From Aphrocallistes beatrix (lineage: Eukaryota > Porifera > Hexactinellida > Sceptrulophora > Aphrocallistidae): 64,000 bases of DNA. The notes under the pieces were generated by a model that made no database searches, had not been told where the DNA came from, and saw only the letters and a list, made by a program, of their open reading frames with translations. The stretch is from contig OY725492.1 of NCBI GenBank assembly GCA_963281255.1, positions 2,960,104-3,024,103 of the forward strand, read 5' to 3'. How positions within the stretch are numbered: position 1 is the stretch's first letter; each line of letters starts with the position of its first letter. The translations under genes were made by a program, and so were the position numbers. Positions 1-64,000 of this stretch are shown piece after piece.

Positions 1-39
1 TGGAATGTGAGTTATGTGGTTTTCACATCTGTTTTTCAC

Positions 40-229
40 AGATTTTAAAGCGCTATTAATGGGTGATTCCAGAGAAAATCAAGATGGGGATTCGAAAAAT
101 TTGGAAATCTCCAATGTTATTACATTCCAGGGTTGCTATGGAACCGTATTTTCATCATTTGAGCCTTTATCTTGAAAACCGTCAAGGTTAGACATTCAAA
201 TTTGACTGCATTCGATGGGTTATATATAG
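40..229. repeat. Diverged arm of a foldback-type repeat
   Basis: The block around 90-160 (a run with ATTACATTCC, then GTTGCTATGG, then a CAAATTTGA stretch) resembles both arms of the large foldback at 11071-12140 (for example 11400-11530). I read it as a decayed relative, with the hAT MITE at 230-421 inserted into it. No gene is seen here. Confidence 0.45.
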
Positions 230-421
230 CAGGCAATTATACAGCCCTCCAGAGATATGCTCCTAATCTCGAATCCATAAATTTTGATACGCCTAAATCG
301 ATAAATAACATTATAATATAGGGTAAATTGGGTAATATTCTAAATTTTCACGCTCCTAAATAGATTCGGGCTTAAAATTATACGCCTAAAGGAGCGTCTC
401 GCGCTCCTAGATAAACCCCTG
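230..421. mobile_element. hAT-type MITE, 192 bp, with 8-bp TSD
   Basis: The element starts CAGGCAATTATACAG and ends GATAAACCCCTG. It is flanked on both sides by ATATATAG (222-229 and 422-429), an exact 8-bp duplication typical of hAT transposition. A second copy of the same 192-bp length lies at 61049-61240, with its own 8-bp duplication. Near the right end there is a strong hairpin, AGGAGCG followed by CGCTCCT. It has no coding capacity. Confidence 0.85.
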
Positions 422-457
422 ATATATAGCCTACTTTCTATTAACTCCTAATAAATT

Positions 458-1055
458 TTGTTGGCAGTTTCCTCAATCAATTCGTTACAGTTTGTATATA
501 TATGCAATGAATTGATTGAAGAAACTGACAGGCACAGAAAGCTGATTTTTGGCATGTGGAGTATTTTGGCTATGGCTCCACTAAGTTCTGACTTCAGACG
601 AAAGTGTCGGCTCATCATGGAATTATGGCGTCATTGTCACTTTTTTATTATTAGAAATTTCAGCTTTTCTACTGTAACTCAAGTCATTTTAGATGATAGA
701 AATTTTGTACATTAATGTGTACATTAATATTTCTCAAATATAATACAACTCTCATCATAAAATGATGACGAATTACTCTGTTATGAGCCATTATTTTTGA
801 TGATAGTTGTAGCATATTTGTGATACTTTAATATACACATTCTCAGATTCCAGCCTTCTATCACCTAAAATGGCTGAGTTATAGTCGAAAAACTGAAATT
901 TCTAATTATAAAAAATGTGACAATGACGTCATAATTCCATGATGAGTAGACATTTTGGTCTGAGCTCAGAACTTACTGGAGCCATAGCCAAAAGACTCCC
1001 ACATGCCAAAAATCAGCTTTCTGTGCCTGGCAGTTTCTTCAATCAATTCGTTACA
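458..1055. repeat. Inverted pair of Helitron-like bodies
   Basis: A forward body (about 505-768) is followed by a reverse body (about 769-1054) of the Helitron-like family. Both ends show the motif TTGATTGAAGAAACTG or its complement next to TA tracts. The pair forms a palindrome of about 550 bp, joined where the 3' halves of both copies are missing. A short extra reverse piece lies at 460-486. Confidence 0.75.
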
Positions 1056-1067
1056 TATATATATATA

Positions 1068-1544
1068 CACTGCCCTGCCAAAAGTATTCGTACACCTCAA
1101 CATTTTCCATACTAATAGTTATGAAATGTGTCTATTTAAGAAGTCAATATTATTAATTGGTATCAAATATCCTTCTGTTCTCTTCAAATCCGTTATCTGC
1201 ATATGCTATTTACCGACTTTGGAAGTTTTTAACTCTCAAAATTAACACTAGATCTTAAAAATTTCATCTTGTGTTATCATGTGCCATTAGTGCCATCATA
1301 TATAGTGGTAAAAACATGTGAAATCTGGCACAAGGTGGCACTGTTAACATTTTTTTAACTTTGGTAATCAGTAATCAAATGGAAACTTTCTAAAGTGAGT
1401 AATTAACATATATAGAAAACGAATTTGAAGCAAAAAGAAGGGTATCTGATGCCAATTGATAATATTGACTTCTGAAATAGAGACATTTCATTACTATTAG
1501 CATGGAAAGTATAGAGGCGTACGAACACTTTTGGTAGGGGAGTG
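1068..1544. mobile_element. Tc1/mariner-type MITE, 477 bp
   Basis: The left end is CACTGCCCTGCCAAAAGTA and the right end is its inverted counterpart (TACGAACACTTTTGG...GAGTG), bounded by TA on each side. Inner arms also pair. The next copy, at 1555-2025, is about as long and is separated by only a TA tract. It is non-coding. Confidence 0.8.
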
Positions 1545-1554
1545 TATATATATA

Positions 1555-2025
1555 CACTACCCTACCAAAAGTATTCGTACACCTCAATATTTCCCATTAA
1601 AATAGTACTAAATGCGTCTATTACTGAACTGTCATGCAGTTAAACTAGACGAGATACAGTATATTTGATTTCAGAATCGTATTCTACGCATTTGAATTAC
1701 CTATTTTAGAGTTTTCAAATCAATTAAGTTTTAACTATGCCGAAATTTATCATCCTGTGCTACCCTGTGTCACCTATCACCATCTGCTACAGTGGTTGAG
1801 ACTCTAGAAAAGTGGTACATGGTGGCACAGGTCGGGAATTTTAACCTTGGCAATTAGCAATTGATTTGAAACGAAAATAGGTAATTCAAATGCGTAGAAT
1901 ACGAATCTGAAATCAAATATACTATATCTCATATTTTAAGTGCATGATCATTCTTTAATATAGCCATTTTAGTACTATATTAATGGGAAATATTGAGGTG
2001 TACGAATACTTTTGGTAGGGCAGTG
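1555..2025. mobile_element. Tc1/mariner-type MITE, second copy
   Basis: The terminal inverted repeats are CACTACCCTACCAAAAGTA and its complement at the right end (ending GGGCAGTG), with TA flanks. Both halves are complementary over most of their length. It is the same family as 1068-1544 and a looser relative of the copies at 8746, 20428 and 60811. Confidence 0.8.
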
Positions 2026-2057
<32 letters not shown>

Positions 2058-2065
2058 TCATGTAA

Positions 2066-4500
2066 AGCAAACGGTATTTGCCTGAAATGCGGTCGATCAC
2101 GAACTTCTAATTCCGCAATAAATCATCTTCACTGCAACCCAGGCCCCAAAGCTTGTCCTCCCCCGCAAAACTGAAGCTTGTTATACAGGCACTTGTTCCC
2201 ACCAGGTCATTACGGCCCCATCCCTATGGAGAGTAAAAGGTTCCTTTACAATTACGCCAAGACCAGATAATGTAGCCAACGCGCGTCTGCCGCCTTTTCA
2301 ATAAGGGAGGGCGGACTAGGATTGGTCCCACCCTCCCTTCCTTTGATTGCCTATGAATCCCATTTTTGTACCCTTTGTAATCACCTCGCAACCCCTCATA
2401 TGAGATCCCTCTATCATCATTATTTGATGTCACCAGGAGCTCCATGTAAAAGAATTGAGCCCCAGATCCCTTCCCCACAGAATTTGAACACAAACCACCT
2501 CCCGTGTTCTTCATGAACTATATTGATCCCTTCCTGGCTCATAAAGTCCAACGGATCTTAGGATTCGGATCATTATTTCAAACCGCTGAAACTCAACCTA
2601 CCGAGCAGTTCACCTCTGCATTTCATTTCGCACTCAATTTAGAGTACAACACCCCGCCCCTCACTCACTTCCCGCTACCACGCTGGAAACGAGACCTCCA
2701 AAGGGAATATAGATTCCTTCTCACTCGAGTTAAAGACCAAATTCGCAAACATTCATTATGTATTATCCAGGTGGACAAAGGTCATGGACTGGTTATCCTC
2801 CATGAATCAGACTTAGCCGAAATATATAGACTATGGCTAAATGAAAACGCTACTCGTGTTCCAGGATATTACTACTTTGACGCTGTAAACAAACTCAGAG
2901 ACCTCCTAGCTGACGAGGACCCTGAACTTAAATCCACCCAAGATGATCGCCCCCCCACAATGTACTTTAAAGTAAAAGTTCACAAACCAAATTTTAAATC
3001 GCGAGAAGTAACGTCACCAGGTTTATTTCAAATCAACAATACGCTCAAAGAAATGTCCCAACTTGTCCGGCCCATAGCCAACCACAAACCCTCAATTTCA
3101 ACCCTTGTCTCAAACCACTTACGCCCACTCATCACGCCCATAATCAAGAATTCACCCTTTCTATGTGAAGATGTTCACGAGGTGATTGATGCCTTACGAT
3201 ACCCATCAATATCCCTTGATCACTTTCGCACGTACGACATAAAGTCATTCTATACCTCCACACCCCACCAGCTCATACTCGAAGCTTTTGAACATTATAA
3301 CCCAGATAATCCATATTACCCAATTCTGCAAGCTCTGCAACCGCTAAATTTTGTTACCGACGGATTCAAATATTATACATTAGGACATACAGGCATTCCC
3401 ATGGGATTACCACTAGCCCCTGAATTGGCACGAATGTGTACCGCTTATCTACTCCTCAACTATTCCCCACCACCCAATAATACGCTCACATTATACTTCG
3501 ATGACCTAGCTTCCACCTACGATATCCCCTCAACCCTGCTTGCACCCTTTATCCTTGAAAAAGGACCAAATAATGTAACGCAGGATGTTCTATATGACCA
3601 ATCATCGCACTCCTTCATTCAAATAACCCATAACTTCAAACAACCAACCCCTTTACTTGTAGCCTCCAACCATCCATCGCAAAAAATGCTCTCCTCAACC
3701 TGGCGAGCAGCCGCCTTACGGTCTGCCAGAATAGCCACCCAACCTAAATACGCTCTAACCACACATTATCGACGCTACATGCCGCACTATATGCGAACCG
3801 GACACTCACTCTCCGAGTTAGCATACGCCATAGCAGATCTGATGTATTTCCCCATGAACACGCCCAAGACCCCTCAGCCCGAAACGACTGGGATTAGCTA
3901 TAATTACTCCCAAACCCGACCAACAAAAAGGCAACTGGCCACAATCACTAAGCAAGACTTCCATCTTGTCCCAAAAATCCCACCCCCACCCCTCATATCC
4001 ATTCTCCAGTATTCATACCCTCAACATAATCTCGAACATCGAGTCACAATCTGTAAGGACAGATGTAAAATCTGTATCTCTTACGAACAACGTTTCGGAA
4101 CCTCTACTGCGATCCCCTTCGAGCCATGTGCACATCTACGATGCACGTACCTATTACACCACCCATTGTTCAAAATGTTGTCTACGTGGGCCAAACAGGC
4201 GCCACCGCAAGAGTGTTACGACAACCACGATCACACCACCGCATATGACGACATCTCGCCACGGTACCAGATTTATTCTGGCAAGTGTGGAAATTCTTTT
4301 CTCCACACTTTACCGCAGTGTCTCGTCTTGAGACATCTCAAGAGCTTGAAGCAGCCAAGCAACTTAAACGCAACCACCCAGAACTAACGATTTACGTGGA
4401 CCATCCCAATGAATTTTATAAGGCCTTGAAAGAGGCCATTGCTCCCCTTCCACCCATTTCAGACGCGGAAGATGACCCCTAGATTAGTATCCTTCGGATT
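2066..4500 (+). mobile_element. Penelope-like retrotransposon, decayed
   Basis: The span covers a Cys-rich open stretch near 2066-2170, the reverse transcriptase frame at 2504-4387, and a C-terminal GIY-YIG-type nuclease spread over other frames at about 4130-4482. RT followed by a linker with Cys pairs and a GIY-YIG nuclease is the architecture of endonuclease-bearing Penelope-like elements. The exact termini are not clear: the left edge abuts a TA tract at 2030-2058, and the right edge lies somewhere before the Helitron copy starting at 4652. Confidence 0.75.
2504..4387 (+). pseudogene. Penelope-like reverse transcriptase, frameshifted at its nuclease end
   Basis: The frame of 627 codons holds RT motifs in order: DIKSFYTSTP (motif A, about residue 243), GIPMGLPLAPELA (motif B, about 295) and YFDDLAST (motif C, about 330). 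The two catalytic Asp of motif C are present. A Cys cluster (CKDRCKIC) near 4050-4080 is the linker zinc motif. After this the frame drifts: HCSKC is in another frame at 4164-4178, and the nuclease signature YVGQTG is in the third frame at 4183-4200, followed by an in-frame stop near 4245. The last segment, 4285-4482, is open in that third frame. So the RT may be intact, but RT and nuclease cannot be made as one protein. The start at 2504 is the longest open frame; a true start may lie upstream in a different frame. Confidence 0.78.
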
Positions 4501-4651
4501 CATAGCATTTATATCATAAGCTATTCATTTATTTATTATTATGTTCCCATATTTCTGATTCTGAGGACGGCAATATAGCCAGAAAGCCTCTAAATGTGTG
4601 TGCTTATAACTATTACTACTATATCTGATCTATCAACTTCTTACATATATA

Positions 4652-5119
4652 TCCTTACTATTAAAACTCGATTATTGTATATATACAGTCGAACCTGCTA
4701 TAACGGCCACCCTGTATAACGGTCACCTGTCTATAACGGTCACCATTGAACAGTCCCGTCCGAAATTCCATAATATTTACCCTGTGTATAGCGGTCACCT
4801 GCTCAACGCGGCCAGCGGCCACCCATTTGTGGTCCCTTACTGACCCAAAAACTGTGTATAACGGCCATCATCTGTCTATAATGGTCACTACCTGTCTATA
4901 ACGACCATCAAATTTTTCACCTTTTTATGTGTTTATGACAGAACCTGTTACGAACGATAAACAAGTTTCATTATATTACTTCAAGTAATATATTCTAAAA
5001 GCTTGATATTCATTTCACTACGTTGATTTGGGATTAAGACAATCACCTGTATATAACGGCCACCTGTGTATAACGGCCAATTTTGTCCAGTCCCTTGGGT
5101 GGCCGTTATACAGGTTCCA

Positions 5120-5169
<50 letters not shown>

Positions 5170-5662
5170 GTAACGAATTGATTGAAGAAACTGCCGGCCG
5201 CAGAAGGCTGATTTTTGGCATGTGGGAGTCTTTAGGCTATGGCTCCAGTAAGTTCTGAGTTCAGAGCAAAATGTAGACTCATCATGGAATTATGACGTCA
5301 TTGTCACATTTTTAAAAGTTAAGCAACACAGTTATTCGGGCATAACTCAGCCATTATAGGATATAGAAGGCTGAAATTTTAATAGAATCTGTATACTAAC
5401 ATACCTCACATATGATGCGACTTTCATCAAAAAATGATGACTCATCACTTTGTTATGACGTCATCATTATGCACCAAAAATTTTAAAATTGACAAATTTG
5501 GTGATTTTTCGAGTAAAATCGGTTTTAACACTAAGATGGACATATTTAGAGATGTTATCTCCCTTATAATTAACCAATGTCACCTCCAGGCGACCGAAGG
5601 GAGCCTCCGACGGACACGAAGTGTCCGCCAGCCGCGCAGCGCAAGCAAGCGAAGCGCGCTTG
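4652..5662 (+). mobile_element. Helitron-like element, with pogo-type MITE in its TA tract
   Basis: It begins TCCTTACTATTAAAACTCG after a host A and ends at the hairpin CAAGCG-AAGCG-CGCTTG before a host T. The MITE at 4686-5122 splits the 5' terminus from the body. The body begins after the TA tract at 5168 (TAACGAATTGATTGAAGAAA) and contains two TGACGTCA palindromes. Open frames across the copy recur in other copies on both strands and are not treated as genes. Confidence 0.85.
4686..5122. mobile_element. pogo/Tigger-type MITE (family A), 437 bp
   Basis: The ends are CAGTCGAACCTGCTATAACG and, inverted, CAGTGGAACCTGTATAACGG, flanked by TA. Inside are many short repeats of the type TATAACGGTCACC. 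The family returns in opposite orientation at 26842-27295. There is no transposase. Confidence 0.85.
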
Positions 5663-5673
5663 TATATATTATA

Positions 5674-6215
5674 GGGTGCTCCAAAAAATTCCAAAGTTTG
5701 AATCTTATGATGCACACTCTTCAAATAGTTTGCCTTCATCACCAAGTGTTCACCATAAAATTTTCATGCAATTTGGATATGGTTTAGTGGTCGCGCAAGG
5801 TAGCCTCCCCCTCGTGCTAATTTATAATGGGCTATGTCCGGGTTGAAGCCAGAAGTTGTAAAAAGCGTACTTCTGACATTTAAATATACTAGTCGCTTGA
5901 TTTTTGTGATATTTGAGGGTGGTTTCATATCAGCTAATAATACATTTCAATAACCTAAAATCTACCGATTCCGAGATATTGGTGAAAACAGTTGGGACCA
6001 GCCTTCATACTTGAAATTATTAATGGTTTGCAACTTCTGGCTTCAACCCGGACATAGCCCATTATAAATTAGCACGAGGAGGAGGCTACCTTGCGCGACC
6101 ACTAAACCATATCCAAATTGCATGAAAATTTTATGGTGAACACTTGGTGATGAAAGCAAACTATTTGAAGAGTGTGCATCATAAGATTCAAACTTTGGAA
6201 TTTTTTAGAGCACCC
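5674..6215. mobile_element. Foldback MITE with GGGTGCTCC ends, 542 bp
   Basis: The termini GGGTGCTCCAAAAAATTCC and its complement are flanked by TA. The two halves are complementary for about 200 bp each, so the element is nearly a complete palindrome. Sister copies lie at 7688-8221 and, as a remnant, at 15366-15640. Confidence 0.85.
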
Positions 6216-6230
6216 TAATATATATATATA

Positions 6231-6901
6231 CAGTAGGACGTCAGTTATCCGAACGGATCGGGACCGAGGGGGTTCGGATAACTGAAATGTTCGGATAACT
6301 GAAGTTGTTATGTAATTATATAGAAAAGTTGGTCAGTGGTACTAATTAGTCATAATGATGAATATGGATAAAATACATATTGATCTATGTACGTATCATT
6401 TATAGTATACAAGCGCGCTTCGCTTGCTTGCGCTGCGCGGCTGGCGGACACTTCGTGTCCGCCGGAGGCTCCCTTTGGTCGCCTGGAGGTGAGATTGGTC
6501 AATTATAAGGGAGATATCATCTCTAAATATCTCTATCTTAGTTTTAAAATCGATATCACTCGAAAAACAACAGATTTGTCAATTTTTAAAATTTTGATGA
6601 GTAATGATGACGTCATTACAAAGTGATGAGTCATCATTTTTTGATGATAGTTGCATCATATGTGAGGTATGTGAGTATACATATTCTATTAAAATTTCAG
6701 CCTTCTATCTCCTATAATGGCTGAGTTATGGTCGAATAACTGTGTTGCTTAACTTTTAAAAATGTGACAATGACGTCATAATTCCATGATGAGTCGACAT
6801 TTTCGTCTGAGCTCAGAACTTACTGGAGCCATAGCTAAAAGACTCCCACATGCCAAAAATCAGCTTTCTACGCCTGGCAGTTTCTTCAATCAATTCGTTA
6901 C

Positions 6902-6943
<42 letters not shown>

Positions 6944-7114
6944 ACAATAATCGAGTTTTAATAGTAAGGATAAAATGATGGCAGTGTAGAACTTTAAATT
7001 CTCAACTCAAGGATGCATCATTTATAAATTTATTAATTTTAGTTTGGTCAACCAAGGGGTTCGGATAACTGAAGTGTTCGGATAACTGAAGTTCGGATAA
7101 CTGACGTTCTACTG
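6231..7114. mobile_element. pogo/Tigger-type MITE (family B), interrupted by a Helitron-like copy
   Basis: The ends are CAGTAGGACGTCAGTTATCC and its complement at the right (GACGTTCTACTG), flanked by TA, with repeats of TTCGGATAACTGAAG inside. A complete Helitron-like copy (6410-6970) interrupts it. The uninterrupted sister copy at 25518-25825 gives the precise empty site. Confidence 0.88.
6410..6970 (-). mobile_element. Helitron-like element, complete, 561 bp
   Basis: On the minus strand it starts TCCTTACTATTAAAACTCG, has a TA tract (about 6902-6932), the body, the hairpin GGCGGACAC...GTGTCCGCC and the terminal CAAGCG...CGCTTG. Compared with the intact MITE at 25518-25825, the flanks AGTATA and TAAAATG join exactly, with no base duplicated. 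That gives insertion between A and T (element orientation). Confidence 0.9.
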
Positions 7115-7162
7115 TATATAAAAATAAATAAATATACATTAATCGAGTTTTAATAGTAAGGA
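7115..7162 (-). mobile_element. Helitron-like 5'-terminal fragment
   Basis: A TA/AAAT-rich stretch is followed by the complement of the 5' terminus, ending AATAGTAAGGA at 7162. It abuts the 3' terminus of the next copy at 7163 with no spacer, which makes a head-to-tail junction. Confidence 0.8.
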
Positions 7163-7685
7163 CAAGCGCGCTTCGCTTGCTTGCGCTGCGCGGCTGGCGG
7201 ACACTCCGCCGGAGGCTCCCTTCTGTCGCCTGGGGGTGACATTGGTTAATTATAAGGGAGATATCATCTCTAAATATGTCCATCTTAGTTTTAAAATCGA
7301 TATCACTCGAAAAATCACCAAATTTGTCAATTTTAAAATTTTTGATGCGTAATGATGACGTCATCACAGAGTGATGAGTCACTATTTTTTGATGATAGTT
7401 ACATCATATGTGAGGCGTGTTAGTGTTATACAGATTCTATTAAAATTTCAGCCTTCTATCTCCTATAATGGCTGAGTTATTCCCGAATAACTGTGTTGCT
7501 TAACTTTCAAAAATGCGACAATGACGTCATAATTCCATGATGAGTCGACATTTTGCTCTGAACTCAGAACTTGCTGGAGCCATAGCCAAAATACTCCCAC
7601 ATGCCAAAAATCAGCTTTCTGCGCTGGGAAGTTTCTTCAATCAATTCGTTACAGATATATATATATATATATATATATACTATAT
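7163..7685 (-). mobile_element. Helitron-like element, body and 3' end
   Basis: It starts at the hairpin terminus CAAGCGCGCTTCG and reaches the conserved CAATCAATTCGTTACAG, then a TA tract that is interrupted by the MITE at 7688. Its own 5' terminus is lacking. It faces the forward copy at 8224-8741. Confidence 0.82.
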
Positions 7686-7687
7686 TA

Positions 7688-8221
7688 GGGTGCTCCAAGA
7701 AAGTTTGAATCTTATGATGCACACTCTTCAAATAGTTTACCTTGATCACCAAGTATTCACCATAAAATTATGCAATTTGGAGATGGTTTAGTGGTTGCGC
7801 CAGGTAGCCTCCCCCTCGTGCTAATTTATAATGGGATATGTCTGGGTTGAGGCCAGAAGTTGTAAAAAGCGTACTTCTGACATTTAAATAAACTAGTAGC
7901 TTGATTTTTGTAATATTTGAGGGTGGTTTTATATCAGCTATTAATACATTTTAATAACCTAAAATCTACCGGTTCCGAGATATTGGTGAAAACAGCTGTG
8001 ACCATTAATAATTTCAAGTATGAAGGCTGGACCCAACTGTTTTCACCAATATCACGGAACCGGTAGATTTTAGGTTATTAAAATGTATTATTAGCTGATA
8101 TAAAACCACCCTCAAATATCACAAAAATCAAGCTACTAATATATTCAATGTCAGAAGTAGGCTTTTTACAACTTCTGGCCTCAACCCGGACATATCCCAT
8201 TATAAATTTTTTGGAGCACCC
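7688..8221. mobile_element. Foldback MITE with GGGTGCTCC ends, second copy
   Basis: The termini GGGTGCTCC and GGAGCACCC have TA flanks. The core is palindromic around 7990-8060. The right arm has lost about 100 bp just inside its terminus compared with 5674-6215. Confidence 0.85.
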
Positions 8222-8223
8222 TA

Positions 8224-8741
8224 ATATACTTGTATATATATCTATATCTGTAACGAATTGATTGAAGAAACTGCCGGGCGCAGAAAGCTGATTTTTGGCA
8301 TGTGGGAGTCTTTTGGCAATGGCTCCAGGAAGTTCTGAGCTCAGACGAAAATGTCGACTCATCATAGAATTATGACGTCATTGTCACATTTTTAAAAGTT
8401 AAGCAATACAGTTATTCGAGCATAGCTCAGCCATTATAGGAGATAGAAGGCTGAAATTTTAATAGAATCTTTATACTAGCATACCTCACATATGATGAAA
8501 CTATCATCAAAAAATGATGACTTATCACTTTGTTATGACGTCATCATTACTCATCAAAAATTTAAAAATTGGTCAATTTTGTGATTCTTCGTGCGATATA
8601 GATTATAACAGTAGGACAGACGTATTTAGAGATGTTATCTTCCTTATAATTAACCAATGTGACCCCAGGCGACCGAAGGGAGCCTCTGGCGCACATAAAG
8701 TGTCCGCCAGCCGCGCAGCGCAAGCAAGCGAAGCGCGCTTG
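8224..8741 (+). mobile_element. Helitron-like body with 3' end
   Basis: The TA tract and CTGTAACGAATTGATTG at 8248 are followed by a standard body and a hairpin terminus ending GCGCGCTTG at 8741, then host T. With 7163-7685 it forms an inverted pair whose 3' termini point outward. Confidence 0.83.
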
Positions 8742-8745
8742 TATA

Positions 8746-9196
8746 CACTAACCGGACAAAAGTATTTGTACACTATATTATTCTCCATACAAATAGTACT
8801 AAATTGGCTCTTTTCATGAAGGGAAAAGTATTCAAACTCGAAGAGCTATTAAGAGTCTGATTTAAGATTCGAATTAGTAATAGTTGAAGATTTCTAATAA
8901 ATTGCTCAACTCAATGATTAAAATTATCAACCTGTGGCACAGTATACCATCATGTATAGTGATAAAAAGGGTCATACGTGGCACAAAGTGGCAGTAATTG
9001 ATAATATGAAAACATTGGGAATTAATAATTGATTAGAAATTTGCTGCAATAACTAATTCGAATGCAAAGATTTCGAATTTGAAACCCGGTTAGTTATCAC
9101 TTACCGTTTCCGAGTTTTATCTTCATGAATAGACCCATTTCAGTATTAAATGCACTTGAGATAATTAAGTGTGCAAATACTTTTGTCCGGGTAGTG
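8746..9196. mobile_element. Tc1/mariner-type MITE (CACTAMCCGGACAAAAGTA family)
   Basis: The ends are CACTAACCGGACAAAAGTA and the inverted CACTACCCGGACAAAAGTA, flanked by TA. It lies 4 bp after the Helitron 3' end. The same family is at 60811-61478, where the copy carries a hAT insertion; this copy gives the empty site there (ACTATACATGATGG on the complement). Confidence 0.83.
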
Positions 9197-9326
9197 TATA
9201 TATATTAACGTCGTCTTGATCACGTTATGATGACGTTAAAAATCTTACGATATTAAATCTTGATGGATAATAAAGAAAACCTGTAAAAATAAAAATTATT
9301 TAGATAATTAAATTATAAAGACTAAC

Positions 9327-9429
9327 CATATTCATTCGATTGATACTTGAGTTTGTTGCATTAAGACCTACTTCAATACCACAATGGTGAACAAATAGCT
9401 GTACTGCAATAATCCTGCTCCATTTAGCC
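9327..9429 (-). CDS. RNF213: RNF213-like, exon in E3 module (last exon in window)
   Basis: The acceptor TTTTTAG precedes the exon and the donor GTTAGT follows it. Phase 2 input from the previous exon gives a peptide beginning KAKWSRIIAVQLFVHH. This matches the vertebrate segment with the conserved QWSRIF and LFVEH pattern that lies about 80-100 residues before the RING. It is short and not obvious as an open frame; phase and homology together support it. The next exon, expected to carry the RING, was not found in 1-9326. Confidence 0.75.
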
Positions 9430-9766
9430 CTAAAAATTGTAAATTCAATTTCAATAATTACATTGTATTTCCCTGATTGGTACCCGAGGATGATATTTCA
9501 AGCATTCAACTAGGAACAATATTATCCTATGCTGTATAAAATTGTCAGAATATTTATAAAGTTTGAAGGTGTGCCAAAGAGGTTTCAAACAGGCGGGGAA
9601 GAAGGACAGCCGGCTGCCCCTCCTCTCGCTATGTGAAATGAAATCGGGCTGGGTATATGCGATTAAGGGCATCGATCCTGGAGTCAGAGAAGACGATTGA
9701 TCAGATTTAAAACAGTAGGGAGAGCTGTTTCTCATATACCTTGATAGATGAAATAATTATCAATCC
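9430..9766. other. Intron stretch, nothing recognised
   Basis: This is intronic to the RNF213-like gene. A somewhat GC-richer patch at 9590-9700 is open on the minus strand for about 90 codons, but it does not match the protein part expected here and I see no repeat relative. Confidence 0.4.
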
Positions 9767-9989
9767 TAGGGTTGTATCAACTCATCCATTTGGATGTAAC
9801 TAACTCATTCAACTCATTCAATTCATCCAGCTTGAAGCAACCAACTCATTCAATTCATTCGACTCATTTCAACTCAAATTTTTTAATTAACACATTCAAA
9901 ATAATTAATTTAAAAATATTCTAATGTAATGAAATACTCGAGGTAAAATGAGTCAACATGAATAAGATTAAACCCTAAATCAGTAGTGT

Positions 9990-10880
9990 ATATGTTATGG
10001 GCAATATGAGAAATTGGTCATTTTGCATAATGCCTAGGCAATATGCATAATGTCCAGACAATATGCATAATGCTATTTTCTGAGTCAATATGCATAATGT
10101 CCAGACAATATACATAATGCTTCTCTCATTGGACAATATACATAATGTCCAGAGACAATATGCACAACGAACCCTTTGATTTCGGTCGCTTTTTTGATTG
10201 AATTTCTATGCCGCTAGTTATATAACACCGGTCGACACAATTCCACTTGTTCAAACATTGATCTTGCTCCCAGCAAAAAATTATGAATGAATGGGTACGA
10301 ATAGGCCATCATTAACTATTATTAGAAACTTATCTTTGCTCCACCGCCCGCATCAAGTTTACTTACCGCTTAACTATAGTTATTATTTAAAACATTACAG
10401 TGAATTTCAACTCACGATATATTTGATTGTTAACGGCTAGTGATTTACCCTAACATGCTAAACATATTTAGAAATAGGGTCATTGAAATATTTCCATGTA
10501 TCAGGCACTTCGCATGATGATAACACAAACAATAATGAGAGAATGATAATGAAATGCTACTCAATCGGCTATGACTCAATTCACAAAATTGTTAAAAATT
10601 AATTAGTAGAAATAGGCTTCTATTAAATTTAACCTCTGATCAATAAATAAATATCTTTGTTTAGTAAAAATAATGCTGACAACAAGAAAATTTGTATAAT
10701 GCGTATGGCAAATTGTATTTCGTATATTGTCCAATGAGAGAAGCATTATGCATATTGACTCAGAAAATAGCATTATGCACATTGTCTGGACATTATGCAT
10801 ATTGACTCAGAAAATAGCATTATGCATATTGCCTAGGCATTATACAAAATGGCCAATTTCTCATATTGCCCATAACATAT
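9990..10880. repeat. Foldback element with ATATGTTATGGGCAATATGA ends
   Basis: The ends are exact inverted repeats over at least 20 bp. Both arms (about 9990-10170 and 10715-10880) carry repeated units of the form GACAATATGCATAATGTCCA. The unpaired centre (about 10180-10700) is AT-rich with no coding signal. TSDs are not clear. Confidence 0.75.
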
Positions 10881-11070
10881 AGATTTAGATAACATAAATA
10901 ATCAAATGTATCCAAAATCTTATTTGCCAAGGCAACGAATATGATTGATAAATTAATAACTAAAATGAGTTGGTTTGAGTCGACTCATTTTAGAAATGAG
11001 TTTGTTGAACCAACTCATTTTTGAAACGAGTTGGTTCAAACCAACTCATTTCAAAATGAGCTGGTTGAAC

Positions 11071-12140
11071 CATAGCCTACTCTAATAATGCCTCACAGTA
11101 GACTGAAAATTATAGACTAGGGATGAAGTAGTAGCCGAATTAGGATTAATACACGATTAGCCTAAAATTGTTAACCATGCAGAATAGGCATTAAGAATGT
11201 ATTACCAGCATATATAAACATGGTATCAAAGTACATATATCCGTTGGAAAAATTTCGATTAGTCATCATATCATTGCGGAACAGGTCATTCTAAGGACAA
11301 TTTTAGCGATTTTCTAAGCTGTTTTAACCCTATTTCTAAATGGTATTAAGGTGTGATTTTTGTGTAGAGCCAAGATTAGTACGAGTTGATTGGAAAAATT
11401 TAGAATTTTTCAATGGAATGTTGTTACATTCTTGCGTTGCTATGGTAAAGCATTTTGGTCAGTTTGGGCTATTTCGTGCAAACTGTAGTAACTAGATCTT
11501 CAAATTTGATCGTATTTGATAGGCAATTGACTACTTATTATTAGGTGATAATACAACTTGAACTTCTAAATTCAACGAGTTTTGAGTTATGGGTTGATTT
11601 TAAGAATGTGACCAAAACACTAAATTGTCGCATAACTCTATAGTCTGTGAATTTAGAAGTTTAAATTGTATTATTACCTAATAGGAAGTAGCCGATTGCT
11701 TATTAAATACGATCAAATTTGAAGACCTAATTCTTACAGTTTGCAGGATATGGCTCAAACTGATCAAAATGCTTTACCATAGCAACGTAGGAATGCAACA
11801 ACATTCCATTGAAAAATTCTAAATTTTTCAAATCAACTCATAATAATCTTAGTTCTACACAAAAATTCTACCTTAATAACATTTAGAAGTAGGCTTAAAA
11901 CAGCTTAGAAAATTGCCAAAATCGTGCTTAAAATGACCTGTTGCACAATGATATGATGACTAATCGAAATTTTGACAACGAATATATGTACTTTGATGTC
12001 ATGTTTATATATGCTGGTAATACATTTTTAATGCCTTTCCTACATGGTTAACGATTTTAGGCTAATCGTGTATTAATCCATTCGGCTCTTACCGCATCCT
12101 TGGTTATTTTACTGTGAGGCATTATTAGAGTAGGCTATGG
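11071..12140. repeat. Long palindromic element, arms about 500 bp
   Basis: The ends CATAGCCTACTCTAATAATG and the complement close an inverted repeat whose arms remain alignable to the centre near 11600. Motifs such as GTTGCTATGGTAAAGCATTT occur in both arms. Related sequence is seen at 40-229. There are no open frames. Confidence 0.78.
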
Positions 12141-12255
12141 TTGAACCAACTCATTCAACTCATTCAACTCATTCATTTGATTACTACCAACTCATTCAAC
12201 TGATTCAGAAAAATGAGTTGATTTTGCCAACTCAAAATGAGTTGATACAGCCCTG

Positions 12256-12585
12256 CAGTAGGGTCATTCAAACTCCAGACTTTATGTTATGGAATACAAA
12301 AGTAACATTTCCACATTTCACACATACTCTTCTATAAGGATAAATATAAAATTTCGCTCGCTTGCTTCCAAATATTCTAAAAACCTACACTTGACGTTTC
12401 TGGTTATGCCCCTATTCCCCAATTAGTATCAATTTAGAGGTAGATTTCTATGTAAAATGACAAACATTGAACAACCCCATATAGAGAGGTTACACTGTAG
12501 TTTAGTTATAATCTGATGAATCGTTAATTATATAAAAGTAGCACTAGTGACATATTTGAATTTTAAAGGATCTACGTAAACTCAC
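12256..12585. other. Intron, nothing recognised
   Basis: AT-rich intronic DNA of the RNF213-like gene. I see no repeat match or coding pattern. Confidence 0.4.
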
Positions 12586-13013
12586 TTCAGAATATGTCTC
12601 GCTTTAACATATTCAGGGTTTCCTGATTTGTCAAAAGACAAGCCTTCCTCTACCAAGGGTTGAAATTGTCTAACAAGAATGACATACTTTTCTGCTAGGT
12701 CTCTATCGGATGTTAATTCTTTCTTGTGAGTACACAAAAATATTATTTCTTCAAGTAGAACATGCTCCAAACGTTTTAAGCGTTGATCATTAGTCTGTTT
12801 CACTTGTTTAATTCTTTCAAATATTTTTTTTGCAAGAGGTTGTTCCAATAAAAACGCTCGCTCCAGGAAGCTAAGTAAACTCTTTGACTCATTATATGCG
12901 TAATGTATCTTAGGGATTGTTATCTTCGTATTATTGGAAGATGTAGCTTCTTCTTCAGTTTTAGAATTTGAGATAAAGGACTCAATGCGAATCAATATCA
13001 CAGATTCATATAC
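12586..13013 (-). CDS. RNF213: RNF213-like, E3-module exon
   Basis: The acceptor TTTGTTTAG and the donor AA|GTGAGT give a phase 0 entry and phase 2 exit. The peptide includes IPKIHYAYNESKSLLSFLER, which corresponds to the vertebrate pattern PWVHLAYxxFRSRLxxF in the helical shell before the RING. The following roughly 90 residues are charged and helical. The exon reads through without stops over 143 codons. Confidence 0.85.
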
Positions 13014-13319
13014 CTAAACAAATTGAGAAATTATTTTCAATGGTATGGAGAAAATTCAATGGGAATCAATAAATTTGTATGTTAGAATATTATAATTATT
13101 TTTCGTCGTGATTGCTTTTCAACAAGGTTTCTCAATCTTTTTGAGAGATAGGAGATCATAAACATCAAGTGAAACCTGGCTAATAAGAATATTACATGTT
13201 TGGAATTCCGATTCTAAGAATTAAGAATGAAGAGTTTAGGTTAGCGAGGGTACTGTAAGTGAAAACGTGAAAAGTACTCAACATAGAATTCCAAATTCAT
13301 ACCAAAGGTAGATAGTGAC

Positions 13320-13541
13320 CATAGGCGTCGGATCCACCCGGCCACCCGGAATCGTCGGTTATTGGCCGGATAGGCCCGGAGGGCCTACCTGGCTGGGTAA
13401 AAGCTTACCCGATACATTCCCAAAGTCCTAGAACCGTGTATCAGGCAGTATTATGTATTGTGCCGTGAATGTAGCGGCCCCGGGATCGATTGGGCCGATC
13501 CCGGAGCCTACGGGCCGGTGGGCCCATTTCCGACGCCTATG
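13320..13541. mobile_element. GC-rich hAT-type MITE with 8-bp TSD
   Basis: The ends CATAGGCGTCGGA and TCCGACGCCTATG are perfect inverted repeats. The flanks ATAGTGAC at 13312-13319 and 13542-13549 are identical. The interior is far richer in G+C than its surroundings (runs of GGCC and CCGG). It lies in a 1-kb RNF213-like intron. Confidence 0.85.
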
Positions 13542-13689
13542 ATAGTGACTTCACCCTAAATCTATTTCACTCTCAGTTTAATCACATTTTGTCACGCAAC
13601 TTATCTGTGGTTAATTTGAATGCGTCAACATCATACTAAAAGGATCAAATCTCACCAATGTTGAGCAATATATAGTATAAAACTATTAT

Positions 13690-13958
13690 GAACTATTAAC
13701 TGTTCAGTATGGATGTCTATACAATATTATGCTAACGTCATAATGATGAAACTTTGATGATACAGCTAAAATCTACGTTTTATCATAAAAGTATATCATA
13801 AACTATACAAATTAGTGGCAAAAAGCTTTAGACTAAAAAAAGCCTCTCACAGACGGTATGGATTGTATTTTCATATTCTTGAATTGGTGACGCAGCATAT
13901 AATATTGCATTACCAGCCCAAGAATGTGGAAGCATGCACCCTTTCCGTCTGCGAGGTG
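13690..13958. repeat. Repeat with terminal CTCACAGACGG hairpin
   Basis: From 13829 (AAAAAAAGCCTCTCACAGAC) to 13958 the two halves pair as a long hairpin of about 120 bp. The 140 bp to the left (GTTCAGTATGGATGTC...) match the sequence to the left of the similar hairpin at 55408-55527, so the hairpin is the end of a larger repeat. A third hairpin relative is at 58475-58592. Confidence 0.65.
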
Positions 13959-14019
13959 CTTTTTAATAAATCTAAAATGTATTCAAATATCAACTGTAAA
14001 AATAATCAACCATTATTAC

Positions 14020-14192
14020 ATTATATTCATCTTGAGATCTGGGGAATATGCTCATGTGAATAAAATCCAACAGGTAGTTAAGCATATTTTGATAATCTGC
14101 TTCTTTCTGCATAATCTTCTGATCTATCAATCTTCCGATAGAGGTTTTGTCGAACAGAGACTCAAAATCAAACCAATTTGGTATTAAGTGCT
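14020..14192 (-). CDS. RNF213: RNF213-like, small E3-module exon
   Basis: It is separated from the preceding exon by an intron of only 67 bp. The acceptor TAATAG and donor AAT|GTAATA give the phase needed between the neighbours. The peptide contains FESLFDKTSIGRLIDQ and LLDFIHMS, matching the vertebrate FVEIFQQTPLGRFL and LKDFLLLTM segment in position and spacing. Confidence 0.82.
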
Positions 14193-14259
14193 CTATTAAA
14201 AGAAATAAGAATTTTAAATTCAGTATTACTCATTCACTATTAAAAAGCATGATATCTAC

Positions 14260-14730
14260 CTTGGAAATTCCTCCAGATCTGAATAACTAAATTTCGAATC
14301 AGAAATGAAAATGGAAATCTGGATTGGAAGAAAATTCCCCCAGTTCCATCGCTGAGTACAGGAACTCTCTCGCGAGGTTTCAGTGTGGCAGAAGAAATAA
14401 TGTCTTTGTAAGTTAGCACTAGCAAACGCTCATCTTTGAAGATGGCTTGCCAGAGATCGTGTATACAGGGTGGTATGTCATCCCTAGCGAGTCCTAACTC
14501 CAGATTTCCATTTCTATCCAGAAGCGCAATCAATTCTGCTAAGAGTGGAGTAATTGTTTTATTAATTCGGAGGTTGACCGCTTTCCTGAATGTCCCTGAA
14601 GACTGTATGTCTTCACTACAGTTAGCAATTCTCTGAAGCCAATCATATTCAGGATCTAATGAATGTTCATATTGTGCCTGCTCTTGGAGAAGTGCAGTTA
14701 TTCTATCACAGAGTGATTGAAAGAAAACAT
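14260..14730 (-). CDS. RNF213: RNF213-like, E3-module exon
   Basis: The acceptor TTTTCTGTAG and donor CAAG|GTAGAT bound the exon. The peptide has DPEYDWLQRIANC, then SGTFRKAVNLRINKTITPLL, then LLDRNGNLEL, LWQAIFKDERLL and FPFSFLIRNLV. These match the vertebrate block with EAGTFKHTLW, VTPLL, DRDGNLEL, LWMFIFSDTMLL and VPFSWKIKDYL in the same order. It is one of the clearest homologous exons after the AAA core. Confidence 0.88.
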
Positions 14731-14867
14731 CTACAGAAAAGTGTCAAATAATAAGGTGCAATCACCATCGGATCTGTCATCCAGCACAGATCTACTTTTA
14801 GCTTACTCATTCAAGTAAGGACTGTGGGCGTTCAACCTCGGGTTCTGGAACTAGGGTCTATTGTGTA

Positions 14868-15365
14868 TCCTTACTATTAAACTCATTGTGTATTTAGTTA
14901 TTTACAAGCGCGCTTCGCGGCTAGCGGACACTTTGTGTCCGCCAGAGGCGTCTTTTAGGTACATAGACTCACATTGATTAATTATAAGGTAGATAACATC
15001 AATTTGTCAATTTTGCATTTTTTGTTGTCTAATGATAACGTCATAACATAATGATGAGTTATCATTTTTTGATGTTGTATCATGTAAATAATAATAATAC
15101 TATACACAGTCAATTAAATTTTCAGCCTTCTATCACCTAAAATGGCTGAGCTATAGTCGAAAAATAGAAAATTATAATTATAAAAGGGTAACAATGACGT
15201 CATAATTCCATGATGAGTCGACATTTTCGTCTGAGGTCAGAACTTAGTGGAGCAAAAGACTCCAAAATGCTAAAAATCAGCTGTCTGTGCCTGGCAGTTT
15301 CTTTAATCAATTCGTTATATACGTTGTATATCCTTACTATTAAAACTCGATTAATGAGTATATTA
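14868..15365 (-). mobile_element. Helitron-like copy flanked by two forward 5' termini
   Basis: A diverged reverse body with 3' terminus runs from 14905 (CAAGCGCGCTTCG) to about 15320. A forward 5' terminus (TCCTTACTATTAAACTC, 14868) lies on its left and another (TCCTTACTATTAAAACTCG, 15331) on its right. So three copies or fragments of mixed orientation are packed into 500 bp. Confidence 0.75.
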
Positions 15366-15640
15366 GAAGAGTATATCAAAAAATTCAAAAGAGTGAATTT
15401 ATAGATGCACACTGTTCAAATAGATTTCTTTGGGCACCAAATATTCACCATAAATAATTTAAGCAATTCGGAGATGATTTAGTCGTCCCGCAAGGTAGGC
15501 TTCCCCTCGTGCAGATTTAGAATGGGATTTGTTCGGTTTGCGAATTAAAATTGCAAAAAGCGTACTTCTGATGCACAAAGAAACTGGCAACTTCATTTTC
15601 GAGATATTAGGGGGGGTTTATACCAGCTAATAGGTCATTT
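15366..15640. repeat. Remnant of the GGGTGCTCC foldback MITE
   Basis: It aligns loosely with the left half of 5674-6215: GATGCACACTGTTCAAATAG, GGTAGGCTTCCCCTCGTGC and AAAAAGCGTACTTCTGA. The terminus is lost. Confidence 0.6.
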
Positions 15641-16129
15641 CATTAGTACTGAGCCGTTATCTGTAGTCAGAAGTTAGTAGAATTATCCTATTTTTGATTT
15701 GTCCATTGTATAGCTCAGGGGATCTGCTTTCGATTACATACAGAATTACTGTGATAGGACAATTATTGTGGTTCCTACATCCGATTTGTACATCAGTTTA
15801 GGATACTGCCTTCAAATATGATTTTTTAGTTTTCTAAGGCTGTATTTCATTTCTAAGTAAATTTAGATTAAAACTGATCCTTCCATTAAATTCTACATAT
15901 TAAAAAACACACATAAATATTGATTTATTTGTAGCATTATGGTTTTAGGCTGGGGAATAAATTGTTTATGAAATGGAACTCATCCCAAATCGAATGAACA
16001 AATTGAAAAAATGGGGGTTACCCCCAAATAAAACCCTATAGGTTTACCATATATAGCTTCGAAAATACGATATTTTAATCTACATCAACTCAACCGTTAA
16101 AAAATATCTCTAGAATCTTATATATTAAA
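15641..16129. other. Intron, nothing recognised
   Basis: AT-rich intronic DNA with no repeat relatives that I can recognise. Confidence 0.4.
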
Positions 16130-17216
16130 ACGCTAGGATTTTCATGTTTATTCAGGTTGATTGAAGAATTGGCAAGTCGTAGAGATACGAAAATTGGCAT
16201 GTAGGTGTCAAATGATGAATCTACGATTAAGTTCGAAGATCTAAGCAAAATTTTCGCACCTCTGCAAAAAAAATGGGAAACAATTTTTCGTACCTTTTCT
16301 ATACAATACTAAGTACGACTTCACTCACAATTGAAATCATTGTACGACGCTATTGTAGGCTGTCATTGTTATTAATACTTCAAAGCAATAACTTACGTAT
16401 AGAGATGTCTCAATTACATTATAGTGTATAGCAATAAAAAAGGTTTTGTGCATATTTTCACACCAATATGATAAATTATTTGCATACTTTTGTTTACATT
16501 AAATACATAAAGTAAACAAATTACAAAAATAGGCTTGAGACTTACTTCCAACGGTTGACATGGGGTCTTTAGGGGCGTAGATTTAGAATATTATATTTTC
16601 GGATTTAATATGAGAAATTATTTGTTAACATTTGTTTACAATATTTATATAAAGTAAACAAATTCCAAAAATAGGCTAGATTGAGTAATTCCAGGCGGCC
16701 ACAGGGTGACTCTGCGGACTCAATGTCTGCAAGTCGCGCAGCGCAAGAAAACGAAGCGAGCTTGTATTTAAAAAATACAAGTACAATGATTATTGATTTT
16801 ATATGTCTTAAATCAATTGCTATTAAAAGTATTTCATTGAAAAATTACTTCAACTGAATCTGGCAATAGTGTGGATCCCTGACACCCGCTAAGTTGATGC
16901 TCATGGGACAATTTATAATTCTCGAGTTATAAATGGTCAACTTATTTCATTATTGATGGATCGTGATGACGAAATAACTAAATGATGATTCATCATTTAT
17001 GGTTATTCGAATTCCAACTTTCCAGAACAAATAATTGTATGAGTTATTCCCAAAAAACTAATTTTCTTAATTATAAAATAAGACAATAACATGATAATTT
17101 TCGTAATGAATTGACATTTTCGTGTGAGATTCGTACTTGCTCCAGCCAGTGACAAAATATTCCGGTGTACCAAAACTCAGCTTCCTAAGACCAGCAGTTC
17201 CTTCAACCAATTCCAT
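16130..17216. repeat. Two old Helitron-like relics
   Basis: A forward relic (about 16130-16764) keeps a GTTGATTGAAGAATTGGCAA box, GGCATGTAGGTG and a 3' end with CGCAGCGCAAG...GCTTG. A reverse relic (about 16920-17216) keeps CAGTTCCTTCAACCAATTCC and parts of the body. Both are much more diverged than the other copies. Confidence 0.6.
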
Positions 17217-17251
17217 TTAAAATATTATATACGTATTAAGTTGTATATACT

Positions 17252-18560
17252 ATACTGTCGCACAAAAGAATGACCACGTGAAAAAAGCCCCCCCCCCCAT
17301 GATTGATGTTTCACTATAATTGGGATGGGGAACACAATTTTACGCAGCTATCGTAAAAAACACCCCCACCATGGATACGTATTTCGATTAGCACACATTT
17401 TACTCTTGCTATTATTTAGATCAGGCTTGTCCAAACCTACAGCCCGCGAAATAATTATATCCAACCCACCCACATGCTCGGGAACTGTTACCAGGTGCGC
17501 GCGATACTTGATTGAGTGAAACCTATTTGAGCGAACCAAATTAAGAGAAACCCAATTTTGCGTACCCAAATTGAAAGAAACCATTTTCAAAAAAGGTGCG
17601 ATTTAAAGAACTTTATAAATCCTTAAATTTTTAATTGAGTTTTGATCAAATGATTATCTGGCACATAAATCTGGATTTCTCTCAACTGGAACAGCTCATA
17701 TAAATTCCAAAAATATAAACCATCTCAAACAATACTAAAATATCAAATTAAAAATGTCAAAACCAAATCTAGATAATTCCCAACTGAGACTCATTTATCA
17801 GGAATATTACCGATTGCTACATCAAGTATGCGAGCAGATACATTGACTCTTTGTATAAACTAAAACAATTTCAGATATCCCAATATAATTGTTTACTTTT
17901 ATTAAAGTTCGCATAATTAAATAAAGTATGTCATGATTTTGCTGAAAATCATTACAAGAATCCCATATTTTCCCGCGAACAAAAAAGGTTGGATAAGCCT
18001 GATTTAGATACAATGTACAAACGTGAATCATCGAATTTATGATTAAATGTTCTTTGGCTTTTCAGTAGGGATTTCACATGCTGAATATTTTCACTTTCAA
18101 GTCTACCTCAACTGAGAAGCCAAAGAGCATGTAATCATAAAGTTATTCAATAATGGCCAACCCCTTCAGAAAACAAGATTTGGAGCATTTCCCTAGGTTT
18201 TAACAGAAAAACCGTAGATGCTAAACATTGCGATTCTTGATACAAATATTCATATTTTCCATCTTTATTACAAATAAAAGCGATTGGTGAGTATATAAAT
18301 TGACAAAAATAATCGGATTTGGCATCAAAATCATTCAAAATAAAATCCTGGGATGTTTGGAAAGTATGTTATTCAATCAGTCACATTTGTACATTGTATA
18401 TAATAATAGCAAGGATAGAATGTGTAGTAATCAAAATACAATGGTGGGGAGGGGGCATTTTTATGATAGCTGCGCCAAATGTCGCTCCCCTTCCCAATTA
18501 TATCGAAACACCCATGGTGGGGGGTTTCGCGGGGGTCATATTTTTATGCAACAATACTAG
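17252..18560. repeat. Foldback element with arms near 190 bp, split by a hAT MITE
   Basis: The left arm (17252-17420, continuing at 18010) and the right arm (about 18370-18560) are complementary: GTCGCACAAAAGAATGACC pairs with GGTCATATTTTTATGCAAC, and CTTGCTATTAT with ATAATAGCAAG. Cytosine runs near 17287 match guanine runs near 18515. The hAT MITE at 17422-18001 interrupts the left arm. Confidence 0.72.
17422..18001. mobile_element. hAT-type MITE, 580 bp, with 8-bp TSD
   Basis: It starts CAGGCTTGTCCAAACC and ends GGTTGGATAAGCCTG. ATTTAGAT is duplicated at 17414-17421 and 18002-18009. The start resembles the larger hAT element at 51583-53937 (CAGGGGTGCTCAAAC). It has no transposase. Confidence 0.85.
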
Positions 18561-18834
18561 ATTTACCGGCAAAAGCTTTCAACAAACTACCTGTAATTAA
18601 TCGTGATGAGTTCAGAAAAGTTGCAAACGATAGAATAATACTTATTCATTGATAATAAGTAAGGAGAAATGATCATTTCGACCTCATTTTACCACATCAC
18701 TTAAAATAGCTAGGTTTCCTTGGAATTATTTGTCCAAATCGAAATCTAACAATGTAAAAAGATATTATTATTATGTGACACGCCGAGCAATTGAATAATT
18801 TGAACTAAGATTTTCGGAGTGCTAATTTAGTAGG

Positions 18835-18879
18835 TAGGTGGAGAATTAGACAGGTAAGATCTGTCTAATTCTCCACCTA
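18835..18879. repeat. Perfect 19-bp hairpin
   Basis: TAGGTGGAGAATTAGACAG is followed by a 7-base loop and its exact complement. It is isolated within an RNF213-like intron and has no T-run after it; its role is unknown. Confidence 0.8.
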
Positions 18880-19657
18880 AAAACCAAAAAAATGTTCCTT
18901 GTTCTTTCCCGAACATTCTGCGTTAGGATATCTTGAAGAGAATTCAAGGGCTCTTCAACTATTCCTAAAGTTGGAGTTGGATAAATGATCTTGTGCATAG
19001 GCATAGGATCCGGCAAATGCCGGACCGCTTTTAGGCAGCCCTATAATAGGCATAGGAGCCGGTCCAGCTGGTCCGACATTTGCCGGACCACTTTTAGACA
19101 ACCCAGGGAACCCATCAAAATGTGGTCCATTCAATTCACCCCCACTGAACTCCAATTCTACTTGATAGGGATTTTAGCACTTGTCATTATGAGACTAAAA
19201 GTAGTAATCATCCTCAAAATGCACTAATTAGAATTTAATGATAAAATATTTTATTGTTAAGCCGGACCAGTTTACTAAAATCAGTGTTTTTGCCGTACCA
19301 CTTTTGAAGTGATGCTACGCCCCTGTTGTGAGATCACTGGATTCGTTCATATTACTTTTAACACATTTAAAATTAATTGTTCGATAGATATAGCTTGGAA
19401 ATGGAAAAACGGACATAATAAGCCCTATGGAATCCGCCTGTTTAACTTATAAATACATCTTCAATGTATCTAATTTTTAGTTTTCAACCAATTAAACTCA
19501 GCCTGTGCATGGGTTTTCCAAATATCGGCCCACTTTTTAGTACAAATTCCAATAGAAACAAACTAGATGAATGCAACCTTTCAAACATTTTGAAATTTTG
19601 TGTGCATCTAAACATTTTGTGCATCTAAACATTTTGTTAATTTTTGCGCCACCTTGA
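18880..19657. other. Intron with a short GC-rich repeat, otherwise unassigned
   Basis: Two similar blocks near 19000 and 19065 carry AATGCCGGACCGCTTTTAG and TTTGCCGGACCACTTTTAG, with a third weak match near 19290. This may be a decayed terminal-repeat element ending near 19320. The rest shows nothing. Confidence 0.4.
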
Positions 19658-19683
19658 TCCTTACTATTAAAACTCGATTAATG

Positions 19684-19719
<36 letters not shown>

Positions 19720-20250
19720 CAGTGGCGGACACTTTGTGCCCGCCGGAGGCTCCCTTCGGTCGCCTGGGGTCACATTGGTCAATTATAAGGGAGATAACAT
19801 CTCTAAATATGTCCATCTTAGTGTTAAAATCGATATCACTCGAAAAATCACCAAATTTGTCAATTTTAAAAATTTTGATGCGTAATGATGACGTCATAAC
19901 AGAGTGATGAGTAATTGTTTTTTGAAGATAGTTGCATCATATGTGAGGTATGTTAGTATACAGATTTTTTTAAAATTTCAGCCTGCTATCTCTTATAATG
20001 GCTGAGTTATGCTCGAATAACCGTATTGCTTAACTTTGAAAATGTGAAAATGTGACAATGACATCATAATTCCATGATGAGTCGACATTTTGCTCTGAGC
20101 TCAGAACTTACTGGAGCCATAGCCAAAAATCAGCCTTCTACGCCTGGCAGTTTCTTCAATCAATTCGTTACATAGATATATATACGGGTGTGTATATATA
20201 TACACAAACAAACAAATAAACAAACATTAATCGAGTTTTAATAGTAAGGA
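19658..20250 (-). mobile_element. Helitron-like copy with 5' termini at both ends
   Basis: A forward 5' terminus (19658) and TA tract lead directly into a reverse body that has lost its last 35 bp (it begins GGCGGACACTTTG at 19723) and ends with a normal 5' terminus at 20250. The outer ends are therefore inverted repeats. Confidence 0.8.
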
Positions 20251-20260
20251 TGTGTATATA

Positions 20261-20413
20261 CAGTCGACTCCGCTTAATAGGGTCACTGTTTAATCGGGTT
20301 AGCCGCTTAATCGGGTCACTTTTGGCAGGACCGGAATAGCTCTCACACATAGAGGCTAATACAAAAATATTTTCGGTTAATAGGGTTCACCGCTTAATCG
20401 GGTCAAAATACTG
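20261..20413. mobile_element. pogo/Tigger-type MITE (family C), shortened
   Basis: The left end is CAGTCGACTCCGCTTAATAG, with inner repeats of GCTTAATCGGGTCA. The right terminus seen at 44965 is missing here. Related copies are at 44780-44965 and 58088-58273. Confidence 0.78.
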
Positions 20414-20427
20414 TGTATATATATATA

Positions 20428-20904
20428 CAGTGCCCGGACAAAAGTATTCGGCCACCACATAAACGTCCATACAAATAGTATTAAAGTGGATCTGGTCATA
20501 AAGGAATGTGTATTCAAACTGTTAGAAATACTCTATTTTTGATTTCTAATTCCTAATCTACACATTCTAATTACTCACAATTGAGATCCTCAACTCAATA
20601 ACTAACTCCCAAAATTATAAATATCTACCTTTGATACTTGATTCTACTTATCCAGAGTCACAGCCATTATATATGATGGCGATTAGTGACACAAAGTGGC
20701 AGAGGTTGATAATTTTCTGCATGAGAATTAGTATTTGTATTGAAAGTTTCAAAAATTAGTAATTCGGATGTGTAGTTTACGAATCTGAAATCAAAAATAT
20801 AATATCTCTTCTGTTTGATTATATATTCCATTTTGAATAGATCCACTTTAATACTATTTGTATGGAGGTTTTCGTGGTGGTCGAATACTTTTGTCCGGGT
20901 AGTG
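20428..20904. mobile_element. Tc1/mariner-type MITE, 477 bp
   Basis: The ends are CAGTGCCCGGACAAAAGTATT and its inverted partner (GTCCGGGTAGTG), with TA flanks. The subterminal arms CATACAAATAGTATTAAAGT and ACTTTAATACTATTTGTATG pair exactly. A right-end fragment of the same family lies at 41570-41637. Confidence 0.85.
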
Positions 20905-21412
20905 TATATATATATATCAGTAACGAATTAATTGAAGAAACTGCCAGGCGTAGAAAGCTGATTTTTGGCATGTGGGAGGCTTTTGGCTATGGCTCCAGTA
21001 AGTTCTGAGCTCAGACGAAAATGTCGACCTATCATGGAATTATGACATCATTGTCACATTTTTAAAAGTTAAGCAACACAGTTATTCGGGCATAACTCAG
21101 CCATTATAGGAGATAGAAGGCTGAAATTTTAATAGAATCTGTATACTAACATGTCTCACATATGATGCGACTATCATCAAAAAATGATGACTCATCACTT
21201 TGTTATGACGTCATCATTACTCATCAAAATTTTTAAATTCACAAATTTGGTGATTTTTCGAGTGATATCGATTAGCACAGTAGAACAGACATATTTAGAG
21301 ATGTTATCTCCCTTATAGTTAACCAATGTGACTCCAGGCGACCGAAGGGAGCCTCCGGCGGATACGAAGTGTCCGCCAGCCGCGCAGTGCAAGCAAGCGC
21401 GAAGCGCGCTTG
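20905..21412 (+). mobile_element. Helitron-like body with 3' end
   Basis: A TA tract and AGTAACGAATTAATTGAAG are followed by a full body ending GCGCGCTTG, then T. Both TGACGTCA-type sites are present, one as TGACATCA. Confidence 0.82.
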
Positions 21413-21634
21413 TATTCTATTAAAATCTCAGCCTTCTATCTCCTATAATGGCTGAGTTATGCTCGAATAACTCTGTTGCTTAACTTTTAAAAATGTGACA
21501 ATGACGTCATAATTCTATGATGAGTCGACATTTTGCTCTGAGCTCAGAGCTTAGTGGAGCCATGGCCTAAAGACTCCCACATGCCAAAAATCAGCTTTCT
21601 GTGCCTGGCAGTTTCTTCAATCAATTCGTTACAG
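21413..21634 (-). mobile_element. Helitron-like 5'-half body
   Basis: A reverse copy truncated at ATTCTATTAAAATCTCAG and running to GTTACAG plus a TA tract. It directly abuts the 3' end of the previous copy. Confidence 0.75.
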
Positions 21635-21655
21635 ATATATATATATATAAATAAA

Positions 21656-22178
21656 TCCTTACTATTAAAACTCGATTAATGTGTACAAGCGCGCTTCGCT
21701 TGTTTGCGCTGCGCGGCTGGCGGACACTTTGTGTCCGCCGGAGGCTCCCTTCGGTCGCCTGCGGTCACCATTGATTAATTATATGGGGGATAACATCTCT
21801 AAATACATCTGCCCTACTGTTATAATCGAAATCGCACGAAAAATCACCAAAATTATCAAATTTTAAAATTTTGATGAGTAATGATGACGTCATAACAAAG
21901 TGATGAGTCATCATTTTTTGATGGTAGTTGCATCATGTGTGAGACATGTTAGTATACAGATTCTATTAAAATTTCAGCCTTCTATCTCCTATAATGGCTG
22001 AGTTATGCTCGAATAACTGTGTTGCTTAACTTTTTAAAATGTGACAATGACGTCATCATTCCATGATGAGTCGACATTTTCATCTGAGCTCAGAACTTAC
22101 TGAAGCCATAGCCAAAAGACTCCCACATGCCAAAAATTAGCTTTCTATGACCGGCAGTTTCTTCAATCAATTCGTTAC

Positions 22179-22236
<58 letters not shown>

Positions 22237-22377
22237 TAATCGAGTTTTAATAGTAAGGATAACAGTAGGGCAGACGTCTTTTGAGATGTTATCTCCCTTA
22301 TAATTAACCAATGTGACCTCAGGCGACCGAAGGGAGTGTCCGCCAGCCGCGCAGCGCAAGCAAGCGAAACGGGCTTG
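21656..22377 (+). mobile_element. Helitron-like copy disrupted by another copy
   Basis: The forward 5' terminus (21656-21685) and 3' part (22260-22377, AACAGTAGGGCAGACG to GGGCTTG) are separated by a complete reverse copy at 21686-22259. The middle of the host copy is missing. Confidence 0.75.
21686..22259 (-). mobile_element. Helitron-like element, complete, 574 bp
   Basis: On the minus strand it runs from TCCTTACTATTAAAACTCG through a long TA tract (about 22181-22228) and the body to the CGCTTG hairpin, flanked by A and T as in the other copies. Confidence 0.86.
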
Positions 22378-23014
22378 TATATATAATTATTGAATGATTA
22401 ATAACTATGACTGAGGAGGAATTTAGGAGTTTTGGCCTTACATGGATTCAGTTTCCTCTAAAGACATTCTACATGCAATATCTTTGTCAAGAATTATCCA
22501 AGGAAAATGACTGATAATTCACTCCTATTTGATGTCCACATTTATTTCCCCAGAACATCACTTGCAATTTATAAACTTGTTGTCTACTACAAGTAATTTC
22601 CAAAGGGGGTGAACAGCCCCTGATAGGGTGTGTTCCTGCCACTACGAATTCTAGCAGCCCGATTTTTACAAAATTTGGATCTCTTTATGATATAGTTGGT
22701 GTGCATTGTACCAGGTCAAATTTATCAGATCTATCAGATCGAAATTTGAAAAAATGAAAAGTAAAATTATCCCACAGAATGTCTAAACATTCATTTTTAA
22801 AATATGATAGAAGTGCCCTTGGGTTCTCTCTGTCCCCCTCAATGCACCCCTGTCTACAAATGCCCTTTGAGCACTTGCGCAGTGAGGCTAGCCAACATTT
22901 CGTGTCCGCAGAAAAGTTGCGGGCCCTGATATTGATTACATGCACTAATCAATTAATGTATATATTAAACAGATGATAAATCCAGGGCTTCGTACTGGAC
23001 TATTAAGAACAAAC
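22378..23014. other. Intron, unassigned
   Basis: No coding exon or repeat relative is recognised. A stretch at 22850-22930 (GCACTTGCGCAGTGAGGCTA, then TTTCGTGTCCGC) has a repeat-like look but no partner in the window. Confidence 0.4.
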
Positions 23015-23174
23015 CGTTTTCTCCTTCGAGGAGTTCAATAAATTGATGAATTTGTATTAGTGTCCGCTCTCCACTTCCATTCTGGTTTACAAGTTTTGAA
23101 ACAGCTGATTGGATACAATTCTTGAGCTTGTTCTTTGCGCAAAGAGTAGCTGGAAATAATTTAGGACAAGGATC
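23015..23174 (-). CDS. RNF213: RNF213-like, exon after the AAA core
   Basis: The acceptor TTTGTAG follows the phase 0 donor CAG|GTAATA of the large exon, and the donor AACG|GTTTGT gives phase 1 into 14730. The peptide contains LKNCIQSAVSKLVNQN and HQFIELLEGEN, matching vertebrate LLRSCVQSAVGMLRDQN and the LLGLLNEDD pattern. An open frame on the same strand runs past the donor, so the 3' boundary rests on phase and homology. Confidence 0.82.
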
Positions 23175-23289
23175 CTACAAACAATGCAACGTATGTATGA
23201 GATACTGAAATCCAAATGTAAAAAAGCACAATACAACATATGAAGCATATTCTCATAATACAAGTAATATTTCACGAATTCATATAGAA

Positions 23290-23785
23290 CAAGCACGCTT
23301 CGCTTATTCGCGCTGCGCGGCTGGCGGAAACTTTGTGTCCGCAAGAGGCCTGTGGTCTCACATTGATTAATTATTATGGGAGGTAGCATCTCTAAATATG
23401 TCTGTCTTACTGTCAAAATCGATTTCACTCGAAAAATAATCTAAATAAAATTTGTCAATTATTTTTTGATGCGTAATGATGACGTCATAACAGAATCACG
23501 AGTCATCAATTTTTAATTATAGTTATTATGTGAGATATATTAATATATATATATTCTATTAAAATTTCAGCCTTCTATCACTTAAAATGGCTGAGTTATG
23601 GTCGAAAAACTGAAATTTCTAATTATAGAAAAAGTGACAATGACGTCATAATTCCATGATGACTTGATGAGTCGACACTTTCGTCTGAGGTCAGAACTTA
23701 GTGGAGCCATAACCAAAAGACTCCCATGCCAAAAATCATGTTTCTGTGCCTGGCAGTTTCTTCAATCAATTCGCAACGATATATA
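23290..23785 (-). mobile_element. Helitron-like body with 3' end, diverged
   Basis: It starts CAAGCACGCTTCGC after an A and reaches CAATCAATTCGCAACG. There are several small deletions relative to its neighbours, and no 5' terminus before the next copy. Confidence 0.75.
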
Positions 23786-23791
23786 TACGTA

Positions 23792-24290
23792 CAAACGCGC
23801 TTCGCTTGCTTGCGCTGCGCGGCTGGCGGACACTTTGTGTCCGCCTGAGGCTCCCTTCGCTCGCCTGGGTTCACATTGGTTAATTATAAGGGAGATATCA
23901 TCTCTAAATATGTCTGTCTTACTTTTATATTCGATATCACTTGAAAAATCACCAAATTTGTCAATTTTCAAATTTTTGATGCGTAATGATGACATCATAA
24001 CAAAGTGATGAGCCATCATTCTTTGATGATAGCTACATCATATGTGAGGTATGTTAGTATACATATTCTATTAAATTTTCAGCCTTCTATCTCCTATAAT
24101 GGCTGAGTTATGCTTGAATAATTGTGTTGCTTAACTTTTAAAAATGTGACAATGACGTCATAATTTCATGATGAGTCGACATTTCACTCTGAGCTCAGAA
24201 CTTACTGGAGCCATAGCCAAAGACTCCCACATGCCAAAAATTAGCTTTCTGCGCCCGGCAGTTTCTTCAATCAATTCGTTACAGAGATAT
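23792..24290 (-). mobile_element. Helitron-like body with 3' end
   Basis: It runs from CAAACGCGCTTCGCTTG to GTTACAG. The next 5' terminus, at 24297, points the other way and belongs to the following copy. Confidence 0.8.
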
Positions 24291-24296
24291 TATATA

Positions 24297-25445
24297 TTCT
24301 TACTATTAAAACTCGATTAATGTTTGTGTATATATATATATATATATATCAAGGTTGAAACCGCTTCAACCAAATACCATTTTAACCGAATAATGGTCAG
24401 ACCAAATAATTTGGTTAACCGAATAATGGTCAAACCGAATAATTTGGTTAACCGAATAATGGTCAGACCAAATAATTTGGTTAACCGAATAATGGTTAAA
24501 CCGAATAATTTGGTCAACCGAATATTTGGTCAACCAAATAATTTGCTGAACCAAATAATACTTTTTGCATAAATTTTTATATATTATATAAATATTTATA
24601 CAAAAATATAATCAAGTATAAGTAAGCCTATTAGATGTATTTGTGTTCGGACCACCTTATGTAAGAACGTGTGATTGTATTGGGAAAGCAAGCAAATGAT
24701 TCGGTTGACCAAATATTTGGTTGACCAAATTATTCGGTTGACCAAATTATTCGGTTGACCAAATTATTCGGTTGACCAAATTATTTGGTTGACCAAATAT
24801 TCGGTTGACCAAATTATTCGGTTGACCAAATATTCGGTTGACCAAATTATTCGGTTGACCAAATTATATGGTTCTCAACCGAATACCAAATAATGATATT
24901 TGGTTACAAACCAAATATCAATTATTTGCAAATAATATTTGGTTAAACCGAATAATCAACTATTCGGTTTCAACCTGCCAGTCCCAGAAAGCTGATTTTT
25001 AGCATGGGAGAGTCTTTTGGCTATGGCTCCACTAAGTTCTGAGCTCAGAGCAAAATGTCAACTCATCATGGAATTATGACGTCATTGTCACATTTTTAAA
25101 AGTTAAGCAACACAGTTATTCGAGCATAACTCAGCCATTATATAGATAGAAGGCTGAAATTTTAATAGAATCTGTAAACTAACACGCCTCACATATGATG
25201 CAACTATCATCAAAAAATGATGACTCATCACCTTGTAATGACGTCATCATTACTCATCAAAATTTTAAAAATTGACAAATTTGGTGATTTTTCGAGTGAT
25301 ATCGATTTTTAAACTAAGATGGACATGTTTAGAGATGATATCTCCCTTATAATTAACCAGTCTCACCTCCAGGCGACCGAAGGGAGCCTCCGGCAGACAC
25401 AAAGTGTCCGCCAGCCGCGCAGCGCAAGCAAGCGAAGCGCGCTTG
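24297..25445 (+). mobile_element. Helitron-like element with a foldback inserted at its TA tract
   Basis: The 5' terminus TTCTTACTATTAAAACTCG and TA tract are followed by the foldback at 24352-24976, then the body from CTGCCAGTCCCAG to GCGCGCTTG. About 22 bp of the body start (the ATTGATTGAAG box) is missing at the insertion. Confidence 0.8.
24352..24976. repeat. Foldback element with GGTTGACCAAATTATT arrays
   Basis: The ends AGGTTGAAACCG and CGGTTTCAACCT are inverted. The left arm (about 24400-24540) and right arm (about 24690-24870) are arrays of short units such as CGGTTGACCAAATTATT in opposite orientation, around an AT-rich centre. It lies in the TA tract of a Helitron-like copy. Confidence 0.82.
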
Positions 25446-25455
25446 TGCATATATA

Positions 25456-26336
25456 TCCAAACTATTAAAACTCGATTAATGTGTATATATGTGTGTGTAT
25501 ATATATAAATATATATACAGTAGAACGTCAGTTATCCGAAAGGGTTGGGACCGAGGGGGTTCGGATAACTGAAGTTGTTATGTAATTATATAGAAAAGTT
25601 GGTTAGTAGTGCTAAGTAGTCATAATGATTAATAATGGATAAAATACATATTGATCTATGTACGTATCATCAATAGTATATAAAATGATGGCAGTGTAGT
25701 ACTTTCAATTCTCAGCTCAAAGATGCATCATTTATATATTTATTATATTTTAGTTTGGTCAACCAAGGGGTTCGGATAACTGAAGTGTTCGGATAACTGA
25801 AGTTCGGATAACTGACGTTCTACTGTATATATATATATATATATGTAACGAATTGATTGAAGAAACTGCCGGTCACAGAAAGCTGATTTTTGGCATGTGG
25901 GAGGCTTTTGGTTATGGCTCCAGTAAGTTCTGAGCTCAGAGCAAAATGTCAACTCATTATGGAATTATGACGTCATTGTCACATTCTTAAAAGTTAAGCA
26001 ATACAGTTATTCGAGCATAACCCAACCATTATAGGAGATAGAAGGCTGAAATTTCAATAGAATCTTTAGACTAACATACCTCACATATGATGCAACTATC
26101 ATCAAAGAATGATGACTCATCACTTTGTTATGACGTAATCATTACTCATCAAAAATTTGAAAATTTATAATTTTGATGATTTTCGTGCGTTATCGATTAT
26201 AGCACAATGGCAGACGTATTTAGAGATGTTTTCTCCCATATAATTAATCAATGGTGACCACAGGCGCCCAAAGGGCGCCTCCGGCGGACACAAAGTGTCC
26301 CTCAGCCGCGCAGCGCAAGCAAGCGAAGCGAGCTTG
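25456..26336 (+). mobile_element. Helitron-like element with MITE in its TA tract
   Basis: The 5' terminus TCCAAACTATTAAAACTCG is followed by TA/TG repeats, the MITE at 25518-25825, a TA tract and the body, ending GCGAGCTTG at 26336. Confidence 0.83.
25518..25825. mobile_element. pogo/Tigger-type MITE (family B), uninterrupted, 308 bp
   Basis: The ends are CAGTAGAACGTCAGTTATCC and GGATAACTGACGTTCTACTG, flanked by TA. Its centre, AATAGTATATAAAATGATGG near 25672-25691, is the empty-site counterpart of the Helitron-like insertion at 6410-6970. Confidence 0.9.
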
Positions 26337-26835
26337 TGTATATATATATCTGTAACGAATTGATTGAAGAAACTGCCAGGCGCAGAAAGCTGATTTTTGG
26401 CATGTGGGGGTCTTTTGGCTATGGTTCCAATAAGTTCTGAACTCAGAGCAAAATGTCAACTCATCTTGGAATTATGACGTCATTGTCACATTTTTAAAAG
26501 TTATACAGTTATTCGAGCATAACTCAGCCATTTTAAGTGATAGAAGGCTGAAATTTTAATAGAATTTGTATACTAACATACCTCACATATGATGCAACTA
26601 TCATCAAAAAATGATGACTCATCACTTTATGACGTCATCATTACCCATCAAAATTTTTAAAATGTACAAATTTGGTGATTTTTCGAGTGATATCGATTAT
26701 AACAGTAGGCCAGACATATTTAGAGATGATATCTCCCTTATAATTAACCGATGTGGCTCCAGGCGACCGAAGGGAGCCTCCGGCGGACACGAAGTGTCCG
26801 CCAGCCGCGCCGCACAAGCAAGCGAAGCGCGCTTG
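26337..26835 (+). mobile_element. Helitron-like body with 3' end
   Basis: A TA tract, CTGTAACGAATTGATTG and the body lead to GCGCGCTTG at 26835. It abuts the previous copy's 3' end and is followed within 7 bp by a MITE. Confidence 0.82.
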
Positions 26836-26841
26836 TATATA

Positions 26842-27295
26842 CAGTGGAACCTGTACATAACGGCCACCCAAGGGACTGGACAAAATTGGCCGTTATACAC
26901 AGGTGACCGTTATATACAGGTGATTGTCTTAACCCTATCTAGAATTAAACATAGTTACTACATGTAGTTCCATTACTTGAAGTAATTACATGAAACTTGT
27001 TTATCGTTCGTAACAGGTCATGGAATAAACACATAAAAAGGTGAAAAAGGTGATGGCCGTTATATACAAGTAGTGACCGTTATAGACAGGTAGTGGCCGT
27101 TATAGACAGGTGATGGCCGTTACACACAGTTTTAGGGTCAGTAAGGGACTACAAAAGGGTGGCCGCTGGCCGCGTTGAGCAGGTGACCGCTCTACACAGG
27201 TTCAATATTATGAAATTTCGGACGGGACTGTTCATTGGTGACCGCTATAGACAGGTGACCGTTATATAGAGTGGCCGTTATAGCAGGTTCGACTG
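26842..27295. mobile_element. pogo/Tigger-type MITE (family A), 454 bp
   Basis: This is the inverse orientation of 4686-5122: the left end is CAGTGGAACCTGTACATAAC and the right end is the complement of CAGTCGAACCTGCTATAACG, with TA flanks. Internal GGCCGTTATA units repeat many times. Confidence 0.85.
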
Positions 27296-27766
27296 TATAT
27301 ATATATACGTATTTATATATAAATAAATAAATAAATATACAATAATCGAGTTTTAATAGTAAGGACAAGCGCGCTTCGCTTGCTTGCGCTGCGCGACTAG
27401 CGGACACTTCGTGTCCGCTGGAGGATCCATTCGGTCGCCTGGAGGTGACATCTGTTAATTAAACGGGATATATCATCTCTAAATATGTCCATCTTAGTTT
27501 TACAATCGATATCACTCGAAAAAACACCAAATTTGTCAATTTTTAAAATTTTGATGAGTAATGATGACGTCATAGCAAAGTGATGAGTCATCATTTTTTG
27601 ATGATAGTTGTGTTGCTTAACTTTTAAAAATGTGACAATGACGTCATAATTCCATAATGAGTCGACATTTTCGTCTGAGCTCAGAATTTACTGGACCCAT
27701 AGCTAAAAGACTCCTACATGCCAAAAATCAGCTTTCTACGCCTGGCAGTTTCTTCAATCAATTCGT

Positions 27767-27806
<40 letters not shown>

Positions 27807-27874
27807 AACAAACAATAATTGAGTTTTAATAGTAAGGATATACACACACATTAATCGAGTCTTAATAGTAAGGA
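27296..27874 (-). mobile_element. Tandem Helitron-like copies with stacked 5' termini
   Basis: A 5' fragment (27296-27365, ending AATAGTAAGGA) abuts the 3' terminus of a copy at 27366-27838. A further 5' terminus follows at 27839-27874. The copy at 27366 has an internal deletion near 27608. Junctions have no spacer. Confidence 0.82.
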
Positions 27875-28182
27875 TGATAAGGTTTTTAATTTGTTGAACT
27901 ATTGCCACTCCATAAAGGTTGAACGAGTGCAGGGGAAAACTTGCATAAAAAAGATTTTTTGCCATCCGAGTATTTTGAGTCACTTAAGGAATTTCAAGTC
28001 TCAAACAAATACAATTTTAAAGATTTATGACCTTATTGTCACCTTTTTTTAGTTTGAATGTAACATTCTAAATAAATTTTTCGAATCAACCCATCTCCGG
28101 CTCTATGTGAAAAATCATATATAAAGAACGCTTAAAAAAGTATACTTAAAACAGTCTAGAAAATGGCAAATTAGTCCTAGTG
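27875..28182. other. Intron, nothing recognised
   Basis: AT-rich DNA between Helitron-like copies with no relatives seen. Confidence 0.4.
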
Positions 28183-29046
28183 TCCTTACTATTAAAACTC
28201 GATTAATGTTTGTGTATATGTGTGTGTGTGTGTGTATCTAGGTTGACTAATTCATGAATTAATGAATAATTCGAATAATTCGAATAATTCATAATTCATC
28301 AAGCCTGAGAAGAATTATTCAAAATTGAAATTTTTGCAACAAAATATCATAAATTATATGAATGAATTTCTCGAATATTTCTTAATTCAGGAATTCAGGA
28401 TCAATCACTCAAATAATTCATATTTCCTGAATTATGAATAATTCCTTAGCTTATCGTTGACTAATTCATGCTTGAATTATGAATTATTCGAATAATTCAT
28501 AATTCTTTGCCATTTTTTAATGAATTAGTCAACTTAGGTGTATATATATATATATATATATCTGTAACGAATTGATTGAAGAAACTGCCAAGCACAGAAA
28601 GCTGATATTTGGCATGTAGGGGTCTTTTGGCTACGGCTCCACTAAGTTCTGAGCTCAGACGAAAATGTCGACTCATCATGGAATAATGGTGTTATTGTCA
28701 CCTTTTTTATAATTAGAAATTTCAGCTTTTTGACTATAACTCAACATTTTAGGTGATAGAAGGCTAATAGAATGTGTCTATTAATGTATCTCAGATATGA
28801 TACAACTATCATCAAAAAGTGATGACACATCACTCTGTTATGGCGTCATCATTACACATCAACAATTTAAAAACTGACAAATTTTGTGATTTTTAGTGCG
28901 ATATCGATTATAACAGTAGGACGGACGTATTTAGAGATGTTATCTACCTTATAATTGATCAATGTGACCACAGGCGCCCAAAGGGCGCCTCAGGCGCACA
29001 CAAAGTGTCCGCCAGCCGCGCAGTGCAAGCGGGCGAAGCGCGCTTG
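28183..29046 (+). mobile_element. Helitron-like element with a foldback in its TG/TA tract
   Basis: It runs from TCCTTACTATTAAAACTCG (28183) through a TG/TA tract, the foldback at 28240-28536, a TA tract and the body (28562 on) to GCGCGCTTG. Confidence 0.83.
28240..28536. repeat. Foldback of TTCGAATAATTCATAA units
   Basis: The ends AGGTTGACTAATTCAT and ATGAATTAGTCAACTT pair, with arms of repeated GAATAATTCGAATAATTC. The first bases resemble the foldback at 24352 (AGGTTGA), and it occupies the same kind of site. Confidence 0.75.
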
Positions 29047-29212
29047 TAATTATTAATTAGCCTATTGCACAATAATTTGATGTTTTATTTTTTAAAATTG
29101 TGATGACTGTTTTTCTAAATTCCGATTACCAAACATCTGAAACTTCTCTACTGACGCTCTTGTGCGTCTGTTCTTTCAGATTTTATCTTGTAAAATCCGA
29201 TATATCGGTATA

Positions 29213-29658
29213 CAGTGGATATCGGTTATAAGAACATGTCGGTTATAAGAACCATTTATTTGGGAACGGATTATTTTCTATTCATTACTATTTAAACAGA
29301 ACCGGTTATAAGAACATCTAATATCGGTTATAAGAACATTCTATCAATAATTTCTAGAACTATTAGTAGTCAAGTTATCATTTTTTCATTCATACACAAC
29401 CAATTTTGTAATTTCTGACACCTGCATCTTCTACCTCGCTTACTTTTTCGAGGTTACTACTATTTATTAGGTTAGGGACCAATCTTCTTATAGCGGATAA
29501 AAAGAACAAAATATGTTCTTATAACCGACAATAGATGTTCTTATAAACGATAAAAATAACAAAATATGTTCTTATAACCGACATATCAGACCTCTTATGT
29601 CGGTTATAAGAACATTTTTTTCAACTCCCAACGATGTTCTTATAACCGATTTCCACTG
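29213..29658. mobile_element. pogo/Tigger-type MITE (family D), 446 bp
   Basis: The ends CAGTGGATATCGGTTATAAG and its complement (AACCGATTTCCACTG) enclose many copies of CGGTTATAAGAACA. It lies 82 bp downstream of the donor of the large RNF213-like exon, in its intron. Confidence 0.82.
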
Positions 29659-29740
29659 TGTATGTTATTATGATATTATTTAAAAACGTGCTCTGCTTAT
29701 TATATCTAAAATATCCAAATCAAATTTAACATAGTATTAC

Positions 29741-32700
29741 CTGATTTTTATATCCTCCGAAAATTTGATGTATTTCCTTCTCTATGATCTCTGAGATAGG
29801 TGGTAGCTCTTCATAGTCGAGAGATCGAATATCGTCAATGTGAACTGTGTTCCACTCTCCTCCACAGAAGCTTTCAAATGAACTGCCGTGTGCTTCTCTT
29901 CTCAGCTGAACTAAGAACACGAGACACACACCACATTCCCCATTTTCACTCTCTTCCCGCCAGTCACTTAACTCCTCTACCGTCTTGTGACGAGCACAAG
30001 CAATCAGTTTTGCATTCTCCGTTCCTTTATCACATTGCACGAGCAGAATCCTTTTACCAGGTCTTATTGTTCTCTCACTTCCTGTTTCTGCTCTCAAAAA
30101 TTTTTGAATTTCGCTACTGAACTGCTGTTCGCTCTGAAATTGCTGGAGAGAAAGACACTTTATTTCATTAATTTCTTCATTCAAACGTTTTTCCAATTGA
30201 TTCACATCTCTATCTGTCAAAAGACGTGAATGTGTGGTAGCTAGTGTCAGGTGTTTCCTTGCATTATCATAAATACTGTCTAATGCCTGTCTCAGATATT
30301 CCTCGAGGCTACCAAGTTGTAATTTGAAATATTCTCTCATGATATTTTGTGACTGTTTCCTGAGATAACTATTTTTTACTCTCAGCACTGCGTCCGTTGT
30401 AGCCATTCTTAACAATTGAATTTGGCTTCTCTCCAGCACTTCTCTGTCCACCTCCACATCACCAGTCGCTTCATCAGGGTACATTGCTTTCATTACGTGG
30501 AACACAATGGAAGAAGCTGTGTCGGCATGATAACCAATGAAACAGTCCCCTTCGCTGAATTCACATCTCTTCTGGAAACCAATAGAATGTGTTCTATCCA
30601 ATGTCGAGGAGTCCTTTGCCCACTTCCTCAGTAAACCTGATATCACTCTTCCTTCATCAGAGAGTACTGTTGACATGGTGAGAAAGTGTTTCTCTAATCG
30701 ATTGATAAGAGGAGTTGGAAAAGTCCTATACACGGTTTCTGTATCAGCTATTACAATGAGCTTAAAGTCTCTATGCACCCGACATTTCATTCTGTGAGTT
30801 CCTAATCCCAGATCAACATAACGCTGATTGTATATCTTCATATAGTATTGGTTAAGAGCATCGTAGAGGCTCTCATATAAATTCTCCAAATTTAGAAGAA
30901 TTATGGCCTTTCCGGATTCCATACAAATTTTGATTTTATTTATGTTACGGCATATCGTCGAGTACTCCTGATCTCTAGGAAAATGAGATCCAAAAATAAC
31001 ACGATAATCATTTAACCACATTTTGTGAGATATGAGAATATTTAGTGCAGCATAATTCTCTGTAAGAAGTAAAAGGTACCGCGTTTCCCCATGGAATGAA
31101 ATCGAGAAACTATCCAGGTTAGCACGTATCAGGCCTAACGGAGAGCAATCAGGACCTACGTCTGAATCAGGTATATCAATCTCCTTCTCGAATATAGCGA
31201 GAGCTTTGTTGTCAGAAGCGCCACCGAAATTTCTGAGTATACAGTGCTTTAGAATACATTTAGTCATAACAGTACCAAATTCGTTGCAGATGAATACTAG
31301 CATTTTCATCAGACTGTAGAAATCCCTCAACCCATAATACTCCCTAGTTCCTGTGTTATTTTTCCAAAGAGATTTTGCGGGACAGGAATAATCCCTCACC
31401 AATTCGATATACGCTTTAGCTAAATTGGGAATCCAACATTTAATGCTCTTTATTATATCGGGACGAATTGAATCTGAACAGCAGATTTCTTCTGCACTAG
31501 ATCTTAGTTCTTCAATGTCTGGGTCTCCTCTCGCTACCATGATCCCTCGGTTCATCTTAGCAGGGTCGAGTGACCAGTTAGAAATACCAATGAATGCAAC
31601 ACGATCTATCGACTCATCTCGATCGTGCTCCTCCTTCTCTTCTAAATCTGATTTCTTTACTTTTAGACATACTTGTGGATTATTCGCTAGACAATTAGCT
31701 TCATCACTAGCATCATGATCTATTTCCTCAGTTCCATAGTTGCTATCCTCCAAAAGTGGATGCAATACCTTCAAAGGCAAGAGAGGAGAGTCCTCAGCTA
31801 ATCCAACTTCATCAAGCACAACACAAGACACGAATTTTTTGCTTCCGGTCTGCCTCTGCATATTTCTACAGTTTCTAAATACTCCGATTATTCCTTCAGG
31901 AGTGGATAGCTGACTGCATTGATAGGACATGATGTGAACTTGTTTGAAGTTTCGGAGGAGACTTTTATCAGGGCATTTATTTCCCTGCATATTATTCGAA
32001 ATTATAGACTTAGCAAGCGACTTGGAGCTTCCAGGCTTACCAATAACAAACAATGGAATCTTGAGCTCAATACAAATGAACATCATGAATACATTCTCTT
32101 TCAGAGCTTTGTTCTTCGCAATGTGTTCATCCACAGTCATCTGATCTAAGATCAGCTGTTGGCATCGATCTACTTCAAAATGAATCAAATTAGGATCGCG
32201 AATGGGAGTAAGCGGTTGTCTGAAATATTTTGAAATTGTACCATCAAACAAATTACGTTTCTGAAGTCTTGCTCGATAACACACAGCTAAGGAGAGAATC
32301 AAACTGTAAGAAACATAGTCAATGTTGTGAATAGTTGGCTGTAGCCGTGGTGGTTTGGGAGGAGAACAAGCCACGTTTTTCTGTATCAACTGTCGACGAG
32401 GTGGGCTTCGCAATAAATCATCTGTTTTTTTCACTGGAGACATAGGATTCATTGATACTCGGGGAGGAATTATGGGAATTTTTTTCATTGTTTGTGGGGG
32501 AGATGTTAGTAAATGAGGAATAGATAATGTTGATAAGATTGAATGATCCGAGGTAGTCGAGTTAATTGATTCATTAGCCTCACCAGACATATCACTCGAA
32601 TCTTCAGTTGATTCTGGTTTGAAAAACTGAAGGTTGGAATAGAACCAGAGCATAACTGTCATTGCTCTCTCCACATCCCTCAAACTCACGAAACTACACT

Positions 32701-35700
32701 CGTCCTTTCTCCCTCGCATGAAGTTCTGAGCACGAGCTAGAATCTCCGTAATCACATCCACCACACCATCATTTGCATCTATAGGACTGCTGCGATCTCT
32801 GAGATGCTTAGCAACGATCTCGCGGGTGTACGTTCTCTCAATGTCATTACTCAGCTGACCGAAATCCCACACCAGAGGCCGCATGCTAGCAGGCAGCTCC
32901 ATCACTCGATACACCAATTCTCGGAGAGGAATGTCTCCCAGTCTGTCTGTCGTCCTACTCGCCTCTGTAAAGAAACCGAGACCAGCAGAACTCAGTTTGT
33001 TCAGCATCTCAGCCGAGTGTTTACGGTACGGGTTACAAGCTGCAATGAACTGGAGTCCTATGTCAGTACGGATCTTCCTACCATACATCCTCCTGTCACA
33101 CATGATCTCTTTGATTAGACCGATAGCTGGACTCGTGTTAGCTTCATCGAAGAAGAGCACTGTATCAATATTCAGAGAGTTTGGATCATCCTTAATGATC
33201 TGTGAATTCTCGACAGCTAATGCTTCAGCTTCCATTACTTTATCCATGACATTTTTTTCTGTTGTACCTCCGTGCACTTTCAGAATTAATATATTCTTAG
33301 CTCCAGTCTGTAGCGCTTGTAATGCACACATGAACTGAATCAGTCTGGTCTTACCACAGCCAGTCTCTCCCATGATAACGACAGGGATGTTGCACCTGAA
33401 GCGCATTAAGATTGCCAGAATCTTCCGCACATTGTCAAGCGTCAGGACATAGCCAGGATCTGGATCTGCTAGCCATTCTAGACCCATTACCTTGGCAATT
33501 TTTTCGATTTTCTCATGTTTTTCTAGTTGTAGAAATTTTTTACTTGTGTCTACCCCATTTCTAGTCAAAGTATTCAACAATCTTTTCTGGATAATACTCT
33601 CTTCGATAACACAGTTTGGGTTATCGGAATCAAGCAGATGACCTTGGGTTGATATTTGAAAACCTAAGAAGGTCATGCTGTGTCTATCAAGATTGAAGAA
33701 AATATATGGATGAGAGCTTTTCTCCCATTTTCTTCTTTCAATAATTTCATATACTTTTAAAATATCATTTGAAATTTGTCCAAATTTTGATTCTAAAGAT
33801 GGAGTAGCAAAATCCCTAGACATGTGAATAAGGAATTTGATTACAAAAGATTTAAACCCTTTCCATTCTTCTCCTATTGCAGCTGAAAGACAATAGTCAG
33901 AATTATCACAGTCAGAAAGTTGTGTATTCAAAAAGGTGGCAAAATTCCTAATTTCAGTCCAAGATGGTTGTTTGACTCCACAATGTTTCAAGAATAGTTG
34001 CAACATTTCTTGAGGACTCCTACAGACTACAGTATCAGGATTGAATGAGTACAGATCGAGGTCACTACCCATTTCCATCTGCTTCAGGTACGCGAATGTT
34101 CTTTGGAACTCTTCCCGGCTCAATTCTTTCGAGTCAAAGGTCTGCAATCGGGGATTCTTAACTCCCATCGTATTTAACGCTTGGATGGGTTGAATACACT
34201 GAATCGTGGGAAAGAGTTGAGTAAAATTTAAAAAATGAAGAGAATCCTGATTAACTGTGCATTCAATGATGTAATAATCGTTTCGTCTACAATGCCACAA
34301 TTCACCTGTCCTCTTGCAAATCCCGCCTAAAACGAGCAGTTTGAAGAGAATGGGTTCTAGACCTAACTGGACAGTAGAAGCAATATCCACGTGGAACAGG
34401 TGTCCATGGTCCGCACTGCTCACATGCTTATCCAGCAACTGACCAGTCAACATCTCCTCTGAGGCCTGCTTACCATGAATGGCTACCGTCACAGCTGCCT
34501 CTTCTCTCTCCTCCTCACGCACCACGCCCTGACTCAGCATGTCAGACACGAGATTACTCACGTACAGAGACTTACCTGCTCCCACGCTCTCAGACACGAC
34601 CAGCCTCACTCTGGACCTATCTTTATCCACCATCCAGGTTGGATGAATGTCATTTGAACACATATTTGAACGTAACTTTTTCCATAAGTACTGAGTATTA
34701 CTATCGGATATTTTCAAATCAGATATGTGGTTAGGTCTCTTGTAATTCTCTAATGCAGCCGCCATATAGGACTCCTCCTCCCTCTCTTCTGAGCAGATAA
34801 CTACCAACTTGAAATCAGAAATATTTTCACACTGCAAATACTGGCGGAGTTTGTGAACAGACTGTACCGCTACCTCATATTCGAGATTCTCTATTCCGAC
34901 CAGACAGTGCACATAAAAATGGTTTTGTGCTGATTTGTAAATAACTCTTCTCCAGAATATATCCATCTCGTCAGATGTAGTCGGATATGAACACAGCAAT
35001 ACTTCACTGAAGTATGGAAGAGGAAGATTAGGAGACATTGCATAGAGACTTATAACTGATTCGTATAGCAAATCCATTGGAACAAATATTAAATTGGGTT
35101 CACGTTTTTTGAAAATTGATGGAAATGCTCGCTCTCCTCGAATTTTAGTTTCACTGTTATGATATATTTCTCTCAAGAATTTACCTAACTTGAAGTTATC
35201 AAGGTATTCCACTTCACTCCGAATCGACTCTGGCGGAATGGATAACATATCCCTTGGAGCTGTAATGTCACTTAGATAATCTCCCTCGTTCTTATCAATC
35301 TGGAGTTCGTCAGAATCCGAGTCATTGCATTCCTCTCCCTCACTCTCTGTATCTGTAGCATAATCCATACAAAACCTTATGAGGGCATCTTCTGACAGAA
35401 CACCAGTGTTATTCAGGATTGACTTTACCCCTTCAATAGCTACATTCAGTGGAAATCCACAATCGGAGCTTACATTGTTAGCAATTGTCTTGTCAGAATC
35501 AGAAAAGTAATCAGGAAATTCCAATTCTTCATTAACGCAGATTGCTGAGTGCTTTGGTTTCACAGCTCTATGGAAAGCTGAAGAAGGCTTACCTAAACAA
35601 GAGAAGTGAGAGGGATTTGCAAGAGAAATGATAGGATTTGGATGGATGTGAGAAATTTGATGTTTATCATTTATCAGTTCTTCATTCTGTAAAGCCGAGT

Positions 35701-38038
35701 GAATATCCTCTGCACAAACTCCAGAATTAAGCAAGCCGAGCAGATGGTAGAGTTGATCTCGATCACCTAGGTTAACATCGTCACCACTAATATATGCCCT
35801 GAGACCTTTCTGAAGTAAAACTAACTGCGCATTAGTATAGTAATTCAAAAAGTAATTCTGCTCCCTAGCTTCCTCCAATTGAATTATGTCTTCTTCCAGC
35901 ACTTTTCTGGTCTTTTTGATTTCTTTTTCAATTTTATCAATCTCTCGGAAAGTGAAAGAAATGGAATAATTAAGATACTGCATGTTTCCAATCTCCACTA
36001 AGGCACTAAATATATTAGCAATCTCTAATACCAAATCAAAAAAGTTGTTAAATGTCACTGCATTAGAATGGCTATCACATTTGGAGATTATTTTTGATTT
36101 TCCAACAATTAGCATCAATTTGCTCCTGAGATCTTTCAGCTGCTCTAGATTATAAGCCTTAGTCACTTCGCCATCACTTCCTACAGTTAGAGATATCATC
36201 AGGTCCGGGATAGAAGATTTGGCTGTTGAAACAGTACAAACTCCAGAGGATACTATCTTCTCCAGCTGAATGAGAGCTCCTTCTTCTAAAGATCCCTGAG
36301 ACTTCTTCAGCTCTTCCCAGTATAAGATATTCTCAGACACATACCCTAACAACCCGATCAACTCCTTATTCGTGCGTACGATTGAAAATACTTCTCTACA
36401 TCGTTCTATGAGGTAGTTGCACGTTGTCTGACTGTCTACCTTGAATATCAGCGGAGCTAAGTTGGTGCACACTGAATGGAGTATCATAATGCGATCAGTC
36501 TCACTCTGGTCCCCACTCGAACTAGTCAGTGCAATTTCAACAAAGGTTTTCAAATCATTTAGATTTTTCATATTTTGTTTTACCCAATTAATAAACTTTA
36601 TGTTTTTCAAAATAGTGTCTAAGAAAGATCGGTCTTCTTCTGTGATATTTTGTAATACACTTGCAGTAAAACATACTTCCTCGTTGATTGATGAAAGAGG
36701 CTTATTTTGAAAGTTTATTCTAAAATTCTGAAGACCTTCAATCAAGCTAAAGTCAGTATTTATTGAAAATTCCTGTTTTACTTTCATTAGTTTCACAGCA
36801 GATTGTGCGCAATTCTGAAATTTGAAATACAAAGCAATTTTATAACTACATTCGAGTATTTTGGGAATCTCTTCTATAGGTTTGGAAGAAGCCTTCTGAC
36901 AACCAAATGTTAACTTCTTCAATTCGTCCAAAATCAACTCGTAAGTTACGTTAGATTCAAAATCCAATTGAACACTGGAAAGTAAGATTGTTTCATTCAT
37001 ACATGAATCTACTAATAATAAGAGTTTTTCAATCGTTTGTTTCCAAGCAATTTCGATTAAAAATCCCTGAGATAAATCTGATTGTTTCAACTCGTCCAAT
37101 TGCTGCTCAAATGTAGCTCTAAATATATAGGAAGATTCAAAAGATTGGGCGGAATTTGATATGGCAAGGAAACAACTTGAATTTATAATCATATTCAAAT
37201 CTGGATGATTAAGAAATTGAAATTTTCCATGTGTCAATTCAAGGACATCAAAGAGTTTCATATACAAAAGTTCTAATGAATTAAATTTATTAATGTCATT
37301 GAAATTCAATCCGCGAATATTTTTAAAAAGTAAACAGATATTGGTTAGCATTTCAAGATGCTTTTGTAACCAAGCATTGGCTTCTGCGCAGTTACTAAAA
37401 GCAGCATGCACTTCTTGAATAGTATGCGAAGTTTCCTGACGAGAGTTCAGTGCTTTTTCTGAAAGAGAAAGAAAAGCTTCGGAATTTTTTTGGATAATGA
37501 AAAAATCTGTAATGTATATATCAAGTGTACAGATAGAGTTAATCCTATGCAATAGATGAATGAATGCTTTTTCAAGAATGTCTTTAGCTTCTTTTGACAT
37601 ATTAAAATGTATTGGATGTGTAGAATTAAATTCAAAATAACTCGTCCATGATGGCCACTCTAAAATATGACGGAGTGGGTTTTTCATGAAATCTCCTTCT
37701 GCACCCGTTAGAATAGAACAAAAAATTCCGGCTATAAGTGTTAATTGATTTTTTTTAAGATTTTGTAGTTGTTTTATTACAAATTCATGTTGTGAATTAG
37801 AATCTGCACTCTTAAGCTTAAATGACATCACTTCAAGAAACACATCATGTAATCCTGATTGAAATAAACTTTCGTCTAGGCTAGTGAATAGGGCTGTAAA
37901 TTGTGGCAATTGCAAACTTTTTAATTTTGAAATTAAAAAAATTTGAATTCTATTATGCCATCTAAATGATGATGGAAATTTAATTAGAAATATTTTATTC
38001 CAAAATCTCAATTCTATCTCGCTCTGAATTTCGGACAT
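29741..38038 (-). CDS. RNF213: RNF213-like, stalk and AAA+ core, one giant exon block
   Basis: This is a continuous frame of 2,766 codons ending at the donor CAG|GTAATA. The first 1,100 or so residues are helical stalk. AAA modules follow, with P-loops at about 1153 (GAGKSLY, degenerate surroundings), 1558 (GETGCGKT) with Walker B LFFDEANTS near 1626, and 2001 (GKPGSSKS) with Walker B VVLDEVGLAED near 2075. The last two correspond to AAA3 and AAA4, the catalytic modules of RNF213. NLYESLYDALNQYY near 2410 is near-identical to vertebrates. Two low-complexity inserts stand out: an acidic one near residues 890-920, and a Ser/Pro-rich one of about 100 residues between AAA3 and AAA4. The Met at 38038 is probably internal: the frame stays open upstream to about 38215 and should join the N-terminal block. 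Confidence 0.93.
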
Positions 38039-38076
38039 AAAACTAATTTGTGTTGGAGCTTTAAATTTGTTCCATT

Positions 38077-41000
38077 TTAAAACAAAGTTGAAAATATTTT
38101 CAGACTCATGTTCAGTGGTAGGAAAAGACTCAATGTTTTCAAGAAAACAACAACCACAAAAAAATTCATAATTGAATAAAATTCTTCTACACTTAGATCT
38201 TCAATTAATATTTTGTTAGAATAAGTCAGAGTAAGTTTGAATACACGATCAACGTCAGTTGGAGGAAGGAGTTTAGATGAAATATTTGCACTGAGCTGTG
38301 ACGAGACAAAACTCAGAATATCTTTTGACGGATTTTGATAAATATACTTTCTATCCTTTGTTAAAGATAATAATAGAGCACTCATGAAAGCTGACAATAA
38401 GAGCAATTGAGGGGATGATTCATGGAATTTGAAAAGTACATCGATACTATTTGGGCTAAAGATCGAATTGTACAAAATACTGTAGGCGATCACATTATCT
38501 TTTTCTACTAATTTCAGAGAAGCCTGAATAATATTTTTGGATAAATGTGGAGGCCTGATGATTTTTAAGGAATCAGGATATCCCCAATAGCTATTACTAA
38601 GGTAGTCTAACTCGTTTAGATGAACCAGATGCTTCTCATTGTATCTAAATACAAGATGGTAAAAAGCTAAAACTTCATAATATGAGTATCCTCTACAAAG
38701 TGTAAATTCATTACGCATAAAGGAATTGAATGGTTCAAGGAGTATATCCATATTCATAATAGAACCTAACGCCAATTCTGTTCTGTGAAAATCATTAAAA
38801 AACTCACCAATAGTATCTATGACTTTAATAAAAACATTTTCCGATTTTATATCATATTTCTGTATTAGATAGATACTCAAATAAACTTTTAATATCACTT
38901 CTTTCACATTTTTGTCTTTTGGCTCCCCTAAGATAAATAAAATCCAGTTCTCTATCAAATCCATCCTTCCTGAATACACATAGTTTGGAACATGATCCCA
39001 ATTCCTTGGATCTATATGATTGATTGGAGATATTTGAATGTGCATAAAATTTTCAATCATATCCATTAATATCACTACAAAACTATCTAAATCTCTACAT
39101 TCATGTGCACCTGTAAAATGGCCCATACCCATAAATGCAGGAAGAAGTGCTTTAAGAGAATAAAGTCGGCGTAGTTTTATATCTTTAAAAATGGCTCCAC
39201 CTTTGTCAGGACCAAAGAGAAAGGAAGAAAAGCGTTTCAAAAGATCTGACATCTTTCCTTCATCTGACTTCTTCACATCTGGCAGCACCATGACATCAAA
39301 ATGATTAAGCTTAGCATTCATAAGTTGTGAATGACTTCCTGTAATTGTCTTAGAAAAAAATCGGTTAAAATCTTTACTAGAATAATGATGAAGGCATTCA
39401 TACACACCAGAACCATCTTTCATACGGAAAAAATATTTATATGGAAATTGAAGCGTATTATTTTTCAGTAATTTGATTGGTACTTCCAAGATACCAGAAA
39501 TGAGTAGAAATTGATAATTGGTAAACTTAATCGAACTGATGGGGGAAAAGGGACAAACATCAACATTAAAATGCTTAAAATAGTCCATTCCTATCCTTAG
39601 GTATATAGTATCAGTATTTTCGAATAATTCCCTTAGTACTATTGTATTAAATTGTATAGAGAAAGCTTCAGGATTATTCTTCTCTTCGTTACTAACTAAG
39701 GGAAGGCTCTTGGGAATAAGATTAATAAAAAGTTCTGCTTCATCTTTAGAGATATCCAAAGCATCCTGAAAGTTGTCTGGAGTATCTTCCAATTCAGGAT
39801 TATCATCTAGAGAAATTTTGGAAGTATCATTCTGAGTAATTTCTGAGGTATCCTTTGGAGGGGTTTCTGAAGTATCCTTTGGCAGGATTTCTGAAGTATC
39901 TACAGGAGGGGTTTCTGAAGTATCCTTTGAAGGGATTTCAGAAGTATCCTTCGAAGGGATTTCAGAAGTATCCTTTGGAGGGATTTCTGAAGTATCCTTT
40001 GGAGGGATTTCTGAAGTATCCTTTGGAGGGATTTCTGAAGTATTCTTTGGAAGGATTTCTGAAGTATCTACTGGAGGGGTTTCTGAAGTATCCTTTGAAG
40101 GGATTTCAGAAGTATCCTTCGAAGGGATTTCAGAAGTATCCTTTGGAGGGGTTTCTGAAGTATCCTTTGGAGGGATTTCTGAAGTATCTACTGGAGGGAT
40201 TTCTGAAGTATTCTTTGGAAGGATTTCTGAAGTATCTACTGGAGGGGTTTCTGAAGTATCTACTGGAGGGGTTTCTGAAGTATCCTTTGAAGGGATTTCT
40301 GAAGTATTCTTTGGAAGGATTTCTGAAGTATCTACTGGAGGGGTTTCTGAAGTATCCTTCGAAGGGATTTCAGAAGTATCCTTTGGAGGGGTTTCTGAAG
40401 TATCCTTTGGAGAGATTTCTGAAGTATTCTTTGGAAGGATTTCTGAAGTATCTACTGGAGGGATTTCTGAAGTATTCTTTGGAAGGATTTCTGAAGTATC
40501 TACTGGAGGGGTTTCTGAAGTATCTACTGGATTGGTTTCTGAAGTATCTACTGGAGGGGTTTCTGAAGTATCCTTTGAAGGGATTTCTGAAGTATTCTTT
40601 GGAAGGATTTCTGAAGTATCTACTGGAGGGGTTTCTGAAGTATCCTTCGAAGGGATTTCAGAAGTATCCTTTGGAGGGGTTTCTGAAGTATCCTTTGGAG
40701 AGATTTCTGAAGTATTCTTTGGAAGGATTTCTGAAGTATCTACTGGAGGGGTTTCTGAAGTATCTACTGGATTGGTTTCTGAAGTATCTACTGGATTGGT
40801 TTCTGAAGTATCTACTGGAGGGGTTTCTGAAGTATCTACTGGAGGGGTTTCTGAAGTATTCTTTGGAAGGATTTCTGAAGTATCTACTGGAGGGGTTTCT
40901 GAAGTATCTACTGGAGGGATTTCTGAAGTATCCTTTGAAGGGATTTCAGAAGTATCCTTTGGAAGGATTTCTGAGGTAGCCTTTGGAGGGGTTACTAAGG

Positions 41001-41256
41001 TGTTCTCTAGAAAGATTTCAGAAGTATTCTTTTTTGGGATTTCTAAAGTATCATTTTTTGGTGGGTTTTCCAATCTAGCTTTTGGAGAGTTTTCAACTGA
41101 ATGAGAAAGAGAAAACTGGCCCGTGATGGTATTCATTTCATCCACCAATCCAATTACATCGACTAGAAGTCCGCCGCAAAACATACAGAACATAGCTTCA
41201 TTAGGTAAAACATTTTTCTGCGATTTTTGGCAATTATTCTCGCAAATTTTCGGCAT
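38077..41256 (-). CDS. RNF213: RNF213-like, N-terminal block: zinc ribbon, repeat tract, CBM20-like domain
   Basis: The frame of 1,059 codons opens with a zinc ribbon (C5, C9, C24, C27), as vertebrate RNF213 does. It then has a tract of about 48 eight-residue repeats of the type DTSEIPPK (about residues 85-480), then a beta-rich segment of about residues 535-650 that aligns with the CBM20-like domain (IYLRIGMDYF, YKYFFRMKDGSGVYEC), then helical stalk. The frame ends 38 bp before the Met of the next block. Its last 30 codons overlap an open frame that continues into the stalk, so the stop at 38077 is likely not the real protein end: either a 1-base indel in a run of seven T (38158-38164 on the plus strand) or a very short intron. 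The ATG is 3 nt after an AG acceptor. Confidence 0.85.
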   Translation of the reverse strand: MPKICENNCQKSQKNVLPNEAMFCMFCGGLLVDVIGLVDEMNTITGQFSLSHSVENSPKARLENPPKNDTLEIPKKNTSEIFLENTLVTPPKATSEILPKDTSEIPSKDTSEIPPVDTSETPPVDTSEILPKNTSETPPVDTSETPPVDTSETNPVDTSETNPVDTSETPPVDTSEILPKNTSEISPKDTSETPPKDTSEIPSKDTSETPPVDTSEILPKNTSEIPSKDTSETPPVDTSETNPVDTSETPPVDTSEILPKNTSEIPPVDTSEILPKNTSEISPKDTSETPPKDTSEIPSKDTSETPPVDTSEILPKNTSEIPSKDTSETPPVDTSETPPVDTSEILPKNTSEIPPVDTSEIPPKDTSETPPKDTSEIPSKDTSEIPSKDTSETPPVDTSEILPKNTSEIPPKDTSEIPPKDTSEIPPKDTSEIPSKDTSEIPSKDTSETPPVDTSEILPKDTSETPPKDTSEITQNDTSKISLDDNPELEDTPDNFQDALDISKDEAELFINLIPKSLPLVSNEEKNNPEAFSIQFNTIVLRELFENTDTIYLRIGMDYFKHFNVDVCPFSPISSIKFTNYQFLLISGILEVPIKLLKNNTLQFPYKYFFRMKDGSGVYECLHHYSSKDFNRFFSKTITGSHSQLMNAKLNHFDVMVLPDVKKSDEGKMSDLLKRFSSFLFGPDKGGAIFKDIKLRRLYSLKALLPAFMGMGHFTGAHECRDLDSFVVILMDMIENFMHIQISPINHIDPRNWDHVPNYVYSGRMDLIENWILFILGEPKDKNVKEVILKVYLSIYLIQKYDIKSENVFIKVIDTIGEFFNDFHRTELALGSIMNMDILLEPFNSFMRNEFTLCRGYSYYEVLAFYHLVFRYNEKHLVHLNELDYLSNSYWGYPDSLKIIRPPHLSKNIIQASLKLVEKDNVIAYSILYNSIFSPNSIDVLFKFHESSPQLLLLSAFMSALLLSLTKDRKYIYQNPSKDILSFVSSQLSANISSKLLPPTDVDRVFKLTLTYSNKILIEDLSVEEFYSIMNFFVVVVFLKTLSLFLPLNMSLKIFSTLF
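39832..40990 (-). repeat. Coding 24-bp minisatellite in RNF213-like exon
   Basis: About 48 tandem units of 24 bp (plus-strand core TTTCTGAAGTATCC/TACT...GGAGGGA) all stay in frame and encode DTSE-(I/T)-x-P-(K/V). Units alternate among a few variants in higher-order blocks. Long open frames on the opposite strand here are a by-product of the repeat. Confidence 0.92.
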
Positions 41257-41261
41257 GCCCT

Positions 41262-41925
41262 GTCAAAAATAGCGTTTCAAAGTAATTGTTGTTGTTAATA
41301 AGTTTTAGTTATTTGGAAACGTAATTCCTCAAGCTCTATATAGGAAAGAATAATTTGATTAAAAACATAATTATACTAGTATTAGGAATGTATTTTCTTG
41401 GAAAATAATTGAAAATAATTGTTTCTTGGAAAATAATTGTAAAGTTATGACTGTACCGCAATAGCAGATGTGCCAACTATCGCGGTAATCTGTGTTCCAA
41501 CAGGGGCAGATTGGGAAACCAAAACGTCCCTGGAAATATTATGACAGTTTGAGAACATAATCCTCTCTGAATAGTCCGATTTCAACACTATTTGTATAGA
41601 AGTTTTCGTGGTGGTCGAATACTTTTGTTCGGGTCCTGTATATACTTTGAAGATAAATTATTGACTATATTATACAGGGTGACACAAAGTAAGCTCTTTT
41701 ACAAGCTTCATAGGTATAATTTTTCTTATACTCGAACAATCTTGGTTATTATGTTCTTTGTAATACAAATATTCAATGATTTTAAAATACTTTTAGAGTC
41801 CAAGACCGAGAACTGTGTTTGATATGGCGAGTGTCCTGGCACCAGCTAAAATCGCGAATCAGGGCCCACTGCTTATGTAAAAATGTCTTCATAATCGAGG
41901 TTCCATAACGATTTAGTGCCAGATA
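41262..41925. other. Intergenic, with one MITE fragment
   Basis: A right-end piece of the 20428-type MITE lies at about 41570-41637 (ACTATTTGTATAGAAGTTTT to TTTGTTCGGGT). Sequence at 41670-41800 (CGAACAATCTTGGTTATTAT) matches the complement of 42980-43110, so an inverted repeat surrounds the foldback at 42410-42990. No gene is seen. Confidence 0.55.
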
Positions 41926-42059
41926 CAGCCAGGGTCGCTTATTATAAACCCACTTAATATGAACATCGATTATTATTAGGATAACTGACGTTCTACTGTA
42001 ACTCTATTATGAACAGATTTTTTGGTTCCCTAGTGGTCCACAATAAGCGACCCTGACTG
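41926..42059. mobile_element. MITE with CAGTCAGGGTCGCTTATT ends, 134 bp
   Basis: The left end CAGCCAGGGTCGCTTATTAT and the right end GCGACCCTGACTG are inverted and flanked by TA. The 183-bp relative at 53966-54148 has the same ends. A piece near 41976 (AACTGACGTTCTACTG) is from the family B MITE end. Confidence 0.8.
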
Positions 42060-42409
42060 TATCTTTCATTCACCATGAAAATATTCCACAATTCCACTGA
42101 ATTCATTATCAGAAATGATATAGGTTATTCATTCGCAAGTTCTAATTAGGTACATCTTACAAAATCACCCAAAATGGCACTTCTTTTCATGTCACAAAAA
42201 ATCTGATCCAAAAAGTTCTCAAAATGCACTGATCTGAACATCTTATATTTCTACAAATTTAGAGTGTTCGAGGAAAATGTGTGAGCTAATTTTTCATAGA
42301 ATTTGAAGACTCTTGAAAGATAATTTGAAAAGCAGTGGTACCTGATTCCTGATTTTCGCCGCGTGCTGGGATATATTTTTTCTTCAACATACTCACGATA
42401 CAAAACACA

Positions 42410-42990
42410 GTTACAAAATATCCTTTAAAATCCTTATAATAAAAAGTCGAGAGAGCATGCTCGTTAAGTCGAGAGAGCATGCTCGTTATATACTCCATTG
42501 GGGTAAGCAGAACTTTCGTCCCTGGAATTTTTGTCTCATTAGAGACCAAAATAAACGGGCACTAATATGTAAGGAACGGAAATTGAGGCTTTTGGGGTGG
42601 AGTATGTTTGAAAAAAAAGGGTGTAAATGAGGCATTTTGATTGAGAAATCATTAGGTGCGAAAAGGGCATTTCAGGGGACGAAAGTTCCGCCATTCCTCC
42701 ATTGGTTACCAGCATCATACCTACTTATAATAGTAGGAAGTTATTACATAGTATATGAAACTTCTCGAACTAATTTAAACCAATTTTACATCAGGATTTT
42801 TATAGGTGATACTCCGTACGGGAAGTACAGTATCTAAGACGCATGTAGTAGATTCAAATCAGTAAATACTTTTTTTAACATAAAGAAGGTATAAATGTAA
42901 GGAGCATGCTCTCTCGACCTAATGAGCATGCTCTCTGGACTTAATGAGCATGCTCTCTCGACTTTTCAATACCTCTTAAAATCATTGAAA
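42410..42990. repeat. Foldback with GAGAGAGCATGCTC motifs
   Basis: The left arm has two GTCGAGAGAGCATGCTCGTT units (42448-42488) and the right arm three inverted units (42902-42964). Pairing continues outside them (AAAATCC...AAAAAGTCGAG against CTCGACTTTT...AAAATC). Confidence 0.68.
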
Positions 42991-43530
42991 ATATTCGAAT
43001 TACAATCTTTAAATACCATAATAACCAAGATTGTTCAAGTTTTAGAAATTTCATATCCAATAAAGCTTGTAACAAAACTTGTGTCACCTCGTAGTTTAAA
43101 ACAAACACTCCACATCGTGTGTCCAAATTTCATTCATATCACAACCATTGGGCCCCAAAAACCCGATAAAAATACTAAATATTTTAGAAGTAGACCACAG
43201 CACAAAGTATAGTCAGGAAATGAAAAAAAATTCAGGCGAAAATATATCCGATTGAAGTGGGCATGCATTCCTGTCATTCTCTGAAGCTTAATACCTTATA
43301 ATTTCTAGTATTCTGTAGCTGGGGCCCCAAGCCTAGCGGAAGCGGTACGGGAAGTACTGCATTATTCGTGTCAGTGAATGTAATACAAAATGGGTCCGCC
43401 TATTTTTTGTGTGAGAAATTTATGCTAAATTATAGTCATCTGTATATAAGGCCTGCCATATCATTCTATACACTAAGGCAATAGTGCTGATTGGTGGACT
43501 TGGGCTAGGAATTAGTCAGATCAAAGTAGT
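42991..43530. other. Intergenic, mostly unassigned
   Basis: The first 200 bp form the inverted counterpart of 41670-41800. The rest shows neither coding pattern nor repeat. Confidence 0.4.
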
Positions 43531-44556
43531 GGGCATGCCTAATTTACGGGACGGGACAGTCCCGTAAAATCTAGATGCCTAATTTACGGGACGGGACAGG
43601 ACCATCTCGAAAAATTCTCAAATCCAAATATATTGTAATTTAGTTTTTATATCATTCTAGGATGTCTAAATCATCCGATAATGAGATATTTTGTTAATCC
43701 AATGGTTATTTATGTACTTATAGTCGGTCAAATCTGGCCTTTCTCAATCAAAATATATTAATTTAAATTTTTAAAATTATCAATTGGTGCACATCCGTAT
43801 GAACACCCTAACTCAAAAAATATTCACATTTTAAGCACAAACATATTGTAAAAAACACGCAATATACTCTGCTTAAGCTAGTAGCGAAGCCCGATTTTTA
43901 AATAAAAGGAAAGTTTAAAAGCTGAAAATTATTTTGTCCCAAAAATTCCTGAGTAAATGGCTTGACAAAATATTTTTCAACATAAAAAAATATTAAAGTT
44001 AAAATTGAAAGAAATAGCTTCGCTACTAGCTCAATCAATCGCTAATAATGATTTTTGAACAATTAAATCAACTTGATCCTAGTCAATAGTGTAATTATCA
44101 GGAACGGCCCAACCACGGATATTGTATAGGATTCAGACTTTGAGTGACTATAACTTCATATTTATTCCTAGTTCGAAACTCATATTATGCATTAATTCTT
44201 ATACTAACTAGTACTATCCAAAAACACTATAACAATAGTTGAATTAAGACTTTGATTTTTGGGGTTTCGTCACCTAATTTTTAAATTAGGCATCTAACTC
44301 GTCCCGTCCCGTAAATTAGGCACCTTTTCTGTCCCGTCCCGTAAATTAGGCATCTTGACCCGTCCCGTCCCGTAAATTAGGCATCTTAACCCGTCCCGTC
44401 CCGTAAATTAGGCACCTTTTCTGTCCCGTCCCGTAAATTAGGCATCTTGACTCGTCCCGTCCCGTAAATTAGGCATCTTGACTCGTCCCGTCCCGTAAAT
44501 TAGGTACCTAGATTTTCCGAGATGGTCCTGTCCCGTCCCGTAAATTAGGCATGCCC
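43531..44556. mobile_element. Mutator-like foldback with 31-bp subterminal repeats
   Basis: The ends GGGCATGCCTAATTTACGGG and its complement enclose about 1 kb. The right arm is an array of about eight 31-bp units (GGCATCTTGACCCGTCCCG plus TCCCGTAAATTA). The left arm has two inverted units. The flanks TCAAAGTAGT and TCAAGTAGT suggest a 9-10-bp duplication with a one-base change, as in Mutator-like elements. The interior is AT-rich and non-coding. Confidence 0.75.
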
Positions 44557-44735
44557 TCAAGTAGTTTACTTTTATATCAAAATTCTAATACCAACTGTCA
44601 ATTTACTGTACTACCCATCATATTAAGTAAATAGTTAATAACCTACTTCCCTTTTATGAAATCATGAATGGTTTGGAGATAATTTTATATATAGTGGACA
44701 TGTAAGAAGTAAATTAATAAATAATCAAGCAGAAA

Positions 44736-44965
44736 TCCTTACTATTTAAACTCGATTAATGTTAGTGTATATATATATACAGTCGACTCCGCTTAATAGA
44801 GCCACTGTTTAATCGGGTCAGCCGCTTAATCGGGCCACTTTTGGCAGGACCGGTATAGCTCTCGCACATAGAAGCTAATACAAAATATTTTCGGTTAATA
44901 GGGTCCTCCGCTTAATCGGGGCAAAATGTCCTCTGACCGATGTGGCCCTATTAAGCGGAGTCGAC
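44736..44965 (+). mobile_element. Helitron-like 5' fragment carrying a family C MITE
   Basis: The 5' terminus TCCTTACTATTTAAACTCG (44736) plus TA tract is followed by a complete MITE, 44780-44965, with ends CAGTCGACTCCGCTTAATAG and its complement, TA flanks and GCTTAATCGGG repeats. No Helitron body follows. Confidence 0.8.
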
Positions 44966-45056
44966 TGTATATATATAACAACTTTTAGAATTTATCAAAT
45001 TTCCAAGTTACCTCAATTTCGATTTTCAGAATTTCAAAGCCAATATTTTTCCACTT

Positions 45057-45432
45057 AGAGCCACTTGAACCTGGTGTCGCCCAAAGAAGGACACATTTTT
45101 GTCTCATATCAATAACTTCTTTAAACAATGTCAGATCATAATTTTGATGCTAAATTCATGGTCAGCATTAAATTTCCAACAATTTGATATATATATTGGA
45201 CACATTCGGAGAAATTTTTTGACTGCGGGTCCCTAGCAACGACCAGGAATGTGAAAAAATTCCTGACCGTTGCTATGCACGGACATCCAAAAGATTCTCT
45301 AACTATGGTCAATATACATATCAAATTGCTGGAAATTCAATGAGGAACACGAATTGAGGATTCAAATAATGATTTGACACGGTCAAAAAAGTTATTGATC
45401 TGGGATTCCAGCGGACACTATTCAATGTGGCT
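45057..45432. repeat. Foldback element, arms about 170 bp
   Basis: It is centred near 45250. CCTAGCAACGACCAGGAATG pairs with AATTCCTGACCGTTGCTATG, and pairing extends outward through CAATTTGATAT and CATATCAATAACTTCTTT. The core resembles the GTTGCTATG boxes at 130 and 11440. Confidence 0.7.
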
Positions 45433-46158
45433 ATTTTTGGGGGCCCAGCCATCAATGACCACTTATTCACACTTTTGACGGCAAAAATTTTTCATATACC
45501 ATATTTTGAAGTTTAGTACTGCTATAAGTTGTCGAATATGGATATTTGTATGCTATTTTATATTCTAAAGCAGTTATATACGGATGGATATTGAGGGGCA
45601 TATATAAATATTTATTAAAACCTATTTTCTGGGACTTTTTTTTCAGCAATTATAAAGTTGATAACTTTTTGAAAATTCAACCTAGGGACGAAAACTCAAC
45701 GGTTTCTGATAGATCTCAAAGAGTAGAACATATTGAACAGACAGAATTTTGATATTAGGAATAAAAAGAGAATTATAAAAAAAATAGTGTCAAAATTACT
45801 AAAAATAAAATACCTCAGGTGTTTTGGTGTGAATTTTTAACAATTTTCAAAATTTCAAAAATCTGTCTGTTCATTAGTTAGTTTATCGATTTATGAATGA
45901 ATTTGAAAAGTTTCTAAAAGATTGTAAGAATATTGTTTCCGATTTTTTATTTGTAAAATGACCAAATTTTTAAAAATTTTTTTTTATCTGTTGCATTATT
46001 TCAATTATTAATGCAGTTTTGCAGATAACTCTGCGATTCAAATCTGCACTGAAAAAATTAAATGAATCGGTTGAAAAAGTCAAAAGTTAGCTATTATAGG
46101 AAAGGCCAATCTTAATTAAATATAAGATTCACTGTTCAAGTCATTATCTCATATTTTT
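45433..46158. other. Intergenic upstream of SASS6, nothing recognised
   Basis: Strongly AT-rich, with poly-T runs and no clear core promoter element. The last 10 bases form a 3' splice acceptor (ATATTTTTAG). Confidence 0.4.
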
Positions 46159-46162
46159 AGCC

Positions 46163-48912
46163 ATGGAAGAGCTGTTCTCTCATGAACTTCCTGTTTTGAT
46201 CAAATTGACTAATGAAGAAAGATTCGTCAAGATTCGTACTTCATTATTTTCTAAGACCTCTGCCTCCTCTTCAACCCCATTCTCTCGCGAGCTAGTCCTC
46301 AGACTGACAGATGACAGCGACCCCTTCTTCCTCCACACGCTAGCTCTGACAGAAGAGGAGTACTCAGACCTCAAATGTCAGCAAGGCCTACTCATAGACT
46401 TTGCTTCCTTTCCCCACAAACTGATCGAGCTGTTGAATCTGTGTAAGAGCCAACACGGCGGAGAGCAGCCTAAGTTCCTCCTGCAGCTGGTGCACAGAGA
46501 AGTGAGCAGCAGCTCCAGCGTGGGAGGTAGGACGCTGCTGGAGGTGGTGGAGACTAACCCCTTCAAGCACCTGACTCACTTGTCCCTGCGGGTGCTGCCC
46601 GGCACGGACCGGACAGTGAAAGACTACCTTGCCGAGTGTCTGAGGGGGTACAAGACGGAGAACGGGAGACTGAGCGAGGAGCTGGCGGTGTGTAAGGATG
46701 AGCTGGCTAGGAGCATGTCTGCTTCCAGAGCAGCTGCTGCACAGCAACAGGTCAGGCTGATGTTATGCTCGAATTTCCTAGCTGTTATGATTCTAGAAAA
46801 TACTAAAATGGATATTCAATGGGATATTTGTTCCGTGCCAAGTAGGAATTTGCGAAATGTATAAATACTCCTACTTAGAACAGAAAAGTTGGAATAATCT
46901 TATTATTTGAAAAATTCTTATTTACCCAGCGCAAAGTAGGAATTCATACTTGACGCGACAAAGTTAGAATAACTTGTATTTTTGAATATTCCTACTTAGC
47001 GTAGCAAAAAGTAGGAATTACATGGTCAAACAACTTATCTGGCTTGACTAGGAGTAACTGGGGCCGCAAACGAAAGTGAACAAATATATTTAACTAACCA
47101 TAGAATATTCTATACAAAATACTGTAAAAGGTTTTGAAGTTTTGCATCTTTCCATCCCAATATATTATTAAGGGCAGAACAGTAATGATCATTAGTTGTT
47201 TTCGGCAAAGTTCCAATCGTTATTGATCTATTATCTACTGACTTTTTATGACATTCTCGATCTCAGTCTGAGTTCCTGCGGCTACAAGACGAGCTGAAAT
47301 CTCGCCTGAGTGAGCTGTCACTGCAGAGTCAGCACGAACTGCAGACTGAGAGGGAGGAGGGTCAGAAGAGACGGCAGGAGGTGCTGGGGAGGACTGAGTC
47401 AGAGAAGAAGCAGCTGCAGCTACGACTGGGCAGAGAGGAGACGGAGAGAGGAGAGGAAAAGAGAGAACTGGAGAATCGGACCACAGAGTTGAGAGAGCAG
47501 GTTCTCAGGTTAGAATCCTTCCTCGAGCAAACGAAAAAGGAAAGAGAATCCTATTCAAACAGGTATCGTATTGTTCTTGGTGACGATTTGAAATCTGTTA
47601 CTTGTAAATTCTCATTCATAACAACTTTAACAAGTTATTCCAATGACTTATTTCAACGCTATATTATTTGTCCTATTATTCATGAATGTGCATTTGGTTT
47701 TAATTTTTTAAATTTAATGGTGTAAAAATATAATACTACGGGTTGCTTTTAGTTTTAGGAAAGTATCAATATTCCCCAATGCCTTAGCATCATTGTTGAT
47801 TTTGGTGTTGATGGCCTGATTCTAAGGAAAAGGTACTGGACAGTGGAAATGCTTAATACTGCACTGTTCATTCCATGTGAATCCCTGTATTTAGGTGCAG
47901 AGAACTGGAAGAGAGTTTGAGTCACATACGACTGCAGAACCTGAGCTCTCAGAGCCGCGCAGAAGACCAGTCGGACGAGATGAGACGTCTGAGCTCCAGA
48001 CTTGCAGCCTCGGAGCAGGAGTGCGGCGAGAAGGAGCAGAGGCTATCGCGCAGCATCCTGGCAGTGGAGGAGCTGACGGCAGACAGGAACAGGCTGGAGG
48101 CGGCGGCGCAGCACAAGCAGCTGCTAGTGGGCAAGCTGGAGCAGGCCGTGAAGACTGCCTCCCAGGAAGTGAACAAGGGCAACGAGATAATACAGAAGCT
48201 GCAGCAGGAGCTGCACGGCACCAAGACCCGCCTGCGCCTGAAGAGCACGGTGACGATGGAGCAGGAGAAAGCCATCGCGGAGAGAGACCTCGCCGTGAAG
48301 CGGCTGTCCGCAGAGCTGGAGATCGCGCAGAAGGAGAGCGCCAGAGGTAAGGAGGCGTGCGGCAGCGCGAGAGAGGAGTCGAAGGCCGCTAGGAAGGAGC
48401 TAGCGGAGTGTCAGGAGCAGATAAAGACGAATGAGAACGTCATTTCCTGGCTAAACAAGCAGCTCAATGACAGAACTATCAACCGCACACAGCCGCTCCC
48501 CGGCCCCATGAACTACTCCCTCCCCCTCGCATCACGCCTCCCTGTCCGCACGCCGGTCCCCTCCCTCAACCCGCCTCTCTTCAACGGCACCCCCTCCCTG
48601 ACCCTCCCTACCTCTCAGTTCCAACTGCAGTACAAGAAGAAGACCGGACCTGCCTACTCCGCTGCGGACAGACTCGTCCCCATTAACCCCGACGCAGTAA
48701 TGCCCTCCTTACCATCTGGTAACCCTGTCACTATCCCCAACCCCTTTACCCTATCGCCTCCGCCTATCCGTGCTAAGCTCATCCCCACTGCTCAGGAGGA
48801 TCGCTCTAGTCACATCGATATGCCACTAGACCCCAGGTACCTCACTAAGAACGATCCCCAGCTGCCTTTCAATCCAATCGCCCCCTTGTCACTCACCCGA
48901 CCAATGATCTAG
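46163..48912 (+). CDS. SASS6: SAS-6, centriole cartwheel protein
   Basis: Three exons, 46163-46750, 47267-47562 and 47895-48912, join in phase (CAG|GTCAGG, CAG|GTATCG) to 633 residues; human SASS6 is about 657. Residues 1-165 form the globular N-terminal head, with VETNPFKHLTHLSL at 130-142; F134 is at the position of the conserved Phe of the head-to-head interface that builds the nine-fold cartwheel. Residues about 165-485 are a long coiled coil rich in Q, E, K and R that ends at the conserved ISWLNKQLN (about 476). The tail is Pro/Ser-rich. SAS-6 oligomers set the symmetry of new centrioles. The exons are much richer in G+C than the introns and neighbouring genes. An AG acceptor lies 2 nt before the ATG. 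AATAAA follows at 48951. Confidence 0.95.
46870..47010. repeat. Short AAGTAGGAATT-type repeats in SASS6 intron 1
   Basis: Units around AAGTAGGAATT and ATTCCTACTTAG recur four times in both orientations, about 60 bp apart. This is possibly a decayed small foldback. Confidence 0.5.
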
Positions 48913-48950
48913 TCCAGCTCTCTATTTAACTCACTGTTAGTCTACTCTGA

Positions 48951-48956
48951 AATAAA
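48951..48956 (+). terminator. SASS6 polyadenylation signal
   Basis: AATAAA lies 38 bp after the SASS6 stop codon and is followed by a T-rich stretch. This is the standard signal at a plausible distance. Confidence 0.65.
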
Positions 48957-49656
48957 CCTTTATTTAAAAAGTAAATCGATTGAATGGTTGTGTGCAAATT
49001 AATAGTGATATATGTACGTAGACGCCAGTCCCGGTTTGCTATCATTGTAGAATACAGCCTACTCATCAAACCTACAAAAAACTAAGAGTGAAGCTACAAA
49101 GAGCACTTAGCAAGAGCATGCTCAGGCCCAGATCATCTATGAGGGAATGAAGGCAGTTGTTTCTGGGCCTGGATCTTACTTGTTCCTAAACAGTGGCGCT
49201 ACTGATGGAGATGAGTTGGGTTGCAAGTTTATTTGCTGGCCTTTCACTGCTTGGAACAATGAAGTATTACAATACAAAGTTGTAGAGCTGTACGGGATAT
49301 CCTGTTCTAATCCGGTATCTGGCCATTTACCGGATATCCGGATCCGACTGGAGCAGAGATTCTCTGATCCGGTCCAGCTCTACATTTTACTCTTACATTA
49401 CAGTTGTACCATCCTTGTTTATCTCTACTTTTTAATTTGGTGAAAAATATGGTTCAGGTCATAAATAATAATCCAGTAAGATGAAATAATAAAAAATTTA
49501 TGAATGAGTGTAGAAATTTTTCCTGGGGGAGCAAGTTCCTCAAACCCACTTAAAGCCACTCGCTCTTGGCCCCCACTTTTACCAAATTGCTTTCAAACTT
49601 GCCACTGGTCTTCGGTTATTCATAATATTTGAATCGAGTAGATTTATCTTTATTCT
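48957..49656. other. Spacer between SASS6 and DRC9
   Basis: At 49281-49384, GTAGAGCTGTACGGGATATCC and the complement of GTAGAGCTGGACCGGATC form the ends of a small inverted-repeat element with CCGGATATCC-type motifs, possibly a hAT-type MITE. The 98-codon open frame over it is not convincing. Nothing else is recognised. Confidence 0.45.
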
Positions 49657-49666
49657 AGTTAACCTA

Positions 49667-52600
49667 ATGGCTTCATTGAACGTTCCCGGACCGAAGCCTA
49701 CCCTTCCTCCCCTTCAGAGCCTAGGAGGCAGAGGGTCTATGTCCCGTCTCGTCTGCTCCAGCAAATCTCTCCTCACAGCGCAACCCTCACACATCAGCAC
49801 TCAGTCTTCCCAACACCCCGACCACTTAATACCTATGGAGGCCGCTCTAGTTGGCACTTTCCTCTCGGAGTTTATCAACCAGGTGGCACTGCTCCTCAAC
49901 ATTCTCCCAACACCTGCGAGCTCGGACAGAGCTCTGCACGGATCTCCGCTCTCCGTGCAGTCGCTGGTGGAAAACGTGCTGGCGCCGCGGCTAACAGAGA
50001 TTCTCACTGTACAGGAGAAACTGAATGAAGAGGGTGATCTGCTGGAGAGGAGAGGCACTCCTATTTCCAAAGAGTCAGTTCAGCTTTGTGGTTATTCATG
50101 ATTATTAATTAACAAACGTAATACTGTATTTACGATATACTAGAGTCACCACCAAGCTAGTAGCACCATATCTCAGCCAGGGTCTACTGTTTTAGCTTCA
50201 TTATAACTTTTTCTAATTAATAGGAACGATATTTAATAAATGTATGTTGATAAACTTATAGTGGAGCTCCAGGACTCCAGTTTATAAGAGTGAGAATCCT
50301 AATTTCTTGATAAGTCGTTGTATTTACATTAGCATTAGTACGTGCGAATTCAGATTCTATAGTAAATTGCTAGGGCTATTCTATTTGACACTTTTCTCTC
50401 AGAGTTTAGAGATATTGTTAAAACAGCGGCAATTCTGAAATCTTAGGAAAAGTCATACTTACCAAATTTGATACTAAATCAGGCCGTTAGTATTCATCGG
50501 ACGTACGAACGTTTAAGGAGTTGGGATAAAAATATAGACAAATTAAGCTATTAATATATTTCGTATTACTGAATCTAAATACCATGTACGTGTATGTACT
50601 CTTTTAGATTGATGTTGTACTATTTTCTAATTTCAAAATTTAAATTCAATGATTTCCTTCCACAACAATCCACTTCTCTAACAACCAATGCTACTTCATC
50701 AGATCTATGATTCTAGGAATAAATCGGAGGCATTACGAGACATTTTCTCCAAGATGGAGTCCCGTGGCGCCTATCCCGACCAGAGCCTGAGTAGGACGGC
50801 AGCTCTCACAGCGGAGAATCAGACTAAGCTAATCGAGGACTGTCAGTTCCTGCTCGACACTCTAGAGAAGGTGCAGTTGGAAATCAGCGAAGACGGACGC
50901 TACCCTACTCTCCTTAAGCGCGTGAAAGAGGCGAACGATGAGAAAGAGAGGATTAGACAGATAGTGCAGAAAGGTGAGTACACAATATTATCTCATTAGC
51001 TAGCATTACTGTCTTCTGTGCCATAACTCTCTAACCCACCGTAACAGGGGCATAGCCTGTCACTCCGAGCTGGGCCTGCAGCAGCCTAAAACGACAAATC
51101 TACAGGTCCTGGTTGGGACTGCCGGCAGGCCCTTGGTTATGCCTTTGCACCGTAATCGATCCCGAGAAAGATTTTTCAAAACAGTACCCCATTATTGCAT
51201 GGACTGATGCGAGATTCCCACTGGTGGATCCAGGGGGAATATTTGTGGGGTTGCAACCAAATCATTCTGCAAACGTGTGCACCAACACTGGTGCGGCTTT
51301 AGGTGGGAGACTGACAACCCCAGTGACCCTATGGGCACGGTAGTGTATGTGGCCTTATTTTTTCTCGATTCCTCCAGATATTTGACTCACCAAACAGTAG
51401 TGGATTCGTTTATTAAAATTCTAAGTGGTTGATATAACTAGCAAAACATTCATTGTTACAGTTTGATTGGCCGAACAGTAGGTCGCATTTTATCTGGAAT
51501 TCACTTGTAATAAATTACAATCGAGGGAACGAAATGAAGAATTTAAGCCATGAATGTAACTTGGAGGATTTTTTGCTTAGAGCAGGGGTGCTCAAACTTT
51601 TAAATCTACGGGCCACTTTAAAAATTAGGCTCTGCCTTACGGGCCACAAATCATAGATCACCTCTGGCTTTAGTTTAATCAATATTCAAGCTATACTATT
51701 TGACCTCATATTGCATTAACAATGGATTCTACTTGTAAATTCAGGTTATTGACTTAAATTATAATCTTTTGAATGGATTCGAATCATTTGATGTCTCTTT
51801 TGAACTCAGCTTGTTTTCTAGCAAGTGGACAATAGTACTAAACCTAGATTTGGGGGATACTATATACGTACTGTTCATAGTAGAATAACATTGCAGAAAA
51901 ATCTACCTAAACTACGAACTTTAACTAATGAAAGTGATGATGTTGCTTGGATTTAACTAATAAATCAATATCTGCTTCTATATCAGTCGTTGCTAGACGA
52001 AGACACTGCTCCAAATGTGAATCAGTGATGGTTGATCTAATTGTGGATTTTGTATGCTTCATGCGGGAGAACATCTGCTCACATAAATATGTGTTTCCAA
52101 AGAGTGAAAATATTTTTGCTGCGTGCGTTGTCAATTTGGGAAAATTTTCCGCTGATACACATGTTTTATAAAATTGTAGCAGTGGCGTATCAGCGAACTT
52201 CGTTTTCATGTTCTCGTCACACTGAAGCTCAATGAGTTCCATTTGAAATTCTCCCGCTACCTCTTCCATCACATTCACAGAGAAGGGATTAGTAGCAATT
52301 TTCAGGTTACATTCATGGGAGCGAAAATCTGGAAACCTCTCTTGGAATTCAGTCTGGAGTTGACATATCGAAGTTACATATTCTGGAGCGTATTCTGCGC
52401 ATTGCAGTTTTGACATCGCTTGAAAATGAATCAAAACCTCTTTTCTTGAAGCTGACTTTTGAAAAGATGTAACTTCATTTCGAACGCTTTCACGTGGTTG
52501 AAAAGGACATGGACCAATTGATCTTTGTACTGAAGCTTCAAGTTGAGGTTATTCAAATGCGATGAAATATCAGTAAGAAAAGCGAAATCAGCAAGCCACT

Positions 52601-55600
52601 TTGGATCGTTGAACTCAGGCACTGGTTTTCTTTTTTCTGTCATAAACGATTTGATAGCATCTCTTAACTCAAAAATCCTCGTTAGTACTTTTGAACGACT
52701 TAACCATCGCACATCAGAATAATACACAACATCGCCATATTCAGCTTCCCATTCCGTTCGCAGAAAATTTTGGAACTGTCGATGGTTCAAACCTCTTGCT
52801 CGGATGAAGTTAACAATGTCCGTGATTACCTTCATAACTTGCTCAAAGCGGAGAGATTTCGCGCACAAGTTTTCTTGGTGGATTATGCAGTGGTAGCTCG
52901 TGAATCTTTCAGAGTCCACTCCTTCCTCTTCTTTCAAAAGAGCTACCACCCCGGCTTTTCTCCCAACCATACTAGGAGCTCCATCAGTCGCCACTCCAGC
53001 AAGATTTTTCAAACTTAAGCCGTACCTATTAAGAGCCGTTTTCAACGCTTCCAGAATGTCTGTACCTCTTGTTCTTCCTTTCAAAGGCACAATGCAAGCA
53101 GTTCTTCAAAAATATGGAATTTTTGATCAATTCCTCGAACGAAAACAGCTAGTTGTGCAGTGTCAGTTTGATCAGTACTTTCATCCAAAGCCAATGAGTA
53201 GAACATACATGTATGTAATTTAGTTCTCAACGTTTCCTCGACATTCATAGCCAATTCTTCCACTCTTCTAGTGACAGTAGCTCGAGATAGAGATACATTT
53301 TTGAAATTGTCAATATTTTTTGGGCAAACACATTCAGCTGCTGACACGAGACACTCTTTTACAAATTCCCCATCGGAAAATGGTTTTGACTTTTTGGCAA
53401 TTTTTTGAGCAATGACATAACTAGCTTTAACACAGTAATCAGCTTCCGTAGCTACCTTCTTAAAAATTGATTGCTGTGTTAATAGAGATTTCCTTAAATG
53501 ATTTTGTTTGTCTGTGCGTGTTTGACCTTGGAGACTAGCATACATGGCAGTATGTTTAGTATCGTAGTGTCTTTTTAAATTGTATTCCTTGATAGCAGAC
53601 ATTGCTCTCCGCATATTAAACAAACAGGCTTTCCATTACTCTCGACAAAAAAATATAGATCTGTCCATTTTTCATTGAAACTGCGAGATACTTCACTGTA
53701 ATCTCGTTTTCTGCTAGAACTCGCCATTTCAATTTAGGTTCTGCCTCCTACGTTATACTTGTGAAGCTCTAATAATTGATAGAATTCGTAAATGCAAACT
53801 ATAGTTGTTTAGAAAAAACAATTATTATCTGACGATTGAAACCGTTAATCTACTGTATATATGTGAATAATGAAAACGAACGAATTGTCCGCGGGCCACA
53901 GTGAATGGTCTCGCGGGCCACCGTTTGAGCACCCTTGGCTTAGAGCAATTAAATATAGGCGAATACAGTCAGGGTCGCTTATTGTGAACCGCCAGGGGAC
54001 CAAAAAATCTGTTCGTAATAGAGATACTTCATATTCAGCGAACTCGGTTAATACGAATCCTATCTGAAAATGAAATTGTCACCAGGAGGTTAGTTCATAA
54101 TAATCGAATGTACATATTAAGTGGGTTCATAATAAGCGACCCTGACTGTACCACTGTTTATAAAATAAGATTAGCTACTTTTCCACGGTCCTATATCTTA
54201 GAGTGAGCTAGTGCATGCTTCTATTTGCTTTTGTATTCAGAACAAGACGCGAGGCAAGAGAAGAAGCGACTGCAGGAACTGCATCAGAGTGTGAAGAAGA
54301 AACACGAGATAGAGATGGAGCAGTGCAAGGAGGAGATTGCCTACGTCAAGGATCAGATTCAGGAGGTTAAGAAGTCTTCTGGAATTAATGCGAGATACGT
54401 CAAAAAGTCCTCTCAGCTGGAGAACGCTATTCATCTGAAGGAATGCAACATGGAGGTAGATTACCCAGGAACTATTCTAATGCTTTTACACACTGCGAAA
54501 TGATCGACAGTAGGCCATAGCTAGAACTTGTTTATTTAGTCCCTAATCCTGTACTAATCCGTCAGCTGAAATTGGACTGAAGATGAACATTCCACGTAAT
54601 GGTCCTTTCTCGAAAGATAATTAGACATAGCTGAGCTTATAAATCTTAAATGTAGTTAACTGTATTTTTCCATACGTTTATGCCAATTCAGACAAAGTTT
54701 TTTTAGTGTGCTTCCTATATTATTATATTGAATCTATGATCCAATATAATAATATAGCAACACAGTACTAAAATGAGTGCTGGTGTCCGGCCGGCCGGCC
54801 GTAAGTGGTGCACAGACCAGAGTTTAAAAGATATCGCCCTGAAATCTTTGTGAAGCTGCGGACATATATGTAGATGTGCACCTACTCATATGATTTTCAA
54901 TATATGCTAAATCATCATCATTACGTAGCATTTTGTGATTTCATTCTTTTACTTTTTGCACAAAAACTAGAAGAGCTAGAAACTTGAGATTGGTAACACT
55001 GGTGAAATATGAGTCCCTCTAAAACTTATTTCATTCCTAGATCCATCGGACATAGGACCTCTGAGCAATTTGCGGTTGAAAATTTTGTCGCGTCATCATC
55101 GCCTAATTTTAATGATAAATGCCTATTAGAGCTCGAATTTTAATTGTTTAAGATAAACAATTGTTCAATATAGATGTCTCAACAAAATTATCTTAATTAA
55201 TTATGCTTACGTCGTCATGATGACACATCAATAATGATGAATGGTTAATAGAAATAGAATGATAAGAGATAGAAATAAACATATATTGTGTAAAGTGTTC
55301 AGAATAGATGACTCTACAAAATTATGCTAATTAATTATGCTGACGTCATCATGATGACACAGCCAAAATTTACATCCACAATTTTAATCCTACAAACTTT
55401 AATTGATGAAAAGCCCCTCACAGACGGACTAGAAGTGTCCTTCCAAATTCCTTGGATGACATGTATTGTGTCATCATCCAAGGGATTTGGAAGCACATTT
55501 CTGGCCCGTCTGTGAGAGGCTTTTTTTAAAGTAACTTCTACTGTGCTAGGAGGAAGAACTAAACTTTTCTCTGGAAAATACACAAAACGAGATGGCTCTA

Positions 55601-56539
55601 GAGACCAGGGTGCACGATGACATCGAGGCATTCTTGAAGAAGAACATAGAGGAACTGCAAGATAAATTGGACTTTTGGATGAACAAGTTTGAGAAAGATA
55701 CCGAGGAGAAAGCCAACGAACTGAAGGAGGCTGAAGACAGGTATTAGCGATCTCTAGTTCTCTATGCATACCTGGAGCGGGAGGCTAATTTTATTTGCCC
55801 AGATTTACTCAAAGTTTTGTCTACTGACTATACTATATAAAAATCGAACTACTAGCTCGGGTACTGCCTGTCTGCTCTGCTATATTCCTGCCTACTTGCT
55901 AAGTACGTATATGCAAATTTGATGTTACAGAACCTATTGACTTTTCGGATTTGATGAATCTACCCAAATCTTACCTCGAAACGTCAGATAGGATTGAATA
56001 GTACTCTGAAATACTAACATTGTTATTAGTGCTGCTGAAAACTGAAAACTGAAATTCAACTGAAACAGTTTTTTGTCCTTTTTTCGAACTGAAACTGAAA
56101 TGTATTGTTATTTTCTACTGAAAACTGAAAAGATATATCTCATAATAAATATAAGTATTATCATGGTCCTAGTAATTGCCATGCTAAATATGCTAAACAT
56201 GCTATGATAACTACTACATCAAATCTAACATTACACGATTAGATGCAATAATGGTTCGTTTTTTAAGTACTTTGTAGGCTAGCCGTGTGTCTCGGGAAGA
56301 TTCAAGATCAAACTAAGAAGTACGAGGAGTATAGTAAAGTAGTTGACAGCTATAGACTTGAGAAGGAACACAAGCGGCTTCAAGAGGAACAGGAGAAGAG
56401 AGAACTAGAAGCTACCATCAAGATACAGGCCTGGTGGAAAGGTACAATGCAGCGTAACTTACTCGGACCGTTTAGACCCAAGAAAGGGAAAAAGGCATCG
56501 AAAAAAAAAGGGAATAAGAAGAAGAACGCGAAAAAGTGA
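49667..56539 (+). CDS. IQCG: DRC9 / IQCG, dynein regulatory complex subunit 9
   Basis: Five exons, 49667-50073, 50717-50973, 54241-54455, 55550-55740 and 56278-56539, with GT...AG borders and consistent phases, give 443 residues, the same length as human IQCG. Exon 4 was found only by phase and homology (LDFWMNKFEKDTEEKANEL matches the conserved LDYWMEKYDKD region). Exon 1 is a Pro-rich start and helical domain; exons 2-4 are coiled coil; exon 5 ends with an IQ motif (TIKIQAWWKGTMQRNLLG, about 403-422) and the Lys-rich tail GKKASKKKGNKKKNAKK typical of DRC9. The protein is part of the nexin-dynein regulatory complex that controls ciliary beating; the IQ motif binds calmodulin. Intron 2 (3.3 kb) holds a hAT transposon and a MITE. 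An acceptor, TTATTCTAG, is 8 nt before the ATG. Confidence 0.93.
51583..53937 (-). mobile_element. hAT transposon, 2,355 bp, with perfect 8-bp TSD
   Basis: The ends are CAGGGGTGCTCAAACTT and, inverted, CAAGGGTGCTCAAACGG. GCTTAGAG is duplicated at 51575-51582 and 53938-53945. The minus strand carries a broken transposase. It is inserted in DRC9 intron 2 in antisense orientation, so it does not interrupt an exon. Confidence 0.93.
51925..53726 (-). pseudogene. hAT transposase (GTF2IRD2/ZBED-like), frameshifted
   Basis: From a Met near 53726, a BED-type zinc finger begins (CLIC pair; HYDTKH follows in another frame after 53630). Then come the catalytic segments LALDESTD (first Asp region), GVATDGAPSM (second Asp), the conserved SDVRWLSRSKVL, and the C-terminal dimerisation region LFGNTYLCEQMFSRMKHTKS. 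The reading frame shifts at about 53630, 53085 and 52432, so three open pieces (53623-53081, 53090-52431, 52434-51925) cover the protein. All domains of the family are present and few substitutions are seen, which suggests recent decay. The family has given host genes such as GTF2IRD2 in mammals, but nothing suggests that here. Confidence 0.88.
53966..54148. mobile_element. MITE with CAGTCAGGGTCGCTTATT ends, 183 bp
   Basis: The ends CAGTCAGGGTCGCTTATTG and AATAAGCGACCCTGACTG are perfect inverted partners with TA flanks. It lies 28 bp after the hAT element, in the same DRC9 intron. A shorter relative is at 41926-42059. Confidence 0.88.
54715..54757. repeat. Perfect 16-bp AT-rich hairpin
   Basis: CTATATTATTATATTG and its exact complement are separated by 11 bases, in a DRC9 intron. 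Confidence 0.75.
55150..55527. repeat. Repeat ending in a CTCACAGACGG hairpin, next to DRC9 exon 4
   Basis: Two similar blocks (55155-55215 and 55297-55365; GCTGACGTCATCATGATGAC) precede a hairpin at 55408-55527, whose arms AAAAGCCCCTCACAGACGG and CCGTCTGTGAGAGGCTTTTT pair over about 55 bp. The T-run at its right end is 22 bp upstream of the exon 4 acceptor. It matches 13690-13958. Confidence 0.72.
55741..56277. other. DRC9 intron 4
   Basis: A patch of AACTGAAACTGAAA-type short repeats lies at 56025-56130. Nothing else is seen. Confidence 0.5.
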
Positions 56540-56890
56540 GTCTATGCACTTCTCACTGAACTATTAATCCATCACTTATCTGAGTATCTTATTACGGAAT
56601 GTGTATTTATTCTGACTTGTTTTAGTTCATTTATTTACTGTATTGATCTTACTTCAGTGTAATCCTTTAAAATCTTTTTCTTTATTTAAAAATCTTGTTT
56701 TGTGCATGAGTTTTGGTTCAACTTGAGACCTATCTCTCTCAGCGTAGTCATATTTATTCTAGCATTGTGACGTTCTAAATACTCTCTTAAATCCCAGGAA
56801 TATTTCAAATTGCTTGTAGTTTAATTTGTGTTTGTATTTCTAATAATGCTTAGATAATTCAATTACCAAGTAACTTGAAACACTCCTTGA

Positions 56891-57271
56891 ATGGCTCTCG
56901 TCGCTGCGAAACGTGCCGCAATCCGTCTACCCCCCGAAGTAAACCGAATTCTATACATCCGAAACTTGCCCTGGAAGATTTCGTCTGAAGAGTTGTACGA
57001 TATATTCGGCAAGTTCGGACCAATCAGACAAATCCGATTAGGAAACAGCCCAGACACTAAAGGCACAGCCTATGTAGTTTACGAAGATATTTTCGACGCA
57101 AAGGTTGCCTGTGAGCACCTGTCGGGTTTTAACGTATGTAACAGATACCTCATCGTCCTCTACTACCAGCCGCATAAGGCGTTTAGTCGGATGGACCCTG
57201 AGAAGAGGAAAGAGCACCTGGAAAAACTCAAGGAGAAGTATGGGATTAACATTGATACTCCTAAGAATTGA
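56891..57271 (+). CDS. SF3B6: SF3B6 (SF3b14a/p14), U2 snRNP branch-site protein
   Basis: A single-exon frame of 126 residues; human SF3B6 is 125. It is a single RRM with RNP2 at ILYIRNL (20-26) and RNP1 at GTAYVVYE (58-65). Tyr22, the residue that contacts the branch adenosine in p14, is kept. The N-terminal [15 protein letters not shown], the central EDIFDAK and [11 protein letters not shown], and the C-terminal LKEKYGIN are near-identical to vertebrates. The protein sits in the SF3b part of the U2 snRNP with SF3B1 in the nucleus. It starts only 351 bp after the DRC9 stop. The region upstream has an acceptor-like TAATAATGCTTAG at 56841-56853, 37 nt before the ATG. Confidence 0.97.
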
Positions 57272-57600
57272 TTTATTTCTCTGCACTTTTGATTGTATCT
57301 TGTTTTGCTTAATAACGTCAACATCTGGTTTATCATCGTTATTGTGTCTGTTACATGAGAACCCCGATGGAATAGTTGAATGCCCTTGTTTCAGGGAGGT
57401 TTGATTAAACCAAATACTATTATATTGGATCATAGATCCTATAAATAATTAGGAAGCGCACAATCAATACTCAAAATTGAGCAGTCATCAGTTATAATGA
57501 CACATAAATTTTCCAATTGAAATCCTAATTCAATCGGGACCCCATTAACTTATTTGCGGTTGAAAAGTTGAATGCTACATGGTCACCGAATATTTTAAAA

Positions 57601-58331
57601 CAAGCGCGGTTCGCTTGTTTGCGCTGCGCGGCTGGCGGACACTTCCTTCGGTCGCCTGGGGTCACATTGATTAACTATAAGGGAGATAACATCTCTAAAT
57701 ACGTCTGTCCTACTGTTATAATCTACATCGCACGAAAAATCACCAAATTTGTTCATTTTGAAAATTTTGAAGCGTAATGATGACGTCATAAAAGAGTAAT
57801 GAGTCATCATTCTTTGATGATAGTTGTATCACATGTGAGGTATATTAATATACACATTCTATTAAAATCTCAGCCTTCCTTCTATCACCTAAAATGGCTG
57901 AGTTATAGTCGAAAAACTGAAATTTCTAATTATAAAAAGGTGACAATGACGTCATAATTCCATGATGAGTCGACATTTTTGTCTGAACTCAGAACTTGGT
58001 GGAGCCATAGCCAAAAGACTCCCACATGTCAAAAATTTCTGTACCTGGCAGTTTCTTCAATCAATTCGTTGCAGATATATATATATACAGTCGACTCCGC
58101 TTAATAGGGTCACTGTTTAATCGGGTCAACCGCTTAATTGGGTCACTTTTTGCAGGACCAGAATAGCTCTCACACATTGAAGCTAATACAAAATATTTTC
58201 GATTAATAGGGTTCTCTGCTTAATCGGGGCAAAATGTCCTCTAACCGATGTGACCCTATTAAGCGGAGTCGAGTATATATATATATATATATACACATAC
58301 ACAAAAATTAATCGAGTTTTAATAGTAAAGA
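57601..58331 (-). mobile_element. Helitron-like element with family C MITE in its TA tract
   Basis: It runs from CAAGCGCGGTTCGC (57601) through the body to GTTGCAGATATATA, then the MITE at 58088-58273, a TA tract and the 5' terminus complement ending AATAGTAAAGA. Confidence 0.85.
58088..58273. mobile_element. pogo/Tigger-type MITE (family C)
   Basis: The left end is CAGTCGACTCCGCTTAATAG and the right end AAGCGGAGTCGAG has lost its last bases. The interior matches 44780-44965 closely. Confidence 0.83.
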
Positions 58332-58474
58332 TGTATGTATCTCACAAAAGATAGAAGAAAAAATCAAAATTTTGGTTGATAAATATTCATGACTGATGTC
58401 CTTAAAATCTAGTGATATCATACACATGAAAATTTTAAAATCCACTTTATCGTAGGATAAATATTTGCAATTAT

Positions 58475-58592
58475 AGACCCTCACAGACAGGATGGGAGTG
58501 TGGTTCCAATTCTTGAGTTTGTGACGAATCATAAGATATTTCGTCACTAACCCAGGAATGTGAAAGCACACTCCCATCCTGTAGGTGAGGAG
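58475..58592. repeat. CTCACAGACAGG hairpin, 118 bp
   Basis: CTCACAGACAGGATGGGAGTG pairs with CACTCCCATCCTGTAGGTGAG, and the inner arms (CCAATTCTTGAG...) also pair. It is related to the hairpins at 13829 and 55408 but lacks their outer AAAAGCC. Confidence 0.7.
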
Positions 58593-58865
58593 ATTTTCCA
58601 AGACCTGATCTGCAAATGATGCGAAATTCTCGGAATCAGTTTGTATACTTGCGTAGCGATCTAAATATTTTAGCAGTTTGTGGATCGTAAAAAATAAGTG
58701 ATCTTGTTTGTGAATTATTTCGTTGTCTGCGTATACTATTTACAAGCGCACTTCGTTTGCGTGCGTTGTGCGGCTGGCGTACATTATGTGTCCGCCAACG
58801 GCGTCATTTGAGCGAATAGGCTCACATTGATTAATTATAAAGTATATGACATCTCTAAATACGTA

Positions 58866-59915
58866 CAGTTTGTCTCATAATTATTTAGAATTTGATGTTA
58901 CATTTCAATCCATAGTCGATCTTACTATTTTAAGTTCAATACCCACTAAGTAGACGTAAATAAGTGAAATAGTCTCTAAAGTTTACTAATTTAGTTTGAG
59001 AATCTGCTCTCTCATCACGATGACGTCATAATTAAATAATTTGGTGTATTTTCCTTCCTAAGACTTTATAGCCTTCTAGTGTTTTTTGAATAGCATTTCA
59101 TGGCTCAGAGAATAAAGAGAGACCTTGTCCGAACGCTATTAGAGACAAACAAGTTAAGCCCAAAGGAGATCAGTGAGGAGGCTAGCGTTTCATTGGCAAC
59201 GGTTTACAATGTGAAAAATAAACTGAAAGCAGGGGACTCACTTGAACGTGCAAAAGGTGGGGGCAGACCTGGGGATAAACAACACCAAATCGCTCGTTCT
59301 TTTGCTCAATACATCAAACAAGATTATGCTAGATCTGTTCGCGAAATTGCCTCTGAAATAAACAGCAAAGGAGGGTTATCTGTGTCGAAGGACACCGTAC
59401 ACCGTTGTTTGAGGAGAATGGACTATTCGAAGCCCAAGCCATATACTGTACCGATGTTGTCCAACAAGAACCGGCTTAAGAGGCTAGATTGGGCTAAAAA
59501 GAACAAAAGGAGGATGTAGTCCAGGGCAATATTTGCTGATGAGGCTTCATTTTGGATGGATGAAAAAATGCCGAACAAACTCTTAGACTGGCCAAGTCAG
59601 AGCCCAGACGTCAATCCCATCGAAAATATCTTTGGCTGGTTGAAATATCAGCTTGCAAGATCTCGCCCGAGAACGATTAGCGAACTCAAGGCGAAGTTGG
59701 TTAACATTTGGGAGAGTCTTAGCCCGAAATTTCTTGAGCCCTATTGGAAATCGATGCCAAAAAGATGCCAAATGTTATTAGATAATCAAGGAAACAAAAT
59801 TAAATATTGAACTACTTATATTTCCGAATATTTTGGCACATCGATCACTTGATTTAGTCGAATGGATGTTGTCGTTATAGTAATTTTTTATGAGACAAAA
59901 TTATGAGACAAACTG
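58866..59915 (+). mobile_element. Tc1/mariner transposon, 1,050 bp, internally deleted
   Basis: The termini CAGTTTGTCTCATAATTAT and its complement (ATAATTTTG-type variant, TTATGAGACAAACTG) are flanked by TA. The transposase frames run at 59100-59810. The insertion site is the TA within ATACGTA of a Helitron-like copy. Confidence 0.88.
59100..59810 (+). pseudogene. Tc1/mariner transposase, centre deleted
   Basis: The first frame (59100-59519) contains the paired helix-turn-helix DNA-binding region (SPKEISEEASVSLATVYNVK; VSKDTVHRCLRRMDYSKPKP). After a TAG at 59517-59519 the same frame resumes with IFADEASFWM, the first catalytic Asp. It then jumps directly to SQSPDVNPIENIFGWLK, which carries the second Asp and the Glu. 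In full-length relatives about 80-90 residues lie between these. So the copy has an internal deletion of about 250 bp plus a stop, and cannot be active. Confidence 0.88.
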
Positions 59916-60810
59916 TATGTATGTCTTACTGTTATAGTCGGTTTCACACGAAAATTTTCAAAATTTGTCAATTTTCCGATTTTTGTAACCATAATGTCAT
60001 AGCAGAGTGATAAGTCATCATTTTTGGATGATAGTCGGATCATATTTGAGTTTTAATATACACATTCTATTAAAATTTCAGCCTTCTATCACCTAAAACA
60101 GGTGACAATGACGTCATAATTCCATGATGATTCGACATTTTCGTATGAAGTCAGAACTTAGTTCCATAGCCAAAAGACTCCCACATGCCAAAAAATTCTG
60201 TGCCTGGCAGTTTCTCATGATTTCTTTGATGTTAAAATGTCACTTTTCAAAAAAATATGTACATTGCTGCCAATGTAATCATGAGTGTTCTCAGCTGTGT
60301 ATCTTTGCAAACGGAGCATCTTGTTAATCATAATATACTATACATACAAGCGCGCTTCGCTTGCTTGCGCTGCGCGGCTGGCGGACACAAAGTGTCCGCC
60401 GGAGGCTCCCTTCGGTCGCCTGGGGTCACATTAATTAATTATAAGGAAAATAACATCTATTTAATACGTCTGTCCTACTGTTAAAATCGCTATCACTCGA
60501 AAAATCACCAAATTTATCAATTTTTAAAATTTTGATGCGTAATGATGACGTCATAACAGAGTAATGAGTCATCATTTTTTGATGATAGTTGCATCATATG
60601 TGAGGTATATTAATATACAATTTCAGCCTTCTATCACCTAAAATGGCTGAGTTATAGTCGAAAAACTGAAAAACAATGATGAGTGGACATTTTCGTCTGA
60701 GCTCAGAACTTAGTGGAGCCATAGCCAAGAGACTCCCACATGCCAAAAATCAGCTTTCTCAGTTTCTTCAAACAATTCGTTACAGATATATATATATATA
60801 TATATATATG

Positions 60811-61478
60811 CACTACCCGGACAAAAGTATTTGCACACTTCATTATCTTGCGTGCATTTAATACTAAAATGGGTCTATTCATGAAGATTAAAACTCCGAA
60901 ACGGTAAGTGATACAACTAATCGGGTTTCAAATTCGAAATCTTCGCATTCGAATTAGTTATTGTAGGATATTTCTAATCAATTACTAATTCCCAATTATC
61001 AATCACTGCCACCTTGTGCTACATATGTCCCTTTTTATCACTATACATCAGGGCATTATACAGCCTTCCAGAGATACGCTCCTAATCTCAAACCCCTAAA
61101 TTTTCATACGCCTAAATCGATAAATTACATGATAGTATAGGGGAAATTGGGAAAAGTTCTAAATTTTCACGCTCCTAAACACTTTTGGGCTTAAAATCAT
61201 ACGCCTAAAGGAGCGTCTCGCGCTCCTAGATAATCCTTTGCTATACATGATGGTGATGTACTACCCCTTGTGCCACAGGTTGATAATTCTACTCATTGGG
61301 TTGAGCCATTCGTTAGAAATCTTCAACTATTACTAATTCGAATGTGAAGATTTCGAATCTTAAATCAGACTCTTAATAGCTCTTAGAGTTTGAATACTTT
61401 TCCCTTCATGAAAAGATCAATTTAGTACTATTTGTATGGGGAAGAATATAGTGTACAAATACTTTTGTCCGGTTAGTG
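60811..61478. mobile_element. Tc1/mariner-type MITE interrupted by a hAT MITE
   Basis: The ends CACTACCCGGACAAAAGTA and ACTTTTGTCCGGTTAGTG match the family at 8746-9196. Without the insertion at 61049-61240 it would be about 470 bp long. Confidence 0.85.
61049..61240. mobile_element. hAT-type MITE, 192 bp, with 8-bp TSD
   Basis: It starts CAGGGCATTATACAG and ends GATAATCCTTTG. CTATACAT is duplicated at 61041-61048 and 61241-61248. The sister MITE at 8746-9196 has a single CTATACAT there (complement), which confirms the duplication. It is the same family as 230-421. Confidence 0.9.
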
Positions 61479-61535
61479 TATATATACACACACAAACAAA
61501 CAAAAAACACATTAATCGAGTTTTATTAGTAAGGA

Positions 61536-61978
61536 TATAATATTATTCTGATGGTTTTAATTTTCAAGCATTTAGAAATTTTGAATTCTCACCAACATAG
61601 CATTTACAAGCTTTTACTTATTATTTTCTATTGAGTTTATTGATTCTGTTTCTACAGCCTCTGGCCACCATTGAAAAAATCTTTAATAAAAATCTAGCAT
61701 TAATGGGAAAATTGGTTCTGGTCTTTTTGTGATGGAAAAAATGGACGAAATTTTTGGATTCAGTGCCTCTTTTAACATACTAAAGATTTAGAAATGCGCT
61801 AACATCTCAAACACTGTTTCATAGAAATATTCCACTAGGTTTAATACGAATGTGTATATTTCGAGTCCCGATTAGTTATTTCCCATACTGTTTAGAAGGA
61901 TTTGTCTTCATAAATGACACATTTTAGCATTTGCATGTGAAATAATGAAATGTCCAAATACGTTTGTCTGGGTAGTGT
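61536..61978. repeat. Unassigned DNA and a diverged MITE right end
   Basis: The segment 61840-61978 ends CCAAATACGTTTGTCTGGGTAGTG, a decayed right end of the CACTACCCGGAC family. The left end is not visible. Confidence 0.5.
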
Positions 61979-62239
61979 ATTTGAACGACTCAAACAACTT
62001 CAGTCGAGTAACAACAATCGAAGTATGTGTTATATACATTAATTAAACTTTTGATCATAAAAGAACTTTTAATAATCAAATAATAGACTTGAACTCATTC
62101 GAGCGTCCCCTGGAATCGAAGATGGAAGACACAATACAAATAATTTAAGGGCTGAGGCCCCCTAGAACTAAAAGAATTCCCAAATTTTCGAAAAGTTCGG
62201 CGCCCTTGCTTGTGTGTGGTCAGCTACATCAGGTGCCGG

Positions 62240-62560
62240 TCACAATCAAATTTGTTTTGAACTTCTTCAAAAAGTCCTTTCCCAAAATGAAAGTAGTTTC
62301 GGAATTTGTCGAGTACCTAAAAAGTGTGTTGTAGTTTAACTAGTCTCCCCACGCCCATCCGATCCTACTTTGCCTAGGGTTTGACAATTGTTGTACCAAC
62401 GCCATGAACATGATTTGAGGTGAGAGTTCAATAGACTGGAGTGTTTTCGAGTCGACAATCGGAGGATTTGCACCCGAATCTAACAAAGCCCTTATTCACT
62501 TGCAGTTCAATGGGACTCTGACATAACACCTGAATGGTTCGCCTGCACATCCCCGTCTGT
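62240..62560 (-). pseudogene. Retropepsin-type protease remnant of an LTR-type retroelement
   Basis: On the minus strand, ALLDSGANPPIVD (about 62490-62452) has the aspartic protease signature DSGA. About 60 codons on, in another frame, FILGKDFLKKF (about 62287-62255) matches the ILG box of retropepsins. An in-frame stop precedes the active site and the two boxes are out of frame, so this is a decayed fragment. No reverse transcriptase or LTR is recognisable nearby. Confidence 0.6.
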
Positions 62561-62640
62561 AATGTGTCCAAAATGTCCTCTTTGTGCGACAGGCTCAGCG
62601 GTGGCACTGTATTCCGAAACTCTGAGACCAGGCTTCTCAA

Positions 62641-64000
62641 GTCTCACGATTTTCGCTGTTTAATGAGAACATAACTCACTATTATTTATAACCACTGTTC
62701 GCTATACTATTTTAGAATTGAATGTGGTATTGTAAAGTTATTCAGTGAAGAAAGATGGAAAACATTTATAGCACATTAGCGTGTAATCGATTTGACCTTG
62801 GGTATAATTTTAAGTAATATATTTTTAAGAAATTGAATTTTGAAATGCTTCTCAAATGGTAGACCCCCCCATTTAAGAGTTTTGTAGCCACCACAAATGT
62901 GGATAAAAAGTATCAGGTTGAGTGTGTGAAATCTTACTCATCTGAATGAAGGAATATTCGAATTATCACTCGTGGCAGGTTTGGTATATTCGATTCAGTC
63001 CTAAAATGGAATTTGTAATTTATAGAATTATGCAAAATAATATTTCTTTCTTTTGAAGCTATAAATAATTCAAAACATGAGAAAGCAACGATATAGCTAT
63101 GTTTTTTAGGTACAATGGTAAGAATAGACAACAATCTTGTGTGATAAGCACGTATATTCCAGAGGGTGATTTTAGGTATATTTGTGTATGAATATTCATA
63201 CTTAATGATTTGTTATTAATGAAATGCATTTTTTTGTGTCATAAAACTCCTACCAATCCCCCCAACCGCCCAAAATTTATCAAGGGGTAGACAACATTTG
63301 TTTATAAAACTTGTACTATAAGAATTGAGCTATATATGATGTATAAACATTAGCTCAATTTACAATACTTAAGCCACCTCATAGCCTACTCATTATAAGG
63401 CCTGGGGCCTTATTCTCAGATCGACTAAAACTTAAACTTAAACTCAACTTAAACTAAGTAAAAACTAAGTATTTACTTAGTTTTTAATTTAAATTAATAT
63501 ATATGTATTTTTAAGTCGACTTCGAAGGTGACTTTGACTCACAATTTTATTAAGAAAATAATAGTTTACTTCCTTGGAAAGGGAAAGATGTGAAAATAGA
63601 TGTAATACTAATTATTGGTAAGAACAATACGATCCAATTTTATCGCAATTAGAACTCTATTTATTTGTTGTAGTCACCATTAGCTGTAGTATGGTTTTAC
63701 GACATTGATTTGATTTACAGTAATTACCGCAAAAATGTCTTCATCACTCAATATCTTACGTAAACATAAAGCTGCTGAATAATCATTGCATGGTACGAGT
63801 TATATGATGATGATTATTATGAATTCAAGATCGTTGCATGAGTCGATGGGATTTGAGTCATTTGACCTATCTCTAAATACCCTTTGTGATTGGCCAAACT
63901 ATTAAATACAGTGTACTTAGTTTCTATGTCAAAATGAAACAAAAAAACTTAGTATGTTATTATTAAACTAAGTAAAGGAATAAGTAATAAATTAAGTAAA
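62641..64000. other. Unassigned DNA at right edge
   Basis: AT-rich, with a patch of AAACTTAAACTC and AACTAAGTAAA-type short repeats at 63425-63485 and again at 63940-64000 in the opposite sense. No gene or transposon end is recognised. Confidence 0.4.

Follow-up and report, generated by a model that had tools for sequence, protein, structure and literature searches.

The window, the whole 64,000-nucleotide stretch of DNA that was analysed, contains a MITE that is split by a 561-bp insert, an unbroken sister of that MITE, and a group of copies of the insert's family, some full and some partial, in both orientations. SAS-6 and RRM proteins are encoded in the window and point to an animal source. 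A single open frame of 2824 codons (29726–38200, minus strand) displays a weak dynein-like AAA domain and, judged by eye, may resemble RNF213, and a 1061-codon frame on the same strand (38077–41262) consists in part of a long run of short DTSEIPPK-like repeats, with the opposite strand also open across part of this region. On the plus strand, a 642-codon frame (2459–4387) carries a reverse transcriptase domain (RVT_1) and a Tc1-like transposase remnant (HTH_Tnp_Tc3_2) is found at 59094–59519. A hAT transposase remnant (51925–53635, minus strand) matched below the cut-off. The insert, its host and its relatives in the window are organized as follows:

6231–7114, no strand assigned: host MITE, split by the insert
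6410–6970, minus: 561-bp insert, almost certainly a non-autonomous Helitron copy (empty sister site; ends as in RepHel elements)
6948–6970, minus: 5′ terminus TCCTTACTATTAAAACTCGATTA, preceded by a host A; 3520 exact genomic copies
6905–6942, minus: TA-rich microsatellite just behind the 5′ terminus of the insert; RepHel elements have one too
6443–6463, minus: subterminal hairpin with a 9-bp stem, GGCGGACAC/GTGTCCGCC, 33 nt before the 3′ end (folding and some covariation)
6410–6438, minus: near-invariant 3′ terminus with two weak, mutually exclusive hairpins
6410–6426, minus: candidate flush terminal hairpin
6415–6438, minus: candidate competing hairpin, ending 5 nt before the terminus
7115–7162, minus: 5′-end fragment of another copy, abutting the 3′ end of the 7163–7685 copy (head-to-tail G/T)
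7163–7685, minus: copy whose 3′ end makes the head-to-tail junction at 7162/7163
21686–22259, minus: complete copy, 574 bp
25518–25825, no strand assigned: unbroken sister MITE, the paralogous empty site
27366–27838, minus: internally gapped copy that borders the second head-to-tail junction (27365/27366)

Read on the minus strand, the insert starts with TC at 6970 (5′ end) and terminates with CTTG at 6410 (3′ end), so that a host A is followed by TCCTTACTATTAAAACTCGATTA (6970–6948) and the final CGCTTG (6410) by a host T. Terminal inverted repeats are absent, as TCCTTAC... and ...GCGCTTG are not inverted copies of each other. The coordinates and flanks of the insert and of the whole sister MITE agree with those given in an earlier, sequence-only reading of this DNA, as does the TA microsatellite behind the 5′ end. 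The joined flanks of the insert match positions 25580–25781 at 93% over 202 columns with a gap-free junction. The exact join of the flanks proposed in that reading is thus upheld in that no base is duplicated or lost, but the empty site in the window reads GTATATAAA (TATA), in which one TA more or less could mask a duplication, and this site alone is therefore unable to exclude a TA duplication.

Both termini are abundant in the genome to which the window belongs, 100.5 Mb in 28 contigs. Exact matches number 4731 for the 16 bases of the 3′ end and 3520 for the 23 bases of the 5′ end, versus zero occurrences of either pattern read backwards in the same genome, which is more than chance would give. 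The next base is T after 4643 of the 3′ ends (88 lack it), and A directly precedes 3349 of the 5′ ends (171 lack it). Among fetched copies, a set biased by having been largely chosen by similarity to the insert, T follows all 62 distinct 3′ ends and A precedes 52 of 58 distinct 5′ ends. The earlier statement that all clear copies begin with TC after an A and end with CGCTTG before a T is therefore exact for the 3′ side of this set but not for its 5′ side; four of the six fetched 5′ ends that lack the A come directly after the 3′ end of another copy, one of them in an overlapping register. In strict textbook Helitrons the 3′ terminus is CTRR. Here CTRR takes the place of CTTG at only 28 ends genome-wide, 24 of which are CTAG, against 4731 with CTTG, which is therefore almost uniform. 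The exact 5′ end was absent from the viral contigs scanned, a scan that may omit near relatives of the genome.

A comparison of more empty sites, suggested in the sequence-only reading, yielded three extra filled/empty pairs. From 33 complete copies 13 were picked, and the joined flanks of eight were searched in the genome; L007 and L027 were left out because of family sequence in their flanks and L023, L026 and L028 because of length, and the right flanks of L005 and L022 were shortened. Among the 40 places listed of 2388 candidates, uninterrupted paralogues were present for three of the eight sites (4, 3 and 33 places), and the five sites without a listed place carry no weight. Twelve of the 40 were fetched and aligned (4/4, 3/3 and 5/33). 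The three empty sites, ATTATA^TAATTC, CCTA^TAACC and TTTGTA^TAGTAT, are continuous in each empty copy fetched, and all 12 copies have an A^T junction with zero bases duplicated or lost. Including the window site, four filled/empty pairs lack a target site duplication, and the TA duplication suspected from the TATA of the window is ruled out by the three further sites.

These data bear directly on whether the insert could be a cut-and-paste TIR/DDE MITE that duplicates a TA target and merely sits in TA-rich sites. All four empty sites are TA^TA, and in the fetched set TA precedes 28 of 58 5′ ends and follows 40 of 62 3′ ends, as would suit such an element. However, both TAs are already present in the 12 fetched empty copies, so there is no duplication, and the second and third of the extra sites refute it. 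Moreover, AA and CA also occur before fetched 5′ ends, the ends are not inverted repeats, and full-length elements with the same ends encode RepHel. We consider a TIR/DDE origin extremely improbable. Because all four empty sites are TA^TA, the target preference of the family may be wider than A^T.

The genome contains 106 matches to PF14214 (Helitron_like_N), versus none in 14 control genomes. Thirty RepHel loci were excised from these matches and belong mostly to two types, H35 (11 of 30 by best match) and H34. The search for a Rep/helicase element with the same ends, also proposed in the earlier reading, led to two H35-type elements. The first (C2:3994039-4003543) spans 9505 bp and reads A/TCC...CGCTTG/T, with a single mismatch among the 23 bases of its 5′ end, and the second (C3:4344403-4353615) spans 9213 bp and has the same two ends. 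The first element contains an uninterrupted frame of 1958 codons from ATG, and 485 bp just inside its 5′ end match the 561-bp insert at 89%. Since four other RepHel loci have the same 5′ region, this stretch belongs to the element; for the H35 type, a chance closeness of short copies and Helitron genes is ruled out by this region being common to several loci.

The 1958-residue product matches Helitron_like_N (1.8e-59) and PIF1 (4.2e-74) in Pfam, together with Pif1_2B and N-terminal STPR repeats, and no endonuclease domain was detected at E 0.001 in this one scanned ORF of the element. Its C-terminal GDGNCLYRTL looks OTU protease-like by eye, with no Pfam match at 0.001. Among solved structures it aligns with Helraiser (7lcc) over a 735-residue core (E 8.5e-179). 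In this alignment the PHAH motif is identical in the two proteins and KYLYKY lies opposite KYLFKY, which by count places its tyrosines at Helraiser positions 727 and 731; we take these to be the catalytic residues.

In two H34-type loci (L034 and L036), the 5′ end is related, with A followed by TCTTATATATTAAAACTC and a T-rich microsatellite, and the 3′ end reads CACTTG/T. L036 has an extra CGCTTG end 103 bp past the CACTTG end. In L034 another H34-type 5′ end directly follows the 3′ end, and a short copy close by runs in the opposite direction and was taken as a separate insertion. Among the 106 domain matches, both ends were read for four RepHel loci, and L040, L041, L045 and L039 were read in part or ambiguously (the 5′ end of L041 is N). 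Two loci were rejected as proof of a common 3′ end: the last ~270 bp of L040 also occur in a short, high-copy subfamily whose 5′ region is of the H34 type, and in L045 the family 3′ end comes after a break in the alignment and the family 5′ end was not found.

The insert is thus almost certainly a non-autonomous Helitron of the canonical (Helitron1-like) kind, and the RepHel of larger Helitrons with the same ends probably copies it in trans. The Helitron identity proposed in the sequence-only reading is borne out by the lack of duplication at the three further sites and by a partner that encodes a Rep-helicase, not a DDE transposase. In the anticipated reaction, the HUH/Y2 Rep and PIF1-type helicase of the larger elements would nick the strand where the host A meets the 5′ TC, this strand would be peeled off as far as the 3′ terminus ...CGCTTG, and the product would be pasted between A and T without duplication of the target. 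The strand-level steps are modelled on the Helraiser work; the RepHel protein presumably mobilises the short copies, and the 9-bp hairpin is a putative terminator. The bat system Helraiser/Helibat is alike in its RepHel transposase, 5′ TC, A^T target and abundant short non-autonomous copies, according to an excerpt of its description (PMC4778049). The same excerpt places a CTAG end and a 19-bp palindrome 11 nt upstream of it in Helraiser, whereas the end is CTTG here and the better-supported hairpin lies 33 nt upstream.

Helentrons and their HINEs (Helitron2-like), to which the insert might alternatively be assigned, also have a microsatellite behind the 5′ module as well as a palindrome on the 3′ side. 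Oyster HINEs likewise have a microsatellite in the 5′ module and no target site duplication, but in the excerpt of their description they insert at TT and carry subterminal inverted repeats (PMC7492417). The A^T insertion at four sites and the genome-wide flanks differ from TT, Helraiser is the best relative of the partner protein among solved structures, and the Pfam scan of its ORF gave no endonuclease domain. A Helentron assignment is accordingly very hard to sustain, and the canonical Helitron reading is retained.

We further analyzed the 3′ region for secondary structure. For the last 54 nt of the insert, DNA folding gave a z of -4.97, compared with -0.33 for a stretch without the 9-bp stem and 0.01 for the terminal 24 nt alone, for which 100 of 200 shuffles were as good; the last 54 nt of the H34 type gave -1.80. 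Covariation was counted in 39 of 52 distinct 3′ ends, the other 13 being excluded because they had indels, stood in the wrong register or continued into unrelated sequence upstream. Both-sided changes in the 9-bp stem amount to 10 cells at two pairs, and seven of these cells represent one U-A pair that is probably inherited. Counted jointly for this stem and the second hairpin, the cells with both-sided changes and the covariation score are above every one of the 500 shuffles (mean 2.8); pairs with both-sided changes are no more numerous than in the shuffles, 354 of 500 being as high. In the flush hairpin 98.7% of cells are paired, without both-sided changes, and one of its pairs is broken in two ends, one of which is the H34-type CACTTG. 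The competing hairpin is paired in 97.1% of cells, also has no both-sided changes, and fails at one pair in 4 of the 39 ends. Neither folding nor the 39-end comparison revealed a well-supported hairpin 10–12 nt from the 3′ end. The 9-bp hairpin is thus somewhat better supported than the terminal one. The hairpin that the sequence-only reading placed at the very terminus can form in nearly all ends, but it folds like shuffled sequence.

This result also affects the suggestion that the family is a variant, undescribed lineage, whose mark would be a CTTG end lying flush with a hairpin at the terminus. Such a lineage would agree with the large excess of CTTG over CTRR, with the CTTG ends of both the H35 and H34 RepHel types, and with the almost complete pairing of the flush hairpin. 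However, that hairpin is equalled by half of the shuffles, shows no both-sided changes and is one pair short in the H34-type end, and CTTG ends are already in print. Excerpts of the respective reports describe HELPO2 of Pleurotus ostreatus with an A^T target and a CTTG 3′ end (PMC4289320), and CTTG ends in maize Helitrons and in some insertions of Helraiser that came from damaged donors (PMC4778049); HELPO2 is fungal and is likened here by description, not by sequence. Because published CTTG Helitrons exist, the CTTG end excludes the strict textbook form and not the superfamily. With a Helraiser-type partner and a canonical 5′ TC, A^T target and lack of duplication, a new lineage is unlikely, and the claim was not upheld. 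The behaviour of the family confirms known Helitron biology with a minority 3′ motif that has been published before. The family was not met by name in the published literature searched, a comparison that Repbase and Dfam lie outside. It nevertheless constitutes an unusually complete case, a single genome providing copies by the thousand, full-length coding partners and several exact empty sites, and the CTTG end of the family would escape search tools that require CTRR.

The coding elements carry internal remnants of the terminator, which make it testable what stops a Helitron. In all five aligned H35 loci (L035, L057, L041, L040 and L045, of 11 H35-type loci), a near-whole copy of the small element lies just upstream of the RepHel frame. 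Its 3′ region is worn, with the last ~9–14 bases gone and the terminal nonamer missing, and by eye the 5–6-pair core of the upstream hairpin is kept in three of the five. A tentative explanation, possible though on balance doubtful, is that GCGCGCTTG and not the hairpin is the true stop signal, that after its loss a short Helitron read on through DNA bearing RepHel until an intact end was reached, and that gain or loss of this one nonamer converts large and small forms into each other. A large element may arise from a short one by read-through, and a short one from a large one by recombination between two copies or early termination. Damaged internal copies of the 3′ end are likewise present in maize HelA as multiple (pseudo) 3′ termini, 99 of 100 sampled being without an intact CTAG in the excerpted account (PMC3288121).

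The exact head-to-tail junction ...CGCTTG/TCCTTAC... occurs 66 times genome-wide. If 3520 elements landed at random, about 0.1 such junctions would be expected at the 4731 end positions, or about 1 with landing limited to a tenth of positions, and the observed number is far above both. The junctions are compatible with rolling-circle transposition. Head-to-tail G/T Helitron junctions have been reported for bats and maize in the excerpts consulted (PMC2267711, PMC5876387), the adjacent maize elements resembling the present ones in this respect (PMC2267711); the real ends of these and of HelA are CTAG, unlike the CTTG found here.

Other arrangements of the termini were also observed. A tandem array at L100 (G000:C1:1717950-1719250) contains five exact 5′ ends spaced 60 and 40 bp apart, followed by a single family 3′ end, and the next ~70 kb of that strand is without a further exact 3′ end. 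With only one 3′ end over this distance, simple nested insertion is unlikely at this locus. Some copies, at L006 and L014, appear to sit within the microsatellite of another copy, a second 3′ end lying about 510 bp past the first. Five further loci (L079–L083) represent a second high-copy non-autonomous subfamily, in which an H34-type 5′ region is combined with the same 3′ end.
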